Positions 1 to 64,000 of a stretch of 64,000 nucleotides of DNA are shown piece by piece. The DNA is from Edaphochlamys debaryana (taxonomy: Eukaryota; Chlorophyta; Chlorophyceae; Chlamydomonadales). The translations under genes were made by a program, and so were the position numbers. Location: the NCBI GenBank assembly GCA_016858145.1, contig JAEHOE010000010.1:1596368-1660367 (forward strand). The letters run 5' to 3'. Numbering within the stretch: the first letter of the stretch is position 1; each line of letters starts with the position of its first letter. Below the pieces are notes generated by a model. The model had not been told where the DNA came from, made no database searches, and was given only the letters and a program-made list of their open reading frames with translations.

Positions 1-21
1 AGGCTGCTTTAGGCCTCAAGG

Positions 22-1926
22 ATGGCCACTCGTGCGATGAACCTGCCGGCGGAGGGCGAGAACGGCGTGCTGCTTAACAATGCTGCCAAGGCCGCTGCTG
101 GCGTGAAGGCCGCTGGCGTGCAGGCCCAGAAGAAGCCTCGGTGCGTCCAGCAGACGCAGCTGCCTCAGTCAAAGCCATCAAGCGGACCATATTGACGGCA
201 ACCCCCCTCCCCGTAGTGCGTTCGGCAACGACCTCTCGAACCAGCAGCCCGGGGCCGCTGCTGGCAAGCCTGCCCTCGGCAAGGAGAAGGTCGGTCAAGC
301 AAACAACACTTGAGCTTTGCCCTGGTCTTACAGGGCTCGCCCTGCGCGCAGGCTACAGCCCAGGCTCCGACCATCGCCGAGGTCGGTGTCCGGACTCGCG
401 CCGCTGCTCGCCGCGCGGACGCTGGCGTGAAGGATGCTCCGATGCCTGCTGGGGCCCTGCGGCCGGCACAGCTAGTGCCGCGCACGCGTGCGCAGGCGCA
501 GCGGGCCCAGGGCCCGAGCATGAGCTCGCTCCTCTCGCAGCGCAGCGAGGCCTTCGTGGGCAGCCAGAGCATTCGCGCTCCTCCTCCTTCGCCGCTGCCC
601 GATATCGACAGCGGCGACCGCCTCAACCCGCTCATGGCCGCTGACTATGTGAACGACATTTACTACTTCTACAAGCGCGTCGAGCCCAAGTACAAGGTCC
701 CGCACGACTACATGACCAAGCAGGTAGTTAAATCGTTGTTGCGCTTCCCTTGGCACGAGGGCGCGCGACTCAAAAACTTCTCTCGCGTCCCAGCAGACCG
801 ACATCAACGACAAGATGCGGGCCATCCTCATCGACTGGCTGGTCGAGGTGCACCTCAAGTTCAAGGTGACGGCTGCACTGGGGACAGTTGTGCATATGCA
901 GGGTTCGGTGAAATGCTGTCGCTGCTAACACACGGGCCAGTGGACCTCAGCTGAGGGGGTACAGGGGCAAGGTTGCTGAAGAGGTTCTTGAGGCAACCGG
1001 TACCGTCCCTCTCTCTCAATACCACCTCCCCCTTCCGCTTCCCTCATGCTTGCAGCTGATGCCGGAGACGCTCTTCCTGACCGTCAACCTCATCGACCGC
1101 TTCCTGACCGAGAAGCAGGTCACCCGCAAGAACCTGCAGCTGGTGAGCGGGCTTGCCGACCCTTGGAGCTCGAAACATGCGGACCAACACAGCGAAACCA
1201 GCGTAGCAGCACTGCATGCCCACAACACGACTTGCCTTGGCAACTTGACTCGCCACCCTTGCCCATATGCATCCCCCGTCAGCGTCTGCATGAGCCACGC
1301 CTGCATATCTTCCAACTTGCTTCACCCACTCTAACGCTACTATGCATTGCCTGTGCCCCGGTCCCTTCCCCTAGGTGGGCGTGACGTCCATGCTGATCGC
1401 CTCCAAGTACGAGGAGATCTGGGCGCCCGAGGTCCGCGACTTTGTCTACATCTCGGACCGCGCCTACACCAAGGAGCAGATCCTGGGCATGGAGAAGGTC
1501 ATGCTCAACACGCTCAAGTTCCACCTCACGCTGCCCACCACCTACAACTTCCTGGCCCGCGACCTGAAGGCCGCCAACATGCACTTCGACAAGGACGTGA
1601 CCATGCTGTCCAGCTACCTGATTGAGCTGGCCCAGGTGGACGCGGGCATGCTCAAGCACAACTACTCCCTCATCGCCGTCGCCGCCCTGCACGTGGCCAT
1701 GTGCTCGTACGAGAAGGCGGACACCTACCCCCGCGCCCTGGAGAAGCACTGCGGCTACACCCTGGACGAGGTGCAGCCCGTCGCCTGCCAGCTGGCCGAG
1801 CTGATGCAGAAGGCGCCCACCAGCTCCCTGACCGCCGTGTGGAAGAAGTACTCGTCCACCAAGTACAACGAGGCCGCCAAGCGGCCGCCGCCCGCCCACC
1901 TCCTCCCCCAGCAGCCCGTGGCGTAA
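22..1926 (+). CDS. CYCB: Mitotic B-type cyclin
   Basis: Regulatory subunit of the mitotic cyclin-dependent kinase. Six exons join in phase: 22-140, 217-289, 334-723, 797-865, 1056-1142 and 1375-1926, giving about 429 aa. The first ATG at 22 opens a short Ala/Gly-rich tail; the exon 1/2 junction creates RAFGNDLSN, a degenerate match to the cyclin destruction box (RxxLxxIxN with Phe in place of Leu). The cyclin box begins around residue 180 with the family signature MRAILIDWLVEVHLKF, followed by LMPETLFLTVNLIDRFL and GVTSMLIASKYEEIWAPEV. The C-terminal cyclin fold carries YLIELAQVDAGML and ends in a basic KKYSST stretch, as in B cyclins. The upstream promoter lies outside the window. The gene is convergent with the GrpE gene, whose last exon begins about 560 bp downstream. 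B rather than A type is judged from the signature and tail; a phylogeny was not possible. Confidence 0.9.
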
Positions 1927-2481
1927 ACGGCGCCACGCTGAATGCGCGGCGCCGTTGACCTGGGCTCCAGTCCAGGCGCCGCCGACAAGCACACGCCGTG
2001 ACGGCGGTGGTCAGGCCCCGGCGCCAGCACAGCTCCGTCGGGTTTAGGTAGCTAGCGTCCTGCTGGTATGATGGTACCTAAGGCGCACCCTCCCATGCGC
2101 CATTGCGCCCGCACGTGAGCGGTGCGCCGCCATCCAGCTAGATGCGCTATCGCGTCCAGTGCCCACTGGCATCAGGCGCAATGCCTGCGCTCTCTTGTCC
2201 CCTCCATCGCCGCTGCCGAACTTGGGACTCTGCAAGAGAGTGAACATAGGACTGGTCAATACCATTTATTTACTGTGGCGTGAGCCGGCGGGGCTGCTTG
2301 CAGCGTGCCGACCGTCAATAGACATGACTCTGAACATGACCCCAATGTGACGTGTACGGCTGGCTAGGGTGTAGGTCTCTCTTTTCGTATAGCTCATTGA
2401 TTCTAACCTCCTTTCTTATCAAATGTGGAGGCGACCACACGGTGGCAGACCTCACCTTGGGGTGTGTTGTCAATAGCCGCT

Positions 2482-4230
2482 TTAGGACGAGGGGTTGCGC
2501 ACGACGCCAACCTCCGCCGGCCGAATGACACGGTCGTTCAACTTGTAACCTTTCTGCGGACAGTAACCAGTGGCAAGCGAGCCCGGGGTGCGAGCAGCGG
2601 AGCAGGGTAGCTTTTGGGCAGTTGGAGGGTGGGTTGCAGGCCAGGTTGTTGTAAGCAACGCGATGCTCTTCGATCATCCCTAATTTGTTGAGTCCACAGC
2701 TACCTTGGTCACGATGGCGATCGTGTTATTCTCCTTGCTGGGGTCGGGCACGTCAAAGAGAGCATTGTGCAGGTTGGGGTCGAAGGGCTGTCCAGCCGCG
2801 TCGTACCGCTCCACGCCGTGCTGCTTGAGCACCTGTGCGGCAAACAGCACGATACTTGTAGCAACCTCTGCAGAACTTGACAGCAACCACACTACGTGCG
2901 ATACAGGGCCGCCCGCCCACCACCCTGCTTGCTGCAGTCCGCCCTCTTCACCGCATCCCGCCGTTTCCCCGCCCCCCGCGCCTTCATGAGGATGTTCTCC
3001 GTGGCCCGCACGCCCTCCACCAGCCCCGTCAGCAGGCTGCGCAGCTTCTCCGGCGGGAGCGTGCCGTCCTCCTTCAGCGCCTCAGGCGGCACCACGCCCG
3101 CCGCGCGCTCGAGGTTGTCCGGCACGTCCAGGATCGCCTTCACGAAGCCCTGTGTTGGTGGTGCGCAGGGGGACCCACGGCAACGTACCGGTCAGTCTCA
3201 TACCACAGACCTGGCTTAGCATCAGTAAGGAAGGCATGTGATTGGCAGTTGCTGCGTGGCTGCATCGCAGAAGATCAGCTGGGGGCCAATGGCTTCATGG
3301 ATACCCTTCTGCCGTGGGCATACTGGTAGGCTGGCCCGTTGTTGTAGCCTAGGCCACCCCCCGGGGCCCGGGCCCCCGCCCCCCGACACAAAGCCCGACC
3401 GGCATTGTCCTTCCTGGTGGGCCACCTAGCGGGCCATCCCAGTCCGCAGCTAACCCGCGCAGTACAGCATTTCCGCACTCCCCCGTCACCGGCGGCTGCC
3501 CTTGCCGAATCCTAGGCCTCCTTGACAGCGCCCGCCCAGTCACCTATACCATCCGTACTTCAGCAGACCTGCACGAGCTGCGGTCGGCGTAAGGGGAGGC
3601 TCACCTGGATGGCAAACTTCTTGCTCACGTCCACCTCCCGCGCTGTCCGGGCACGCAGGTTCTCCATATCCGCCAGCGTGCGTTTGAGGCTGTCGGTGAG
3701 GGTCTCCACCTGTGTGGAGCGAATGAGGGAAGGGATAACAAGTAACGGATGCTGTTGGGCAGGAGGCGCGGCCTGGAAAAGGAGAAGGCAGGGCGCGAGG
3801 GGACTCCACACTCCAGCCTGACGCGCGTGGTACAGGCGGGCGTACACAGCCCGCCGCGACCCCGTGGCTTCTCCCTGCTCGCCTGCTGCGTGAGCTTGCC
3901 CGCCGCCTCCTCCTTCGACTTAAGCTGCGCCATCAGCTCAGCGACCGTGGGCTCCGCCTCGTCGCTCGACGTGTCGGCAGCGGCTCCGTCACCAGATGCG
4001 CTGGGACCCGACGGAGGCTTCTCCTCCTTTGCCGCCTGATCAGCGGTCGCATTTGCATCTCCCTTCTTCTCCGCGCTCTCGGTGCTGAAGGGGCGAGCCC
4101 AGGCACTCCCACGCAGAAGGATGGGCCGCGCGCTCACGAGCGATGCCCCGCACGCGAGCGATGACGCGACATCAGGGCGACAGGCAGTCAGTAGCGCTGA
4201 CCCAAAGCGCATGAGCTGCCCGCCGCACAT
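2482..4230 (-). CDS. MGE1: Mitochondrial GrpE-type nucleotide exchange factor
   Basis: Co-chaperone that releases ADP from matrix Hsp70 during protein import and folding. Five exons on the minus strand, high to low: 4230-3883, 3709-3605, 3149-2952, 2832-2704 and 2553-2482, giving about 283 aa. The N-terminus is rich in Arg, Ser and Ala with GSAWARPFSTES, a typical mitochondrial presequence. It is followed by an acidic linker, a coiled coil (TLTDSLKRTLADMENLRART), the GrpE core (FVKAILDVPDNLERA, FDPNLHNALFDVPDPS) and the diagnostic GYKLNDRVIRPAEVGVV tail. The first intron only fits with a GC donor (CAG then GCGAGC at 3882). Exon 3 could end 30 bases earlier at another GC donor, removing ten residues that lie between ENILMK and VLKQHG. 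The start at 4230 is the first ATG in frame; 4212 is an in-frame alternative. It probably shares a promoter region with the divergent gene at 4657. Confidence 0.9.
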
Positions 4231-4656
4231 GGTTGTGAGGGGCGTGTCGCCGGCGGATGGTCCCGGATGGACAGGATTATAGGTCGCTAGGCACCCAATT
4301 AGCTCAGCACGCACAGGCCAAAGAGAATCCTCTGAAGAACTGCTTCTTTTGGGACAAGGAGAATCTGTTCGCGGGGCCGGTGGGTACCCAGCACGCCCGT
4401 ATTGGAGGCCTTTGCATGGAGCGAGCTGCGCACCGCTTCTTTCTGCGGCCCAATTTACATCATACGCCTGATACTCTGCTTTTGTACCTGCCCCCTCTAC
4501 GCTAGCGCCTTCCCGCACAAGTCCACCTCCCGGCCACAGATTCCACGTCCTTCTATTGCGTGCCACGTTCACAGACTCACCCTCTGTCGACCTGATTCGC
4601 GAGCCTTGCTTGTCCGTTAGCTTGGCATGCGGTGCACCCCCACTGCGTGACCGACG
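4231..4656. promoter_or_regulatory. Divergent intergenic promoter region
   Basis: A stretch of 426 bases separates the minus-strand GrpE start (4230) from the plus-strand start at 4657, so both transcripts must initiate within or near it. I see no clear TATA box or CpG-distinct block. The call rests on gene layout alone. Confidence 0.5.
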
Positions 4657-6713
4657 ATGGACGTCCCGCGGAGCGACCTCATGCTGCGTCGGGGCAGCCA
4701 GCGGGTTCAGCTGCCAGCGAGGAGAACCTGCGTGGCTCATGCGATACCCCGAGGCAGCAGCAGCGGCAAGCGCAAACTCCTGAGTTCCGCGTGGGCGGCA
4801 TGGGCGGGAGCGGGAGCAGTCGCCTGGAGAGACGAGACCGAGGTCGAGAGCAAAGTACCAGCTGCGCCGCCGACGCCAGCTCCAGCGGGGACCAGCAGCC
4901 CCGAGGCTCGCGAAGGCCCGGGTCCTGTCGCTGACGCCAGCGCGGCGCCGGGCGACGCGAGCGCCAGCCAGGCAGCAAGCAGCCCACAGAACGGCAGCAG
5001 CAAGAGCCGGTCAGGGGCACCGCTGACGCTGCCGATACCTTCCTCCATGCCCCCCGCCGCTGGCCTGCCGGCGTTCCGGCTGCCCTCGTTCGGCCAGCGG
5101 CGCAAGGACGGCAATGCAGCGACGGACACGGTCCTCACATTCGCCTACGGGGCCAACATGAACCGGGGCACCATCGCTAAGCGGGACGTGCAGGTCCTCA
5201 GGTGCGCTCTGGCCTAGGCTGGCCTGGGTGCGGCGGCGGAAGCTGACGTGACTCAGCCACACGCGGACACCCTTGCCTGCTGCTGACTGCACACCTGCGT
5301 CACCGACCGCCTGCGCCTCGGCTGGTGCTGCGACCTGATGTCACGTCCCTCCCTACTGTTTCTGCAGCCGCGACCCGGCTGTCGTGGACGACCCCTCCAT
5401 CCGCCTGGTGTTCAAGCACCAGGGGGGGTACGGCACCTTGGAGCGGATGGAGGAGGGCGAGAGCACGGCTGAGGGCGGCCAGGTGAGGCCGTGAGGGTGC
5501 GCCAGCGTGGGGCTGACGAGGGCAGGTCGGGTGTGCAAACAAGGCTGCACGGAGGTCAGCACGGCCTGCCCATCAAGGCCGGAGGTGTGCGGGCACAGAC
5601 CTCTTCGCTGACCCCATCGACCCGCGTGCCACGGACTCCCTCGCACAGCACGAGGAGCCTCGCTTCCGCCCGTACGACGGCCACGTGCACGGGGTGCTGT
5701 ACCGCGTGACGAGGGCGGACTTCGAGAAGCTGTCCAAGAAGGTGAGACTCGAGGCAGGCTCGAGGGCCTGGTACCCTTACTTGTTTGCCATGGCTCGTGG
5801 GGGCACTGTGTGGGGGCACTGTGGAGTCAGGCGGGGGTCACGTGGGGTCACATCCTGCAAGGCAGCCTGGCGTGACGGGCTGACTCAGCGCTGACAGCTC
5901 CTGACTACCGCCCGCCGCGGCGCTCGGACTTGCTCCCCGCAGGAGGGCGGCTACCGCGTGGAGGAGGTGCTGGTCCGCACGTACGACGGAGCGCAGTACC
6001 GGGCGCTGGCCTTCGTCTCAAACCCACTCTTCAAGCTGCCGCAGGTGGGCCCCTGGGGAGGGTTGCTGACTGCTCACGTGCATTCTGTCAGGGCCCCTAA
6101 CAAGAGGGTTGGGGTTTAGATACCCGCGTGCGAACAACGCAGCTGGCACCTCCCTTGGCCCGCTGCCAACATCGGAGGGCAGAGCCGGTGACACCGGTAT
6201 GCGGTCTTACGAGCGCTGGCGACACCTAGCAGCAAGGGCGAGGGAGATCTGGGCGAAAGCACCTCCCCCACCACCCTTCTCTCCGTGCCCCTTCCCCCTC
6301 GCCCCGCAGGAGGTGCTGCCCACCGAGAAGTACGTGGCTAAGCTGCGCGAGGGAGCGGCGGACAACTACCTGGACCCAGACTACCAGGTGGGGGGCCCGC
6401 GTGGCCTGGTCACGTGCGCAGGGTGGCTTCATGCGTCGGGTGATTGCATGCGTAGCCGTAAACCCACGCCTCTTGTCCTGGGGAGCGTGAGAGACCGCCA
6501 ACCCAGATGGAGATTGCTGCCGCCGACCCACATGGCAGCCGACCCACATCGCTGTTGCTGCGCCGCCCATGTTCGCAGGCCTTCCTCAGCGGCATCAGCA
6601 CCGTATCCTCGGCGGGGCTGCCCTCGGATTACTTCAACACCCCTTCCCGCTACATGGGCTACGCTTTCCTGGGCATCAGCGCCCTCGTGGCGGCGGCGTT
6701 CTTTCTTCAGTGA
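4657..6713 (+). CDS. Gamma-glutamylcyclotransferase-like protein with C-terminal membrane anchor
   Basis: Likely member of the GGCT/AIG2-like superfamily, which cyclises gamma-glutamyl amino acids to 5-oxoproline in glutathione turnover. Exons: 4657-5201, 5368-about 5482, about 5585/5599-5741, 5943-6044, 6310-6387 and 6579-6713. A 160-residue disordered N-terminus precedes TFAYGANMN, the family's substrate-loop motif (YGSN/YGAN). Next come PYDGHVHGVLYRVTRADF, typical of the barrel core, and EVLPTEKYVAKLREGA followed by NYLDPDY. The last exon encodes RYMGYAFLGISALVAAAFFLQ at the extreme C-terminus, a probable tail-anchor helix that cytosolic GGCTs lack. The second intron is unresolved: no canonical donor and acceptor agree in phase between 5482 and 5600. 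A downstream TGTAA at 8013 implies a 1.3-kb 3' UTR. Start choice (4657, first ATG of the open frame) is uncertain. Confidence 0.75.
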
Positions 6714-8323
6714 GCACCAGGCGGCGTACGCCCTGGCGCTCGTGCGGCGGCGGATCTGTGGAGCTTAGTCTGTAGTCGTTCTGGTGTGCTTGCGGTTGCG
6801 GGGAGGGGGCGTTCTTGTGCATGGAAGGGCAAACGATTTGTTGCCCGAGAGAGAGGCGCTATTGTGTGCAGCCGGGGCGTGTCCCGGCGTCTCGAGACCA
6901 GGCTCAGCTGCACCAGGCTCAGCTGCAGCATTCTTAGGTGAGTCCTCACCTGTGGAGGCGGGAGGCGGGGCCAGCTGAGTTTACACCAGTGGAGTTAAGG
7001 TTCTTACCGAACGGCCTCATTGGCTCGGCGTAACGGGATTTGCTTCGTGTGAGAGCTGCGATGCGTGTCAGTCTGAGCGATTGTCGGGGCTTCCTTTCGC
7101 AAGTATCTACCGGTAGTCCAGTTGTGCGTGCATCCTCTTGGATGGGTATGCTGCATGCCACGGTTTGCCGGGCAGCTAGCGATTGGGAGAAGAGATTTAA
7201 TACTAGTTTCGAGTCAAGAGTGTCGTTTGTTTGTTGTTCTACCAGATAGTTCAGTAGACTTGTCAGTAGGCTTGGTGATTGAGTGTGTGGGGCAGTCGGG
7301 AGACGGGAGGCGGAGGAGCAGGTGGCGATGGAGGCGAAGTGGAAGGCGTGGGCGGACGAGGCGGCTGCCTGGGGCTTTGGGGACGTTTATAAGGGTCACC
7401 GCCGCACTAGTTCTATGGATTGATCTATGGATTGAGCTTGCGCAGTCATCCGGAGTAGGATGGAGGAGTGTTTCGGGCTTCCCGGTACTACTTGCAGAGC
7501 CCCGGCGTGTTAGCTGCGGCGGCCGGGTTGTGTTCGATTCTGGAGGTGATTCAGGTATGGCACCTGGGTTGGGTGTGGCACCCGAGTTGTTTCCACAGGG
7601 GAGGGGGTGTCCTCTCTTTTGAGGAGGACGGGGCGTGTCAGCATGGTGAGGGTAGGCTCTTAGGCTTCATGCGCCTGCTCGTTCTAATTTTGCAGTTTGT
7701 TGGGACGTGTTGTGCGTCGTTTTATGTGGCGCGTGAGGCTTCAAGCAGTTTGGCAGGTGGTGTGGGCCCGCCTCGGCAGCAGCGACGCCTGAGGAGAGGC
7801 GGGCCTGCGTACGTCTTACAAGAGGTGCCTCCGCTGGATTACCAATCTTGGTGAAGCGTGTACGAGTAACCATCCAGGTTTGTGCAAATTGTGCCGTGTT
7901 GTTGTGTTGCATGGCGCTAGGAAGCCCAGACCGGTCAGATAGTGGCCGGGCGGGCTGTCGACTCTGCACTAGGCATGGCCGGGGTCCCGGGGCTTGGAAC
8001 GGGAGCGCCTGCTGTAACTCGAGTATTGTTCAGCACATGCTCTGGCCATCGCCGCTTCTGGACCTGATCGATTAACCGGCCTCTTGGATGGCCGGCCTGC
8101 ACCGCACCGCAGCCAGACCCAGGGTTCGTGCCCTCCGCGTCAGCATCACCGAGAGTCCACGCGCGGCAAGTGCTGGAGTCCAGCCAAACCGCGTCCCTGG
8201 TGCACTCACAGCACTCATTGTGCGCCTTTGTGTCAAGCAGCATAGCAGCACATCTGCATCTCACGGTGTTTCAACACCCGCCAACTGGGCGCAAGCTGTT
8301 GATGACATTCGTAGCATGACAAG
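6714..8323 (+). other. Long 3' UTR and intergenic stretch
   Basis: No convincing exon was found here on either strand; the open frames lack domains or splice continuity. The region most likely holds the 3' UTR of the GGCT-like gene up to the TGTAA at 8013-8017, then the promoter and 5' leader of D2HGDH. A short direct repeat (GGCTCAGCTGCA twice) lies at about 6900-6925. Confidence 0.5.
8013..8017 (+). terminator. TGTAA polyadenylation signal
   Basis: TGTAA is the standard poly(A) signal of volvocine green algae. This is the first occurrence downstream of the stop at 6713 and lies before the next plus-strand start at 8324, so it probably ends the GGCT-like transcript. Confidence 0.5.
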
Positions 8324-11300
8324 ATGATTGCGCTGCTAGCTCGCGGACAAAAGCTTGCCAGCTTGGGGGCTCGAGCGCTGCATGCTGGAGTTCAGCGCGA
8401 CCCCGCCTTCTCGCAACTCAGCGACAAGGACCTAGCGTTCTTCGAGCAGCTTCTCGGGGGCACAAGCGGTGTTGTCACCGACTCGGACGCGCTTGAGCCC
8501 TATAACCGGTGCGGGGGGTTGGGGTGGGGGGTTGGGGGCACGGACTAGAGGGGGGGCACAGTTCCACAGGCATTACGTGTGGGCAGGTCTGGGCCTTAAC
8601 GCCGAGTCAGCACATGCGGGAAGGGGTTGAAGGTTGAGGAGGGTTGGCGCAGGTCCGGTGAAGCAGCGTTCAAGGAAGGCCACCGGGGCCCTGCCCTCCT
8701 CCCTGCATCCGCTAGCCCCGGCCCACGCCGCTGCCCACAGCCGCTCCCGGGTCGCTGCCTCGTGTTGCCGCCACTCACTAGCAGACCGTACCGTGCTGCC
8801 TGCAGGGACTGGCAGAAGAAGTATGAGGGCCACAGCCGGGTGGCGCTGCGGCCCCGCACCACCGAGCAGGTGAGGCGGAGGTAGAGGGGGTGGGGTGGTC
8901 ACGGACCGGTACGCCACACGGATCCAGATCCAGGCGGCTTCTGGTCCTGGCGCTTGCAAAACCCAACCGCTCTGTTATCCCTCGCTAAACCCCTACAAAC
9001 CCTGCGCCCCCCTAGGTGGCCGAGGTGCTCCGGTACTGCTCCTCCCGGCGGCTGGCGGTGGTGCCGCAGGGGGGCAACACGGGCCTGGTGGGGGGCTCCG
9101 TGCCCGTGTTCGACGAGGTGGGGGAGACGAGGGGAAGGGGGAGGGAGGAAGGGCCGAGATTGCATGCGGTGTCTGTGTGGTTTGAAGTGGGGGTAGCAGA
9201 CTGAGCGTGAAAAGGGCACGACGCATGAGCAGCGGCGCAGATGGTCGCATGGCATACGGCATACGGCAAGAGATTGGCCGCGTAGGGCAGGTGCGGGAGG
9301 TAGCGCTGCACCAGCCCCGCGGGCCGTCCCCTGCAGGGGCTGCAGCGACGTCCGAGCCCGGGCGAGGCGCGTGCTGATCGCGGCCGCTCCCTCCCCCCTC
9401 CCCCAGGTCGTCCTCAGTACGGGGGCCATGAACAAGATTCTGCACCTGGACGAGGTACGTGCGTACTGCAGGGCGTACGGAAAGGCAGATGATACGGGCT
9501 GTCAGTACCACGACGCGATGCACCATTGAGCGCGGAAGAGCTTCTGCCCCCCTCGGGGCCCCTGTCGTCACCCCCACCCCCCCCTAGCGGACGCGCCCCT
9601 GCGCACCCAGGCCCTGGCCCCGCAGCCCTGGCCCCCCTCCTCCACCCACCAGCCCAGTCCCTCTCGTCCCCTCCCCCACCCCACCCCCCACCCCCCTGTC
9701 AGGTCTCCGGCACCCTGGTTGCCCAGGCGGGCTGCATCTTGCAGGCCCTGGACGAGGCGGCGGCGGCCAGGGGCTTCATGATGCCCCTGGACCTGGGTGA
9801 GAGCAAGCCACATGACGGGTGCCTCTGAGTGCCCAATCTGGGGCCTGGGCTCTAGTCAACACCAGTCACCACCCGTGTGGCGGCGTGTTTCCCCGGCGCG
9901 CACTTCTGCGTCAGGACGTGCGCGTTAGGAAGCGCCGCTCTATGGCTGAGAAGGGGGCACGAGCGCAAGCAGACAGGAGCGGGCAAGTGGTCAGCGAGGA
10001 AACGGGGTGTGTGAACAGGAGCACACTCTGTCACGCCACGCGCCGCCAGCCGCCTACGCCTGGCCCCCATGCGCCTCAGGCAAACTCTTCTGCCTCCCGC
10101 CCGGCCCTCTCCGCGACCCCCCCTCCAGGAGCCAAGGGCAGCTGCCAGGTGGGTGGCAACGTGTCCACCAATGCCGGCGGCCTGCGCTTGGTGCGGTACG
10201 GCAGCCTGCACGGCAGTGTGCTGGGGCTGGAGGTCGCGCTGCCGGAGCCCATGCTGCCGAGCGGTGCGTGCGGGCGTACGGCAGGTGCTGTACGGCGGTG
10301 TGGGGTGTGGCTCCCTGCGGCGCCATATCCCCGGGGCTTTGCTGTGGGAGCTTCAGCTTGCGAGTGTGAAGCATGCGAGAGAGTCTTAGAACTCTTCGCA
10401 CTGTTGCAAGTCGCAAGGCCGGCAGGCTGACTGCGCCGACCACCACACCATGCCATACCACACCCTCGGTGCCGCGCCTGCCCCCCGGCCGCAGGGCCCG
10501 CCCCGACCCCCGCCTCGGCGCCCGGCGGCGGGCGGGTGCTGGACCTGCTGCGCACGCTGCGCAAGGACAACACGGGGTACGACCTGAAGCAGCTGTTCAT
10601 CGGGGCGGAGGGGACCCTGGGTGAGCCCGGAGGTTGTTGGGGGCGGGGGGTGGTGAGCAACTCCTCCTGGAGCTGGAGCATGTGGGTGCGGTGCCGCTGG
10701 TGCGCTGGACTGTGGGTAGCAAGAGGTCGCCCCTGGCTGTGGGCCTTCCTGTAGTGCGGCGGTAATGGACGGGCAGCACGTTTCTGCGGTTCTGCTATGC
10801 AGCACAGCCTGGGCCAGCATGACCTTGCGTGGGAGCGCGTCCACCACTCCAGGCACCGCATAGGCTCACCTCCCCTGTGTGCCTCCCGCCCGGCCTCCCT
10901 CTGCCGCGTGCGCAGGCATCGTGACGGCGGTGGCCGTGCAGCTGGCCCCGCGCCCCGCCTCCGTGCAGCTGGCGCTCCTGGCCTGCCCCTCCTTCGAGGC
11001 GGTCACCGCGACGCTGCGGTCCGCGCGGCGGCGCCTGGCGGAGGTGCGTGCGCGCACCCCTGGCCTGGGCACGAGCGGCTGCTACCGCTGGGGGTTGCTC
11101 GCGGAGCTAATGGCAGTCTCACCACGCACTGCGAGGCCTCGTCAGGCGCTGCGATGGGCGTACCGTCAGATACGAGGGGCATCAGGGCCCCTGCGGTCCT
11201 ATGCACTGCACGCAGGCTTGCCCGGGTGAAAGGGCCTGAGCCCTCGCCCACCCACCCCCACCCCCGCTGCCCCCAGGTCCTCTCCGCCGTGGAGTTCCTG

Positions 11301-13612
11301 GACGCCGACTGCTCCGCCCTGGCCACCACCCACCTGGAGGGCGTGGGCAACCCGCTGTCGGGCGAGGGCGGGGGCGAGGGAGGCGCAGGGCGGGGGCAGG
11401 GGGACGCGGGCGCGGGGGCCTCCGGGCGCGGCTCGCCCTTCTACATGCTGGTGGAGACGCACGGCAGCAACGCGCAGCACGACCAGGAGAAGATGGAGGC
11501 GTTCCTGGAGGTGGGCGGGGGTGGGCGGGGGTGGGCGGGGCCGCGGAGTGCTCACGGGTGGGATGGACTCATAGCGCTTGGTATGTGGGTCGGGGACGGC
11601 CCGGTCGCGGCTTGGGTGCGGGGGCCTGCTCTCGCGATCTCTATTCGCGAGAGCGCACGGGGTGGGCAGAACCTTTAACGCAGGGCGGCGGGGCAGGGGC
11701 CGGTGGGGCAGGGGCAGGGGCTGGGGTAGGGTCTGGCGGCTTGGGATTGCGCTGGCCGCGGCGCTGGCGGATCGGCCTTCCTCCCCATACTACTTCTGTC
11801 CTGTCCCTGTCCTGCCCTGCCCTATCCGCGCCGCTTCTCTGCCAGCCTCACCCCTGCCCCTGCCGCCGCCTCAGGCCGCCATGGCCGAGGGCTGCGTGGC
11901 GGACGGCACTCTGGCGTCCAGCGAGGCGCAGGCGCGGGCCATCTGGCGGCTGCGGGAGGGCATCTCCGAGGCCCTTGTGCGCAGAGGTGAGCGGAGGGGA
12001 GGGGGGGTCACGGCAGGTCACGGAGCACAAGGCCTGAACGTGAGGGTTACGAGCGAGGGGTACGAAGGGGTACGGAAGCACAAGGCCTGCACGTTCATGG
12101 GCGCCGCCCGCGCGGGCGCCGCGCGCCGATGAGTGGCCCTCTCACAAGCGACATGTGCCCCGGCCGGCGGCTAGCGCGCTGCACGCAAGTGCTCTTCTCC
12201 ATCCAGCACACATGCGGCTACATGCTGGGCAAGCGGGGGGGCGTAACTCGTGCCCCTGGGGTTGGCCGCGACGCATGTGCGCTTGTCGCTGCGTGGACTG
12301 GGGTCCCATGCCCGCGCTCACGCGCCCATGCTATCAGGCACATCACCAGGTGCATGTTGGGCCGCGGGTCAACGCTACTGGAGCGCTCTAGCCGGAAATC
12401 GAGGAATCGCTCCAGGGGGGGCCAGCCACTCCATGCTTGGAGCCGGTCTCTCTGAGCAGGTCCAGTGCAATAGCAATAGACGCCTCCGTCCGCCTAGCTC
12501 TGACCGCTTCCTAACAGCTTGTCCTGGGCCACAACGCTGCCTCAACAAACAGACCGGCCGGCGATGCCCCAAACTGTTACCTAGGCCGGCGGGCTGCCGC
12601 TGCCGCTCCAGAGGAGGGCGCGCGGAGGGCGGGGGCAGGCGCAAAGGGGATGGGCGGTCCGCAGGGACGCATGTGAACTCTCGCGGGAGGGGCGGGGGGG
12701 GAGGGGACTAGAGCGCTGGGCGGTAGAACTTGGTGAGGGGCGGTAAGGGGCGGAGGAAAGGGTTTGCTCAAGAGCAGCCACAAGCCTGAGCGCTAGCGTG
12801 AATGCATCCTGCTTATTTCCCAACACCGTGCCGGACCCCCGCCACCCCCATATTTAGTCCCCAACAGCCTAGTGTCCTTTTCTTGTTCTTAGCCCTACTT
12901 CTGTTGTCATCCCTGTCGCTTTCTGGTCCCCCCCTCAACAGGGGCCGTGTACAAGTACGACGTGAGCCTTCCAACGGCCGTGATGTACGATTTGGTGACG
13001 GCGCTACGGCAGCGGCTGGAGGGCGCGGGGTACGGCGCGGCTGCGGGTGTACGGGTGGTGGGGTACGGCCACATCGGCGACGGCAACCTGCACCTCAACG
13101 TCTCGGCACCGAGGTGAGACGAGGGCGTGGGGATGGGGGGTCCTCGGGTGTGCTGCTTCTCAGGGGTGAGGGAAGGGCCAAGGCCAAGTTTCGCGGGCGG
13201 GCCCGTGGGTGGGGGCTAGCGTGGCGATTGGGGCGCTGCGACATCGCGGGCGGGGCCGTGGGTGGCGGTTAGCGTGGCGTTGGGGGCGTTGGGGGGAACG
13301 CTGTGAGTGTGCTTTCCCAACTTTCACTCCCGGGGCCTTGCTAGCCTGCCTCCGTAAAACTCCCCCCCCTTCACCTCCCCACGTGCCTCCAGGTACGACG
13401 ATGACCTGCTCGGCCTGATCGAGCCGTACGTGTACGAGTACGTTGCCCGCCACAACGGCAGCATCAGTGCGGAGCACGGCATCGGGCTGATGAAGGCCAA
13501 CTGCCTGTCGTACAGCAAGGGCCCCGTGGCCATCGAGCTGATGCGACGCATCAAGGGTTTGGTGGACCCACATGGGATCCTGAACCCGTACAAGGTGCTT
13601 CCCAAGCCCTAG
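8324..13612 (+). CDS. D2HGDH: D-2-hydroxyglutarate dehydrogenase, mitochondrial
   Basis: FAD enzyme of the FAD_binding_4/FAD-oxidase_C family that oxidises D-2-hydroxyglutarate to 2-oxoglutarate, passing electrons to the ETF/respiratory system. Twelve exons join in phase: 8324-8508, 8806-8869, 9016-9117, 9407-9454, 9703-9796, 10129-10263, 10495-10620, 10916-11043, 11277-11510, 11875-11986, 12942-13113 and 13393-13612, giving about 539 aa (human enzyme about 520). The FAD-binding half shows [38 protein letters not shown] and [16 protein letters not shown]. The catalytic half shows [14 protein letters not shown] (metal-binding His) and [12 protein letters not shown]. The N-terminus is basic and hydroxylated, compatible with a mitochondrial presequence. 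A Gly/Ala-rich insert ([14 protein letters not shown]) sits in exon 9. Two tiny upstream reading frames start at 8302 and 8316, the second overlapping the main ATG. Intron 10 contains one copy of the 541-bp repeat. Confidence 0.95.
12079..12619. repeat. 541-bp dispersed repeat, copy 1 (inside D2HGDH intron)
   Basis: This block and 14656-15196 have exactly the same length and differ by only about eight substitutions by eye, clustered in the first 150 bases. Similarity starts at CACAAGGCCTGCACG and ends at CTCCAGAGGAGGGC, and the flanks are unrelated. There are no terminal inverted repeats, tail or clear target duplication. Both copies keep a 108-codon open frame, which is expected by chance for such recent copies. 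It is probably a short non-autonomous mobile element or a recent segmental copy. Confidence 0.85.
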
Positions 13613-14655
13613 GCTTCGGACAAGGGGACAGGGGCTGGCGTGGTTGATTTAATCACGGGGCCAGGTGCCCAATGCGAGGTGTCGCGCCGTCCTCCGTGTG
13701 TGAGGCTTCAGTGATGAGGGAGGCTACATCTCGGACGCCAAGCGAGAGACGCTCAGGAGACACTTCAGGGGGGATGCGGGAATGCGTGGCGGTGCGGTCC
13801 CCCCCACTCATGGGCGGAGGCTGCTGGTGTGGGCCGGTCGGAGGCCTGCCATAGGGACGGCGGAAGTGAGTAGCAACTTGGCCGAGAAGCCAGCGCGGCG
13901 TGGGTGGTGCCCGGCCGTGCCCCGCCCGTGCTGTGGTGGCCCAGGTGTAGAGCTGAGCTGTGGTGGGGTTAGGTTGGCGAATGGCACCAGATCAATCTCA
14001 CGGAGGCCCCAGGACTAATCAATCCGGCGGAGCACAGCCGAGCGCGGGCGGGAGCGCAGGCGGCTGGCGGCGCGCTGAAGCGCAGGCATGAGAAGTGTTA
14101 GTTGTGTGGGCGGGCAGACGCTTTGTCCCCGCAAGGGCGGCTCCTTTGTGACCACAGTGGAATTGGAGCGGGGGCACAAAGGCAAGCACACACCTGCCGT
14201 CACCTGCTGCGTGCTGCCCCACGGGTTTGTAACTGGCGAGTGTCGGGGCAGGAGGTGGCGGCACCAGCAGGCGGATTCTGGACACTTGTGACGGGGTTCT
14301 GGAGAGGTGGTGGAGGCGACAGCGCAGCAGGGCTAGGAATGCCTGCACCTCGCGCCTCCTGACTACCAGCTGCATCAGATGCCACGAAGTCCTTGGGTGC
14401 AGGCGTGTCGCCCGGCGCGGCTCCCCGGCTCGAGCCCGTCGTAAGCGCACGGAAGGTACAGCAAAGAGTTGCTTCAAGGGCAGGCTCCACAGCTTCCGCA
14501 GCTGATAGGCGCGGGGACCGAAGGCTTGGGTAGCGCGGGCGCGGGAGGCGCCGACCTGCGCGCCCAGACTCGGGGGGGCGTCGCACGGCCCGACCTAGGC
14601 ACGCCCAGACACGCCAAGTGTGACCCTCACCACGCACGCCCCAAGTGTTCCTGAA
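13613..14655 (+). other. D2HGDH 3' UTR and spacer
   Basis: No gene was found. The segment holds the D2HGDH 3' UTR up to the TGTAA at 14228-14232, then about 420 bases of unassigned GC-rich sequence before the second copy of the 541-bp repeat. Confidence 0.5.
14228..14232 (+). terminator. TGTAA polyadenylation signal of D2HGDH
   Basis: First TGTAA downstream of the D2HGDH stop codon (13612), giving a 3' UTR of about 0.6 kb, normal for this lineage. Confidence 0.6.
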
Positions 14656-15196
14656 CACAAGGCCTGCACGTTTTTGGGCGCCGCCCGCGCGGGCGCCGCG
14701 CGCCGATGAGTGGCCCTCTCACATGCGACATGTGCCCCGGCCGGCGGCTAGCGCACTGCACGCAAGCGCTCGTCTCCATCCAGCACACATGCGGCTTCAT
14801 GCTGGGCAAGCGGGGGGGCGTAACTCGTGCCCCTGGGGTTGGCCGCGACGCATGTGCGCTTGTCGCTGCGTGGACTGGGGTCCCATGCCCGCGCTCACGC
14901 GCCCATGCTATCAGGCACATCACCAGGTGCATGTTGGGCCGCGGGTCAACGCTACTGGAGCGCTCTAGCCGGAAATCGAGGAATCGCTCCAGGGGGGGCC
15001 AGCCACTCCATGCTTGGAGCCGGTCTCTCTGAGCAGGTCCAGTGCAATAGCAATAGACGCCTCCGTCCGCCTAGCTCTGACCGCTTCCTAACAGCTTGTC
15101 CTGGGCCACAACGCTGCCTCAACAAACAGACCGGCCGGCGATGCCCCAAACTGTTACCTAGGCCGGCGGGCTGCCGCTGCCGCTCCAGAGGAGGGC
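14656..15196. repeat. 541-bp dispersed repeat, copy 2 (intergenic)
   Basis: Same orientation and exact length as the copy at 12079-12619. It ends only about 230 bases upstream of the likely start codon of the phosphodiesterase, so it may form part of that gene's promoter or leader. Confidence 0.85.
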
Positions 15197-15429
15197 CCTA
15201 GGAGCAGCTGCCAGGATGACAGAGAGGAGACGCTAGCCCTGGGTTCATGGTCGTCCTGGCAGTGCTCAGGCTCCCTCTCCGGCTCATCTCTCGCCTTTGC
15301 GCTTGGTGGCTCCGCGTGGACCTGGCCTCCGTAGAGCTTTTACGGCGTCATGATAGGGGGGCTCTGCCCCCGCACCAGCAGCACGACGTGAGGCGGGAGC
15401 CTAGCAACTCGACTCGCCATCAGGTCACC

Positions 15430-17261
15430 ATGAACGGCGGAGCCCTGAGCGGGGCCCACGCCAACCACGTCGCGGACCAGGATGAGAATGCTTCCAGCTC
15501 TAGCCGGCAAACGCCGGGCCACCTAGTCTACGACAAGTACGCGAGCCAGCGGAGGGCTTGGTGCGACTCCATCCGCGACCAGGTCCGCATTTGCTAGGAT
15601 CGGCGCGCAGAGCCGCAGCGGTGGCTTAGTCGTGTTGGGAAAGCTAAGGAGGCTTATTGGGGACCCCGCGCAGACGCACACGTGGAGCTTCAACGCCTTC
15701 GAGCTCTACACCAAGACGCATGGCAACCCGCTGGTGACCATCACCGTCACCCTGCTCGAAACCTACGAGCTGCTGGTGCGCCTTGCTGTTCGCTGCGCCC
15801 GCATGGCCCTTCTTCTCAACCATGCCCGCGTTCGCAGGACGGGTGGCTGCTGGACCGGGCGAAGGTCATCAACTATTTGTTGCGGGTGGAGCAGGAGTAC
15901 AACCCGAACTCCTATCACAACAACACGCACGCCGCGGACGTGACGCAGACCTCCATTGTTATCATGGAAAGCTTCAAGAAGCAGGTCAAGCAGATCCCGA
16001 AGCTGGAGTATTTCGCCATCATCATCGCGTCCGCAGTCCATGACCTGGGGCACCTGGGCGTCAACAACGACTTCCTAGTCAACAGCCGGCATCCGCGGGC
16101 CACGATGTATAACGACAAGTCGGTCAACGAGAGCTTCCACATTGCGCGGGCGTTCGCTATCGCGCGGGAGTCGCCGGACCTCGACATCTTCAGCGGGTTC
16201 ACGCTGGAGGAGCAGAAAGCAGTAAGTCTCCCTGCCCCGCTCTATGCAGCCGTTGCTTAAGGTTCTAGGTGCAGGGTCAGTGAGCTGGGCTGCTCGTTGC
16301 TCGCTGCAGATACGCAAGCTCATGATCGAGGTGGTGTTGTCGACGGACATGGCGGTGCACTTCGACCTGCTCAGCCGGTTCTCGACCCAGGTGGACGCTA
16401 AACCGGACCTCAGCGAGTGGCAGGACCGCACGCTATTGTACGCCATGCTCGTGCACTTAGCGGACATCGCGAACCCCTCGCGGCCTTTCCACCTCGCGCG
16501 AGGGTGGGCGGAGCGCGTCATCGAGGAGTTCTGCGACCAGGTACGTTTGCTGTGCCTTCGTGGGGCCGGCGGCGGTTATGTTGACCCCAGACGCGTGCCG
16601 CCGCGCAGGGCGACCGCGAGGCCGCGGCGGGGCTCCCGGTGTCCGCTATGTGCAACCGGGCAACGATGAACATGCCCCGCGCCCAGCTCGGCTTCATCAA
16701 CATCTTCCTCAAGGTGAGACCGGCGTAGCGGCAGGCGGCGGGGTGGGGTGGGGTAAGCTGGGAGGTAAAACCCGTGCTGGGCCCCGCACCTCCCGCGCGG
16801 CCGCGGCTTGGTGCACGAATGGAGGGCTGAGCGGGGTGCCAAGGCGCAGCAAGAGCAGCAAGGTACTAGCTCTGGGATCCTTTCACTTGGCCCCCGTCGG
16901 AGTTCGCGGTCGCCCCTAAACCCTGCGCCTTGTGGCTCCCTCGCAGCCCACGCTGACCTGCTTCGAGCGGGCGGCGCCGGAGTTTGTGAAAATGGCGCTG
17001 GAGCACCTGGAGCTGACCATCAAGGAGTGGCAGGCGCTGGACCAGGCGGGGCTCGTGCTGCCGCCGCACCTCATGCCCCCGCCGCCGCCCCTGGCGCTGG
17101 AGGACGGGCCGGTGGAGCAGGCGCACCCGGCGCAGCAGCAGCAGGCGCAGGCGCAGCAGCAGGGCCAGGGGCAAGGGCAACCGCAGCGAGCGCCTGTGCC
17201 GCCGGTACCACAGACGCCGTTCCCCACGGTGGACCGGCAGCTGCCTTTGCGGCTGCCGTAA
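15430..17261 (+). CDS. 3',5'-cyclic nucleotide phosphodiesterase, catalytic domain (PDEase_I)
   Basis: Class I phosphodiesterase that hydrolyses cAMP or cGMP. Exons: 15430-about 15536, about 15619-15775, 15838-16221, 16310-16540, 16609-16713 and 16947-17261, giving about 430 aa. Catalytic landmarks are all present: YHNNTHAADVTQ (general-acid His), HDLGHLGVNNDFLVNS (metal-binding HD), VHLADIANPSRPF (metal Asp) and QLGFINIFLKP (invariant Gln that orients the purine). The C-terminus is a Pro/Gln-rich tail of about 70 residues. No GAF, PAS or transmembrane regulatory domain was found, so this is a catalytic-domain-only enzyme. The start at 15430 has a good context (CACCATGAAC); an in-frame ATG at 15247 would add 61 residues with a hydrophobic stretch. 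The first intron is the least certain; one phase-consistent choice is 15537-15618. Confidence 0.88.
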
Positions 17262-19074
17262 CGGACAGCTGCTCGTAGCAATTCGCACGCGCTGGCGAGG
17301 GCTCAAGGAGCCCGCTCTCGGCCGTCGGCCGCCGATGCCGCTGTAGGAGCCGGCGCCGCCTGGATTGTTGCCGGCTCCCAGCGACGGACGAGGAGGACCT
17401 CGGGTGCAGTGGACCGGCGGCCGGAGAGCAATTGCGCAGCCTGCGGGCGAACGTCTAGGCGCTGGCGGGCCTTCCCCGGCGCCGTGCTCGGAGGAGTGGG
17501 CTCGGGGGCAGCTGCACGCAGCTTGTATGACGGCAGAGGTGCATTCCCGACTGAACTGTAGGTGCTTGGGTGGGCATGGGGTGCAGCCAGAGGGGGAATG
17601 CGTGCACTGCTCGGGTGGCCGCTCGGGAGCGCTATCCCGGCGACGGCGCCACGACGCGGCTGGCGCTGACCGCTGCCTAGGCGACGGGGGCGGGCTAGCC
17701 GCGCGCGAGCGTGTCCGGTGATTATGGGCGTTGGGAGTTCAAATTGGTGGTTTAGAGGGAGTACTTCTTGGGTCAAGACAGAGGGAGCGCGGGGATCAGC
17801 AGGGGTGGTGTTGCGCAGCACACCACCTGGCGTTCAGCCCGTAGCGTCGGCAGGCGGGGAGGGTAGAGGCCAATGAACGATTGCCCCAAGGCAGCGAGGG
17901 CCTAGGGGTCCAGGGCGGGGCATGCGGCGGTAGGGTCGGAGGGGGGTTGAGAGGGGGCCCCGGTGGAGGGAGAACCACCCCGGAGCGAGTATCTGGAGGC
18001 GGCGGGGCGGGGTTGGTCCTCGCCCCGCAGAGTGACGAACGTTGCGCGCGTTGGGAACAGGTCATAAGAGCTGTGCCGCGGGAGCATCGGCTACCGTAAG
18101 GAAGGCTATCGGCGAGCGCGCGCGCGACGGTGTGGCAATGACAGGCTGGTAACTGTGAAGGAACGGCGTGAGCAGTTAGATTCGTTGGTGTGACTGAGTG
18201 GCAAGGCCGCGTCGGGTGGCGCCGGGCGAGGGCGTCTGCGTGCGCGGCCCCTCACGGGTCTTTGTATGGATCTCCATGGCCGTATGCGGTACTTTGTTCT
18301 TCGTCGTTCAGACGTAGCCGCAGAAGTACATTCGGACAAAGCAGTACGCGGAGTGCTCATCGGATTGCGCAACTCACAGTGAATTCTGAGGCGTTATGTT
18401 GCTGCAGCTTCTTCGGGCCAAGCGAGCTTCACAGCTGCCTTTCCAGCCAGAGCCAACGCTAGTGCAACGGCATTCGTCCGGAACACCAGCTGGACAAGGA
18501 CAACAGCACCAGCGGCAAGTGTCTCAGCCGGCGGAGGAGCTTGTCCTCTGGCCCTCATGGCATGCTACAAGCAGCACACGGTTCGAGCACACTTACACGG
18601 CCCCTCCGCATCCAACAAACTTCACCACTTTCGTGTGCAGTTTCACCGTGCTTGGCTTGGCGCCCACAGGTGGGACGGCCAGCCAAGCACTCAACGCTAG
18701 TCAGGAGGGGTGGTCTCGTCATGCATTAGTAAGTCCCGAAGTCGTGGAGCTCACACCTCATAAATCTATTCTGTCGTCTGGTCTGCGAGTCATGCCAACA
18801 CTGCGTCCATGTTCCTGCTTCCCCTGGGCCCTCACGGGTGCTAATGATGTCAACGGCCCCCCATGCCTTCATGCATTTGCGACCAAGCCCACCACATGCG
18901 CCGCACATGCCCCCCGCCTCCCTAGCATGCAAAGCCTGCTAAAAGCCTTGGCCCTGCCTTCATCTTACAACACCTTCACGGCGTACGTCGCACTAGTACT
19001 CAGTACTTAACCAGTTGCAGCAACCACACGTCGCCAAACTTGCCATGCAGTAGATTGCAGTGTCATGACTGCCG
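17262..19074. other. Convergent intergenic region (phosphodiesterase 3' UTR and 3' UTR of the minus-strand gene)
   Basis: No exon could be supported. The left part should be the 3' UTR of the phosphodiesterase, although I find no TGTAA in it. The right part carries the poly(A) signal of the convergent minus-strand gene at 18965-18969. Confidence 0.45.
18965..18969 (-). terminator. TGTAA polyadenylation signal (minus strand)
   Basis: TTACA on the plus strand, i.e. TGTAA on the minus strand, 106 bases beyond the stop codon at 19075 of the disordered-protein gene. A second candidate lies at 18593-18597. Confidence 0.55.
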
Positions 19075-22000
19075 TCACGCAGGGGAACTTGCAAGGGAGG
19101 GCGCTCCCCCGTGGGACGTGGTGGGGGGCGTCGTACGGTCGCCCATGCTTGTTGAAGGCCGCGGCATCGCCGAGGCAGAAGCAGCGGAGATGCTAGGCTG
19201 GGGCTGTCCGGGCAGTGTGTCTTCCGGGTCCTCGTGCCCATCGAGCGCATCACCAGAGCCCATGGCGTGCCGCGCGGAAACGGCACAGCTGGGCTGGGGG
19301 TCCAACACCGTGTTGTCTGCGGTGCAAGGGGGCGAAGAAGTTTAGCAGGGAGGTTCGCAGCAGTGGCCTGCCGAATGACCGGTTGTTCCCGGCAATCCCA
19401 GAGGCCTGCTCCAGTCCTCAAGAGGCTCTCATGCCCTGCTCATAACATCTGCTCCCCCGGCCCCAGCATGCCAGAGCTCCGCACGTCTGCACCTGTCCCC
19501 TTCCACGCCCCCTCTGCATCGCATCCATGCAAAACCCCAACTCCCCCTCTCCTGAAGCCGTCTCACCTCCGCTTGGCCGCGGCGGTGCGCTCACGATGGG
19601 CCCAAGCGGCTGTGGCTCGGTCAGCCGCGGCGAGCGAGGCGGCAGCGCCGAGCGCACGTGTCCCGCTTCACTCCCGCGCTGCTCCCCAGGCGCTGTCCCT
19701 GCGCCGTCCGACCTGCCGCCACTCGTGCTGGCCCCGCCCCTGACACTGCTGCCCCCGCCCGAGGTCGCGCGTGGGCTGCCCTCCTCGCGCGCTAGCGACG
19801 GCCGCGACCGCGGCTGCCCAGCAGCGCTGCCGACCGAGCTGCGCTCCTCGTTGATGCTAGAGTCCCGCGACAGGGAGCTAGCGGGCTGCAGCGGCGCCGG
19901 CGGAGGCCCGAGGGCGTCGGTGCCCGTGCGTCCGCCGCCTGCTGCTGCGAGCAGCGCGGGCGCTGGGACGGGCGGTAGTGCCGCTGCCGCGGTGGGTGAT
20001 GCGTCGAGGGCGAAGGTTACGCCGCCCGGGCCCTCGCTTGGCGCACGCTTCGCGGGCATTGCTCGGTCTCGTTCGGCGTTGATGAACGTCAGCTTGGCCA
20101 GGCGCTCGATGGCTGCAGGTATGGGGGCAGCAGCGGGAACCAGGCTGAGGACGGGACACAGGATAAGGCAGAGGAGAAGACGCTGCGGGGGCAGCGCCAT
20201 GCAATCTCCCACAGGCTCGAGGGAACAAGCCATCGCAGAGCCCCAGTCGCTCCTCGTCCCGTCCGCACGCTTCTCACCTGACTGCGGAGTGGGCGGCAGT
20301 ACCTGCGAGCCGCTCGCGCCGCGCAGTATCCCCGTGGGCGTCATGGGCGCTCCTGGGCTGCCCGCCAGCGGCGCCGCCGGCCCTCCCTCCACCGTCGACG
20401 GCCGCCCCATCGGCGACGAAGGGCTGGGGGCCAGCACGGGCCGCACCGACAGGGCCCCGCCCGCACCCGTCGTCACGCCCGGCCCAAGCGCCGGCGAGCC
20501 GGCGCCGGACAGCGCGGAGCGAGACGGCCCGGACTGGAGGTGGGAGGGGCGGGGCGGGGGCGCGGCAGAGCGAGGGCGCACGGAGCCCGCAGAGCGAAGG
20601 TCGCCGGAGGATCCACGGTTGAAGGAGCCGTTGGAGCCGGCCCGGGAGAAGCTGCCCGCCCGCGACACCGCGGTGGAGTGGATGGAGTTCTCCATGCGTC
20701 GCATCGAGGGCTCCACGGCGGCCCGCGCGGCTGCGGGGAGGGCGAAGGCGGGGGAAGGGGCGGCACGGAGCCGTCAGCGACGGGGTGGGGTGGGGCTCAG
20801 GCCAAGGGCGCGTGTGAAAGCGCGAGGAGAGGGGCGCAGGCGGTCAGGGGCAAGAGGAGAGTGGTGGCTGGGAGCCGAGCGGGGCTCGGCTGAGGGGTGT
20901 GATGAGTTGGGTTTGGGAGTCAGGCCGAGGGTGAGCTCGCCGCACATAAGCGGGAGGCGTGACGATGAGGCGCATGCTGTTGGGGGCGAGGGAAGGAGGA
21001 CGGCTGCGAGCCGCCTAACGGCTGACCCGCTCTCCTGCTCCCTAGTCCCCACCCCAACAGACCAAGCCCCTCCTCCTTTTTCCCCAACACCCTACCGGCC
21101 CCCCTACCCACCCGCCACCACGGCGTTTGCGATGATCTCCTGCTGCTGGAACATGGAGCGCCGCGCCAGGCGCTTGCGCAGCGCCTCGCGGCCCGCCTGG
21201 CCCAGCTTCTTGAAGTCGGGGTCGTTGCCGATGAGGAAGCGCTCGCGCTCCTGCTTGCGCTTGTGCATGGCGCGGAGCGACCACACGGGCACCTGGAAGG
21301 ACTCCTGTGCGGCGGGAAGGAAGGAGGACGGAGGAAGGGGGAAGGGGGGTTGAGGAGGGGTGGTTCGCGGACGGGCACGACCTTGAGCGGTAAGGGCCCG
21401 AGTGTCAATTGCGGGCCCGAGCAGGTCCGTTGGCTCACACGCTTTGACTACCACCGCCCACCTCAGCTAAACACCCATTGCCGCCCCACCCCGCAGCCGC
21501 CCGCCTGGCCCTCCGCGCCCCCCAGGCCCCACCGGGTCGTCTGTGGCCGGCACGTAGCGCGCGCGCGTGCCCACGGGGATGAGGATGTTGTTGAGGTCGA
21601 TCTCCTGGATCATGTCCTGGATGTGGCCCGCGTCGGTGAGCTCGCCGCTGCGACACAGGCGGACGCACACAGGGTTTCGGGGTGGCGGTGAGTAGGGGCC
21701 AAGCCTGGGTTTGTGGATTTCCCTTTGGCCGTGTGGCTGGGGCACTGACACGCCCGTGGCCCCACTGAGCGTCGGGCCAGCCCGCCCCGTGCTGCCGCCC
21801 TCTTTGCTCACCCCCCTGCGTTGATGCTGAAGCTCTTGTCCCTCCCCAGCTGGGTGGACACGAGCGTCATGATGCGTGACTTGTCGGACTGCGTGGGGGG
21901 AGGGGAGGAGAGGGGGAGGGGGAACAAGGGGGAACAAGGGGACGGTGAGGTGGAGGCGAGGGGGGACAAGGGAGGTGGCTGAGGAGCGAGCCCCCGACAC

Positions 22001-24005
22001 CACGCCCCCGTCCCCAAACCCTCGCCCGCCAGGCCACCTGCGCACCCCCACCTTCCCCCCACAGCCCCTATTGGAGCCCATCCCCCCTCTTGTACCGCTG
22101 CCACCCTCCCTTCCGCTGCCGCCTACCCGCTGCACGGTGGTTGCCCCCGGCTTCTTCTCCGTGCTCTGGCCCTTGCCCCCGCTGGCCATGGCGAAGCGCT
22201 TGAAGGCGGCCCGGTCCAGGTCCTTGAGCAACGTGATGCCGTCAATCTGGGGGGGAGGAGGAGAATGGGCGGGAGGGATGGGGGCGGGACGGGAAGAAAT
22301 GTGGGCCTGCATTGATGGGAAGCGTACCGGGGCATGCGTCTCGCAACCCCCTCCTTCTCCTCGCCCTGGAGCCCACTCTGGCCCACCCAGCCTGCGACAC
22401 CCAGCGACTGCCCCCTCCCCGCGCCCCCTTTCCCCTCCACCCGCCCACCTTGTCGGGGTCCCCCGGCGCCGCGTAGAGCGTGCACAGGATCTGCTGGCGG
22501 TTGGGCGGCAGCTGCACGGCGTTGTTGGCCAGGAAGGTCTCGAGGCAGGCGCGGGGGAAGGTGGGACCGAAGGTGTCCATTATGGACTCGAACTCGGCCC
22601 GGTAGTTGATGTCGCGGGCGATGAGCCGCCCCACCAGCTGCGTGAGCGCCTTGGACTGCGGGGATGAGGGGGAGGGGATGGGGAGAGAGAGGGCGGCGTC
22701 GGGGGGCAGGATGAGATGGCTGGGTTGGGACCAAGGCTTGGGGAAAGGGCCTTAAGTTTTCCGCCTGAAACCACCTGCAGGCCTGGAACCCGCCCGTTTC
22801 AACGGGCCCACAGCATCCGCTTACTCCACAGTGGACTCAGGTGGGCTACCGATTGGCCCCCCGGTAGCCACTGCAGTCCCGGCCGTCACGGACCCCAGGA
22901 ATTATGTCCCTTCTGCTTCGGACCAATCCTCCCGCACCCCCCATGCCATGCCACTCTGGCCGCCGGCGAAAGGCCCATGGCCGATGGCCCCGCGGCGCCA
23001 CCCCATGGCACCCCGAGTGGGCTGTGGCCTGCCGGTGCCAGGGCCGGCCATGACGCTGGCGTGGGGCTCCAGGCCGTAATGGCGGTACCTTCAGTCTCAT
23101 CCCCGCGGCGCTGCTGACCAGCCCTCCATTCTAACTTGGCTTTCCGCTGGGTCCTGGAGACACAGCAGCCTTGACGGCACACAGTGTCCATTGCGCTGCG
23201 CGCCTCAGCGCCACACCCCTCCCCTCAGGCTGCCCCCGTGACCCTTTCATACCAAGCCCCCTCAAGGCATGCAGGGTATTGTCTACTGTCAGGCTCTTGA
23301 TGCTGCCCCTGCTCCGCGCCCCAACATGACGTGTCCCAGCGCGCGTCCCGTGTATAACCCACCCCCGTGCCCGCATCCCCCCTGACTTGGACGCCTCCCC
23401 AGACCCCGCACCGCCCCGTGCCCCACCTCCGGCACTGCTGACTCCGGCCGCTGACTCCCCAGCCGAGACGTCGAGCTGCCAAAGTGGACGCTGGTGCCTT
23501 CGCTGGGGCCCCCGCCCTCGCCGTCGTCGGGCGAGTCATCCTCCGGTGCCTGCACCCGCACCGACCGCGACGGTCGCGTGCTGTTGCCCGTTTTCAATGC
23601 TGGCGCCGGTGCTGCCGCTCCCGGTGCAAATCGCACAGAGGAGGAGCCAGGAGCGTTCCGCGGAGCGCCACTCGCAAGAATTGAGCTTGGCCTTGCGGCC
23701 AAGTCCGGCGTTTGAGGCCGCTCCTTGCTTCCCCATCGCAAGATAGGCGGCCTGGCTTGTGTTGCCGAAAGCAAGCTTTCTCCAGCAGGAAGCGTGTCGT
23801 TGAGGAGCGTCTCTGGCACAGGCGACTGCGATGCCCGGCCGGAGGTTGATGTATCTGGTTGAAGGCGCCTCTGGGCCTCGGTCGCCTCCTCCGTGGACTC
23901 AGCGAGCGCGGACCCGATGCCCTGCTCATGCCCGTGGCCACGCCGTTGCGTAGCCCCAGCGCCTGGGCTGAAGCAGGCAGCCAGGCCACGAAGGAGGCTG
24001 CCCAT
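19075..24005 (-). CDS. Large disordered protein with conserved helical core and possible acylated N-terminus
   Basis: Not recognised. Nine minus-strand exons join in phase: 24005-23427, 22655-22449, 22246-22127, 21888-21812, 21647-21533, 21304-21112, 20730-20278, 20112-19567 and 19316-19075, giving 843 aa. The N-terminus MGSLLRGLAACF has Gly2 and Cys11, compatible with N-myristoylation plus palmitoylation. Residues 1-193 are low complexity. Residues 194-430 form the only ordered core: LIARDINYRAEFESIMDTFG, FLANNAVQLPPNRQQIL, IDGITLLKDLDRAAFKRF, HIQDMIQEIDLNNILIPVG and a basic helix (MHKRKQERERFLIG with EALRKRLARRSMF). The first part resembles a degenerate EF-hand pair, but no canonical calcium loop is present. 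Residues 431-843 are Ser/Pro/Ala-rich with one conserved-looking helix (AIERLAKLTFINAERDRAM). The phase agreement of all nine exons makes the model likely. Function is unknown; a membrane-tethered scaffold is only a guess. Confidence 0.7.
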
Positions 24006-24960
24006 GGCTGCGCCTGGGCCTAGCCAAAAAAACTATAAGGTTCGTGGTGCACTGCCATGGCCTCCCACTTGCAAAGCCCCCACTCGCACGACCAGGTGAA
24101 GTAAGTCCGTTCCCTATTTAGTTACAGAGCTACGCCAGGGTATCTCAACTCAGGAGCGCAGTCTTTGTGAGCGATTGGCCTGAACAACCTATGCACGCGA
24201 GCCTAGTCGCGTGTAGAAGCGTAGCGCAATGTTGTTGTGCGACAGTGCTCGGGGTATGTGGGAGGGGTTCGCGACGTCGCGGTCCGACGGGTACGCCGCA
24301 CCGAAGTACAGCCTTCCCCGCGCCCCTCCCGTTCCCACAGGTTCCCGCCCCGCGACGTCTGTCGACGCACACCGACTGTTCCCCTGGTGTGTTACCACTC
24401 CTGACATAGGGAGGGAAGTTGACGACGCTGAAGGTGGCGCTGAACGCGGCGGAGTTACCCAGAGATGCAGGCAGGCAGGACGCCGATCATCCGCTGTCAT
24501 CGTGAGGGTATGTATAAGAGTCAAGTAGGTAAAAGGGAGGGATGGGAAACGTGCCATACATGATGAGTTCGACGGCTGTGTTGAAAGTGAGGGGCGTCGA
24601 GCGGGGACCGCGGGGCGTGCGGGTTTGGCGGCGTGGGGGAACCAGGGGTCACGCTCGTGTGGCCGAAGCGCGAGGCTCGCGCAGCAGCGTTCCAGCAGGG
24701 CAAGCGCTCTAAGGCACAGGCCCTGTCAGTCCGCTTCCTTGTCCGTAGAGTTCGCCTGGGCCTTCGTTCGCCAGCGAGTCGCACCTTCGCTTCGCTCAAC
24801 CTTGTGAACGGGCCCCATTCGAGCCGGTGTCGGCACAGCCGGGACCAACCCCATCCTTCTTAAGCCCTGCAGCCTCTGCTCCACATCCACACCCAGCATC
24901 CCTCAACCCTTGCTCATCACCTGAACCTCAACCCCCACAAGACCCCCAAACGCCAAAACC
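24006..24960. promoter_or_regulatory. Divergent intergenic region
   Basis: About 950 bases separate the minus-strand start at 24005 from the plus-strand start at 24961. Both promoters must lie here. I see no gene and no unambiguous promoter motif. Confidence 0.45.
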
Positions 24961-26135
24961 ATGGCCCCCCGGCACCCCACGCTGCTGCTGCTCCTCGGCG
25001 TGGGCCTCTCCCTGGCGGTGTCCGCCTCCGCCACGTGCTGCGAGGACTGCCGGAACCTGCAGGGGGATGACCTGGTCTTCCACTGCTTCGAGCAAGTGTT
25101 CCGGGGTCGGGGCGGCGGGGCGGCGGGGTGCGGGGCTGGCGGCGGTGGAAGTTCCAAGTTCGGAGTTCCGAGTTCGGACTTCCGAGTTCGGAGGCAGGCT
25201 TCGGGGAGCAGGCTGGGGGAGCGACAGCAGGGACCCGCCGCCGCCTTGACCCTGGCCGCCCCCGCTCCCCGCAGGCACTGCCACAACTGCGTCAGCGCCT
25301 CCGACTGCCTGGACCTCTCGCGCTCCGTGGCCGGCAACGTGGCGGAGGCCGCCTGCTCCGTGGCGCGGGACAAGTGCGGGGCCGCCGCGGCCCTCGCGCA
25401 GGCCCTGCAGGTGGGGCGGGGGTGGGGGGGGAGGATGAGGCGGGGTGTGGGAGGGATGAGGCGGGGGCGAGGGGTCAGGCAGCAGGTAACTTTCGGGGGG
25501 CATGAGGGGGCTAAGGCCATAAGGAGGTAGGGTGGCAGCGAAGCCCTCGCGCGTGCGCGGTCCCATCCCCCGGTGGATTGTGGGTCTAATCCCGCCTCGG
25601 GCTGTGGGGCATGTAAGGGCTGTGGGCCCTCACGTGCGCAGCTTGAGGGGAGGGCTGAGGCGCCCAGGGGGCTGGTCCAGCCAGGTTCCCTTACACATGG
25701 TCCACCTCCTCCTCCCTCGCTTCCCCCCGCGCAGGTCACCCGCCCGCAGTGCTACCGTGCCGCCAAGAACGTATGCCTGACCTACGCTCGGGACTACGCA
25801 CAGGTGTGCGCCTTGGGGGACCGCGCAGCCAAGCACGGGCAAGGGCGCCACCGCCGAACCGCGGGGCCCAGCAGCTCTCCGCCTGTCTCAACCGTGGGGC
25901 TCGCATCCCACCAGCCCTCCCCCATGCCCACCTCCTCCAGCACACATTCACGCTTGAACCCTGCCCCACTCCCCGTCCGCTCCCCCACGCAACGCAGGAC
26001 GGCAGCGGCTCCTGCTCCGGCTACACGGGCGGCTACGGCAGCTGCGACGCCGGCACCTTCCGCAGCTACGTGGACGAGGAGCTGGAGTCGCTGTGCGACC
26101 GCGTGGGCAAGGGCATCGCCATCTCCCTGCCCTGA
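24961..26135 (+). CDS. Small secreted cysteine-rich protein
   Basis: Not recognised. Four exons: 24961-about 25127, 25275-25410, 25735-25803 and 25998-26135, giving about 170 aa. It starts with a textbook signal peptide: MAPRHP, then a Leu-rich hydrophobic core (TLLLLLGVGLSLAVSASA), with cleavage expected before TCCEDC. The mature part holds evenly spaced cysteines (CCEDC, HCHNCVSASDC, AACSVARDKC, QCYRAAKNVC, SCSGYTGGYGSC, LC), suggesting disulfides and an extracellular or lumenal location. The end of exon 1 is chosen because the exon 2 phase requires two leftover bases; the resulting FRGRGGGAAG stretch is doubtful. Intron 1 holds a short tandem array of an AGTTCGGA/TTCCG motif at about 25149-25192. 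Confidence 0.7.
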
Positions 26136-27065
26136 GGGGCTACCTGGGTCGGCAGCATGGGCGCTGAGGGCTTCTGGTGCCGCCACCTGCAGAAGTCTAG
26201 GAAACGGATGAGATGGAGGTTGTGAGTTGTATCGTACATGATAGCACTGTTTCAGCGTTAGGTAGCTAGTGAGCCATAGAGGCAGGTCAGCTAGGACGAG
26301 CTTCCTAGGTGCGTAGCAGCTGTATGACATTGTAGCTGTTGTTGGGAGGCGCCCTCGACATTTTATGGGCCCGAAGTCCAGCGGACTCGGGGGTTGCGCA
26401 GAAGTACGGTTGACCCCTGTTGACCGCAGCAGAACGGCCACACAAGATCAGTGCAAGTTGCAATCCACCTCAACACCGTCCTTCCACCTCCGCTTGCCCC
26501 TGCTACGTGCGCTCCTTGCACAGCCATGCTGCGGACCCGAGCCGGCGCAAGCTCTGACCTGCACGGCGACCCGCCCTGATCCCGCTCATGCTTCTGCTCC
26601 GGCCCCAGTCCAGTTCAGCCCAGCTGCATTGCAGATGGACCAGGCCTCCTGTTGCCACTGTGCATGGATAGCGGCTACGGAGCAATGCCAATGCACGGAG
26701 GGGGGGGGGGCAGGGGGATGGGAGGGGGGAAGGCACGGCCGGCCCAGGAGCACACCGCACTACTCGAGGGCCCCTTATAGCTACTGCTGAGGTGCTGAGG
26801 GGGCAGAGGGGAATGGGGTGAGCGAGAGGCACGGCCGCCACGGCACGGACTAAACGGTTGCGCTGCCCTGCGCGAAACCCCTTCACTTTCGCCCGACGAA
26901 CTTCTGTCTCGATCACCGCAGCCAAGGGGCAAGTGCAGCTAGCAACTCTCCTAGCGGCCGCAGTCCTGCGGCATGACTCGGGCTCGGCGCCCCGCGCACC
27001 GCCAGCCCAAATAAGGCTCTAGCTCCCTTCCGCCGCTCTGCGTCTGTAATATCGCCAGCGTAGCC
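26136..27065. other. Intergenic region before the membrane-protein family
   Basis: No exon was supported. It should contain the 3' UTR of the Cys-rich gene and the promoter of the gene at 27066. A run of ten G residues lies near 26701-26710. Confidence 0.45.
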
Positions 27066-30000
27066 ATGCCCGCTTTCGCGGACGCGCCTATGGCCCCGGC
27101 GCGGAGCCGCCCGCTCAGGGGCGCGCTCACTGCGGCCCTGGGCTCCGCAGCTGCCGCGCTTTCTCCATTGCTTGCTCTGACCTGCTGGGCTGGCGGGGCT
27201 CTGCTGCGAGGCCTTGAGCGCGTGCTTGCACGCTTCGGCCAGGTGAGCCTCACCAACGTTGCTTGCGGAGGTCTGAGCTCCAGCTCCGTGCCGCGCCTCT
27301 CCCGCGTGCCCGCGCCGGATGCTGCAGCTCGAGCTGCGTCTAACTGGTCGTCTTCTCCTCCCGTCTTGGGGCGCAGCGCAAAACCGGCCTTGCCGCGCCG
27401 CGGCGCCCGACCTCGCCCCCGGCAAGGGAGCTGGACTCCGTGGCGGCAGCGGCACCGGCGGGTCCCGGCAGGCAAGAGGTGTGCAAGGACAGAGGGAGAG
27501 GCCGTGCGAGGGTGCGCCGCCGGCGGTCCTAACTCGCTCGACTCGACTGTCTCTCCACCCGCGCGCGTTCCGGTCGCCACCCTTGACCCTGCAGCAGCCT
27601 GCAGCTCTCCCGCAGCGGCAGCGGCGGCTCCACGCCGTCCGGGCATCAGCAGCGCCGCTCAGGTGGGTCGCCGTGGGGGCATCAGTGGAGGGGCTCTAGG
27701 CCCTCCAGCGCGCCTCCGCTCGAGGCCGCGGGCGCTGTGTTAGGGTCCCGAGCTGACCGCCATTGCACATATGCCCGCAGGCGATTGGTGGGGCAGCCAC
27801 TTTCCTGCTGCCACTCCCGAGACTCCCCACGCCACCGCCAGAGACGACGCTTCGGTAGCGGCACCCGAGTCAGGCGGCCGCTGCCTCCAGCCCACCGCAA
27901 TGCATCACCTGCTGCGGGCCCCGCCGCCTGCCTTTGAGCGGCCGCCGCTGCCGCCGCACGGCGATGCTCCCGGCAGTGCCATCCGCCGCCGGCCCTGGCA
28001 GCAGCAAGTGCAGTTCGCCGAGCCCGTCACCAGCGGCGCCGCCGCCAGCACAGCCGTCACCAGCGGCGCCGCAGCCAGCAGCAGCACCAGCAGCAGCGGC
28101 CCCTCCGGCAGCATAAGCAGCCACATCGCGAACCGGCTCGTACCGCAACCGCAGCCGAAAAGCCATGTGTGCTCCCCGCCCGGCGGCCAGAGCCGACTGG
28201 CCGTGAGCGGCCCTGGCGGCGCCGCCGGCGAGGCGGTGTTCGGCCTGGCCCTGCCCGAGCTCCTCCGGGGCCTGTCGGCCGCCGACCCACATCCCCGCTA
28301 TGCCCAGGCGGCGCGGGCTCTGGGGAGCGGCGCAGGCGGCATCGGCCGGGACGGGCGGCATTCGGCCTCCATGCCGTGCATGCAGTCCGTGGCGCGGGGC
28401 GCGCCGCGAGGCTTCAGCGGCGACGGAGCGGCCGGCGCCACCGTCCGTGGCCTCGAGCTTGCCGCCTCAGAGGGCAGCCATGCAGACGAAGCCTTCAGCA
28501 CGCCCTTGGCCTCCGCGCCGTCGGCCCCGCCGGCACTGCCCGCACGCGCGCCCACCCCTCAGCCGCCGGGTGCACCCCACGCTCCGACGGCAAGCGAGGC
28601 TGCTGAGGCCACCGGTAGCGGGCCCAGCCCGGGCGCTCCCGAGGCTGTGGCTAGCGATACAGGGTCAAGGCGGCGCCCCTCCACGCCGATATCGGTACCA
28701 GGGGCGGACGCGCGGCAGTTTGAGGGAGCCCTGGCGGCCGCCCCCGCGGGCCCGAGCTCTTGGCCCCCTCGGCAGTCCACGCTGTACCGCTCTCCCGTAC
28801 AGCAGGTGGCGGTGGCTTACAAGGTGGGTGTATGTTATGGACACGCATTGAGTTGGATAGGAAGAGCGCTGTGGGTGTTGCCGGGCCTTGATGTGACACG
28901 GGGGCAGCTGGTTTCAGTATCGTGGCCTGACTCCTTCCGCTCTACTCCACTGCAGCTGGAGGCCCCACCTGGTGTGCCCTTCGAGCGCGCCGCATGCGCC
29001 ATCGCCGCCGCTGTCCAGAGCTCTATCGAGCGGTCCATGAACCAAGGCACGTCCGTTTCGGGTGCGCCCTCTGGCTCCGCCGCCAGCCCCTCCCCCGGCC
29101 GCTGGCTGGGCTACGCCGCCCAGGTGGCTGTGGTGCGGGGCTGCGTGGAGGTGGTCTGCAGGCTGCAGGTGGGGGAGGGGGAAGGGGGGAGGGAACAGAG
29201 GAGGCGATGGCAGGGATGGGGGAAGGTAAAGGGGGGGTTGAGGGATGGTGCAGGCCTGCGGAGGGGGGTGTCGGTAGGCCATGAGTTCCGCAGCATGCTA
29301 CCCACAGCCCACCAACGCATGAGCCCCACCTGACGACTCTCGATGGCAATCCTTCCCTCGTCGCCCTGCGCCCTGCCGCAGTACTCGGGCCCCGAGCTGT
29401 CGGAGGCTGAGCTGGCTGAGGCTCTGGCCTGCCTCGAGGACGAGCTGAGGGGCATACTGAGGGAGGAGGCGGGGCAGGACGCAGGCCCCGGAGAGGCGGC
29501 AGGCGGCGGTACTGCAGGCCGTTTGCAACCGGTGAGTGCCGTAGGGGAAAGCGCCGACGGGGCAGGGCAGTCGAGATGGCACGGAATGTAAGCACAATTA
29601 CTTCTCCACGTCAAGTGTCTCACCCTTCACTCCTCCTCCCTTGGTCCGCCCGCAGGCCCTCTGGGCTACCGACACCCCGACCAGCGGCGCAGCGGCGCTG
29701 CTCCTAAGCCTCGACCCCCCCGTCCTCACCGCGCAGCCGCCCCCCGAGTTCCTCGTCATGGGGGCATCGCGGCCCGACCTGCTGGCCCCCAGCCCAGCCG
29801 GCGACGAGGGCGCCGGTCCCCGGCCCAGCTCCTCCGGCCCCCGGCCGAGCTCCCCTGGCGTCGGCGGCAGCTCGTCCGTCGGCGGCCGCCTGCCCCGCAT
29901 GAGCAGCGGCGACTGTGGCTACGAGGCCAGTAGCGAAGTTGGCGCCAGCCAGAGCCGCGGCAGCTCCTACACGGGCGGCGGGTCGACGTCAGTGGCTCGG

Positions 30001-33000
30001 TTGGCCGCCTCCAACAGCCTGGACCTGAGCGGAGCGTCGGCGATGGAGGCCCGAGCAGCCTTTGCTGCCGCCACCGCGGCCTTTGCCCGCAAGGACCGGT
30101 CCCAGGGCGGCGCAGCAGGCGGCCAGGACTCGCTCCGCCTCGCCGCGCACCCAGCCACCAGTGCTGGAGCGGCGGCGGCAGCCGTCGCGGCCGCGGTGGC
30201 TCCGCCGGAGCCGCACCCTCCGCCCGCCGAGCCGCCGCCGGCGCCCCCCGCTGAGGACGTGACGCCGTTCGTGGCCAAGCCCCAACGCCGGGGCCCCATC
30301 AAGAGCAAGACGTTCCACGGCGGCCGGTCGAAGCAGGCGAGCCGCGTGCCCCACGAAGACTCCGCCCTCGAGCCTGGCATGGGCCCGCCGGGACAGGGAC
30401 AGGTGCCGCGGGCGACCAGCCAGAGCTCAGAGGCGGCATCCTCATCCCAGGGAACCACGGGGGATGGCATGGTCTTCATCCCAATGATGGGCGGGCTGAG
30501 CGGCCTGAGGCGGCAGGCCTCGGCGCCGCTACTGCACGCGAGCGCAGGCGAGGGCGACGAGCCCTTTGGCGGCGGCCTGGCTGGCTATGCCGCTAGCACC
30601 GCCGGGGCCCGGGCCGTTGGGGTCGCTAGGGGCCTCCGGCTGGGCCCCAATGAAGCGGTGGACGCCGCAAGCACGGACGAGGAGGCCTTTTACACTGCGG
30701 CTAACGCCGTGGCTGCGGAGGCGGGTGCAGCCGAGCCGGCGCAGAGGGCTGACGGCCGCCGCAGGCTGATGCAGCCTGGGGCTCAGCGGCAGCTGCAGTT
30801 CGAAGCAGCTGCTGAAGGCGCTCCCGGATTGCCGTCTGAGACTCATGAGGGCTTGGTATCCAGCCTTATGCGGCCGCCGAGCACTTCCGTGCGCGCAAAC
30901 CTGGTGCTGCAGTCCGGCGGAGGCGCAGGGGCTTCCGCTGCTGGCGCCATGGAGGTGCGGCTGGTGGTGGAGCAGCATGGCGCCGTGGTGGCGGAGGTGG
31001 AGCGCGTGACCGTTGGACCTCAAGGCGCCAGCGTCAGGTGAGTGACCGAGCGGGGTTGCGAGAAGGATGTGGGACATCCCGACGTTCGCCAATGAAGCCG
31101 GGCCGAGCCGTGGGGGTGGCGGACGCCGTAGTTCAGCTATATAAGGACTCGCTCGCGCTCTCGACGGTTGTCTTTGCTGGCCTCCTGGCCGTCTGGCTTG
31201 TTCAGCCCCGCGACAGCTGGATCCTGTACGGGCTTCCGCAAACTCCACTCGCTGCTTCAGTCTTGCGACCTGGGGCGTTTTACAGCATACATAGATAAGT
31301 CTTTTAGCACTCAGCGCTATGACGATGCCAAGCGCTGCGACTGCCTCTCAGAACGTCGGTCCATCGCGGCCGTAGCGCCGACGCAAGGCCCTTAGCAGCT
31401 CTGTCGATAATCATGGATCTCTCGGCAGCCCACTATGCTCCTTGGCCCATGTCCCTAGGCACATTCTGGCACGCCTCGTGAGCATCCTGGTTGTCCCCCG
31501 CCAATGCCCCCACAGCCTGGACGTGTCGGGCCTGGTGGAGGGATTTGCGGCGCTGCTCGTGCTCCCGTCTCGGCGTGGAGACCCGCAGCCCCAACCCGCG
31601 GTCTGGGCCTCCCCCCTATACCTGCCGCTGGCAGTAATGCCTGCGCCTGTAGCCGAGGAGCTGAGCGGGCTCATGGAGCGTATGGAGCGGGAGGCGGCCG
31701 CCCAGTGGCCCGACCTGCCCGCCAGCACCGTCCGCGCCAGCGCCTTTACTCACCACTTTAGCGCCCTGGTATCCGACATGGCGTCCCTGCTGCTGGGCTG
31801 CGAGCGGGCAGCAGCCGAGGCGGAGGAGGCGGGGCTGCGGGCTGGCGTGCGCTCGGCCCACGGCGCCGGTGCCGGCCCCGGGGCTGAGACGGATGCAGCC
31901 GCGGGCCTTGAGGAGCTGACGGAGCTGGGCTCGGGACTGCTGTCTTTCCTGCGGGCCTCGGGCCTCACCGCCACCCTGGACTACCTGCTGGGCGAGGTGG
32001 AGGCGACGGGTGAGCGCAGCAATCATTGCAGGGAATCATTGAGATAACTTTGGTCATGTGGGTCGGGCGGGAGGCGGTAGGGAAGGCCTGCAGCAGGATC
32101 TGAGATAGACTGTTGCACGTGGCCAGCCCAAGAACACCACCAAACCTCTGCTTCTGCATGCTCATGGCCCCAGGCGTGCAGCTGGAGGAAGATCAAGAGC
32201 CCGTCCACCAGTCCCAGCCGGGCGAGCGCGGCGCAGACCACGCTGAGCACGGTCGTAACGACCCTGTGGAGGAGTCCCAGCACGGACCGGCCTGGACCTC
32301 GGCCCTCCCGCCCGCCATAGCGTGGGCCATCAACGGCTTCGACCCGCCCACCGAGGCGCGCTACGAGGCCGCCCAACACCGCCGCGCCGGCGGCCTGCTC
32401 CACATGGCCTCGGCCGCCGTCCTCGCCGCCGTCACCTCCGCCAACGGGCTGCTGTGCCTTCTGGCGCTGGCGGTGGGCGGCCTGGCCCACATGCTGTGCC
32501 CCATCCGCGCCGCCGGCCACGGTGAGGGCGCGCTGAGCGTGGAGGCGGCCATGCAGTTAGCCTGCGCGCTGCGGCGACTCGGGCTGCTGGCCGGTCCGCT
32601 GCTTGCAGTGCTGCTGGCGCTGCCGGCGGTACTGCACGGCCCCATCATTGTGGGCCAGCAAGCGCGCCCCAGCCCATGGAGAGTCAGGTAAGGGGCGGCG
32701 GGGCAGGGGTTTTGGTGTTGCCCGCCGGCATCGAGCTAGTTTAGGGGTGGTGGGTCTCGGGTGGGGGCGAGCTGCCGGTCGTTGGTCAAAGGGAGTGCGC
32801 GGGGACTGTGCTGATGAGTGTTGTGGACCCTCGCTCCCAGGCGTCTGGAGACCTTGGTCTGTGGCGTGCATGCCGTGGGCGTGCTGGCGCTGTGCCTGCT
32901 GGGCCGTGCGGTGCCTGCGGTGCTGTCCGCCGTGCGCGTGGCTGCAGTCGTCACGGTGGTGGCCCAGCCGGCTCTGTACGCGGTGCGTGGAGAAGCGGGC

Positions 33001-33377
33001 GGGCTGGTGGCTGCGTACGCATGAGGATGTTAGGGCTGCGCGTGAGGGTGTGTCCTAAGGGTCCACTGCAGCGTACCAATGCTCCTCTCCTTGCAACAAG
33101 GGACCGCCGCTGCCCACTGCCCCAGGTCCGGCCCCGCTATTACGCCCCCTGCTGGGCCCTGGACGCCGCCCTGCTGCTGCCGCTGGTGGAGGCCGGCGCC
33201 AGAGCCTGGCTGCCCGGGGCTGCCTGCGTGACCCTGGTCCTGGCGCTATCCATGGCGGGGTGTGTGGTGGTGGACGCGGCCGAGCGGGAGGCCTTCCTGG
33301 CGGCAGCGGCAGCCGGCGCGGAGGAGCCGGCGGGGCCGGGCCTGGCGGGTGCAACGGAGGGTGGTGCGGAGACTTGA
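27066..33377 (+). CDS. Uncharacterised large multi-pass membrane protein, family copy 1
   Basis: Eleven exons join in phase: 27066-27242, 27377-27478, 27605-27662, 27781-28823, 28956-29168, 29382-29531, 29656-31037, 31516-32009, 32174-32687, 32841-32982 and 33126-33377, giving about 1,508 aa. Order: a hydrophobic N-terminal helix (residues 20-55); a Pro/Ala/Ser-rich linker; LYRSPVQQVAVAYK near 450; GRWLGYAAQVAVVRGCVEVV near 510; an acidic helix (ELSEAELAEALACLEDELRG) near 540; a long linker; VRLVVEQHGAVVAEVERVTV near 1020; then DVSGLVEGFAALLVLP, PLYLPLAVMPAPVAEELSGL and a helical domain to about 1206. The C-terminus has several membrane segments in four exons (GLLHMASAAVLAAVTSANGL, LLAGPLLAVLLALPAVL, GVHAVGVLALCLLG, ALDAALLLPLVEAG, CVTLVLALSMAGCVVV). 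I recognise no known family. Three further copies follow in this window. Confidence 0.8.
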
Positions 33378-33919
33378 GATGGCCTGACGGGCCAGATACA
33401 ACACACGTGGCGTTAACGCGAGTTGAGTAGAGCAGGTGGGGCCCCAATTTGCGGTCTCCCGGGTGGAGGCCCAGCAGGCCTGCCGTGTTGCAGCTCGACG
33501 GTGAGAAACGTTGATCTGGGACCTGCGCAAACGGACGCAGCGTCGCCTGGGCTATACAGGTGGCGCGTATGAACGCTGGCGCATTGCTATCAGGGTCCGA
33601 CCTGATGCGGGGCCCGCGTTGGACAAGCGCGGGCTTCGGCGTTGCGGTAATCCTAGCCGGGTAGCGGGGGCGAATGACGCCGCCGATGCGGACGAGGCGC
33701 GTTGGCGGGGGATTAGGCGGCTTGGTGCTCGCTGGTGCTCACATAGCCCTTTGACGCTATTGCCAGTTGCTCACATACAATAGTAAGGATCCGTTGCCAA
33801 GTTCGAAGCTCCTACACCGCACGGCCAAGGCACACGAGACTCCGTCGCCGCCGGCAGCGCAAGTCTGAAGCGCCCCTGCGCGGGCCGACCGCGTCGCACC
33901 GGTCCCAGCCATAGCGGGC
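33378..33919. other. Spacer between family copies 1 and 2
   Basis: About 540 bases hold the 3' UTR of copy 1 and the promoter of copy 2. No TGTAA and no other gene were seen. Confidence 0.5.
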
Positions 33920-36900
33920 ATGCCGATGCTAGTTGCGGCGGTGGGCAGGGCGCTAGCAGCGTTATGGGCGCGCCTCTTCGCGCCTCTCCGGGGGCGCTCA
34001 TCCGACTGGGTGCCCGATCATCAGCCCCGCGCTGGGTCAGACTGGCTTCGCTGGCCGCAGCAGGCAAGCCTCGAGGGACTCTGCGTGCGCTGCAGAGCTT
34101 GCTCGAACAATCCCCCGCCCCAGCTGCAGGCAATGTCGCGCGCGGGCTTGAGGCTTGCAGCGCCTTTGTCGCTGCCCGTCAGTCCCCGCGCTCCCCCGCT
34201 CGTGAACGCCCCGCCAGCCCTTGCTGCTCAAGGAAGAAGTCATCCCCGCCCTCGATGCCCCGCAGGTGCTGCGTGAGTGGCTCCAGCGGCTACAGCGCGG
34301 GCCGGCTCCTGCCACCGCCGCCCCGCCGCCCCCGCCCCCAGTTCCCCCGCGGCCCGCTGCCGGCGTGTTGTCGACTGGCGGAGGGGCGCGAGCCGCAGGC
34401 CGGTAGGTAGCACTAGCGCCGGGACTGACGCGCATAGCACCAAAGCAGCTTGCACTTGCCCCAGCGAGATCACACCGTCCGTGTCCCCCTCCTGCAGCCC
34501 CGCCGGCAGCCGGCCACGCGTGCACTGGGAGGACAACCTGCCGCCGGGCCGTCCCGCCTCGCCGGCGGCACGCCCCGCCCCGCCCCTCCCGATGCCCCCG
34601 GGTAAGGCTCCAACACCAGCACCTCCTCCGCTCCCGCGCCCTGCCTCACCCCTTCAAGCTCAGACCCTTAACGACATCTTGCCCCTCGCCTGCTGCTTGC
34701 AGGAAACCCGCCGCCGCCAGCGTCGGTGCGGGTGCTGCCGCCCGAGACGGCCCGCGCCCGGGTCATCCTGAGGTTTAGCCTGGATCCGCAGTCCCCCACC
34801 TCACCAAGGCCCCGGCCGCCCCTCCTGCGCCCCGGTGCCGGTGCCCCCCCGATGCAGCGGCCGCCGCCGCAGCCCCCCGCCACCCCCGCCCTGCAGCCCG
34901 CCCCCGCCCGGCCCCGCGCCAGCAGCAGTCCCGGCACTAGCAGCACCGCCGCCGGCTCCGCCTTGGCAGCTCCACCGATCTCCATGCTCCCCGCCTTGTC
35001 CGGCATCTCAGCTGTCAACCCCTCCACCAGCGGCGTCTGGACCCTGGAAGGGGCTGCCCCCAACCCAGTCCAGCGCCCTGGGCCAGGGGCTGCGGGCCCT
35101 TCCAGCCCTCCCGTGTCCTTTATGCGCCAGACCTCCTCCGCACCAGCCTCCGTCACGGCTTCGTGGCTCTCTGAGGCGGCGGCGTCCGCCCGACTTTTGC
35201 AGACTTCGGGCTCTGCTGCTCAGGGCCAGGGCGCCTCGCCGGCTGGCCGGTCACCGCACGAGCGCTCCCGCTGGGAGGAGGTCCTGGCCGCAACCGCGGC
35301 TTATCAGCGGCAGCTTGAGGCGGCGATGGCCAGTGCTCCGGCAGGAGCGCCGGCTCCTACGCCCGTGGCTCCGGCTGCCAGTCCCCAGGCCAGCCCCCGT
35401 TCTTCCTGCCTGTACCGCTCACCCGTACAGCAGGTGGCAGTGGCCTACAAGGTGGGTGCCTGGTCCATCGCAAGCTGGTGCTGGGGTGAAGGGTTACCGA
35501 GAACCTCATCCAGCGGCTCAGCCCGGGTGCGAGCGGCAGCCCGTGTGCTGCAAGGCATGACCGCTTGCTCTTGAGCACCCCAGCGTCCTGACCATGCACC
35601 CCCCTCACTGCCACACTGCAGCTGGAGTCACCGCCGGGCGTGCCCTTCAGGCGAGCCGCGACTGCCTTCGCCGCCGCCACCCACGGCGCAGTGGAGAGGT
35701 CCATGAATGCCGGTGCCGGGGCGCAGGCCACCGGCCCTGCCGAGCCCGCCAGCCCCGGCCCCGGCCGCTGGCTGGGCTACGCCGCCCAGGTGGCTGTGGT
35801 GCGGGGCTGCGTGGAGGTGGTCTGCAGGCTGCAGGTGGGGGAGGGGGAGAAGGGGAGGGGATCGGGGGGAATGGGGAGGCGCAGGCGCGGGGCTCGCGGA
35901 GGGGGACGCAGACATCGAGTCCCAACAGAGCTCGAGGAGTTGTGCGTCTCAGCAGGCCCCCCACAGCCCACCAACGCCTGAGCCCCACCTGATGGCCCTC
36001 CCCTCCTGGCCCCCCGCCCTACCGCAGTACTCGGGCCCCGAGCTGTCGGACGCTGAGCTGGCTGGGGCTCTGGCCTGCCTCGAGGGCGAGCTCAGGGGCA
36101 TACTGAGGGAGGAGGCGGGGCAGGGCGCTCTGGATGCCGCCGCTGCTGTGGGCGCTCCCCAGGCAAGCATGACTAGTCTGTGCATCGAGTCAACAAGAGC
36201 ATGTGCTAACTTAGCTTTGCGCACGCTGTCCTCGCCGCTGGCTGAGTTTGCTGTGCCGCCGCCCGGCCCGCAGGTGGTGTGGACGCGAGCCGGCAGGACG
36301 CATGCGCGCGCCCAGAGCCTCACGGCCCTCTCCGGCAGCAGCGCAGAGTCGGTTGACCTCACCGGCGCCGCGCCGGAGGCTGCCGCGGGCCCTGCCCGTG
36401 GACACATGACGCAGGCTGTCCGGCTGGTTGCGTACCTGGACCCGCCCGTCCTGACCACCGCCGCTTCGCCTGCTGTCGGCGCGGCTGCATCCCCTAGCGC
36501 GCCGGGCCCCCGCCATCGCCCACCACAGCGCTCCAAGACGCTGCCCATGCTGCCGCCGCCGCCGGCAACGCCTGTCGAGGCGCCGCAGCCGGCCCCGGCG
36601 GCAGCGGCCCCAGCGCTAGGGCCGGTCATCACGCTGGCCACCACCCTCTCCACGTCTGGGCCCCAGACGCCCAGCCTGGCGCGCCCGCGCTCCCCCGCCC
36701 GCTGGCTCCACACCGGGAGCGTGACCAGCATGCCGCCCCCCCGCGCCGCATCAACAGCGGCCGACCCACATGGCCCCCGCCACAGGGCCTCCCGCCTCCG
36801 CAGCGGGGCCTCGGGCAGTGGCTCCTCAGCTGCCTCTGGGTCCACATCCAAGGCCATGTGGACCCCTGGCAGTAGTCTCGGCGGCCCTGGGCCTAGCGCC

Positions 36901-39852
36901 GCTGCTGGCGGCGGGATCTCTAGCAGTGACAGCAGCGTGACTGCGAGCAGCGTCGGGCTGTCGGCCGCAGGTGGAGGCAGCTCCGGCCTCCGCTTGGCGG
37001 GGCAGGAGGGGTCGGACGCTAGCGGCAGTGCTTGGACCCCCACGTCCTTCCTCAGCGTGGGGGACAGCGCCTACGAGGCAGCGACGGCGGCTGCGTCGTC
37101 ATCGTCTGTCCCCCAGTGGCTGCCGTCCGGTGGCAGCGCCCTTCAGGACTGGGAGGAGGGGGTCGAGGACGAGGATGGGGAGGGGGGCGGCATGGCCCCC
37201 GCCAGCCCCTCCAGCCGCACGCCCTTCGCCGCCTCCGCTGCCCGTTCAGCGCTGGCCGCCGCCGCTGCGGCCCCTTCTCAAGCCTTCAGCGCACCTCGCC
37301 GGCCACCGGCAGCTGTTAGTATCCGTGCGCAGAGCAGCTCGAAGGCGCCTTCGCATCCGCAGGCTGCGGCGCCCGGTGCGCTGCCACTGGTCCGGCTGCC
37401 GGCACCTTCGCCACCGTCGCAAGAGGCAACGCAGGGCCTCCGCCGCTCCCATTCGCTGCCCTCACACGCAGCTCCGGACAGCGCGCCAGCAAGCCCTGCC
37501 AAGGCCTCAGCCCTCACTGGCGGCATCCTCGCCGGCCAGCAGTACCCGCCGCAGTCGCCGCCACCGTCGCTGCCCGGGCCGCCCCACCTGCGGGCGCGCG
37601 CACTGCGCTCCGGTCTTGGAGCAGAGGGCTTCGGTGACTCTGCCCTTTTCCCCCAAGTCATGTCCTCCGACAAGGGCAAGGAGGGAGACCGGCAACCTGT
37701 TGGCCCCGCGGTCGTGGTCTCCCGGGGGAGCCGCACGCTGCAGGCGACCCTGTCAATGGAGGACGCCGAGGCGGCCGCCAGCAATGTCGACGTGGAGGTA
37801 CGGCTGGTGGTGGAGCAGCACGGCGCCGTGGTGGCGGAGGTGGAGCGCGTGACCGTTGGACCTCAAGGCGCCAGCGTCAGGTGAGTGACCGAGCGGGGTT
37901 GCGAGATGGATGTGGGACATCCCGAGGTTCGTTGGTGAAGCCGGGCCGAGCCGTGGGGGAGGCTAGAATAACTATCAGGGCTCGCTCAAGATCTCATGTG
38001 TTGTCTTTGCTGGCCCACGTTTGGCGTGTCCGGTCGCGACAGCTGGATCCTGTACTCCACTCGGTGCTTCAGCCTTGCGACCTAGGGCGTTGTACAGCAT
38101 ACATAGATAAGTCTTTGGCATTCAGAATGCAAAGCGCTGCGACTATCACAGCTTTCGGTCATCGCGGCCGTAGCGCTGACGCAAGGCCCTGAGCAGCTCT
38201 GTCGACAAGCATGCGGCTCGCAGCAGCTCGCAGCAGCTCGCAGCAGCTCCTTGGACCATGTTCCTAGGCACATTCTGGCACGCATCCCCGACCATCCCTG
38301 TGTCCCCCGCCCATGTCCCCGCAGCGTGGACGTGTCGGGCCTGGCCGAGGGCTTTGCTGTGGTGCTGGTACTTCCCGTGAGGCATAGCGGCCCTCGCCTG
38401 CAGCCCGTCACGGCGCCCGCGCTCCTGTACCTGCCGCTGGCGGTGGTGCCCCGGCCTGTGGCCGAGGAGCTGTCGGGCCTGCTGGCAGACATGGAGCAGC
38501 ACTCCGCCGCCCTGGGGCCCGACCTGTCCCCCAGCGCCGTCCGCGCCCGCGCCTTCACGCAGCATTTCAGTGCCCTCATTTCCGATATGGCTTCCCTGCT
38601 GCTGGGCTGCGAGCGGGCGGTAGCTGAGGTGGAGGAGGCGGGGCTGCGGGCAGACGCCCCGGAGCAGAGTACCAGCGCGGTTGACGCGGCGACCGCCCTC
38701 GGCAACCTCCAGGAGTTGGGCTCCTTCCTTGTGGCTTTCCTCCGGGACATGGGCCTCACCGCCACCCTGGATTACCTGCTGGGCAAGGTGGAGGCAGCGG
38801 GTGAGCGGGGGCGCAGCCTGGGCTGGGGAGAGCGCATGAAGAGGGGACCGACCATATGGATTAGGGTGGGGGACGCGCGGCCAGTGCTCACATTCCGAAC
38901 TTGCGTGGCAAGGTTCGGGTGTCCTCCCGCTCCAATCACCGGTCCCCTCCACACACACTCCTTCCTTACCCTCCTCCCCCTCGCAGGCGTCCAGCTCCTC
39001 GCGGACGCCTCCGGCGGGGATACCTTAGTGCGGCTTCTGGTCCGGCAGCGGCCGGTGGTGCCTGCCGTGGCCACCCCGGCGTCGCCGCCCAAGCCGCCTG
39101 GCAGTGCGCATGCGTGCCCGCCGCCCGCACAGCTGTCCGGCAGTGCGCAGGAGCCGCAGCAGGGCGGCGGCCTAGCTGTCCCTGGGGCCACTGCGGCTGC
39201 AAGGATCAGCTGCTCGCTACCCCACGCGCTGAGGTGCGATGCTACGTTGGACCCATTTTGTAGGATGTTGAGCTCTTTCCGGGCAGCGCTGTGTGCGTGC
39301 CTGGCTAGCGCCGCGCTGCGCCGCCGCCTTTGTCTTCTGATCCCCCTAAAACTCCTTCTCGTCCCCTTTCCGTGTTCCCTCTCCTTGGCAGGCTGACCAG
39401 AAGCCGCGCGGTGTGCTGCGCGCATGTCGCAGCTCTGGCAGCGCTCTGCCTTTTCGGCTGCTGCTCGGGGCATGCCGTGCTACCGGCAGTGCGGCTGGCG
39501 GCGGCGCTGCTGGCGCTCCTGCAGCCGGTCTTCTGCTGTGTGAGTGCAGGCGGGGGCTTAACTTCCCGTGGCGGTCTGCTGCTGATTGAGGTCCAGGAGC
39601 AAGGCCGGTCTGCACTGCGCCCTCCCTGGTCCTTATTCCCACATCTCCCCACCTTCATCCTTGCAGGTCCGGCCCTGGGCCTTCGCGCCCGTCTGGGCCC
39701 TGGACGCCGCCCTGCTCTTCCCGCTCATGGGGGGCGGACCCCAGGCGCTTGAGGCGGCGTGCTGCGTGCTGCTCGTGCTGGCGGCCTCCGTGGCGACGGC
39801 CTCCGTAGTGGACATGGCCCGGAGCCACTGCGTCGTGCGGCTGGGCCTGTAA
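33920..39852 (+). CDS. Uncharacterised large membrane protein, family copy 2
   Basis: Head-to-tail paralogue of the gene at 27066. The start MPMLVAAVGRALAALWARLF is again a hydrophobic helix; exons between 33920 and 34700 are not resolved. Phase-consistent later exons: about 34703-35452, 35622-35834, 36028-36162, 36274-37880, 38325-38800, 38987-39233, 39392-39539 and 39667-39852. All family modules recur: LYRSPVQQVAVAYK, GRWLGYAAQVAVVRGCVEVV, ELSDAELAGALACLEGELRG, VRLVVEQHGAVVAEVERVTV, DVSGLAEGFAVVLVLP and LLYLPLAVVPRPVAEELSGL. The intron after 36162 needs a GC donor (CAG then GCAAGC). The exon at 38987-39233 is half the size of its copy 1 counterpart and carries a Pro/Gln-rich stretch where copy 1 has two membrane helices, so membrane topology differs. 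C-terminal helices (AALAALCLFGCCSG, VWALDAALLFPL, CVLLVLAASVATASVV) are kept. Function unknown. Confidence 0.75.
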
Positions 39853-41784
39853 CTGGGATGATAAGACTCCTGAGCGAAGCCCTAGCGGGCGGGGATGGGA
39901 ACGATGCGGGATAAATGACAAGAGGGAAGCAGGGAACCAGCAGCGCCCAAGCCGCCACAGCGGCACCTGCGATCGGTCGACGAACGAATGTTACTGGGCT
40001 GCACATGCATACCACGCATGCACTCGCCCGGCGTACGCGGTCCGCATTGGATCAGGCGTGAGCGCAGCGTGACGGCGCGACCTTGCTACCGGCTCCACTC
40101 CACGAGGAGTACCTACGGATGCAGCTGAGGGGTTGCGCGTGAGGGCTATCACGTGATGGCGGGGATGACGGACATTGCTGAATCGCCGCAGGACGGATGG
40201 CTGATCGGGTTTATAGACGCGTGCTCCGCTCTGATGTCAAGTCAGCCAGTAGAAACACCCTTACTTACAGCAGACCGAGAGAGCAGACAGTTGCCCCCAA
40301 ACCCCAGCAGTGTTGCTATCTTCCCTGGGATTAGTCGGCTGAGCTGGCGGCTAATCCGCCCGGACCGGCCCTTTCAGCCGGCTGGCGGTGGCGGATTGGC
40401 ACGGGTTAGTCGGCTGCCCTAGGGCGCCGGCCCAAGTCGGCCCCGCCCAGAGGGTGGCGTTCATAAACGCCGGTCAATGTGGGTCGGGCGGACGCGGGGT
40501 GATGTGGGTCGGGATAGCTTGAGCAGAAGTAGCAGTAGCTGTCTTGTCCCGAGGGGCAACGGAGACTAGTTATTGTCAGAATGCTGGTACGTGCATGGAT
40601 GCTCATACACAGCAGGCACGTTTCATTGTTCAGGCCTAGCTCTTCTGGTGCTCGACTGTTGCTGGTTTGTTGGCCAGGTAGTTGTTGCGCCTAGTCGATC
40701 AGTCAACCTGATTTAGTGGCGGTTGAGCGCCCCCAACCAGGGCTGCGTTGAATTCCTTGTCTAGCGGTAGCAGCAATTGCCGAGGCTCGTGCATGTGGCA
40801 GAGCATGGTAGAGCTAGGTACGTAAACAGGCTCCTCTTCTGGGAGGGCGCGTCATAATTGTAATAAGCACTTGGGCTAGCACGCCCGCACTTGGGCTGTA
40901 AGACATCTGCAGTTCCTTGGCTGGGGTCAAAGCCTCGAAGCAAAGCTGTGAACGCTGATGGGTACATCAGAGGCCAGACTACAGCAGCGCACGCAGGTGG
41001 TCCCTCGCCGCCGCTCGACTGGGGGTGGAGATGACGGGGCCTTGCAACCGAGGGACGTTACAACCTCCTCTCCCCTGAGGGACGTACAGCTAGTCAGCTA
41101 CACGTGCGAGCCCACGAGGCATGTCCTGTCAGGACCGCAGTGGTAGTGGGCCACCGCTACGTTCCCGTGCTTGAGTCAAGCAACCCGCCTCCTACAGCAT
41201 CCCCCTGCAACGCTGAAGTGTTGCTCCCCGACACACCGGTAGCCGTTACGAATGACAACCACGCCAGCACGTCTGCACCCATCTCCATCCTGCACCCCGC
41301 ACACGGTCCGTCTGCCCAGGTGCGGCACTGCTTGCTCCCCCGGTGCAGCAGGAGGTATCCTGCGGTACGGCACCTGCTGTGCTGGACAGGACGCATGGCA
41401 ATCAACGCCCGCGCCACGGATTCTACCACATTTATTATACAACCCATCGGGTAGAGCATCCTCTTACAGAAATTGGGCAGCCATCATGTCTGCCCCGCAC
41501 CCCGCACCCACACAGAATACTACCCTCAGCGCTCCCAGCCTGCCTCCAATTCTAACATCTGGTTCTGGGTTGGCCGGCTCCGGCTTGTCCCATGGGCCGA
41601 GACCCAGCTGCTGAACCTGGGGGCGATGCACCCCAGGAGCACAGGAAGTGGCCAGGCGCGCCAACGGACACTCACAATGGCGCCCATGTCTGCCCCGCAC
41701 ACCCGCACCCACACAGCTTTACTCTCTGGCTTGTCACATGTAAGGGCCAAGACCCAAGCCATACCGAACCAGAGTGCGCGCGCC
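39853..41784. other. Convergent spacer between family copies 2 and 3
   Basis: No gene was found. TGTAA at 40897-40901 (plus strand) may end copy 2 and TTACA at 41058-41062 may end copy 3 on the minus strand. From about 41040 onward the sequence is duplicated at 48735-49170. A weaker similarity links 40580-40680 with 47220-47300 (shared GGATGCTCATAC and GCACGTTT words). Confidence 0.5.
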
Positions 41785-44700
41785 CTAAAGCGTGACGTTG
41801 CCGCGCAGCGCCGCCGCCGCCACCTCCCGCGATACCTCCGTCAGGAAGCTCAAGCGCCAGAGCAGGTCCACGATGGCACATGCGGCCAGCGAGGCCGCCA
41901 CCACGGCGGCCGCCATGGGGAGCCCGCTGCACCAGGTGCCGCCGTCGGCAGCGGCGAACATCAAGGTCAGCAGCGCGGCGTCCAGAGCAAAGAGGGGCCC
42001 ACGCAGCTTCACGTGCAGCTGAAAGGGAGGAAGGTAGGAGGCAGGGCAGGTTCAGAAGCGGAGTGGGTGTGGAGTGGCGGGTAAGCCGTGCATGTCAAGC
42101 AAGCAGAGGATATAACCAGGCCGCCTTCTGCGTAGGGTAGCATGCATACCGATAAGCTAATCAGCTTACACTGTAGCTCGCGGGCTGCAGGGCTGTGCAC
42201 AGCGCTGCCAGGGCGCGGTTTGAGGTTCCCGCCAGCCGTGCGGCGGCAGTCGCAGGTGCTCGGAGCCCGACTTGGCCCCACGAAGGCATGTGGTGCCGGC
42301 AGAAGAGCAGCATGCTGACCGCGTGGCAGGCCCAGATGAATGGCTCGCGCGTCCTGGGGGCATGCACGGACCGGGGAGCAGTGAATCACCGAGAGCGCTT
42401 CAGTCACTGGATTTACCCCCCCGCAGATGACAATGCTTGGTGACAATGCTTCGTATCGGCCAGGACAGTACACCGAGTGCCGGATAGCGCTCAGCGCAGC
42501 CCTCAACCCTACCCGGGCTCGGCAAGGCGCTTGTCGGCCCAGATGAGCACCGCCGGCAGCACCAGCGCGCACATGCACAGCCCCAGCTGCACCACCGCCC
42601 AGCCCGGCGGCAGGGAGCTTGCCGCTCCCAGCACTGCCGCGCCGCTGCGCCAGGCCGCCGCCGCCGCCAGCGTGGCCAGGACGAGCAGGGCGTTGACGGC
42701 AGCGGCGGCAGCGTCGAAGGAACGGGCACGTCGGCTGCGGAAGCGGGTGCAGCGGCGCTCGGTGCCGGCGTCCCTGCACGATGCAGAAGGAGGAGGCAGG
42801 AGCGTTGCGACTGAGGGCCCTTGCCTGAAACATCCCAGTAAAGCACATCAGGGGGGTCTCTTGCGTGCCAGCGCCCGCTAGCGTAAGCATGCTGCAACAT
42901 CCCACGCACCTGAAGCCACGGAAGACTGCACAGCCCGCTACCGCCAGGCGCTGCCTTCCCGTCTGCGACGGGCCGCGCTCCAGCATCCCGCCGACGGCGC
43001 GCTGCTTGCGGCGCCGCTCCTCCGCGGCGGCCTGTCCTCCCTCCACGTGGCCCACGGCCTCCGCCGCAGCCTCCACGGCCGCCGGGTCTGGGACGGCGCT
43101 GTCGCCGACCGCGGGGCCCGCATCGGCGGCCAAGAAAATGCCGTCACTCAGGAGGCAGGCGGCCGAGCCCTGGCGTGCAGGGGGGACCCCGCCGCCGGAG
43201 CCACGGGCCGCGAGGGCCCCCAGCACCTCGTCAAGCCCTGGGGGAGGGACCGCCGATACTGCTTCAGGTGGGCCTTTCGAGGTGGGAGACGAACCGGACC
43301 AAAGCCCCAATCAAGGCTTAGCAACTCGTCACCGCCTAGGCCGGTCTCTTGCCCACCTACCCCGGCTAACTAACCTGGCCCCGCCCCGAGCACCTGAGCT
43401 CACCTGCGCTCCTCATCCCAGCTGCCAGGTACCGCAGGGTCTCGGCCATGCCTCTGTCAGCCAGGAACCCAGCTGCAGCGCCGTCGACGTCCCGCGCAGG
43501 GCCGGCAGCGAGGCGCCTGGCGCCGGAGCCGCTGACGAGGCCGAGCTGCTCCCCCTCTGCCTCGCCAGGCAGCAGAGGGGCCATGTCGGCGAGGAGAGGG
43601 CTGAAGTGTTGCATGTAGGCGAGGGCCCGGCGCGCTTGGGGCCCAGCGCTGGGCCACTTGCCCGCGGCAGCTTGCTCCATGTGGTTGGAAAGGCCGCTCA
43701 GCTCCTCCGCCACCGGTGCTGGCACCACGGCCAGGGGAACGTAGAGCAGGGCGGGGGCCGTGGTGGGACGCATCTGCGGACCATCCTCCCACACCGGCAG
43801 CACGAGCAGAGCAGCGCTGCCCTCCGCCAGGCCGGACACGTCGAGGCTGCGAGGGGCGAGATGGGACGTCCATGGGAGGTCGGCGGGTGCGCGTGGACAT
43901 GGCTCCGCAGCAGCAAGCTTATATCTATATCTGCGAAATCCTGTCGCGGTCCCGGCAAGCCTTGGTGCGGCTTCCGCGACCACGATGCAAGTAGCCGCGG
44001 CTCAGGCGCATAGCTCCAGGCGAGGCGGAGAATAGGGCGTACACAAATAGGCATACGCATTCGACAGAAGCCGGGGCCTAAGCACGCAGCCGTTCGGGCC
44101 GGGCAAGAGGCGACCGAGATCCAGCTGTTGTTGACTTCGAGTCGCCAGCTTGAAGCACAGCGCTAAGCGAGCTAATGCTGAGGTACTATACAAGAGCTAG
44201 CATACAGACCCACCTAGCTCTCTCGATCGGGTAGCGACCCGGCCCACCCATCTCTAGCCTTCTTCGCCACCATCGCTTGAGCCAAAGCCCTGCCCGGTAC
44301 ACACCTTGCGCTGGCGCCCTGTGGCCCGACGGTGATGCGGGCCACCTCGGCGACCACGGCCCCGCGCTGCTGCAGCACCAGCCGCACCTCCACCGGGTCG
44401 TTGGTCTCCCCGCCCTCGTCCAGGCAGAGCGACACGTTGAGCGTGCCGAACGCTCCACCGCCGCCGGTGCCGGCTGTGATGAGGGGAGGTTCCAGGGCTA
44501 GGAGTAGCGGCGCGGCGCGGATGGGGTCCCGCTGTGCATCGATCCCCAGCGCAGCCAGCACTCCGGCAGGCTCTGCTGATCCGGAGGGAGTGCGTGCGGC
44601 CGGCAGCGGCCCCCGCGGGGAGCTGCCTTGGCTGCCGCGACCGCCGCCAGAGGCCACCAGTGGGGATGCGCCCATCTCTAGCCGGGTAGTCACAGCCGGC

Positions 44701-45970
44701 TGCGACCACACGGCGGGCGCCACCTGCATACCGGTAGGCAGGCGGGATGAGTGGAGCTGCCCGCCGGTGTTCAGCGCGCCCCTACTCGGCACCCTGAGAA
44801 CAGGGCCCCACCTGTGCCCACCCCTCTCTGTCGCTCACCTGAACACCATTCTCTTGCTCCGCGGCGGCGTCGTGCAGTGCCTCGCCGCCGCCGGGGTGTG
44901 GCCGCTCGTCTTCGGCAGCCAGCCGTGCCAGTTCCGCCTCCGCCCCAGCCACGGCAGCGGCGATGTCCTCCTGGCCGAGCTCCTCGCCGTCGAACTGTGG
45001 AATGGCGGAGGGGCAGGGCGGACGGTACTTCTCACCTACCTACCAAGCATGCGGCACGCTTCCGGTGCCAACCTGACGACTGGGCGCAGGGGATGGCCGC
45101 TACTTGTCGCGTTCACTCCGCGGCCGCCACAGCAGCCCCCATGAACCATACTCCATCAGCTCATCACGTCAAGACGTGGCCCCTCTGCCTGACCCCTGCG
45201 TCCCCACCTGAAGCCACAGGATCAGCTCCACGCAGCCCCGCACCACAGCCACCTTGGTGCGGAGGCAGGCCTGGCCAGGCTCCGCGTCCCCCGGCGGTGG
45301 GGCGTCCGCAGCGGCGGCAGCGGGCTTGAGCCCCGGGTGGCCCCCGAACGGGCGCCGGGCCGCCGAACTTGGGCAGTCACCGCCGTCGGCAATGCCCATG
45401 CCGCCGCCGCAGGCGTGTTCGATCAAGGCTCGGGGCAGAATGCTGCGGGCGGCGGCGGCGAGGTTGGCGGCGGCGGTCTCGAAGCTGGCATTGTGCTGCA
45501 GTTGAATCTGCAGGGCGGGAGCGGTGGAGGCGCAAGGCGAAGGCGGTAGGGACAGCGCGTCAGGGAGGAAGCAGCTACACAGGCGGGTTGGAGCCAAGCG
45601 AGAACACTAAGGGGCTGAGGGGTTCTGCGGGTTGGTGTTCTGCTGCAGTCAATACCCGCACCCTCCACTATCTCTGCCTGCCCCAGGTTCGTGCCTTGTA
45701 AGCCACGGTGGCGCTGTGGTAGGGTGAGCTGTACACCACGTTTGCGGCACTGAGCCAGGAGGCGCCGGACGACGTGGTGCGCAGGAGCTGTCCGGTGTCA
45801 TCCCTGTTGTCCTGCTCGCTGGTGCTGTGCCTGCCCCCTGCGGCCTCGGGCACCTGGTTGCGCGACTGCGAATGCAGGTAGGTGCGGAGGCTCAAGGCGG
45901 CCGTGTCCGCGCCAGACGGACGAGCCTCACGGTCTGAGGGCTGGGTCTGCAGCGACATGGGGTCAGTTGC
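41040..45970. repeat. Segmental duplication, block A
   Basis: Plus-strand-collinear with 48735-52128. It covers the 3' flank and all but the 5' exons of family copy 3. Shared landmarks include TTGCAACC-AGGGACGTTACA at the left edge, the stop-codon exon, a conserved intron block containing AAGCAAGCAGAGGATATAAC, and GGTTCGTGCCTTGTAAGCC near the right edge. Most blocks look well above 90 percent identical by eye. Confidence 0.8.
41058..41062 (-). terminator. TGTAA polyadenylation signal of family copy 3 (minus strand)
   Basis: TTACA on the plus strand about 725 bases beyond the stop codon at 41785. The same signal with its flanks is preserved at 48754-48758 behind copy 4. Confidence 0.45.
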
Positions 45971-46802
45971 CTGGCTGGGGCCTGCGGTCGGGCGGGTGAA
46001 GTGGGTGGCGGAAAGGACTGAGGCGCCCGTAGCGTGCGTGTGGTGCTTGGCGGTTGCGAAATGGTACGGGCAAAGCCCGGGGAAGGGAGGGGCTGCGCAG
46101 CGCTCCTCGATCCCTGCTCTCCGCTCATCCTCACCTTCGATCGCCCTCTCGTCGTGCTTGGTGCTCGTGGCTCGTGGTCTGCCGTACAGCAGGACGTGGA
46201 GGGCAGCAGCGGCGAGGCCGGCTGCCACGGCTGCTTGCACGCTGCCGCTGGGGGCGGCGAGGTCGGCAGAGACTCCCGGTAGGCTGAGGGCGACGGCGGC
46301 GCAGAGGGCGTGGGGCAGGAGCTGTCTCGCGGTGATGTAGAGGCGGCCGCTGGCGCTCTGGGGTGGGTGAACAGTGGAGCGAAGGGGATTGGCGCGTTAA
46401 CACTGTTCAGGTCTTGAAACCCATTGCTCTTCCCCCCTCGACGAGCGAGCTGATTGTTTCCCCTTCTCCCTCCCTTCAGCTCATCACCTGCCGCGCTCCC
46501 AGCCAGCGGAGGACCGCCAGCAGAGGTGCTCCCGCCAGTAGGGCCCCGAAGACGGTGGCCCAGGTGGGATAGGGCGGGGACAGGTACAGCTGTGGCGCTG
46601 CCCAGCCCGCCGCCGCCGCTGCCACCAGCGCCGCCGCGGCGACCCGCGCTACACACAGCGCAGCACGCGAGCGGGTGCCGGCGACGACCGCCGGTGCTGC
46701 GCCGGCACAAGCGGACCGCACGGCGCCATTTCCTGTGCCAACGATGCTGTAGTGTTGCTGGAAGGGTCGATCGGCTGAGAGGCTCGCGCGGAGAGCGAGG
46801 GC
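41785..46802 (-). CDS. Uncharacterised large multi-pass membrane protein, family copy 3
   Basis: Minus-strand exons, high to low: about 46802-46488, 46358-46135, 45933-45695, 45507-45208, 44994-44839, about 44760-44305, 43846-43404, 43237-42910, 42773-42513, 42353-42170 and 42018-41785. The 5' end is unresolved: the first exon has no in-frame ATG, so a further upstream exon is likely. The N-terminal exons add membrane segments (VARVAAAALVAAAAAGWAAP, TVFGALLAGAPLLAVLRWLG, HALCAAVALSLPGV, AAVAAGLAAAALHVLLYG). The family modules follow: VVYSSPYHSATVAYK, RTKVAVVRGCVELILWLQ, DGEELGQEDIAAAVAGAEAE, VRLVLQQRGAVVAEVARITV, SLDVSGLAEGSAALLVLP and LLYVPLAVVPAPVAEELSGL. The C-terminus has membrane segments ending in LDAALLTLMFAAADG and PMAAAVVAASLAACAIVDLL. 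The YRSP-type exon ends at a GC donor (ACAAG then GCACG at 45694). Function unknown. Confidence 0.7.
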
Positions 46803-48700
46803 CTGCGAGGGCCCGCGACGACCTGTGCTTGGACGGCCGGCGGCGAGCGCGAGCCCGCTCGCTTTCTATGCTATCTGGCAGTGAGTGATACGGACGGACG
46901 CAACTGCGGCTGCGGCGCTTGCCCTGCGGCGGCCTCAACGTTAGTATCCCCAAAGTGCGCTCGGCCGGAGAGTGAGGAAACGGGGCTTGGGCTTGACACT
47001 GAGCTGCGTATATTGTCCTATTTGATGACTGCGCGGGTCTGGAGGCGGCGCGCCGCCGCTTTGCGCTTAGCGCCGATTCGACTCCGCGCCGACTCGGGTG
47101 CCGTACGATTACTCACCCCAAGTCCCCCGCTTGGACGCCCCCCAGAAGACCGGGTGTCTAGCCTTTGCAATGTTATATGGGGGGCTGGAACGAGACGCCC
47201 TGGCCTCGAGGAGGGAAGGATGCAGGTGCACGGATGCTCATACGCGGGCACGTTTGATTGGTCGGGCTTCTGGTGCCCAACTATTGCTGGCTTGTAGGCA
47301 AAGCACGCCACGGTAGAGCTAGGTTCAGAGGGACCTTGATCACCTGAAGGCATGTAGCTGGTGCATTCACCGGCTGTTGCTGATCGGAAGGATCAATTGA
47401 ATATAGCATTGCCCCTGCCTGCCCAGTATTACGTACGACGAGGGTGTCTGTCCTCCTCAGGACAGGGAAAAGGGCTGAGCCCCAAACCCCGCGAGGCCGG
47501 GCAGCACTGGGGCCGCGCAATCAAGCACTAGGCCCCACAGCGCACGGACTGAACCCACGCCGCCATAAGTCAGGGGCCTTCGCAACCCCGCAATGCCGAA
47601 CTTAGCCGGTTGGGTTGGGTGTACAATCATGCACCTCTCCAGAAGATCGAAAGACAAGATGTCCGTCTCCCATCCGCTACTGCCCACACGCCACCCGCTA
47701 CATGTCCCCCTCCGCCGCCTCTGCTCTTTGTTTGGGCCCTCAGCCCGCCGGCGGCCGCTCCAGCGCGGCCGGCCGCGGCTGAAGCCCAGCAGCTTGAGCA
47801 GGAGGAGAATGCGGATCACGTCAGGGGGGGGGGCAGGAAGTGTAAGAAAGTACACCACGCTTTTACTTTGGAGAGCTTGACAAGAGGAGCCCAAATCTGC
47901 TTTCAGAATGAACATCGAGGTTCTAGGAAAAAAGTTATGAGCCCTCAAAGTTGGGGGGGGGGAAGGAGGGGGGGAAGGGGGTCCCGAACTTTTGTACAGC
48001 TCCCGTCCGAACTTTTGTCACAGCGGTCTGACGCAGCCCAAGGGCCCTTTCCTTGCGTAAACGCGTGGTTTCATGGAGAGGCTGAACCGTGGGTGTGCCT
48101 GAGCACCACAGACCATAGGAATGGTGGTCGAAGGGGGGCTGCGGGTGCCACATGTCGGCATGTCCGCATGTGGGACACGTCACGACCGGCACTGCCACCG
48201 CTGCTAGACGTCCGGGTGCACTATTATGACAGTAGCTCGTCATAGAGGAGGCCTAGGGCTCGAGTAGCGCGGATGCAAGGTACCGGAGAGTGGTCCATGG
48301 ACGCGGGGATGGTTAATGGACAGGACCCAAGCCTCATCGACGCTTCCGGTTCATGCGCAAGGCAGTAGCGCACACGAAGCGCAGCCGATTGGCACAAAAG
48401 TCGAGGAAAATGGGTTACATTATGGCCATGTACGGCAGTGTGTGCAGTGTACGGCAAGGGGTGGGGGTGGGGGTGGGTCGGGGGGGTCGGAACTTTTGTG
48501 GGGTGGTGTATGGAACTAATGTTTTTACCCCCCCCCCCCTGATCACGTTGGCAGCGGAGACGTCGCGGTTCTGAGGGTGGAGTAGGAAGGCGCATTGGCC
48601 GCCAAGACGTTCGCACTCAAAGGGTCAAACGCTCAAGGTGAAGCTAGCAGTGGACGCTGCTCAGCACGTTCATTGGTAGCCAAGGCAGGACGCACGCACG
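46803..48700. other. Intergenic, low-complexity region
   Basis: No supported gene. It lies upstream of copy 3 and downstream of copy 4. The motif CGAACTTTTGT occurs twice at about 47984-48020, and GGAACTTTTGT once near 48488. Several long G or C runs are present (for example 47825-47835 and 48529-48539). Confidence 0.45.
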
Positions 48701-48734
48701 GAAGGTGCAGAGGAGTACGACGTCTGCCATCTGA

Positions 48735-51700
48735 GGCTTGCAACCAAGGGACGTTACAACCTCCTCCCCAGGATACCACGTTACCATCCTTCAGCTTCGT
48801 CCACCTACTCATTCCCCCCTGTACGGCACCTGCATGCTTCCCCGTACGGCACCTGCTGCGCTGGCAACTTGACCCACGCGATGCAGCCACGGCCGCTCGT
48901 CCCTGCGTCCGTTGGGTGAGAACGGCCAGCGCCGCCTCTGCCGCAGGGCCCGTCTGCGGTACGGCACCTGCTACGCTGGACAGCACGCATGGCAACATCA
49001 ACGCCCGAGCCACGCATTATACCACATGATGTTGTTCAAACATCGGGTAGAGCATCCTCTTCTTACCTCAAGCTACGCCAACATAGGCCTCAGCCGTGTT
49101 TACGGACAGTACCGATACAACAAAGCCACCAGCTGAACCCCGGGCGAGGCACCCCAGAAGACCAGGACCCTAACGCGTGACGTTGCCGGGCAGCGCCGCC
49201 GCCGCCACCTCCCGCGATACCTCCGTCAGGAAGCGCAAGCGCCAGAGCAGGTCCACAAGGGCACATGCGGCCAGGGAGGCCGCCACCACGGCGGCCGCCA
49301 TGGGGAGCCCGCTGCACCAGGTGCCGCCGTCGGCAGCGGCGAACAGGATGGTCAGCAGAGCGGCGTCCAGGGCGAAGAGGGGCCCACGCAGCTTCACGTG
49401 CAGCTGCAAGGGAGGAAGGTAAGAGGCACGGAAGGTCGTCAAGTAGCGGAGTGGGTGTGGAGTGGCGGGTAAGCCGTGCATGTCAAGCAAGCAGAGGATA
49501 TAACCAGGCCGCCTTCTGCGTAGGGTAGCATACCGGTACCTATTGGCTATTCAGCTTACACTGTAGCTCGCGGGCTGCAGGGCAGTGCATAAGGCCGCTA
49601 GGGCGCGGCTGGACGGTCCCGCCAGCGGCGCGGCGGCGAGCTGCGGTGCTCCGAGCGCCCCTGGGCCCCAAGAAGGCATGTGGTGCCAGCAGAAGAGCAG
49701 CATGCTGACCGCGTGGCAGGCCCAGATGAATGGCTCGCGCGTCCTGGGGGCATGCACGGACCGGGGAGCAGTGAATCACCGAGAGCGCTTCAGTCACTGG
49801 ATGATCCTCCCAGCAGATGACTCGATGACAACGTTTCGTATCGGCCAGGACAGACACCGAGTGCGGGATAGCGCTCAGCGCAGCCCTCAACCCTACCCGG
49901 GCTCGGCAAGGCGCTTGTCGGCCCGGATGAGCACCGCCGGCAGCACCAGCGCGCACACGCACAGCCCCAGCTGCACCACCGCCCAGATCGGCGGCAGGGG
50001 GCCTGCCGCTCCCAGTACCGCCGCGCCGCTGCGCCAGGCCGCCGCCGCCGCCAGCGTGGCCAGGACGAGCAGGGCGTTGACGGCAGCGGCGGCAGCGTCG
50101 AAGGAACGGGCACGTCGGCTGCGGAAGCGGGTGCAGCGGCGCTCGGTGCCGGCGTCCCTGCACGATGCAGAAGGAGGGGTACAGGTAAGAAGGAGCGTTG
50201 CAACGGGGGGCCCTCAACTACAAGGGGGCCCACGGGACCCATAGGGTGCATAGGGTGCACATGTCTCACTCCGTCAAGCCACACACCTGACGCCCACGAA
50301 GACAGCTGCCGCCGCCAGCGCCAGGCGCTCCCGAGGCATGCAGGCCAGGCCAGCCGCTTCCACTCTGGTGGCGCGCTGCTTGCGGCGCCGCTCCTCAGCG
50401 GCGGCCTGTCCTCCCTCCACGTGCCCCACCGCCTCCGCCGCATGGCCACCTCGGCGACCACGGCCCCGCGCTGCTGCAGCACCAGCCGCACCTCCACCGG
50501 GTCGTTGGTCTCGCCCTCATCCAGGCAGAGCGACACGTTGAGCGTGCCGAACGCTCCACCGCCGCCGGTGCCGGCTGTGATGAGTGGAGGGTCCAGGGCT
50601 AGGAGTAGCGGCGCGGCGCGGATGGGGTCCCGCTGTGCATCGATCCCCAGCGCTGCCACTCCTGCCAGCACTCCGGCAGGCTCTGCTGATCCGGAGGGAG
50701 TGCACGCGGCCGGCAGCCCCCGCGAGGAGCTGCCTTGGCTGCTGCGGCCGCCGCCAGAGGCCACCAGTGGGGATGCGCCCATCTCTAGCCGGGAAGTCAC
50801 AGCCGGCAGCGACAACACGGCGGGCGCCACCTGCATACCGGTAGGCAGGCGGGATGAGTGGAGCTGCCCGCCGGTGTTCAGCGGGCCCCTACCGTACTCG
50901 GCACCCTGAGCCCTGCCCACCTGTGCCCACTAGTCTCTTTCGCTCACCTGAACACCATTTTTTTCCTCCGCGGCGGCGCCTTGCAGCGCCTCGCCGCCGC
51001 CGGGGTGTGGCCGCTCGTCTTCGGCAGCCAGCCGTGCCAGTTCCGCCTCCGCCCCAGCCACGGCAGCTGTGATGTCGTCCTGGCCGAGCTCCTCGCCGTC
51101 GAACTGTGGAGTGGCGGAGGGGCAGGGCGCACGGCATTTCTCACTTGCCCAAGCATACCGGACACTTCCCGCTCACCCGCTGCCATCGTGACTAGGCGCA
51201 GGTAAGGCTCGCTACTTGTCACGTTCACTCTGCGGCCGCCACAACAACCCCCTACGTTCAACCACGGCCGCCACAGCAGCCCCCCATGAGCCATACACCT
51301 TGAGCTCATCACGTCAAGACGTGGCCCCTCTGCCCGACCCCTGCGCCCCCACCTGAAGCCACAGGATCAGCTCCACGCAGCCCCGCACCATAGCCACCTT
51401 GGTGCGGAGGCAGGCCTGGCCAGGCTCCGCGTCCCCCGGCGGTGGGGCGTCCGCAGCGGCGGCAGCGGGCTTGAGCCCCGGGTGGCCCCGCCACGGGCGC
51501 CGGGCCGCCGAACTTGGGCCAACAGCCCCGTCACCGCCGCCGCCACTGGGCCTGCCATCGCCGCTGCCGCCACCGCTGGCGTGTTCGATCAAGGCTCGGA
51601 ATGCTGCGGGCGGCGGCGGCGAGGTTGGCGGCGGCGGTCTCGAAGCTGGCATTGTGCTGCAGTTGAATCTGCAGGGCGGGAGCGGTGGAGGCGCAAGGCG

Positions 51701-52128
51701 AAGGCGGTAGGGACAGCGCGTCAGGGAGGAAGCAGCTACGCAGGCGGGTTGGAGCCAAGCAAGAAGGCAAGGAAGCTCGTGGGACCCGCTGGGCGGGTTG
51801 GTGTCCTGCTACAGTCACTGCACCCTCCATTATCTCTGCCTGCTCCAGGTTCGTGCCTTGTAAGCCACGGTGGCGCTGTGGTAGGGTGAGCTGTACACCA
51901 CGTTTGCGGCACTGAGCCAGGAGGCGCCGGACGACGTGGTGCGCAGGAGCTGTCCGGTGCCATCTCTTTTGCCCTGCTCGCTGGTGCTGTGCCTGCCGCC
52001 TGCGGCCTCGGGGACCTGGTTGCGCGGCTGCGGCTGCAGGTAGGTGCGGAGGCTCGAGGCGGGCGTGTCGGCGCCAGACGGACGAGCCTCACGGTCTGAG
52101 GGCTGCGGCTGTATCGGCATGGGGTCAG
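48735..52128. repeat. Segmental duplication, block B
   Basis: Second copy of 41040-45970, same orientation. It is about 1.5 kb shorter, mainly through one deletion at 50440 matching 43067-44339 of block A. Homology stops abruptly after GGGGTCAGT at about 52128, where unrelated lower-GC sequence begins. Confidence 0.8.
49170..52120 (-). pseudogene. Family copy 4, truncated and internally deleted
   Basis: Minus-strand relative of copy 3 that keeps the middle and C-terminal exons (for example SSPYHSATVAYK, LQHNASFETAAANLAAAARS, VRLVLQQRGAVVAEV, EPFIWACHAVSMLLFCWHHM, PLFALDAALLTILFAAADGG). It lacks the two 5' membrane exons: homology to copy 3 ends at about 52128. At 50440 the exon encoding VRLVLQQRGAVVAEV is fused directly to the later exon that encodes AEAVGHVEGGQAA in copy 3, removing the whole DVSGLAEG domain. 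The fused part is read in a shifted frame (MRRRRWGTWRED) and reaches the next donor with one leftover base where copy 3 has two, so the downstream membrane exons would be out of frame. The simplest view is a pseudogene; a re-spliced short protein remains possible. Confidence 0.75.
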
Positions 52129-53220
52129 TGACCGTAGCTCTCCGGAACGTAGTGTAGGAAAAGCGGAGGAGATTACCCCCCGGCACCCACCGTCATCCGT
52201 CCGCGCCCAGGCGAAAGTTGCTTTTGCTATTTTTCCCGAGCAGCCCAATGTATTGTGCATGAATAGCCGTTGTAAAATCGAGGCTTGACCGTGGGGTCTG
52301 CGCGTTTACTCGGCGGTCGGCATTCAATGTACGCGAGTTGCGAAGGGTGGGCAGGAACGAAAGTTATATGGGCGAAAAATACGATTAAGAGCGAAGAAGG
52401 CGTCCTCGCGGCGGGGGACGCTTTATACTGGCCGCCGCCGGGATTTGGCAGTCGCTTCTTTCGCCGCGCGATGCACATACATGCGTTGGAGGGGGCAGTG
52501 GGAGGCGTGCTCGGCTGAGGCAAGTCGGTGGGGGCCGCGTTTGGAATGCATGGGGCCGTTTCGACGACCACCGGCTCCAGCTTTCGTCGCCCACGACGGA
52601 AGTTGTGTCCCCTGTCCCCTCTTACCCAGTCCCACAGTCATGCGTTGGACAATGAGTCCAACATGGGCGACATGAGTCCTTACAGGGCGTCCTCGCGGTT
52701 GCGGACGTTTGTTAGTGTCCACCGACGCGATTTGGGAGTGTCCTTCAATCACCGCGCGAAACACATACATGGGTGCGGGGGGTTTGTGGGAGTCGTGATT
52801 GATTGAGGCACGTCGGTGGTGGCCGCATTTGGAGTGCACGGGGTCGTTTTTACCTGCTGCGTCGCCAGGTTGCGTCGCTCACTTGCACGACGGTCCGCCG
52901 CGCTAAAATTGGGTTTCCTTCTCCTCAAACCCAGTCCCACCCCACGGCTCTGCTGAGCATGTATGCTGTCTTATGCGCGGTCTTCGTTCGGGATGGTCGG
53001 GATGTGGCGCCGACTGTCGTACTTTGGCGCGCTGTATTGTAGCTGCCAGTTTCGATGCTGCGCTGTTTATAATGCTGGCAACCATATACACAGTCGACCA
53101 ATGTCGACAATCTGCGTCGCATAGACAAGTTCAGGAGCGGGCCGCACCCGAAGTCGGCGTGGTCGCAGCCCCGCGACGTGAGCGCTGTGTCGGAGGCGGC
53201 GCCGCAACCCGATATAACAT
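52129..53220. repeat. Lower-GC repeat region with two diverged tandem units
   Basis: Two diverged direct repeats of about 240-255 bases, offset by 287 bases, start at 52399 and 52686. Both begin GGCGTCCTCGCGG, share CACATACATG and TGAGGCA-GTCGGTGG words, and end with CCCAGTCCCAC. No gene was found. Composition matches the mobile-element region to the right rather than the host genes to the left. Confidence 0.6.
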
Positions 53221-53380
53221 TTGGCCAGCGGAAGTAACATGACAAGGTGCGGTGGTGTCCCTGCCGTGCGTTGTGAAACGCGTAACCCAGGTCGCGTTGT
53301 CGCGACCTCTGTCGATCCCATGTACCTCACGTCCTGTACCCCTCCTGCATGTTGTAGGCACTCCTGCACCGACGTTTCAA

Positions 53381-53604
53381 TGAAGAATTACGAGCCACCA
53401 CCTCCGTTCTGGAGCCCTCTACTCCCGGCGTATTCCCTCCCACCGCTAGCGTCAGGGGGTGACTCTGAGTCTGATCTGGATGATATGCCGGAACTTGTCC
53501 CGGATGCCCGCTCAGAAGAGGTCCCCCCAGCGCCTGCTAGGCGTCCTAGTGGCTGGTGGAGCCTTGCTCCTAGACCGCCTCGTCGCAACCGGTATGCCCG
53601 GTGA
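53381..53604 (+). CDS. Short acidic/Pro-rich open frame, doubtful
   Basis: From ATG 53381 the frame gives about 74 residues: Pro-rich start (MKNYEPPPPFWSPLLPAY), an acidic centre (SESDLDDMPELVPD) and a basic end (RPPRRNRYAR). It lies just left of the inverted-repeat element and could be a remnant of an element-borne or host exon. No domain and no splice partner were identified. Confidence 0.25.
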
Positions 53605-54261
53605 CCACGACCCATCGCGGTTGATGGGTTTGCTGCCGGGTATCCTGTGGAAGTGGCGTTGAACGGAATGTGGACCTCATCGGGGGTGGGGCCAAGGAAG
53701 TGGCCGGTGGGGGGGCGTTGATTCTGCCCCGCCCCCTTAACCCCGAAGTGGGGCACGCACGGGTTTGCCCGTTGCGTAGCTAGTATTAAGATTATAGACC
53801 TCATCGCTGGCAAGAGCTCATGTACTTGAGACACCGGAGGGGCAAGGCATCCCCTACCAAGTGATTGGGGTTGGGACAGCCCTGAACAGGGTCCCTGACA
53901 GGATCTGTTGGCCTGTCAGCCCTCTGCGGCGCAGGTGCTGCAGCTTTTGGCCTGACAGGCGCCGACCGTTCGGGTGCAGGCTGTGACAGGCCGGCTGGAG
54001 CTGTTCAGAGCTGTTCAGAGCTGTCGACTGTGTGCTTCTGCTTCAACACTGAACTCTGACAGCATGTGACCCCTTGCATGACGGAGCCACACGACAGGGA
54101 CTGGCGTCCTGCCTACACCTCAATCGCCACCCACGGTAGGCGCAGCAACACGCGCCCCGCAGGCGCAACAGCACGCGCCCCACAGGCGCAACCCCACACG
54201 CCCCGCAGGCGCAGAAACACACGCGCCCTGCAGGCGCAGAAACATGCACTACGTCCTTGCA

Positions 54262-54643
54262 GTCCAAGTGCAGCACCGACACCGACCGGGTGAAGGTCTT
54301 CGTGCTGCACACGTTCGGGCGCAAGACGGGCACCACCGTCATCCTGCCCAGCGGCACCTTCAAGGTCGCAGCGCTCAAGAAGGGTAAGCCGTGGGAGGTG
54401 CCCGTGGAGGGGCTCCTGCCCTCCTGGAACGGCAGCGACGCGGAGGCGTGGGCCAAGTCCAACTCGTGCACGCCCAGCCAGTGGCAGGTCGGCATCGACC
54501 TGTGCAATGGGACCCGCACGAGGGTGCTGGGCCAGGCGGGGGCGGCGGCACCGGCGGCGGGGGCGGCGGCACCGGCGGCGGGGGCGGCGGCACCGGCGGC
54601 GGGGGCGGCGGCACCGGCGGCGGGGGCGGAGATGACCGCGTGA
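54262..54643 (+). CDS. Exon-like coding fragment carried by the inverted-repeat element
   Basis: An open frame preceded by a good acceptor (CCTTGCAG at about 54254-54261) encodes about 127 residues. It has a folded-looking part with spaced cysteines (KCSTDTDRVKVFVLHTFG, TVILPSGTFKVAALKKGK, LLPSWNGSDAEAWAKSNSC, WQVGIDLCNGTRTRVLG) followed by four copies of AAAPAAG. No family recognised. Its location inside a transposon suggests a captured host exon; upstream exons were not found. The sequence just before it (54130-54250) repeats a GCGCCCCGCAGGCGCAAC-like unit. Confidence 0.4.
54534..54630. repeat. 21-bp tandem repeat (about four copies)
   Basis: GGGGGCGGCGGCACCGGCGGC-type unit repeated in frame, encoding AAAPAAG on the plus strand. 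It forms the 3' end of the exon-like fragment in the inverted-repeat element. Confidence 0.7.
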
Positions 54644-55048
54644 GGCAGAGGGACAGAGGACAGGGGGCACCAGGCGGGGGGACCAGGCGGGGGCACCAGG
54701 CGGGAACCGGGGGCACCAGGGGGACCAGGCGGGAACCGGGGGCACCAGGCGGGAACCAGGCGTCCGCCTGGTGGATCGGGGGGTTAGGTGGCGCAGGCGG
54801 TGAGGAAGCAGGCTGTGTTGCCTTGAGCGCTTTGTTGGGCCTAGATGGTGAAAGGGAGCAGGTAGCAGGTGTGTTCGATTGGATGGCAGGCTAGGTTGGG
54901 GCTAGGTAGCGTAAGCAATCGGATGGCAGGCTACTCGGGCTGCTTGTGTGCTAGGAAGACGGTGCAGTTGTTTTGCAGGCAGTCGTTTTTGCAGGCAGTG
55001 AGCGGCGCTAGCTTCTGGCGGTTATCCCTGTAACGCGCTGTTGATTAC

Positions 55049-55604
55049 TGTGACACCCTGTTCGGGGAGCGGAGCAGTTCAGCAGTGACAGCCTGTTCGG
55101 GTGTGGAGCGTTGCAGCAGACAGTGACAGCCTGTTCGGGTGCGGAGCGGTGCCGTAGACGGTGACAGCCTGTTCGGGTGTGGAGCGGTGCAGCAGACGGT
55201 GACAGCCTGTTCAGGTGCGGAGCGGTGCAGCAGACGGTGACAGCCTGTTTGGGTGCAGAGCGGTGCAGCAGACGGTGACAGCCTGTTCAGGTGCGGAGCG
55301 GTGCAGCAGACGGTGACAGCCTGTTCGGGTGTGGAGCGGTGCCGTAGACGGTGACAGCCTGTTCGGGTGCGGAGCGGTGCAGCAGACGGTGACAGCCTGT
55401 TCAGGTGCGGAGCGGTGCAGCAGACGGTGACAGCCTGTTTGGGTGCAGAGCGGTGCAGCAGACGGTGACAGCCTGTTTGGGTGCAGAGCGGTGCAGCAGA
55501 CGGTGACAGCCTGTTCAGGTGCGGAGCGGTGCAGCAGACGGTGACAGCCTGTTCAGGTGCGGAGCAGTGCAGCAGACGGTGACAGGCTGTGACAGGCTGT
55601 TCAG
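55049..55604. repeat. 38-bp minisatellite (about 14 copies)
   Basis: The unit GTGACAGCCTGTTCGGGTGC followed by GGAGCGGTGCAGCAGACG (38 bases) repeats head to tail with a few variants (CCGTAGACG, TTTGGGTGCAG, TTCAGGTGCGG). The higher-order order of variants is itself partly repeated. Because 38 is not a multiple of three, the minus-strand frame that runs through it cycles every 38 residues and is an artefact. Confidence 0.9.
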
Positions 55605-55862
55605 TAGTTCGCGCTGCCTGCTGTGACCGGCTTTGACAGCCTGTCAGTAGAACAGCACCCTGCAGGGCCACAGGCATCCACAGGCACAGACAGGCTGCAA
55701 CCGGCTGTCAACGGCAAACGTGCTGCAGGTGCTGACGAAATGGCAGGGGATAAGTACCTTTTAGGCCCCTGTGACAGCCTGCTGCAGGTGCAGCAGGGCC
55801 CTGAACAGGCTCTGACAGGCCCTGTTGAAGGCTGTCCCAACCCCGATCACTTGGTAGGGATC

Positions 55863-56497
55863 TGTGGTTGCGAGTTGGTGTAGTGTGACCCCGAAGAAAG
55901 CCACATGTAAGGAATTGGGAAATCTTGGTCGGAGTTGTCCCTGACATCAGTAGGGCTGACCATGAGTGATTCCTCAGGTCGATTCGTCCAAGTCGTCTAC
56001 TGGCTGATTCCATCGGTTGACGACTCGGATGCCCAGGGAACACAGTGGATGGCGACTCGGATGCCCACGGTTATGTTTCCACTCTCGCAGCGGTGGCCGG
56101 AGCAGCCAGCCCCTGCACCAGCCTTCGCACATTGCCAGCGATTCAGGAACTGAGGTCTATAGCGGTATGGTTGGTTATTCACTATAAAGGGGCTGCGTGA
56201 GAAAACGGTCGTTGGTCTGGGGTGTTTGGACCCCCCCTGCTGCGGCGTGAGTTTCGAGTTGTTGCCCCAGCTTCCGCTTTGTGCCAGGCACTCACGACAC
56301 AAGCCTTTAGCGGTTTGGTAGATTCCCAAGTGTATACGGGCTCCGTCTGAGAATGGTCGAGATGTGGTCTTTTGGGGATGGCGGCTCACTGTATTGGCAC
56401 ATACGAAGTGGCGTCCGGTGTAGTTAATACACATACGCAATACTTATTGCAGTTCAGAACTCAGCGGTTTGAAGCTTTGTTGTTTCCGCCTTGAAGA
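55863..56497. promoter_or_regulatory. Leader/promoter region of the Helitron-like gene
   Basis: A TATAAAG box at 56183-56189 lies 309 bases before the ATG at 56498. A direct repeat (GACTCGGATGCCCA, twice, 56020-56070) precedes it. No coding exon was supported. Confidence 0.4.
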
Positions 56498-59400
56498 ATG
56501 GCCGGTGCTCAGGTCCCTCAGTCGTTTGCCATCGAGCTTGAGACACCAAAGGATGGATCATGCAGTTTACACGCGGTTCTCGCCACAGCTGCGACCGAAG
56601 AGGAGCGTTTCGCGGCTGTGGCATTCGTCCGTGAATTGCTGATGGTGCTCGCGTCACGTCGCGATGTGTTCTTTTCGTGGCTCTGGAGCTTCTGCGTGGA
56701 CCCGGACTCTGCTCACATCACGGGGACCGCAATCCAGGCTGTGGCGGCTGGCCCGCGGACGTCGGCGGTTCCCTACCTGCGCTCGGCGTCGTCATACAGC
56801 GCGTGGATTGGTGATCCCTGTTCGTGGCTCACGTACCTAGAACTACAACTCGTGTCAGCGCTGCTGGGTGTGTCCATCCTCACCTGGCAGCGCGTTGGCC
56901 AGGCTGCGGAGTACACTCGCGTGGCAGCTGTGTCTTCGGGGAAGGCCGGCCCCGTGGTATCTGTGCTGTACGAGAACTCTGGCAAGAACAACCACGGCCA
57001 TTACAAGGGCCTCGTCGACACTCCGGAGCACTTTGGCGGGCTGGTCAGAGTTGGTGCAGCCGACCTCAAAGACCTGGCAGTGCCTGCTGTGCTTGGGCCG
57101 GCTGTCGACGCCGTCTTGGACGACTACCGCGGTGCGTACCAACGTAGATTTGCTACGACTAAGTGTGTGGGAACGGAGTTTGTGCTTGACTGGTATATGA
57201 ACTTTAGGGAAGTAATGCCTGTGCAGGTGATCCGCGGATGACACTGCTGCGGTCGGCCATGTCGTCAATGCCGAGGGTGGTGCAGAGGTCAAGCGTCGCG
57301 GTCCAGGAGACAGTTGTTTCAGCGGCAACGGCTTTTGCAGGCCCGGTCACCCCACAGCCTGTGGGAGCTGGGCGTGTGGTGGACCGTCGTGCGGCCACCC
57401 TTCGCCGCGTGAACCAAGGTGGTGGTAACGGATGCAGCAGTCACCCCATGACAACGGTTCACGAGATGCCTCCACCTCATTCGGCATGCCCGCGTGCGGA
57501 TGCGGGCGCGTGTGGAGCTGCTGAGGATGGGTGGCAGGAACCGCGTCACCGTCCATCGTCGCGTCTGGCGGTTTCGTCCAAGGTCGTAAGGGTCCACCCG
57601 ACGACGACTGTCAACCGCTACGAGGGGCTCCAGGAGCTGGACGAAATCTGCGACAACGGGGCCAACATAGCGGGCGCTTCGGACAACGACGACCACGTCA
57701 CCTCAGGCGACGACCACGACACCTCAGGCGACGATGACGACACCTCGGACGACGACGACGACACCTCGACCTCGGACGACGACGATGACGAAGTCACCTC
57801 GGACGTCTTGGACCAGTCGTCCGACGACGACCGACCGACCGACCAGGCATCGGAGACGACGTCAGCACACACCTCGGCAGAGGAGTCGTCGGCGGAGACC
57901 TCTCCGGCGGAGTCGTCGTCGGAGTACGGTGTGAGCACCGACGGTACCAGCATTGAGGGAAGCAGCGATTCGTCTGCAGGCGATCTCTCGGACGAGGAGA
58001 TGTGCTCTAGTGAGTCCATTGAGGTGGGCCCAATCCATGACGTGGAGCCGAAGCCTTCGTCCGTGGCAGCTCTTTTGGAGGAGGCTTGCGCAGAGGAAGG
58101 TGGAAGCCATGGCCGTGGCAGTGGTCGTGGTCGCGGTCGAGGCCGCGGTCGAGGCCGCGGTCGAGGTCGGGGTCGAAGCAGTGGTGGTGGTGGCCGGTTC
58201 GCTCGCGCCACCGCACGAGGACGTGGTCGGCCGCCCGGGAAGTTCAAGTCTGTATTAACTGATCAAGCAGAGATGAGGAAGGAGCAACTACGACGTTCAG
58301 GTGCGGAATTGGGCGCCCCATTTGCACCCTGTTGACAATTCTCACACTTATCGATTGTCCACTCCTTTGTAGAGCGGTCTGTACCTGCAATGAAGAAAAC
58401 ATCTGCGCCCGCCAAGACGCGGAAACCAGCGACGTGGAAACCTCCGGCCTCATTGCCCTGCCAAGTTTGTTCCAGTCCAGAGGAAGCTGGCCTGATGTTA
58501 CTTTGCGATCGTTGTAGCACTGGATGGCACACGTACTGCCTTTCGCCGCCGCTGTCGGAAATCCCCTCGGGAGAGTGGCTGTGCCCTAACTGTGCATCGT
58601 TAGGCGTGTCCCTGGAGCTGTTACCACGCACAGAAGGTGCTGGTCGAACGTTCCCCGCTCGTAATCTCAGACAAAAGAAAGCTATCGTGGGTGAGTGCGA
58701 GGCCGTACTTGAATTGTTCGTTCTTGTCCGTACATTTATTTAACAGTTCGCCGTGTGCTTCAGGGTTGATGGACCAGATACGCAAATTGGTGGGCGATAC
58801 ATTTGTCGTGCAAGCTTCAGCTGTCATACAGCAACTGTTGCCAAAGCATACGGTCGACGAATGCCAGACGTTGGCCGCAACGTGGGCGGAGGCGTGCCCA
58901 GATGGCTCTACAGCTCTTTCGGTCACAACTCCTCGACGACTCTCGGCGCTTCTATTGTGGTGTCGTGAACGTTGTTCGGCCCCTCAGACTGGAGCGTTTG
59001 CGATCGGATTACCCGCGAAGTTCTCACGCGCATTGGGCAGAAGCCAAGGTGTGTGAACGGTGTGAGTATGTTGCCTGTAACGGGGTTCAAAGGTTGACGC
59101 TACCGCAATTTGCTTCAGGTGAAGGCGACAACGACAAGTCAGCACCACCGGCCCCAATAGCGGTATTTACTGAGGGCGCGTTCTGGGCAGTGGACAAGAT
59201 CATAGCTCACCGAGCTGAGCGTTTGAAGGGCCGTCGTCGAATGTTCTATTTGGTGGCATGGTCGGGTTTCAGCGAGCCGTCATGGCAGCCTGCTGCTAAT
59301 ATTACATCCGACTTAAAGGAGGCTTATTGGTCGACTGGAGGTGTAGAAGGTATGTCTACGTGTCCGCCGATTTGGCAGACGGTTTGCAAGTGTTTCTGTC

Positions 59401-62400
59401 GCCTCACAGTCCCTGTTGATGGCCACACCGCCTTTACTTGAGAAGATCGTGCTTCCTGTCGCGCTGTCCAGAATCGATGGCGAGCCCGGCGCGAGCTAAC
59501 AACGGGGTGTTTGTGGCGGCTTCGGCCGTTGAGACGGCACCAGTTGACATTGGCGTGGTAAGTGACTTGCGTTAGACGTTGCTACGTACTGTGTAACTGT
59601 CACGAACCCCCGTGTAGGCGCTAGAGCTTTGCGTGTCTGTTGGAGGAACGTTCAAAGCCCTACTGGTAAGGTGGCGATGTTTGCCGGATCAGGTTGCTAT
59701 CCATCCTATATTGGCGTCAACGTGCCACCCGCCTGCCTTGTAGGATCAGCCTGTCGCCAAACGACGACGAGATGCTGTCGCTTCATCAGCACGCAAGGAG
59801 CGAGCGGAAGCCCGTGAGAAGCGAGCTGCTGTGGAGGCCCGTGTTCGCGAATATTCGAGGGCGTACCGGCAGCGTGAGAAGATGATTCAGGAGGTCAGTG
59901 AACTGTCGACGCACGACTATTTCTGGGCCGTTTGAAGATGTCTCACCACATGTTTCAAATTCAGGTCGAGTGCACTGGATCAGAAGCCGACGACGAGGGC
60001 ACCGCTCCGAGTAAAGAGCCGGACTTTTCCCACTTCGCCGTCCTTGGTGCCTGCATGTGGAAACATCGCGATGCATCCAGCAGGGTCGACGCCCTGGCAG
60101 GAGCGTCGTCCATGAAGTCGTTCCCTCCAGATTTCCCTTCACGTCAGCAGGACCTACCTGCGGGAGCTCATGTCCCGGCCGCGTCGCTGGCGGATCAAAT
60201 CGCTCTAGCCGAACGAATGGAACTGTTTGTCGAGGGGGTCATGCCAAGCAGAGTATGCGCAGTGTGCAGCGAGATGGTGTCTACCAAAGAGAGCAAGCTG
60301 CTTTCATGGCAATCTATGGCAGCGGAGTTTGAATATCTACGTGCCGATGTCCAGCCTGACGCACTTGTGTGTCGGCCGGCTCACGTGGTGCACTGGCGAC
60401 CTCCCTTACATCCCGACCCGCCCTCACGTGTTCGGCCGATGGGATACCAACGTCACTGGCTGCCTCCCCAACAGCGGAAGGGGCGCTCACAGCCGCCTCA
60501 AGGTCAACCTCCGGCAGACCAAGTCCTGCCCGACAATACAACCATTCCATGTGTCGGGGGAGGAGCCTATGGACCCGCCTCCACGAGCGCTATTGATGGA
60601 GAGATAGGATGCGACCGGCCGGTCGCTTATCGGGATATCGATGCCGACGTCTTCATGGGCCATGGTGAGTCAGTTTGTCGGGCAATTCCACTTGTGACCA
60701 TTCACGACGTCGTTCTGGCTGTACAGGTGATATCCCGTCGGTTGCTGCGCAATACATGCCCGGCCTAGGTGGGCAACAACAAACGACTTGTACGGGTGGA
60801 GGTAGGTTGTGAGCAGTTAGACGCGGACGTGCTATCACGCTCAGTCCACAAGGCATAACTCTTTGTGACGTTTGCATGCCGCAGGCGATGCGGACAGCGA
60901 CCCAGAGACCTACCCGGTACGGGTCGATCGCAGGCCTACGGTTGATGTGATCGACGGCGTCTTGACGATGGTCGCTGCCTACTGCATGCATGTGGAAACG
61001 TCGGGTGCCAACGCAACGGCGGTTCTTGCTGACGATGGGTCCTTGGAGGTGGTTGTTTGCGACGTATGCGCTGCCGCTCTGCAGCACGTCCCAAAAGAGG
61101 GGTCCCAGCGTCGGAAACCAGACGGTGAGTGGTGGACGTAACGCGCTGATGCCCAACCTGCTGTTAATTGGAATCCCCTCTTGTGTCTTCAGGAACTCCA
61201 ATCCCCACTGTCCGGATCCCACAAGGCTCATTGGCGCGCATGGATGGTGGAGACGTTCCAGACGACCTCCCAAAACTGAGTTTTTATGGAGCAGCAGCTG
61301 TTCGGGCGTGGAAAGGTGCAGCAGTTTCTTCTGCCTGCAGATCGCGATGATGATCGTGGGTATCCGACGGACGCGGCCCCTTTGAAGATCACGAGTCACG
61401 GAATTGCAGTCGCCAACCCTCCGTTTCACCAATTGGTGGAGTCGATTCCGCGACACCCCGAGTCCTTGGCTTCCAACATTTCGCTGCTGTGTATCCCCGC
61501 TGTACGGTCGGCGGCTGAAGTGTTCAAGTACCTGAATGGGGCGAAAGCGTACTCCGTCGAACCACGAGCCGTGTTGGCATGGACGATGTTCCTCCAGAAA
61601 TGTGACAACGAGGTGATGTGGGACGAGGACGCAATTTCATTTTGGAAGAACTGCCATCCGAGCGGGACAGTACCTCGAGCGTTGCTGCAAGATGCAATCG
61701 CAACGTTGGACGTTGCTATCAGTGACCTACTTAGGAATGTATTACTACGCTATCGATCTGGCCCAACGCCTGTCCGTGATGGTGCCGATGTGGTCGCTGA
61801 GGAACCGTTACCATTCTTTTCCCTGAGTGACGGGCACGTGCCTCCTCAATTTCGGACCAACTCCGACAACGACGACCGAGGGTTGACCGAGTTGGAGATC
61901 ATACTTGCGGAACAGTCTCCCGAACCCTCTCCCTCGGACCACAACACTGTCCGCAATGCTGCCACGGTACAACAGGAGCTCAACAACTCTCGGACGTTAG
62001 TATGGGCCTCTGGAGGTCCTGGGGCGAAGGTGAGCTGTTTAGGGAACTTGCTTCTTCCTTCCGGGCTATCTAACAGCTGGTGGCATTTGCAGGTTCTGGA
62101 CTTTCGGGACGACGGTCACCTTGGTCACTGTTTCCCCACGTCGTTCCCTTATGGCATCCATCGCCCAGCGGGAATGTCTCTGGCACAATTCTTTCGTCAT
62201 TTGATTCGGCGGGTCCCTCGTCGTCAGCATAACGGCAATCCGCTCCTCGTAGCCAGGATGATTGATATTCTTCGTCTTGAAGGGTCGCGTCTACATTCAT
62301 CTATTACTGCCAAATCAAGCGTCGCCGACGTCGAAGCTGTGGGGCATATTCTGCGCGACGTCGTGCGATCTATGGCTGAAGTCTTGGCATTACCCTACCA

Positions 62401-63965
62401 TGACACACGACGCCGTGAACTGCTGAACGCCAACTCGCCTCTAGTGCGAAGTTTGGTCCGAACTATGACGCGGACATCACAACGCCTGGACCATGCCTAC
62501 TACCAGGGCGCTCAGGGGTCTATGGCAGCCGTCAACGCAGTGGTTGGATTACCATCAGTCATATTCAACGTCAATCCCGCCGACCTTCACAGCGCCGCTG
62601 TCATGACTGCGGCTGGCGAGGTTGTGGAGACTGGGATTGATGGTGGTCCCACTTCGTCTGAAAAGATCGTGAAGAAATGGCGTCGCGTGCGCGAGAACCC
62701 CCACTCGTGCATGAGACTACTATTGGCAGTTCGAGACGCGATGTTGAAAGAATTATTTGGATTTGAGCGTGGATCGAAGAAGCAGATGGATCCAGACAGC
62801 TGCTTCTGTGGTGTGGTATTCCACGTCTTCGTGAAAGTGGAACAAAGTGGACGAATGGCCCTACATCTCCATGGTGCAGCGCACGTCACGGCCCTATCTC
62901 CAGAACGTCTACGGGCGTTGTTCGAGGGTCCCAACTGCAGTGCGTTATCTTTGGCCCATTCGTTGTGTTGCATGTGGCTACCAGATCCCTATTACGACCT
63001 TCAGGCCAGCCCAGAGATGCGTTACGTGGACCCTGCGGATGGTCTCGACCTGCACCTTCTGGGCGAAGAAGGTGGTCCGGTAGAGCCCTTGCGTCCTCCA
63101 CCTGTGGACAAAGAGCGCCCTCCGGCCTCATTCAAGTTCCGCAAGGTTGCAACATCGCCGCCCCGTGTTTCGGTACTGGCCGGGAAGCGGGTAATCCACA
63201 AGAGGTGTGCTGCACATCTAGCAGCCGTGGTGTATTCATCGTGTCGTCACGGCAAGCACGTCAAGGGGCTATGTGATCGGCATGGCTGCACAATGGTCGA
63301 TGGAGACTGCAGCATGGTATATCCTCGAGTGTTACGACGTTCTATGCGGTGGTTCGGGCGGCACGGAGCCTTCGCGTTACCTCGGTATGGTCCGAACCTG
63401 GTTTCTCAGAACCCAGCCACCTCCATGGCCTTCGGGGCTAATAATCATTTCAACCTCCCTGTCGAGGTGGACCGCGACTTGACGGCAGAGGTGGATGCCG
63501 AGTTGATGAAGCCTGAAGGGGAACAGGACCCGGATATTGTGTTTCCAGTCTTGCAGTGCCCAGAGTTTCGAGCGATGCAGCGGTCGTACTACGCATGCAA
63601 GTATATTGGGAAATCGGTGCGATCGAGTCAAGCAGTTCAGCTTACCAAGGCGGTGGGCATCACTAACGCCTTCCTGACGTCGCCAGCTGGACCGCAAGGC
63701 GGAACAAGCCAGCTGTTCTGGGTTGGGCGTCGTGTCTCGTCGGGCAGTGGGCAACCTCATGGCTGCTGTCAACCGGATCACAGCAAGCTGCACGGTTGGT
63801 CTTACGATGGCGTCTTTGCTTCTCAACGGCAATGCGACGTTTTATTCCACGTTCGACAATTGCGAGATCGCCAGTGAAGCATACTCGGCTTCCTTCAGAG
63901 CTGCTGCTAACATCTCGGACGCGAGTGAGGGGCTGGCAGACACCCCTCTTGGTTATTGGGGATAA
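56498..63965 (+). CDS. Helitron-like replicase: OTU protease, PHD finger, chromodomain and HUH Rep (3' end open)
   Basis: Fifteen exons join with matching phase: 56498-57226, 57307-58300, 58373-58690, 58764-59048, 59119-59340, 59472-59557, 59618-59665, 59744-59893, 59965-60664, 60728-60769, 60885-61124, 61193-61315, 61410-62029, 62093-63616 and 63687-about 63965, over 2,100 aa. Residues 1-243 are an OTU-like cysteine protease domain (DGSCSLHAV nucleophile motif; NNHGHYKGL with the catalytic His). An acidic stretch (DDDDDTSTSDDDDDE) and a GRGRGRGR tract follow. The PHD finger shows C4HC3 spacing (CQVC, CDRCSTGWHTYC, WLCPNC); the chromodomain shows FYLVAWSGF and WQPAANI. A charged helix and a CAVC zinc-like motif lead into the Rep: GHCFPTSFPYGIHRPAGMSL, GLPSVIFNVNPADL, GRMALHLHGAAHV (HUH), YYACKYIGKS, then LLNGNATFYST. 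The helicase is expected beyond 64000. Whether the frame stops at 63963 or splices on is unknown. Confidence 0.8.
58094..58200 (+). repeat. Arg-Gly coding repeat in the Helitron-like gene
   Basis: A run of GGTCGTGGTCGCGGTCGAGG-like 6-bp units encodes alternating Gly-Arg ([12 protein letters not shown]), an RGG/GAR-type basic tract of the kind that binds nucleic acid. It lies directly after the acidic region and before the PHD finger. Confidence 0.8.
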
Positions 63966-64000
63966 CGCAGATGACAGCCCGCCGCCTGTGCAAGTTGTTA

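Follow-up and report, generated by a model that had tools for sequence, protein, structure and literature searches.

A Helitron2-like transposon family of Edaphochlamys debaryana with a PHD finger and a chromodomain upstream of its predicted Rep

The last part of the window (the whole 64,000-nucleotide stretch of Edaphochlamys debaryana DNA that was analysed) raises the question of whether a rolling-circle transposon can carry an OTU protease and two histone-reader modules in line with its own Rep. The initial annotation read the region as one phase-consistent model of 15 exons. The exon chain stood, with ten pieces between 56498 and 61281 joining free of stops into 1269 aa, but the count did not: we place 11 exons up to 63690, and the window copy has two frameshifts, one of a single base near 61283 and a second near 63680. 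All exons lie on the forward strand, and the spliced chain (56498–63690) gives the order OTU-like domain, linker, PHD finger, chromodomain, DUF6570 and Helitron Rep. Exon 1 (56498–57131) encodes the OTU-like cysteine protease domain, exon 2 (57227–58300) the linker, which is acidic and RG-rich and has an AT-hook-like GRGRPPGK, exon 3 (58373–58690), following an intron picked by hand (58301–58372), the PHD finger, exon 4 (58764–59048) no known domain, and exon 5 (59119–59349) the chromodomain. Exons 6 (59472–59557), 7 (59744–59893), 8 (59965–60664, an unknown domain) and 9 (60885–61124) lead to exon 10 (61193–62029), with DUF6570 and the first frameshift, and exon 11 (62093–63690), with the Rep. 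A codon-usage and splice-site model of three copies agrees with this chain at most splice sites and avoids the frameshift near 61283 by a longer intron; the predicted intron 1 holds an insertion of 162–168 bp in two of 14 other copies. Judged from the sequence, the OTU-like domain, PHD finger, chromodomain and Rep probably form one predicted polypeptide.

Both reader modules were borne out. PF00628 matches the window ORFs at 58459–58593 with an E-value of 1e-13, above the Pfam cut-off, all eight C4HC3 ligands are present, and the nearest solved structures of the PHD finger are those of CHD4, PHF12, KMT2D and lid. Its exon has a pN/pS of 0.36, lower than the 0.72 of exon 1 and the 0.85 of exon 2 (copies with coverage below 85% were left out, four for the PHD exon and one for exon 1), and frame-breaking indels occur in two of 11 copies. 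The match to the chromodomain (PF00385, 59184–59330) is modest, with an E-value of 1.1e-5 and 25.7 bits against a cut-off of 25.1 in the window ORFs, and within the long product it scores 21.4 bits, which is under the cut-off; the aromatic cage positions, which we take from HP1, are W/W/F. Two alignment-free structure predictions reached mean pLDDT values of 38.8 and 44.1, too poor for use.

The proposed OTU protease is a candidate. The domain has a DGSC loop, SWLT-E-LLGV-I and GHY; the Cys loop is conserved in all nine aligned sequences and GHY in all six that reach that far, but Pfam OTU has no match in the window's own sequence (best E-values 1, 5 and 10 in three scans) and matches two of the nine aligned relatives, at best with 0.1. 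The identity of the domain therefore rests on its conserved motifs. A profile of the nine sequences found no match in the PDB, alignment by hhalign with the OTU domain of C139 was not significant, and the pN/pS of exon 1 together with its frame-breaking indels in four of 14 other copies counts against the domain. C139 is another Helitron of the same genome, in which one open frame of 1189 aa matches OTU (6.4e-4), DUF6570 (2.5e-7) and also Helitron_like_N, so a fusion of OTU to Rep does exist.

The assignment of a Helitron Rep was upheld by Helitron_like_N (E-value 9.4e-4) and accompanied by DUF6570 (0.0034) in the window ORFs, the values being 1.2e-6 and 1.1e-10 in a 99% identical copy that lacks the frameshift; in that copy the Helitron_like_N score of 29.3 bits is just above the cut-off of 28.9. 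We take HLH (62864) and YACKYIGK (63590) to be the HUH Rep motifs, with two tyrosines. Other copies contain the helicase motifs GAAGYGKS, IFIDEIG and YVLLTRYAS, presumably Walker A, Walker B and motif VI; Pfam sees the helicase weakly (AAA_19, 0.0079 at best), and it was called by motif only. On these sequence features the element is a Helitron in the general sense, with a predicted two-tyrosine HUH Rep and SF1B helicase in one element. Pfam found no C-terminal apurinic endonuclease in the ORFs scanned from the Rep to the 3′ part, and assignment as a Helentron, where defined by that enzyme, was rejected for these ORFs. Two further ORFs on the 3′ side gave by eye an impression of F-box/LRR proteins and may be such; they have no relevant Pfam match (one weak DUF3852, 0.085), and their best PDB match is ribonuclease inhibitor (E-value 0.17).

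Whether the modules belong together was decided by the other copies in the genome. In the family of the window element (family A), all 17 loci found with the PHD exon have the chromodomain exon; the OTU exon is present at 16 of them and the Rep at 16, all on one strand, which rules out that PHD/chromodomain and Rep are separate repeats. Viewed from the Rep, PHD finger and chromodomain are present at 16 of 19 family-A loci (drawn from 40 scored among 135 candidates), and the search for copies whose Rep lacks these exons yielded exceptions only at contig edges (C229, C93 and C144, on contigs that start or stop inside the gene). The proposal of a single rolling-circle element with all three modules upstream of Rep is thus supported. 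A diverged family B retains OTU (43% identity to family A), Rep (58–74% over segments) and a weak chromodomain, with identities of 45% and 50% in exons 8 and 9. Its chromodomain-like stretch is in the same place and has an alignment score of 66 compared to a top value of 54 from 500 shuffles; it has no Pfam match, and no family B locus is among the 74 chromodomain matches of the genome. The PHD finger was not seen in family B and for this reason may be dispensable. Because the same order of modules is seen at 17 loci and, without the PHD finger, in family B, we consider it to be beyond chance, and we are confident of the architecture and of its membership of the element. No relatives were found in a collection of prokaryotic contigs, nor by a protein search with exon 1 and Rep in a set that seems poor in eukaryotic sequence; given the make-up of these sets, we make no statement on other species.

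The element covers 52128–64000 of the window on the forward strand; the contig stops at 64000, which truncates the element on its 3′ side. The helicase, the two further ORFs and the 3′ end were read in other copies, and coordinates give a full length of ~21.9 kb. The host flank (44340–52127, no strand assigned) consists of ~6-kb tandem units that harbour the element. A 2.0-kb stretch at 53855–55856 (no strand assigned) with ~21-bp terminal inverted repeats is an unrelated insertion; it was excluded from the element as it is missing from all 14 other copies that span the site, 13 of which have the exact junction. Two other candidate ends were ruled out: at 53002 there is merely a small indel, and at L037:8959 the copy C15 is truncated.

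The termini, TGACC... and ...CCTTGT, place the family among the known types. The 5′ asymmetric terminal inverted repeat GACCGTAGCTC (52130–52140, forward strand) has in other copies a perfect partner, GAGCTACGGTC, 20 bp from the 3′ end; this perfect 11-bp pair fits Helitron2, for which we required repeats of 8–15 bp located 0–2 bp from the 5′ end and about 20–30 bp from the 3′ end. An empty site, TCAGT/TACC, compared with both junctions indicates precise insertion with no target duplication, also as in Helitron2, for which we further looked for a T-rich site. Allowing up to three mismatches, the genome has 49 5′ ends and 42 3′ ends; control patterns gave none. T precedes GACC, and a purine precedes the T, at all 15 correctly read 5′ ends (one of 16, C199, was dropped as it was read at the wrong spot), and the base after the constant TTGT is T at six of 11 3′ ends. 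A candidate 3′ hairpin (four-pair stem, 3-nt loop, −2.8 kcal/mol) is at the expected position, and equally good folds arise in 14 of 200 shuffles over 18 nt and in 77 of 200 over 48 nt; for a 5′ hairpin that includes the repeat, folds at least as stable arise in 149 of 200 shuffles over 50 nt and in 187 of 200 over 58 nt. Helitron1, with 5′ TC, 3′ CTRR and insertion at A/T, was rejected on the termini. We conclude that family A is an autonomous-type Helitron2-like family of ~21.9 kb. Its 5′ ends form 21 pairs no more than 50 kb apart (11 without contig C150), compared to a mean of 0.8 in a random model that took no account of contig ends; purging, segmental duplication or arrays may equally explain this clustering.

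Among the closest described systems are the Chlamydomonas reinhardtii Helitron2 elements, Helitron-1_CRe and its relatives (Bao and Jurka 2013, PMC3627910), which, in the parts of that paper used here, share the asymmetric terminal inverted repeats, the 5′ T, Rep-helicase and the lack of target duplication; in family A the 3′ repeat lies upstream of the short candidate hairpin. In contrast, family A inserts after RT rather than TTTT, has no clearly present 5′ hairpin, and carries a PHD finger, chromodomain, OTU and two extra ORFs that the same parts do not describe, the term OTU being absent from that text. Animal Helentrons (PMC4067079, PMC9741609, in excerpt) likewise combine Rep-helicase with an OTU-like protease and have subterminal inverted repeats, whereas in family A the scanned ORFs contain no C-terminal endonuclease; PMC4067079 uses the terms PHD and chromodomain nowhere in its main text. 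In the literature searched, as far as its accessible text goes, no Helitron Rep has a PHD finger or chromodomain, and the new feature is reader modules on a known, Helitron2-like kind of element.

Similar readers do occur on other transposition enzymes. Genome matches to both modules include integrase tails of LTR retrotransposons, and the retrotransposon loci read among them (one for PHD, two for the chromodomain) encode gypsy pol proteins in which the module follows the integrase. The best match to the chromodomain outside family A, C3, is of this kind (43%, E-value 1e-13). Chromoviruses (Ty3/gypsy), which have an integrase chromodomain, combine reverse transcriptase and a DDE integrase with a C-terminal chromodomain, whereas that of family A is N-terminal of Rep. 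A PHD finger is found on the transposition enzymes of the Gypsy element L060 of this genome and, from what we have of PMC2836005, of Ginger1-9_HM; there the enzyme is a DDE integrase or transposase, not an HUH Rep. PPxxLPC-like and GVS/T flanking motifs are common to the PHD fingers of the element, L060 and similar proteins (five of 20 fetched stretches lacked the full pattern and were dropped). FastTree groups the element PHD with that of the Gypsy element C62 (0.63), but IQ-TREE does not, and nearby supports are 30–43.

As the best overall explanation we favour a Helitron2-like family whose Rep-helicase acquired readers that may guide its insertion. In the stretch that links the N-terminal OTU-like protease to the Rep, the protein would have gained a chromodomain and, in family A, also a PHD finger. 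Rep and helicase would move the element by rolling-circle replication, while the PHD finger and chromodomain would anchor the Rep complex on nucleosomes that bear particular histone H3 marks, biasing where new copies land by analogy with what is held for the chromodomains of chromoviral integrases; the OTU-like domain could remove ubiquitin from Rep or chromatin proteins. Taken alone, guidance of insertion by the readers is plausible, unproven and, in our estimate, rather less than an even prospect. More tentative still is a specific history in which the Rep took integrase tails from LTR retrotransposons, the chromodomain and then the PHD finger, and would now select sites by combined histone marks with a deubiquitinase in the same polypeptide.

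The element could instead contain two genes, one for an OTU-PHD-chromodomain accessory protein that stops near 59441 and one for a Rep-helicase that starts at the in-frame ATG at 59477 (MASPARANN...), with the readers acting in trans or elsewhere. The Helentron OTU is described in additional ORFs in the part of PMC4067079 available to us, which agrees with such an arrangement, but the splice sites (donor 59350, acceptor 59471) preserve the frame, the model used both in two of three copies (in C15 it uses the same acceptor and skips the chromodomain exon), and C139 has OTU and Rep in one open frame; we regard two genes as unlikely. We give similarly little credence to the suggestion that the readers, with the OTU-like domain, act on the element's own DNA, where they would recruit chromatin factors or block them and so let it escape silencing, leaving the insertion site unaffected. 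Chromatin-related cargo in other Helitrons, namely a SET domain drawn for Helentrons (figure legend of PMC4067079) and TET/JBP dioxygenases in fungal Helitrons (PMC12730594, in part), is in keeping with this, while the modules are in line with Rep and their genome matches include integrase tails, a place associated with targeting (PMC12477314 and PMC12477816, in the parts seen). Least probable, and in our view improbable, is that the modules are functionless hitchhikers from nested LTR-retrotransposon sequence captured by chance. Helitrons are known to capture sequence (PMC12477314, same parts), reader matches include retrotransposon ORFs and family B shows no PHD finger; set against this are the intact PHD ligands and low pN/pS, the order maintained at 17 loci and the chromodomain-like stretch of diverged family B.

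To our knowledge, how Helitrons choose insertion sites beyond a dinucleotide is an open question. If the favoured reading is true, modules for targeting are common to retrotransposons and a mechanistically unrelated class of transposon; a parallel is the endonuclease that Helentrons are said, in the consulted part of PMC5148889, to owe to a retrotransposon. With histone readers in line with an HUH transposase, it would also become possible to test directly whether rolling-circle elements target chromatin.

The order of the modules is common to the family of Helitron2-like elements (family A) represented in the window from 52128 to the contig end. At the 17 family-A loci with the PHD exon, the chromodomain exon is present in 17, the OTU exon in 16 and the Rep side in 16, all on one strand; the locus on contig C104 has no OTU exon, and that on C81, an internally deleted copy, has no Rep side. 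An inventory made up of the Pfam Helitron_like_N matches and the listed family-A Rep loci gave at least 19 family-A Rep loci (40 of 135 candidates scored), and the three among these without PHD and chromodomain (C229, C93 and C144) are on contigs that begin or end within the gene. The initial annotation named Rep copies lacking these exons as evidence against its reading; apart from those cut by contig ends, no copy lacking the PHD and chromodomain is among the listed loci. Many of the 32 Helitron_like_N matches in the genome come from other families, among which the sequence ahead of Rep was inspected at two loci, C38 and C139.

Separate ORFs of the region 56498-63690 match the Pfam profiles PHD (1e-13), Chromo (1.1e-5), DUF6570 (0.0034) and Helitron_like_N (9.4e-4); in a 99% identical copy the last two match at 1.1e-10 and 1.2e-6. 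OTU has no Pfam match in the window's own exon 1 (56498-57131). The gene model came from a script combining a Chlamydomonas splice consensus with codon usage from ORF pieces, two of the ten of which held stops and hence were out of frame. Predicted splice sites mostly agree among the window, C199 and C15 copies; the script put extra introns where copies are broken and skipped the chromodomain exon of C15, and the intron at 58301-58372, in an RG-rich stretch where the script differed, was picked by hand. Joined, the ten predicted exon pieces from 56498 to 61281 give 1269 residues without a stop, and the sequence from 61286 to 63690 is likewise open, in a single frame shifted by one base relative to the upstream exons. 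Two of 14 other copies carry a 162-168 bp insertion within predicted intron 1, with the donor site retained and the acceptor side alignable.

The DNA of 58360-61600 is found at 19 loci of the genome (141.9 Mb, 502 contigs) at 94-100% identity, the window counted; the search gave 29 rows, four of them pieces of a diverged family (family B) at 73%. Exon 1 has 27 matches, among which a single copy can account for more than one piece, and the helicase side and 3' part are likewise repeated. The 5' end is TGACCGTAGCTC, and the flanks preceding it differ among copies, except for one common to C199 and C303. Contig C144 holds the window's left-flank sequence without the element, and elsewhere beside an element 3' end; comparison of the filled site (...GGGGTCAG/T, element, /TACCTCGC) with the empty one (...GGGGTCAGTTACCTCGC) shows no target duplication. 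Lying 20 bp before the 3' end, GAGCTACGGTC is the reverse complement of GACCGTAGCTC at the 5' end, and is followed by a possible, weak four-pair hairpin. Allowing up to three mismatches, the 5' end occurs 49 times in the genome (34 perfect) and the 3' end 42 times (35 perfect); the reversed-pattern controls for both gave no occurrence. The terminal inverted repeats and the insertion without target duplication match Helitron2 as defined in PMC3627910, and PMC8226300 reports Helitron2 elements in all the species it studied. At C89 (176556-178325), only about 1.77 kb separates a 5' from a 3' terminus, which likely marks a short non-autonomous derivative.

Tandem units of about 6 kb flank the element (41783-52129), and C144 carries more units as well as the empty site. 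The window is the final 64 kb of its contig, C10, whose end (62194-64000) overlaps the end of C144 (324550-326356) at 98.4% inside the element, and the C10 and C144 flanks of the element correspond to one and the same position in the array unit; the two parts are perhaps halves of one insertion. By coordinates the full length is about 21.9 kb (11,873 bp of window, less a 2,002-bp insertion and a 1,807-bp overlap, plus 13,834 bp of C144). The insertion, at 53855-55856 in the 5' part, has terminal inverted repeats of about 21 bp (TACCAAGTGAT...) and 38-bp tandem repeats, and is absent from all 14 other copies covering the place. The 3' part, read in stretch L056, has two intronless ORFs on the minus strand (3409-5268 and 1040-2779; 620 and 580 residues), 32% identical to each other and leucine-rich by eye.

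All eight ligands of the PHD are present, and its nearest solved relatives are CHD4, PHF12, KMT2D and lid, a group with both unmodified-H3K4 readers and H3K9me3 readers among its members. The chromodomain is nearest to cpSRP43 (1.8e-5), Swi6 (1e-3) and HP1 (6e-3), with aromatic residues at the three cage positions. Pooled over non-independent pairs of copies, pN/pS is 0.72 for exon 1 (15 sequences), 0.85 for the exon 2 linker (16) and 0.36 for the PHD (12). Indels disrupt the reading frame of exon 1 in 4 of 14 other copies and that of the PHD exon in 2 of 11; exon 2 has a stop in one copy. According to PMC9741609, VTD-class deubiquitinases borne by Helitrons are biochemically active, and transposon OTUs had not been tested.

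Beyond family A, the best chromodomain matches lie on C3, C128, C150 and C56 (42-43%, E 1.0e-13 to 1.9e-13); that on C3, the one read, belongs to a gypsy pol comprising RT, RNase H, integrase and chromodomain, and the stretch read around a further match, on C254 (42%, E 9e-6), encodes an integrase and a chromodomain. For the PHD exon, scoring 150 of 266 candidates gave at least 132 other match rows, with 40-56% identity; many, though not all, have long open frames. The one read through, on C62 (53%; stretch L060:1-5115), is a gypsy-type pol with the PHD after the integrase. PHDs flanked by PPxxLPC and GVS/T motifs, among which C62 has a variant, reach scores of 184-237 with the query, and the remainder 160-185; PHD trees are poorly supported and mutually conflicting. 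Given the integrase-tail matches of both readers and the grouping of the PHD scores, we suggest from these sequence comparisons that the PHD and chromodomain likely share an origin with integrase tails.

Family B comprises four loci (C38, C15, C309 and C3) with OTU exons 43-44% identical, a Pfam Rep match and the same 5' terminus upstream, in one case with a mismatch. C38, the locus read through, is 43% identical to family A in the OTU, 45% in the middle region and 58-74% in Rep segments. Between its OTU and middle region lies a chromodomain-like stretch (score 66; mean 34 and maximum 54 in 500 query shuffles); the same interval gave no sign of a PHD (score 39, the shuffled mean). The family-B chromodomain has no Pfam match, and no family-B locus is among the 74 chromodomain matches in the genome. 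A further Helitron, on C139 (L064/L001), has OTU (6.4e-4), DUF6570 and Rep in a single 1189-residue open frame. It is plausible that an OTU-Rep protein acquired the chromodomain and then, in family A, the PHD, or that the PHD was lost in family B.

The 5' ends are clustered: 21 pairs (11 when C150 is left out) are separated by no more than 50 kb, against a mean of 0.8 and a maximum of 5 in 2000 random draws made without regard to contig ends. Five diverged 5' termini lie within 38 kb of C150 (59070-97387), which also has chromodomain matches at 36993 and 46833. The clustering would fit targeting; islands that selection has left, or duplication, would account for it as well, and C199 and C303 have one flank in common.

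Among the papers listed in searches of mostly open-access literature, no accessible text places either a PHD or a chromodomain in the Rep of a Helitron. Chromatin-related cargo is known in Helitrons from PMC4067079 (SET) and PMC12730594 (TET/JBP). Within the literature searched, the PHD and chromodomain are a new addition to such cargo.
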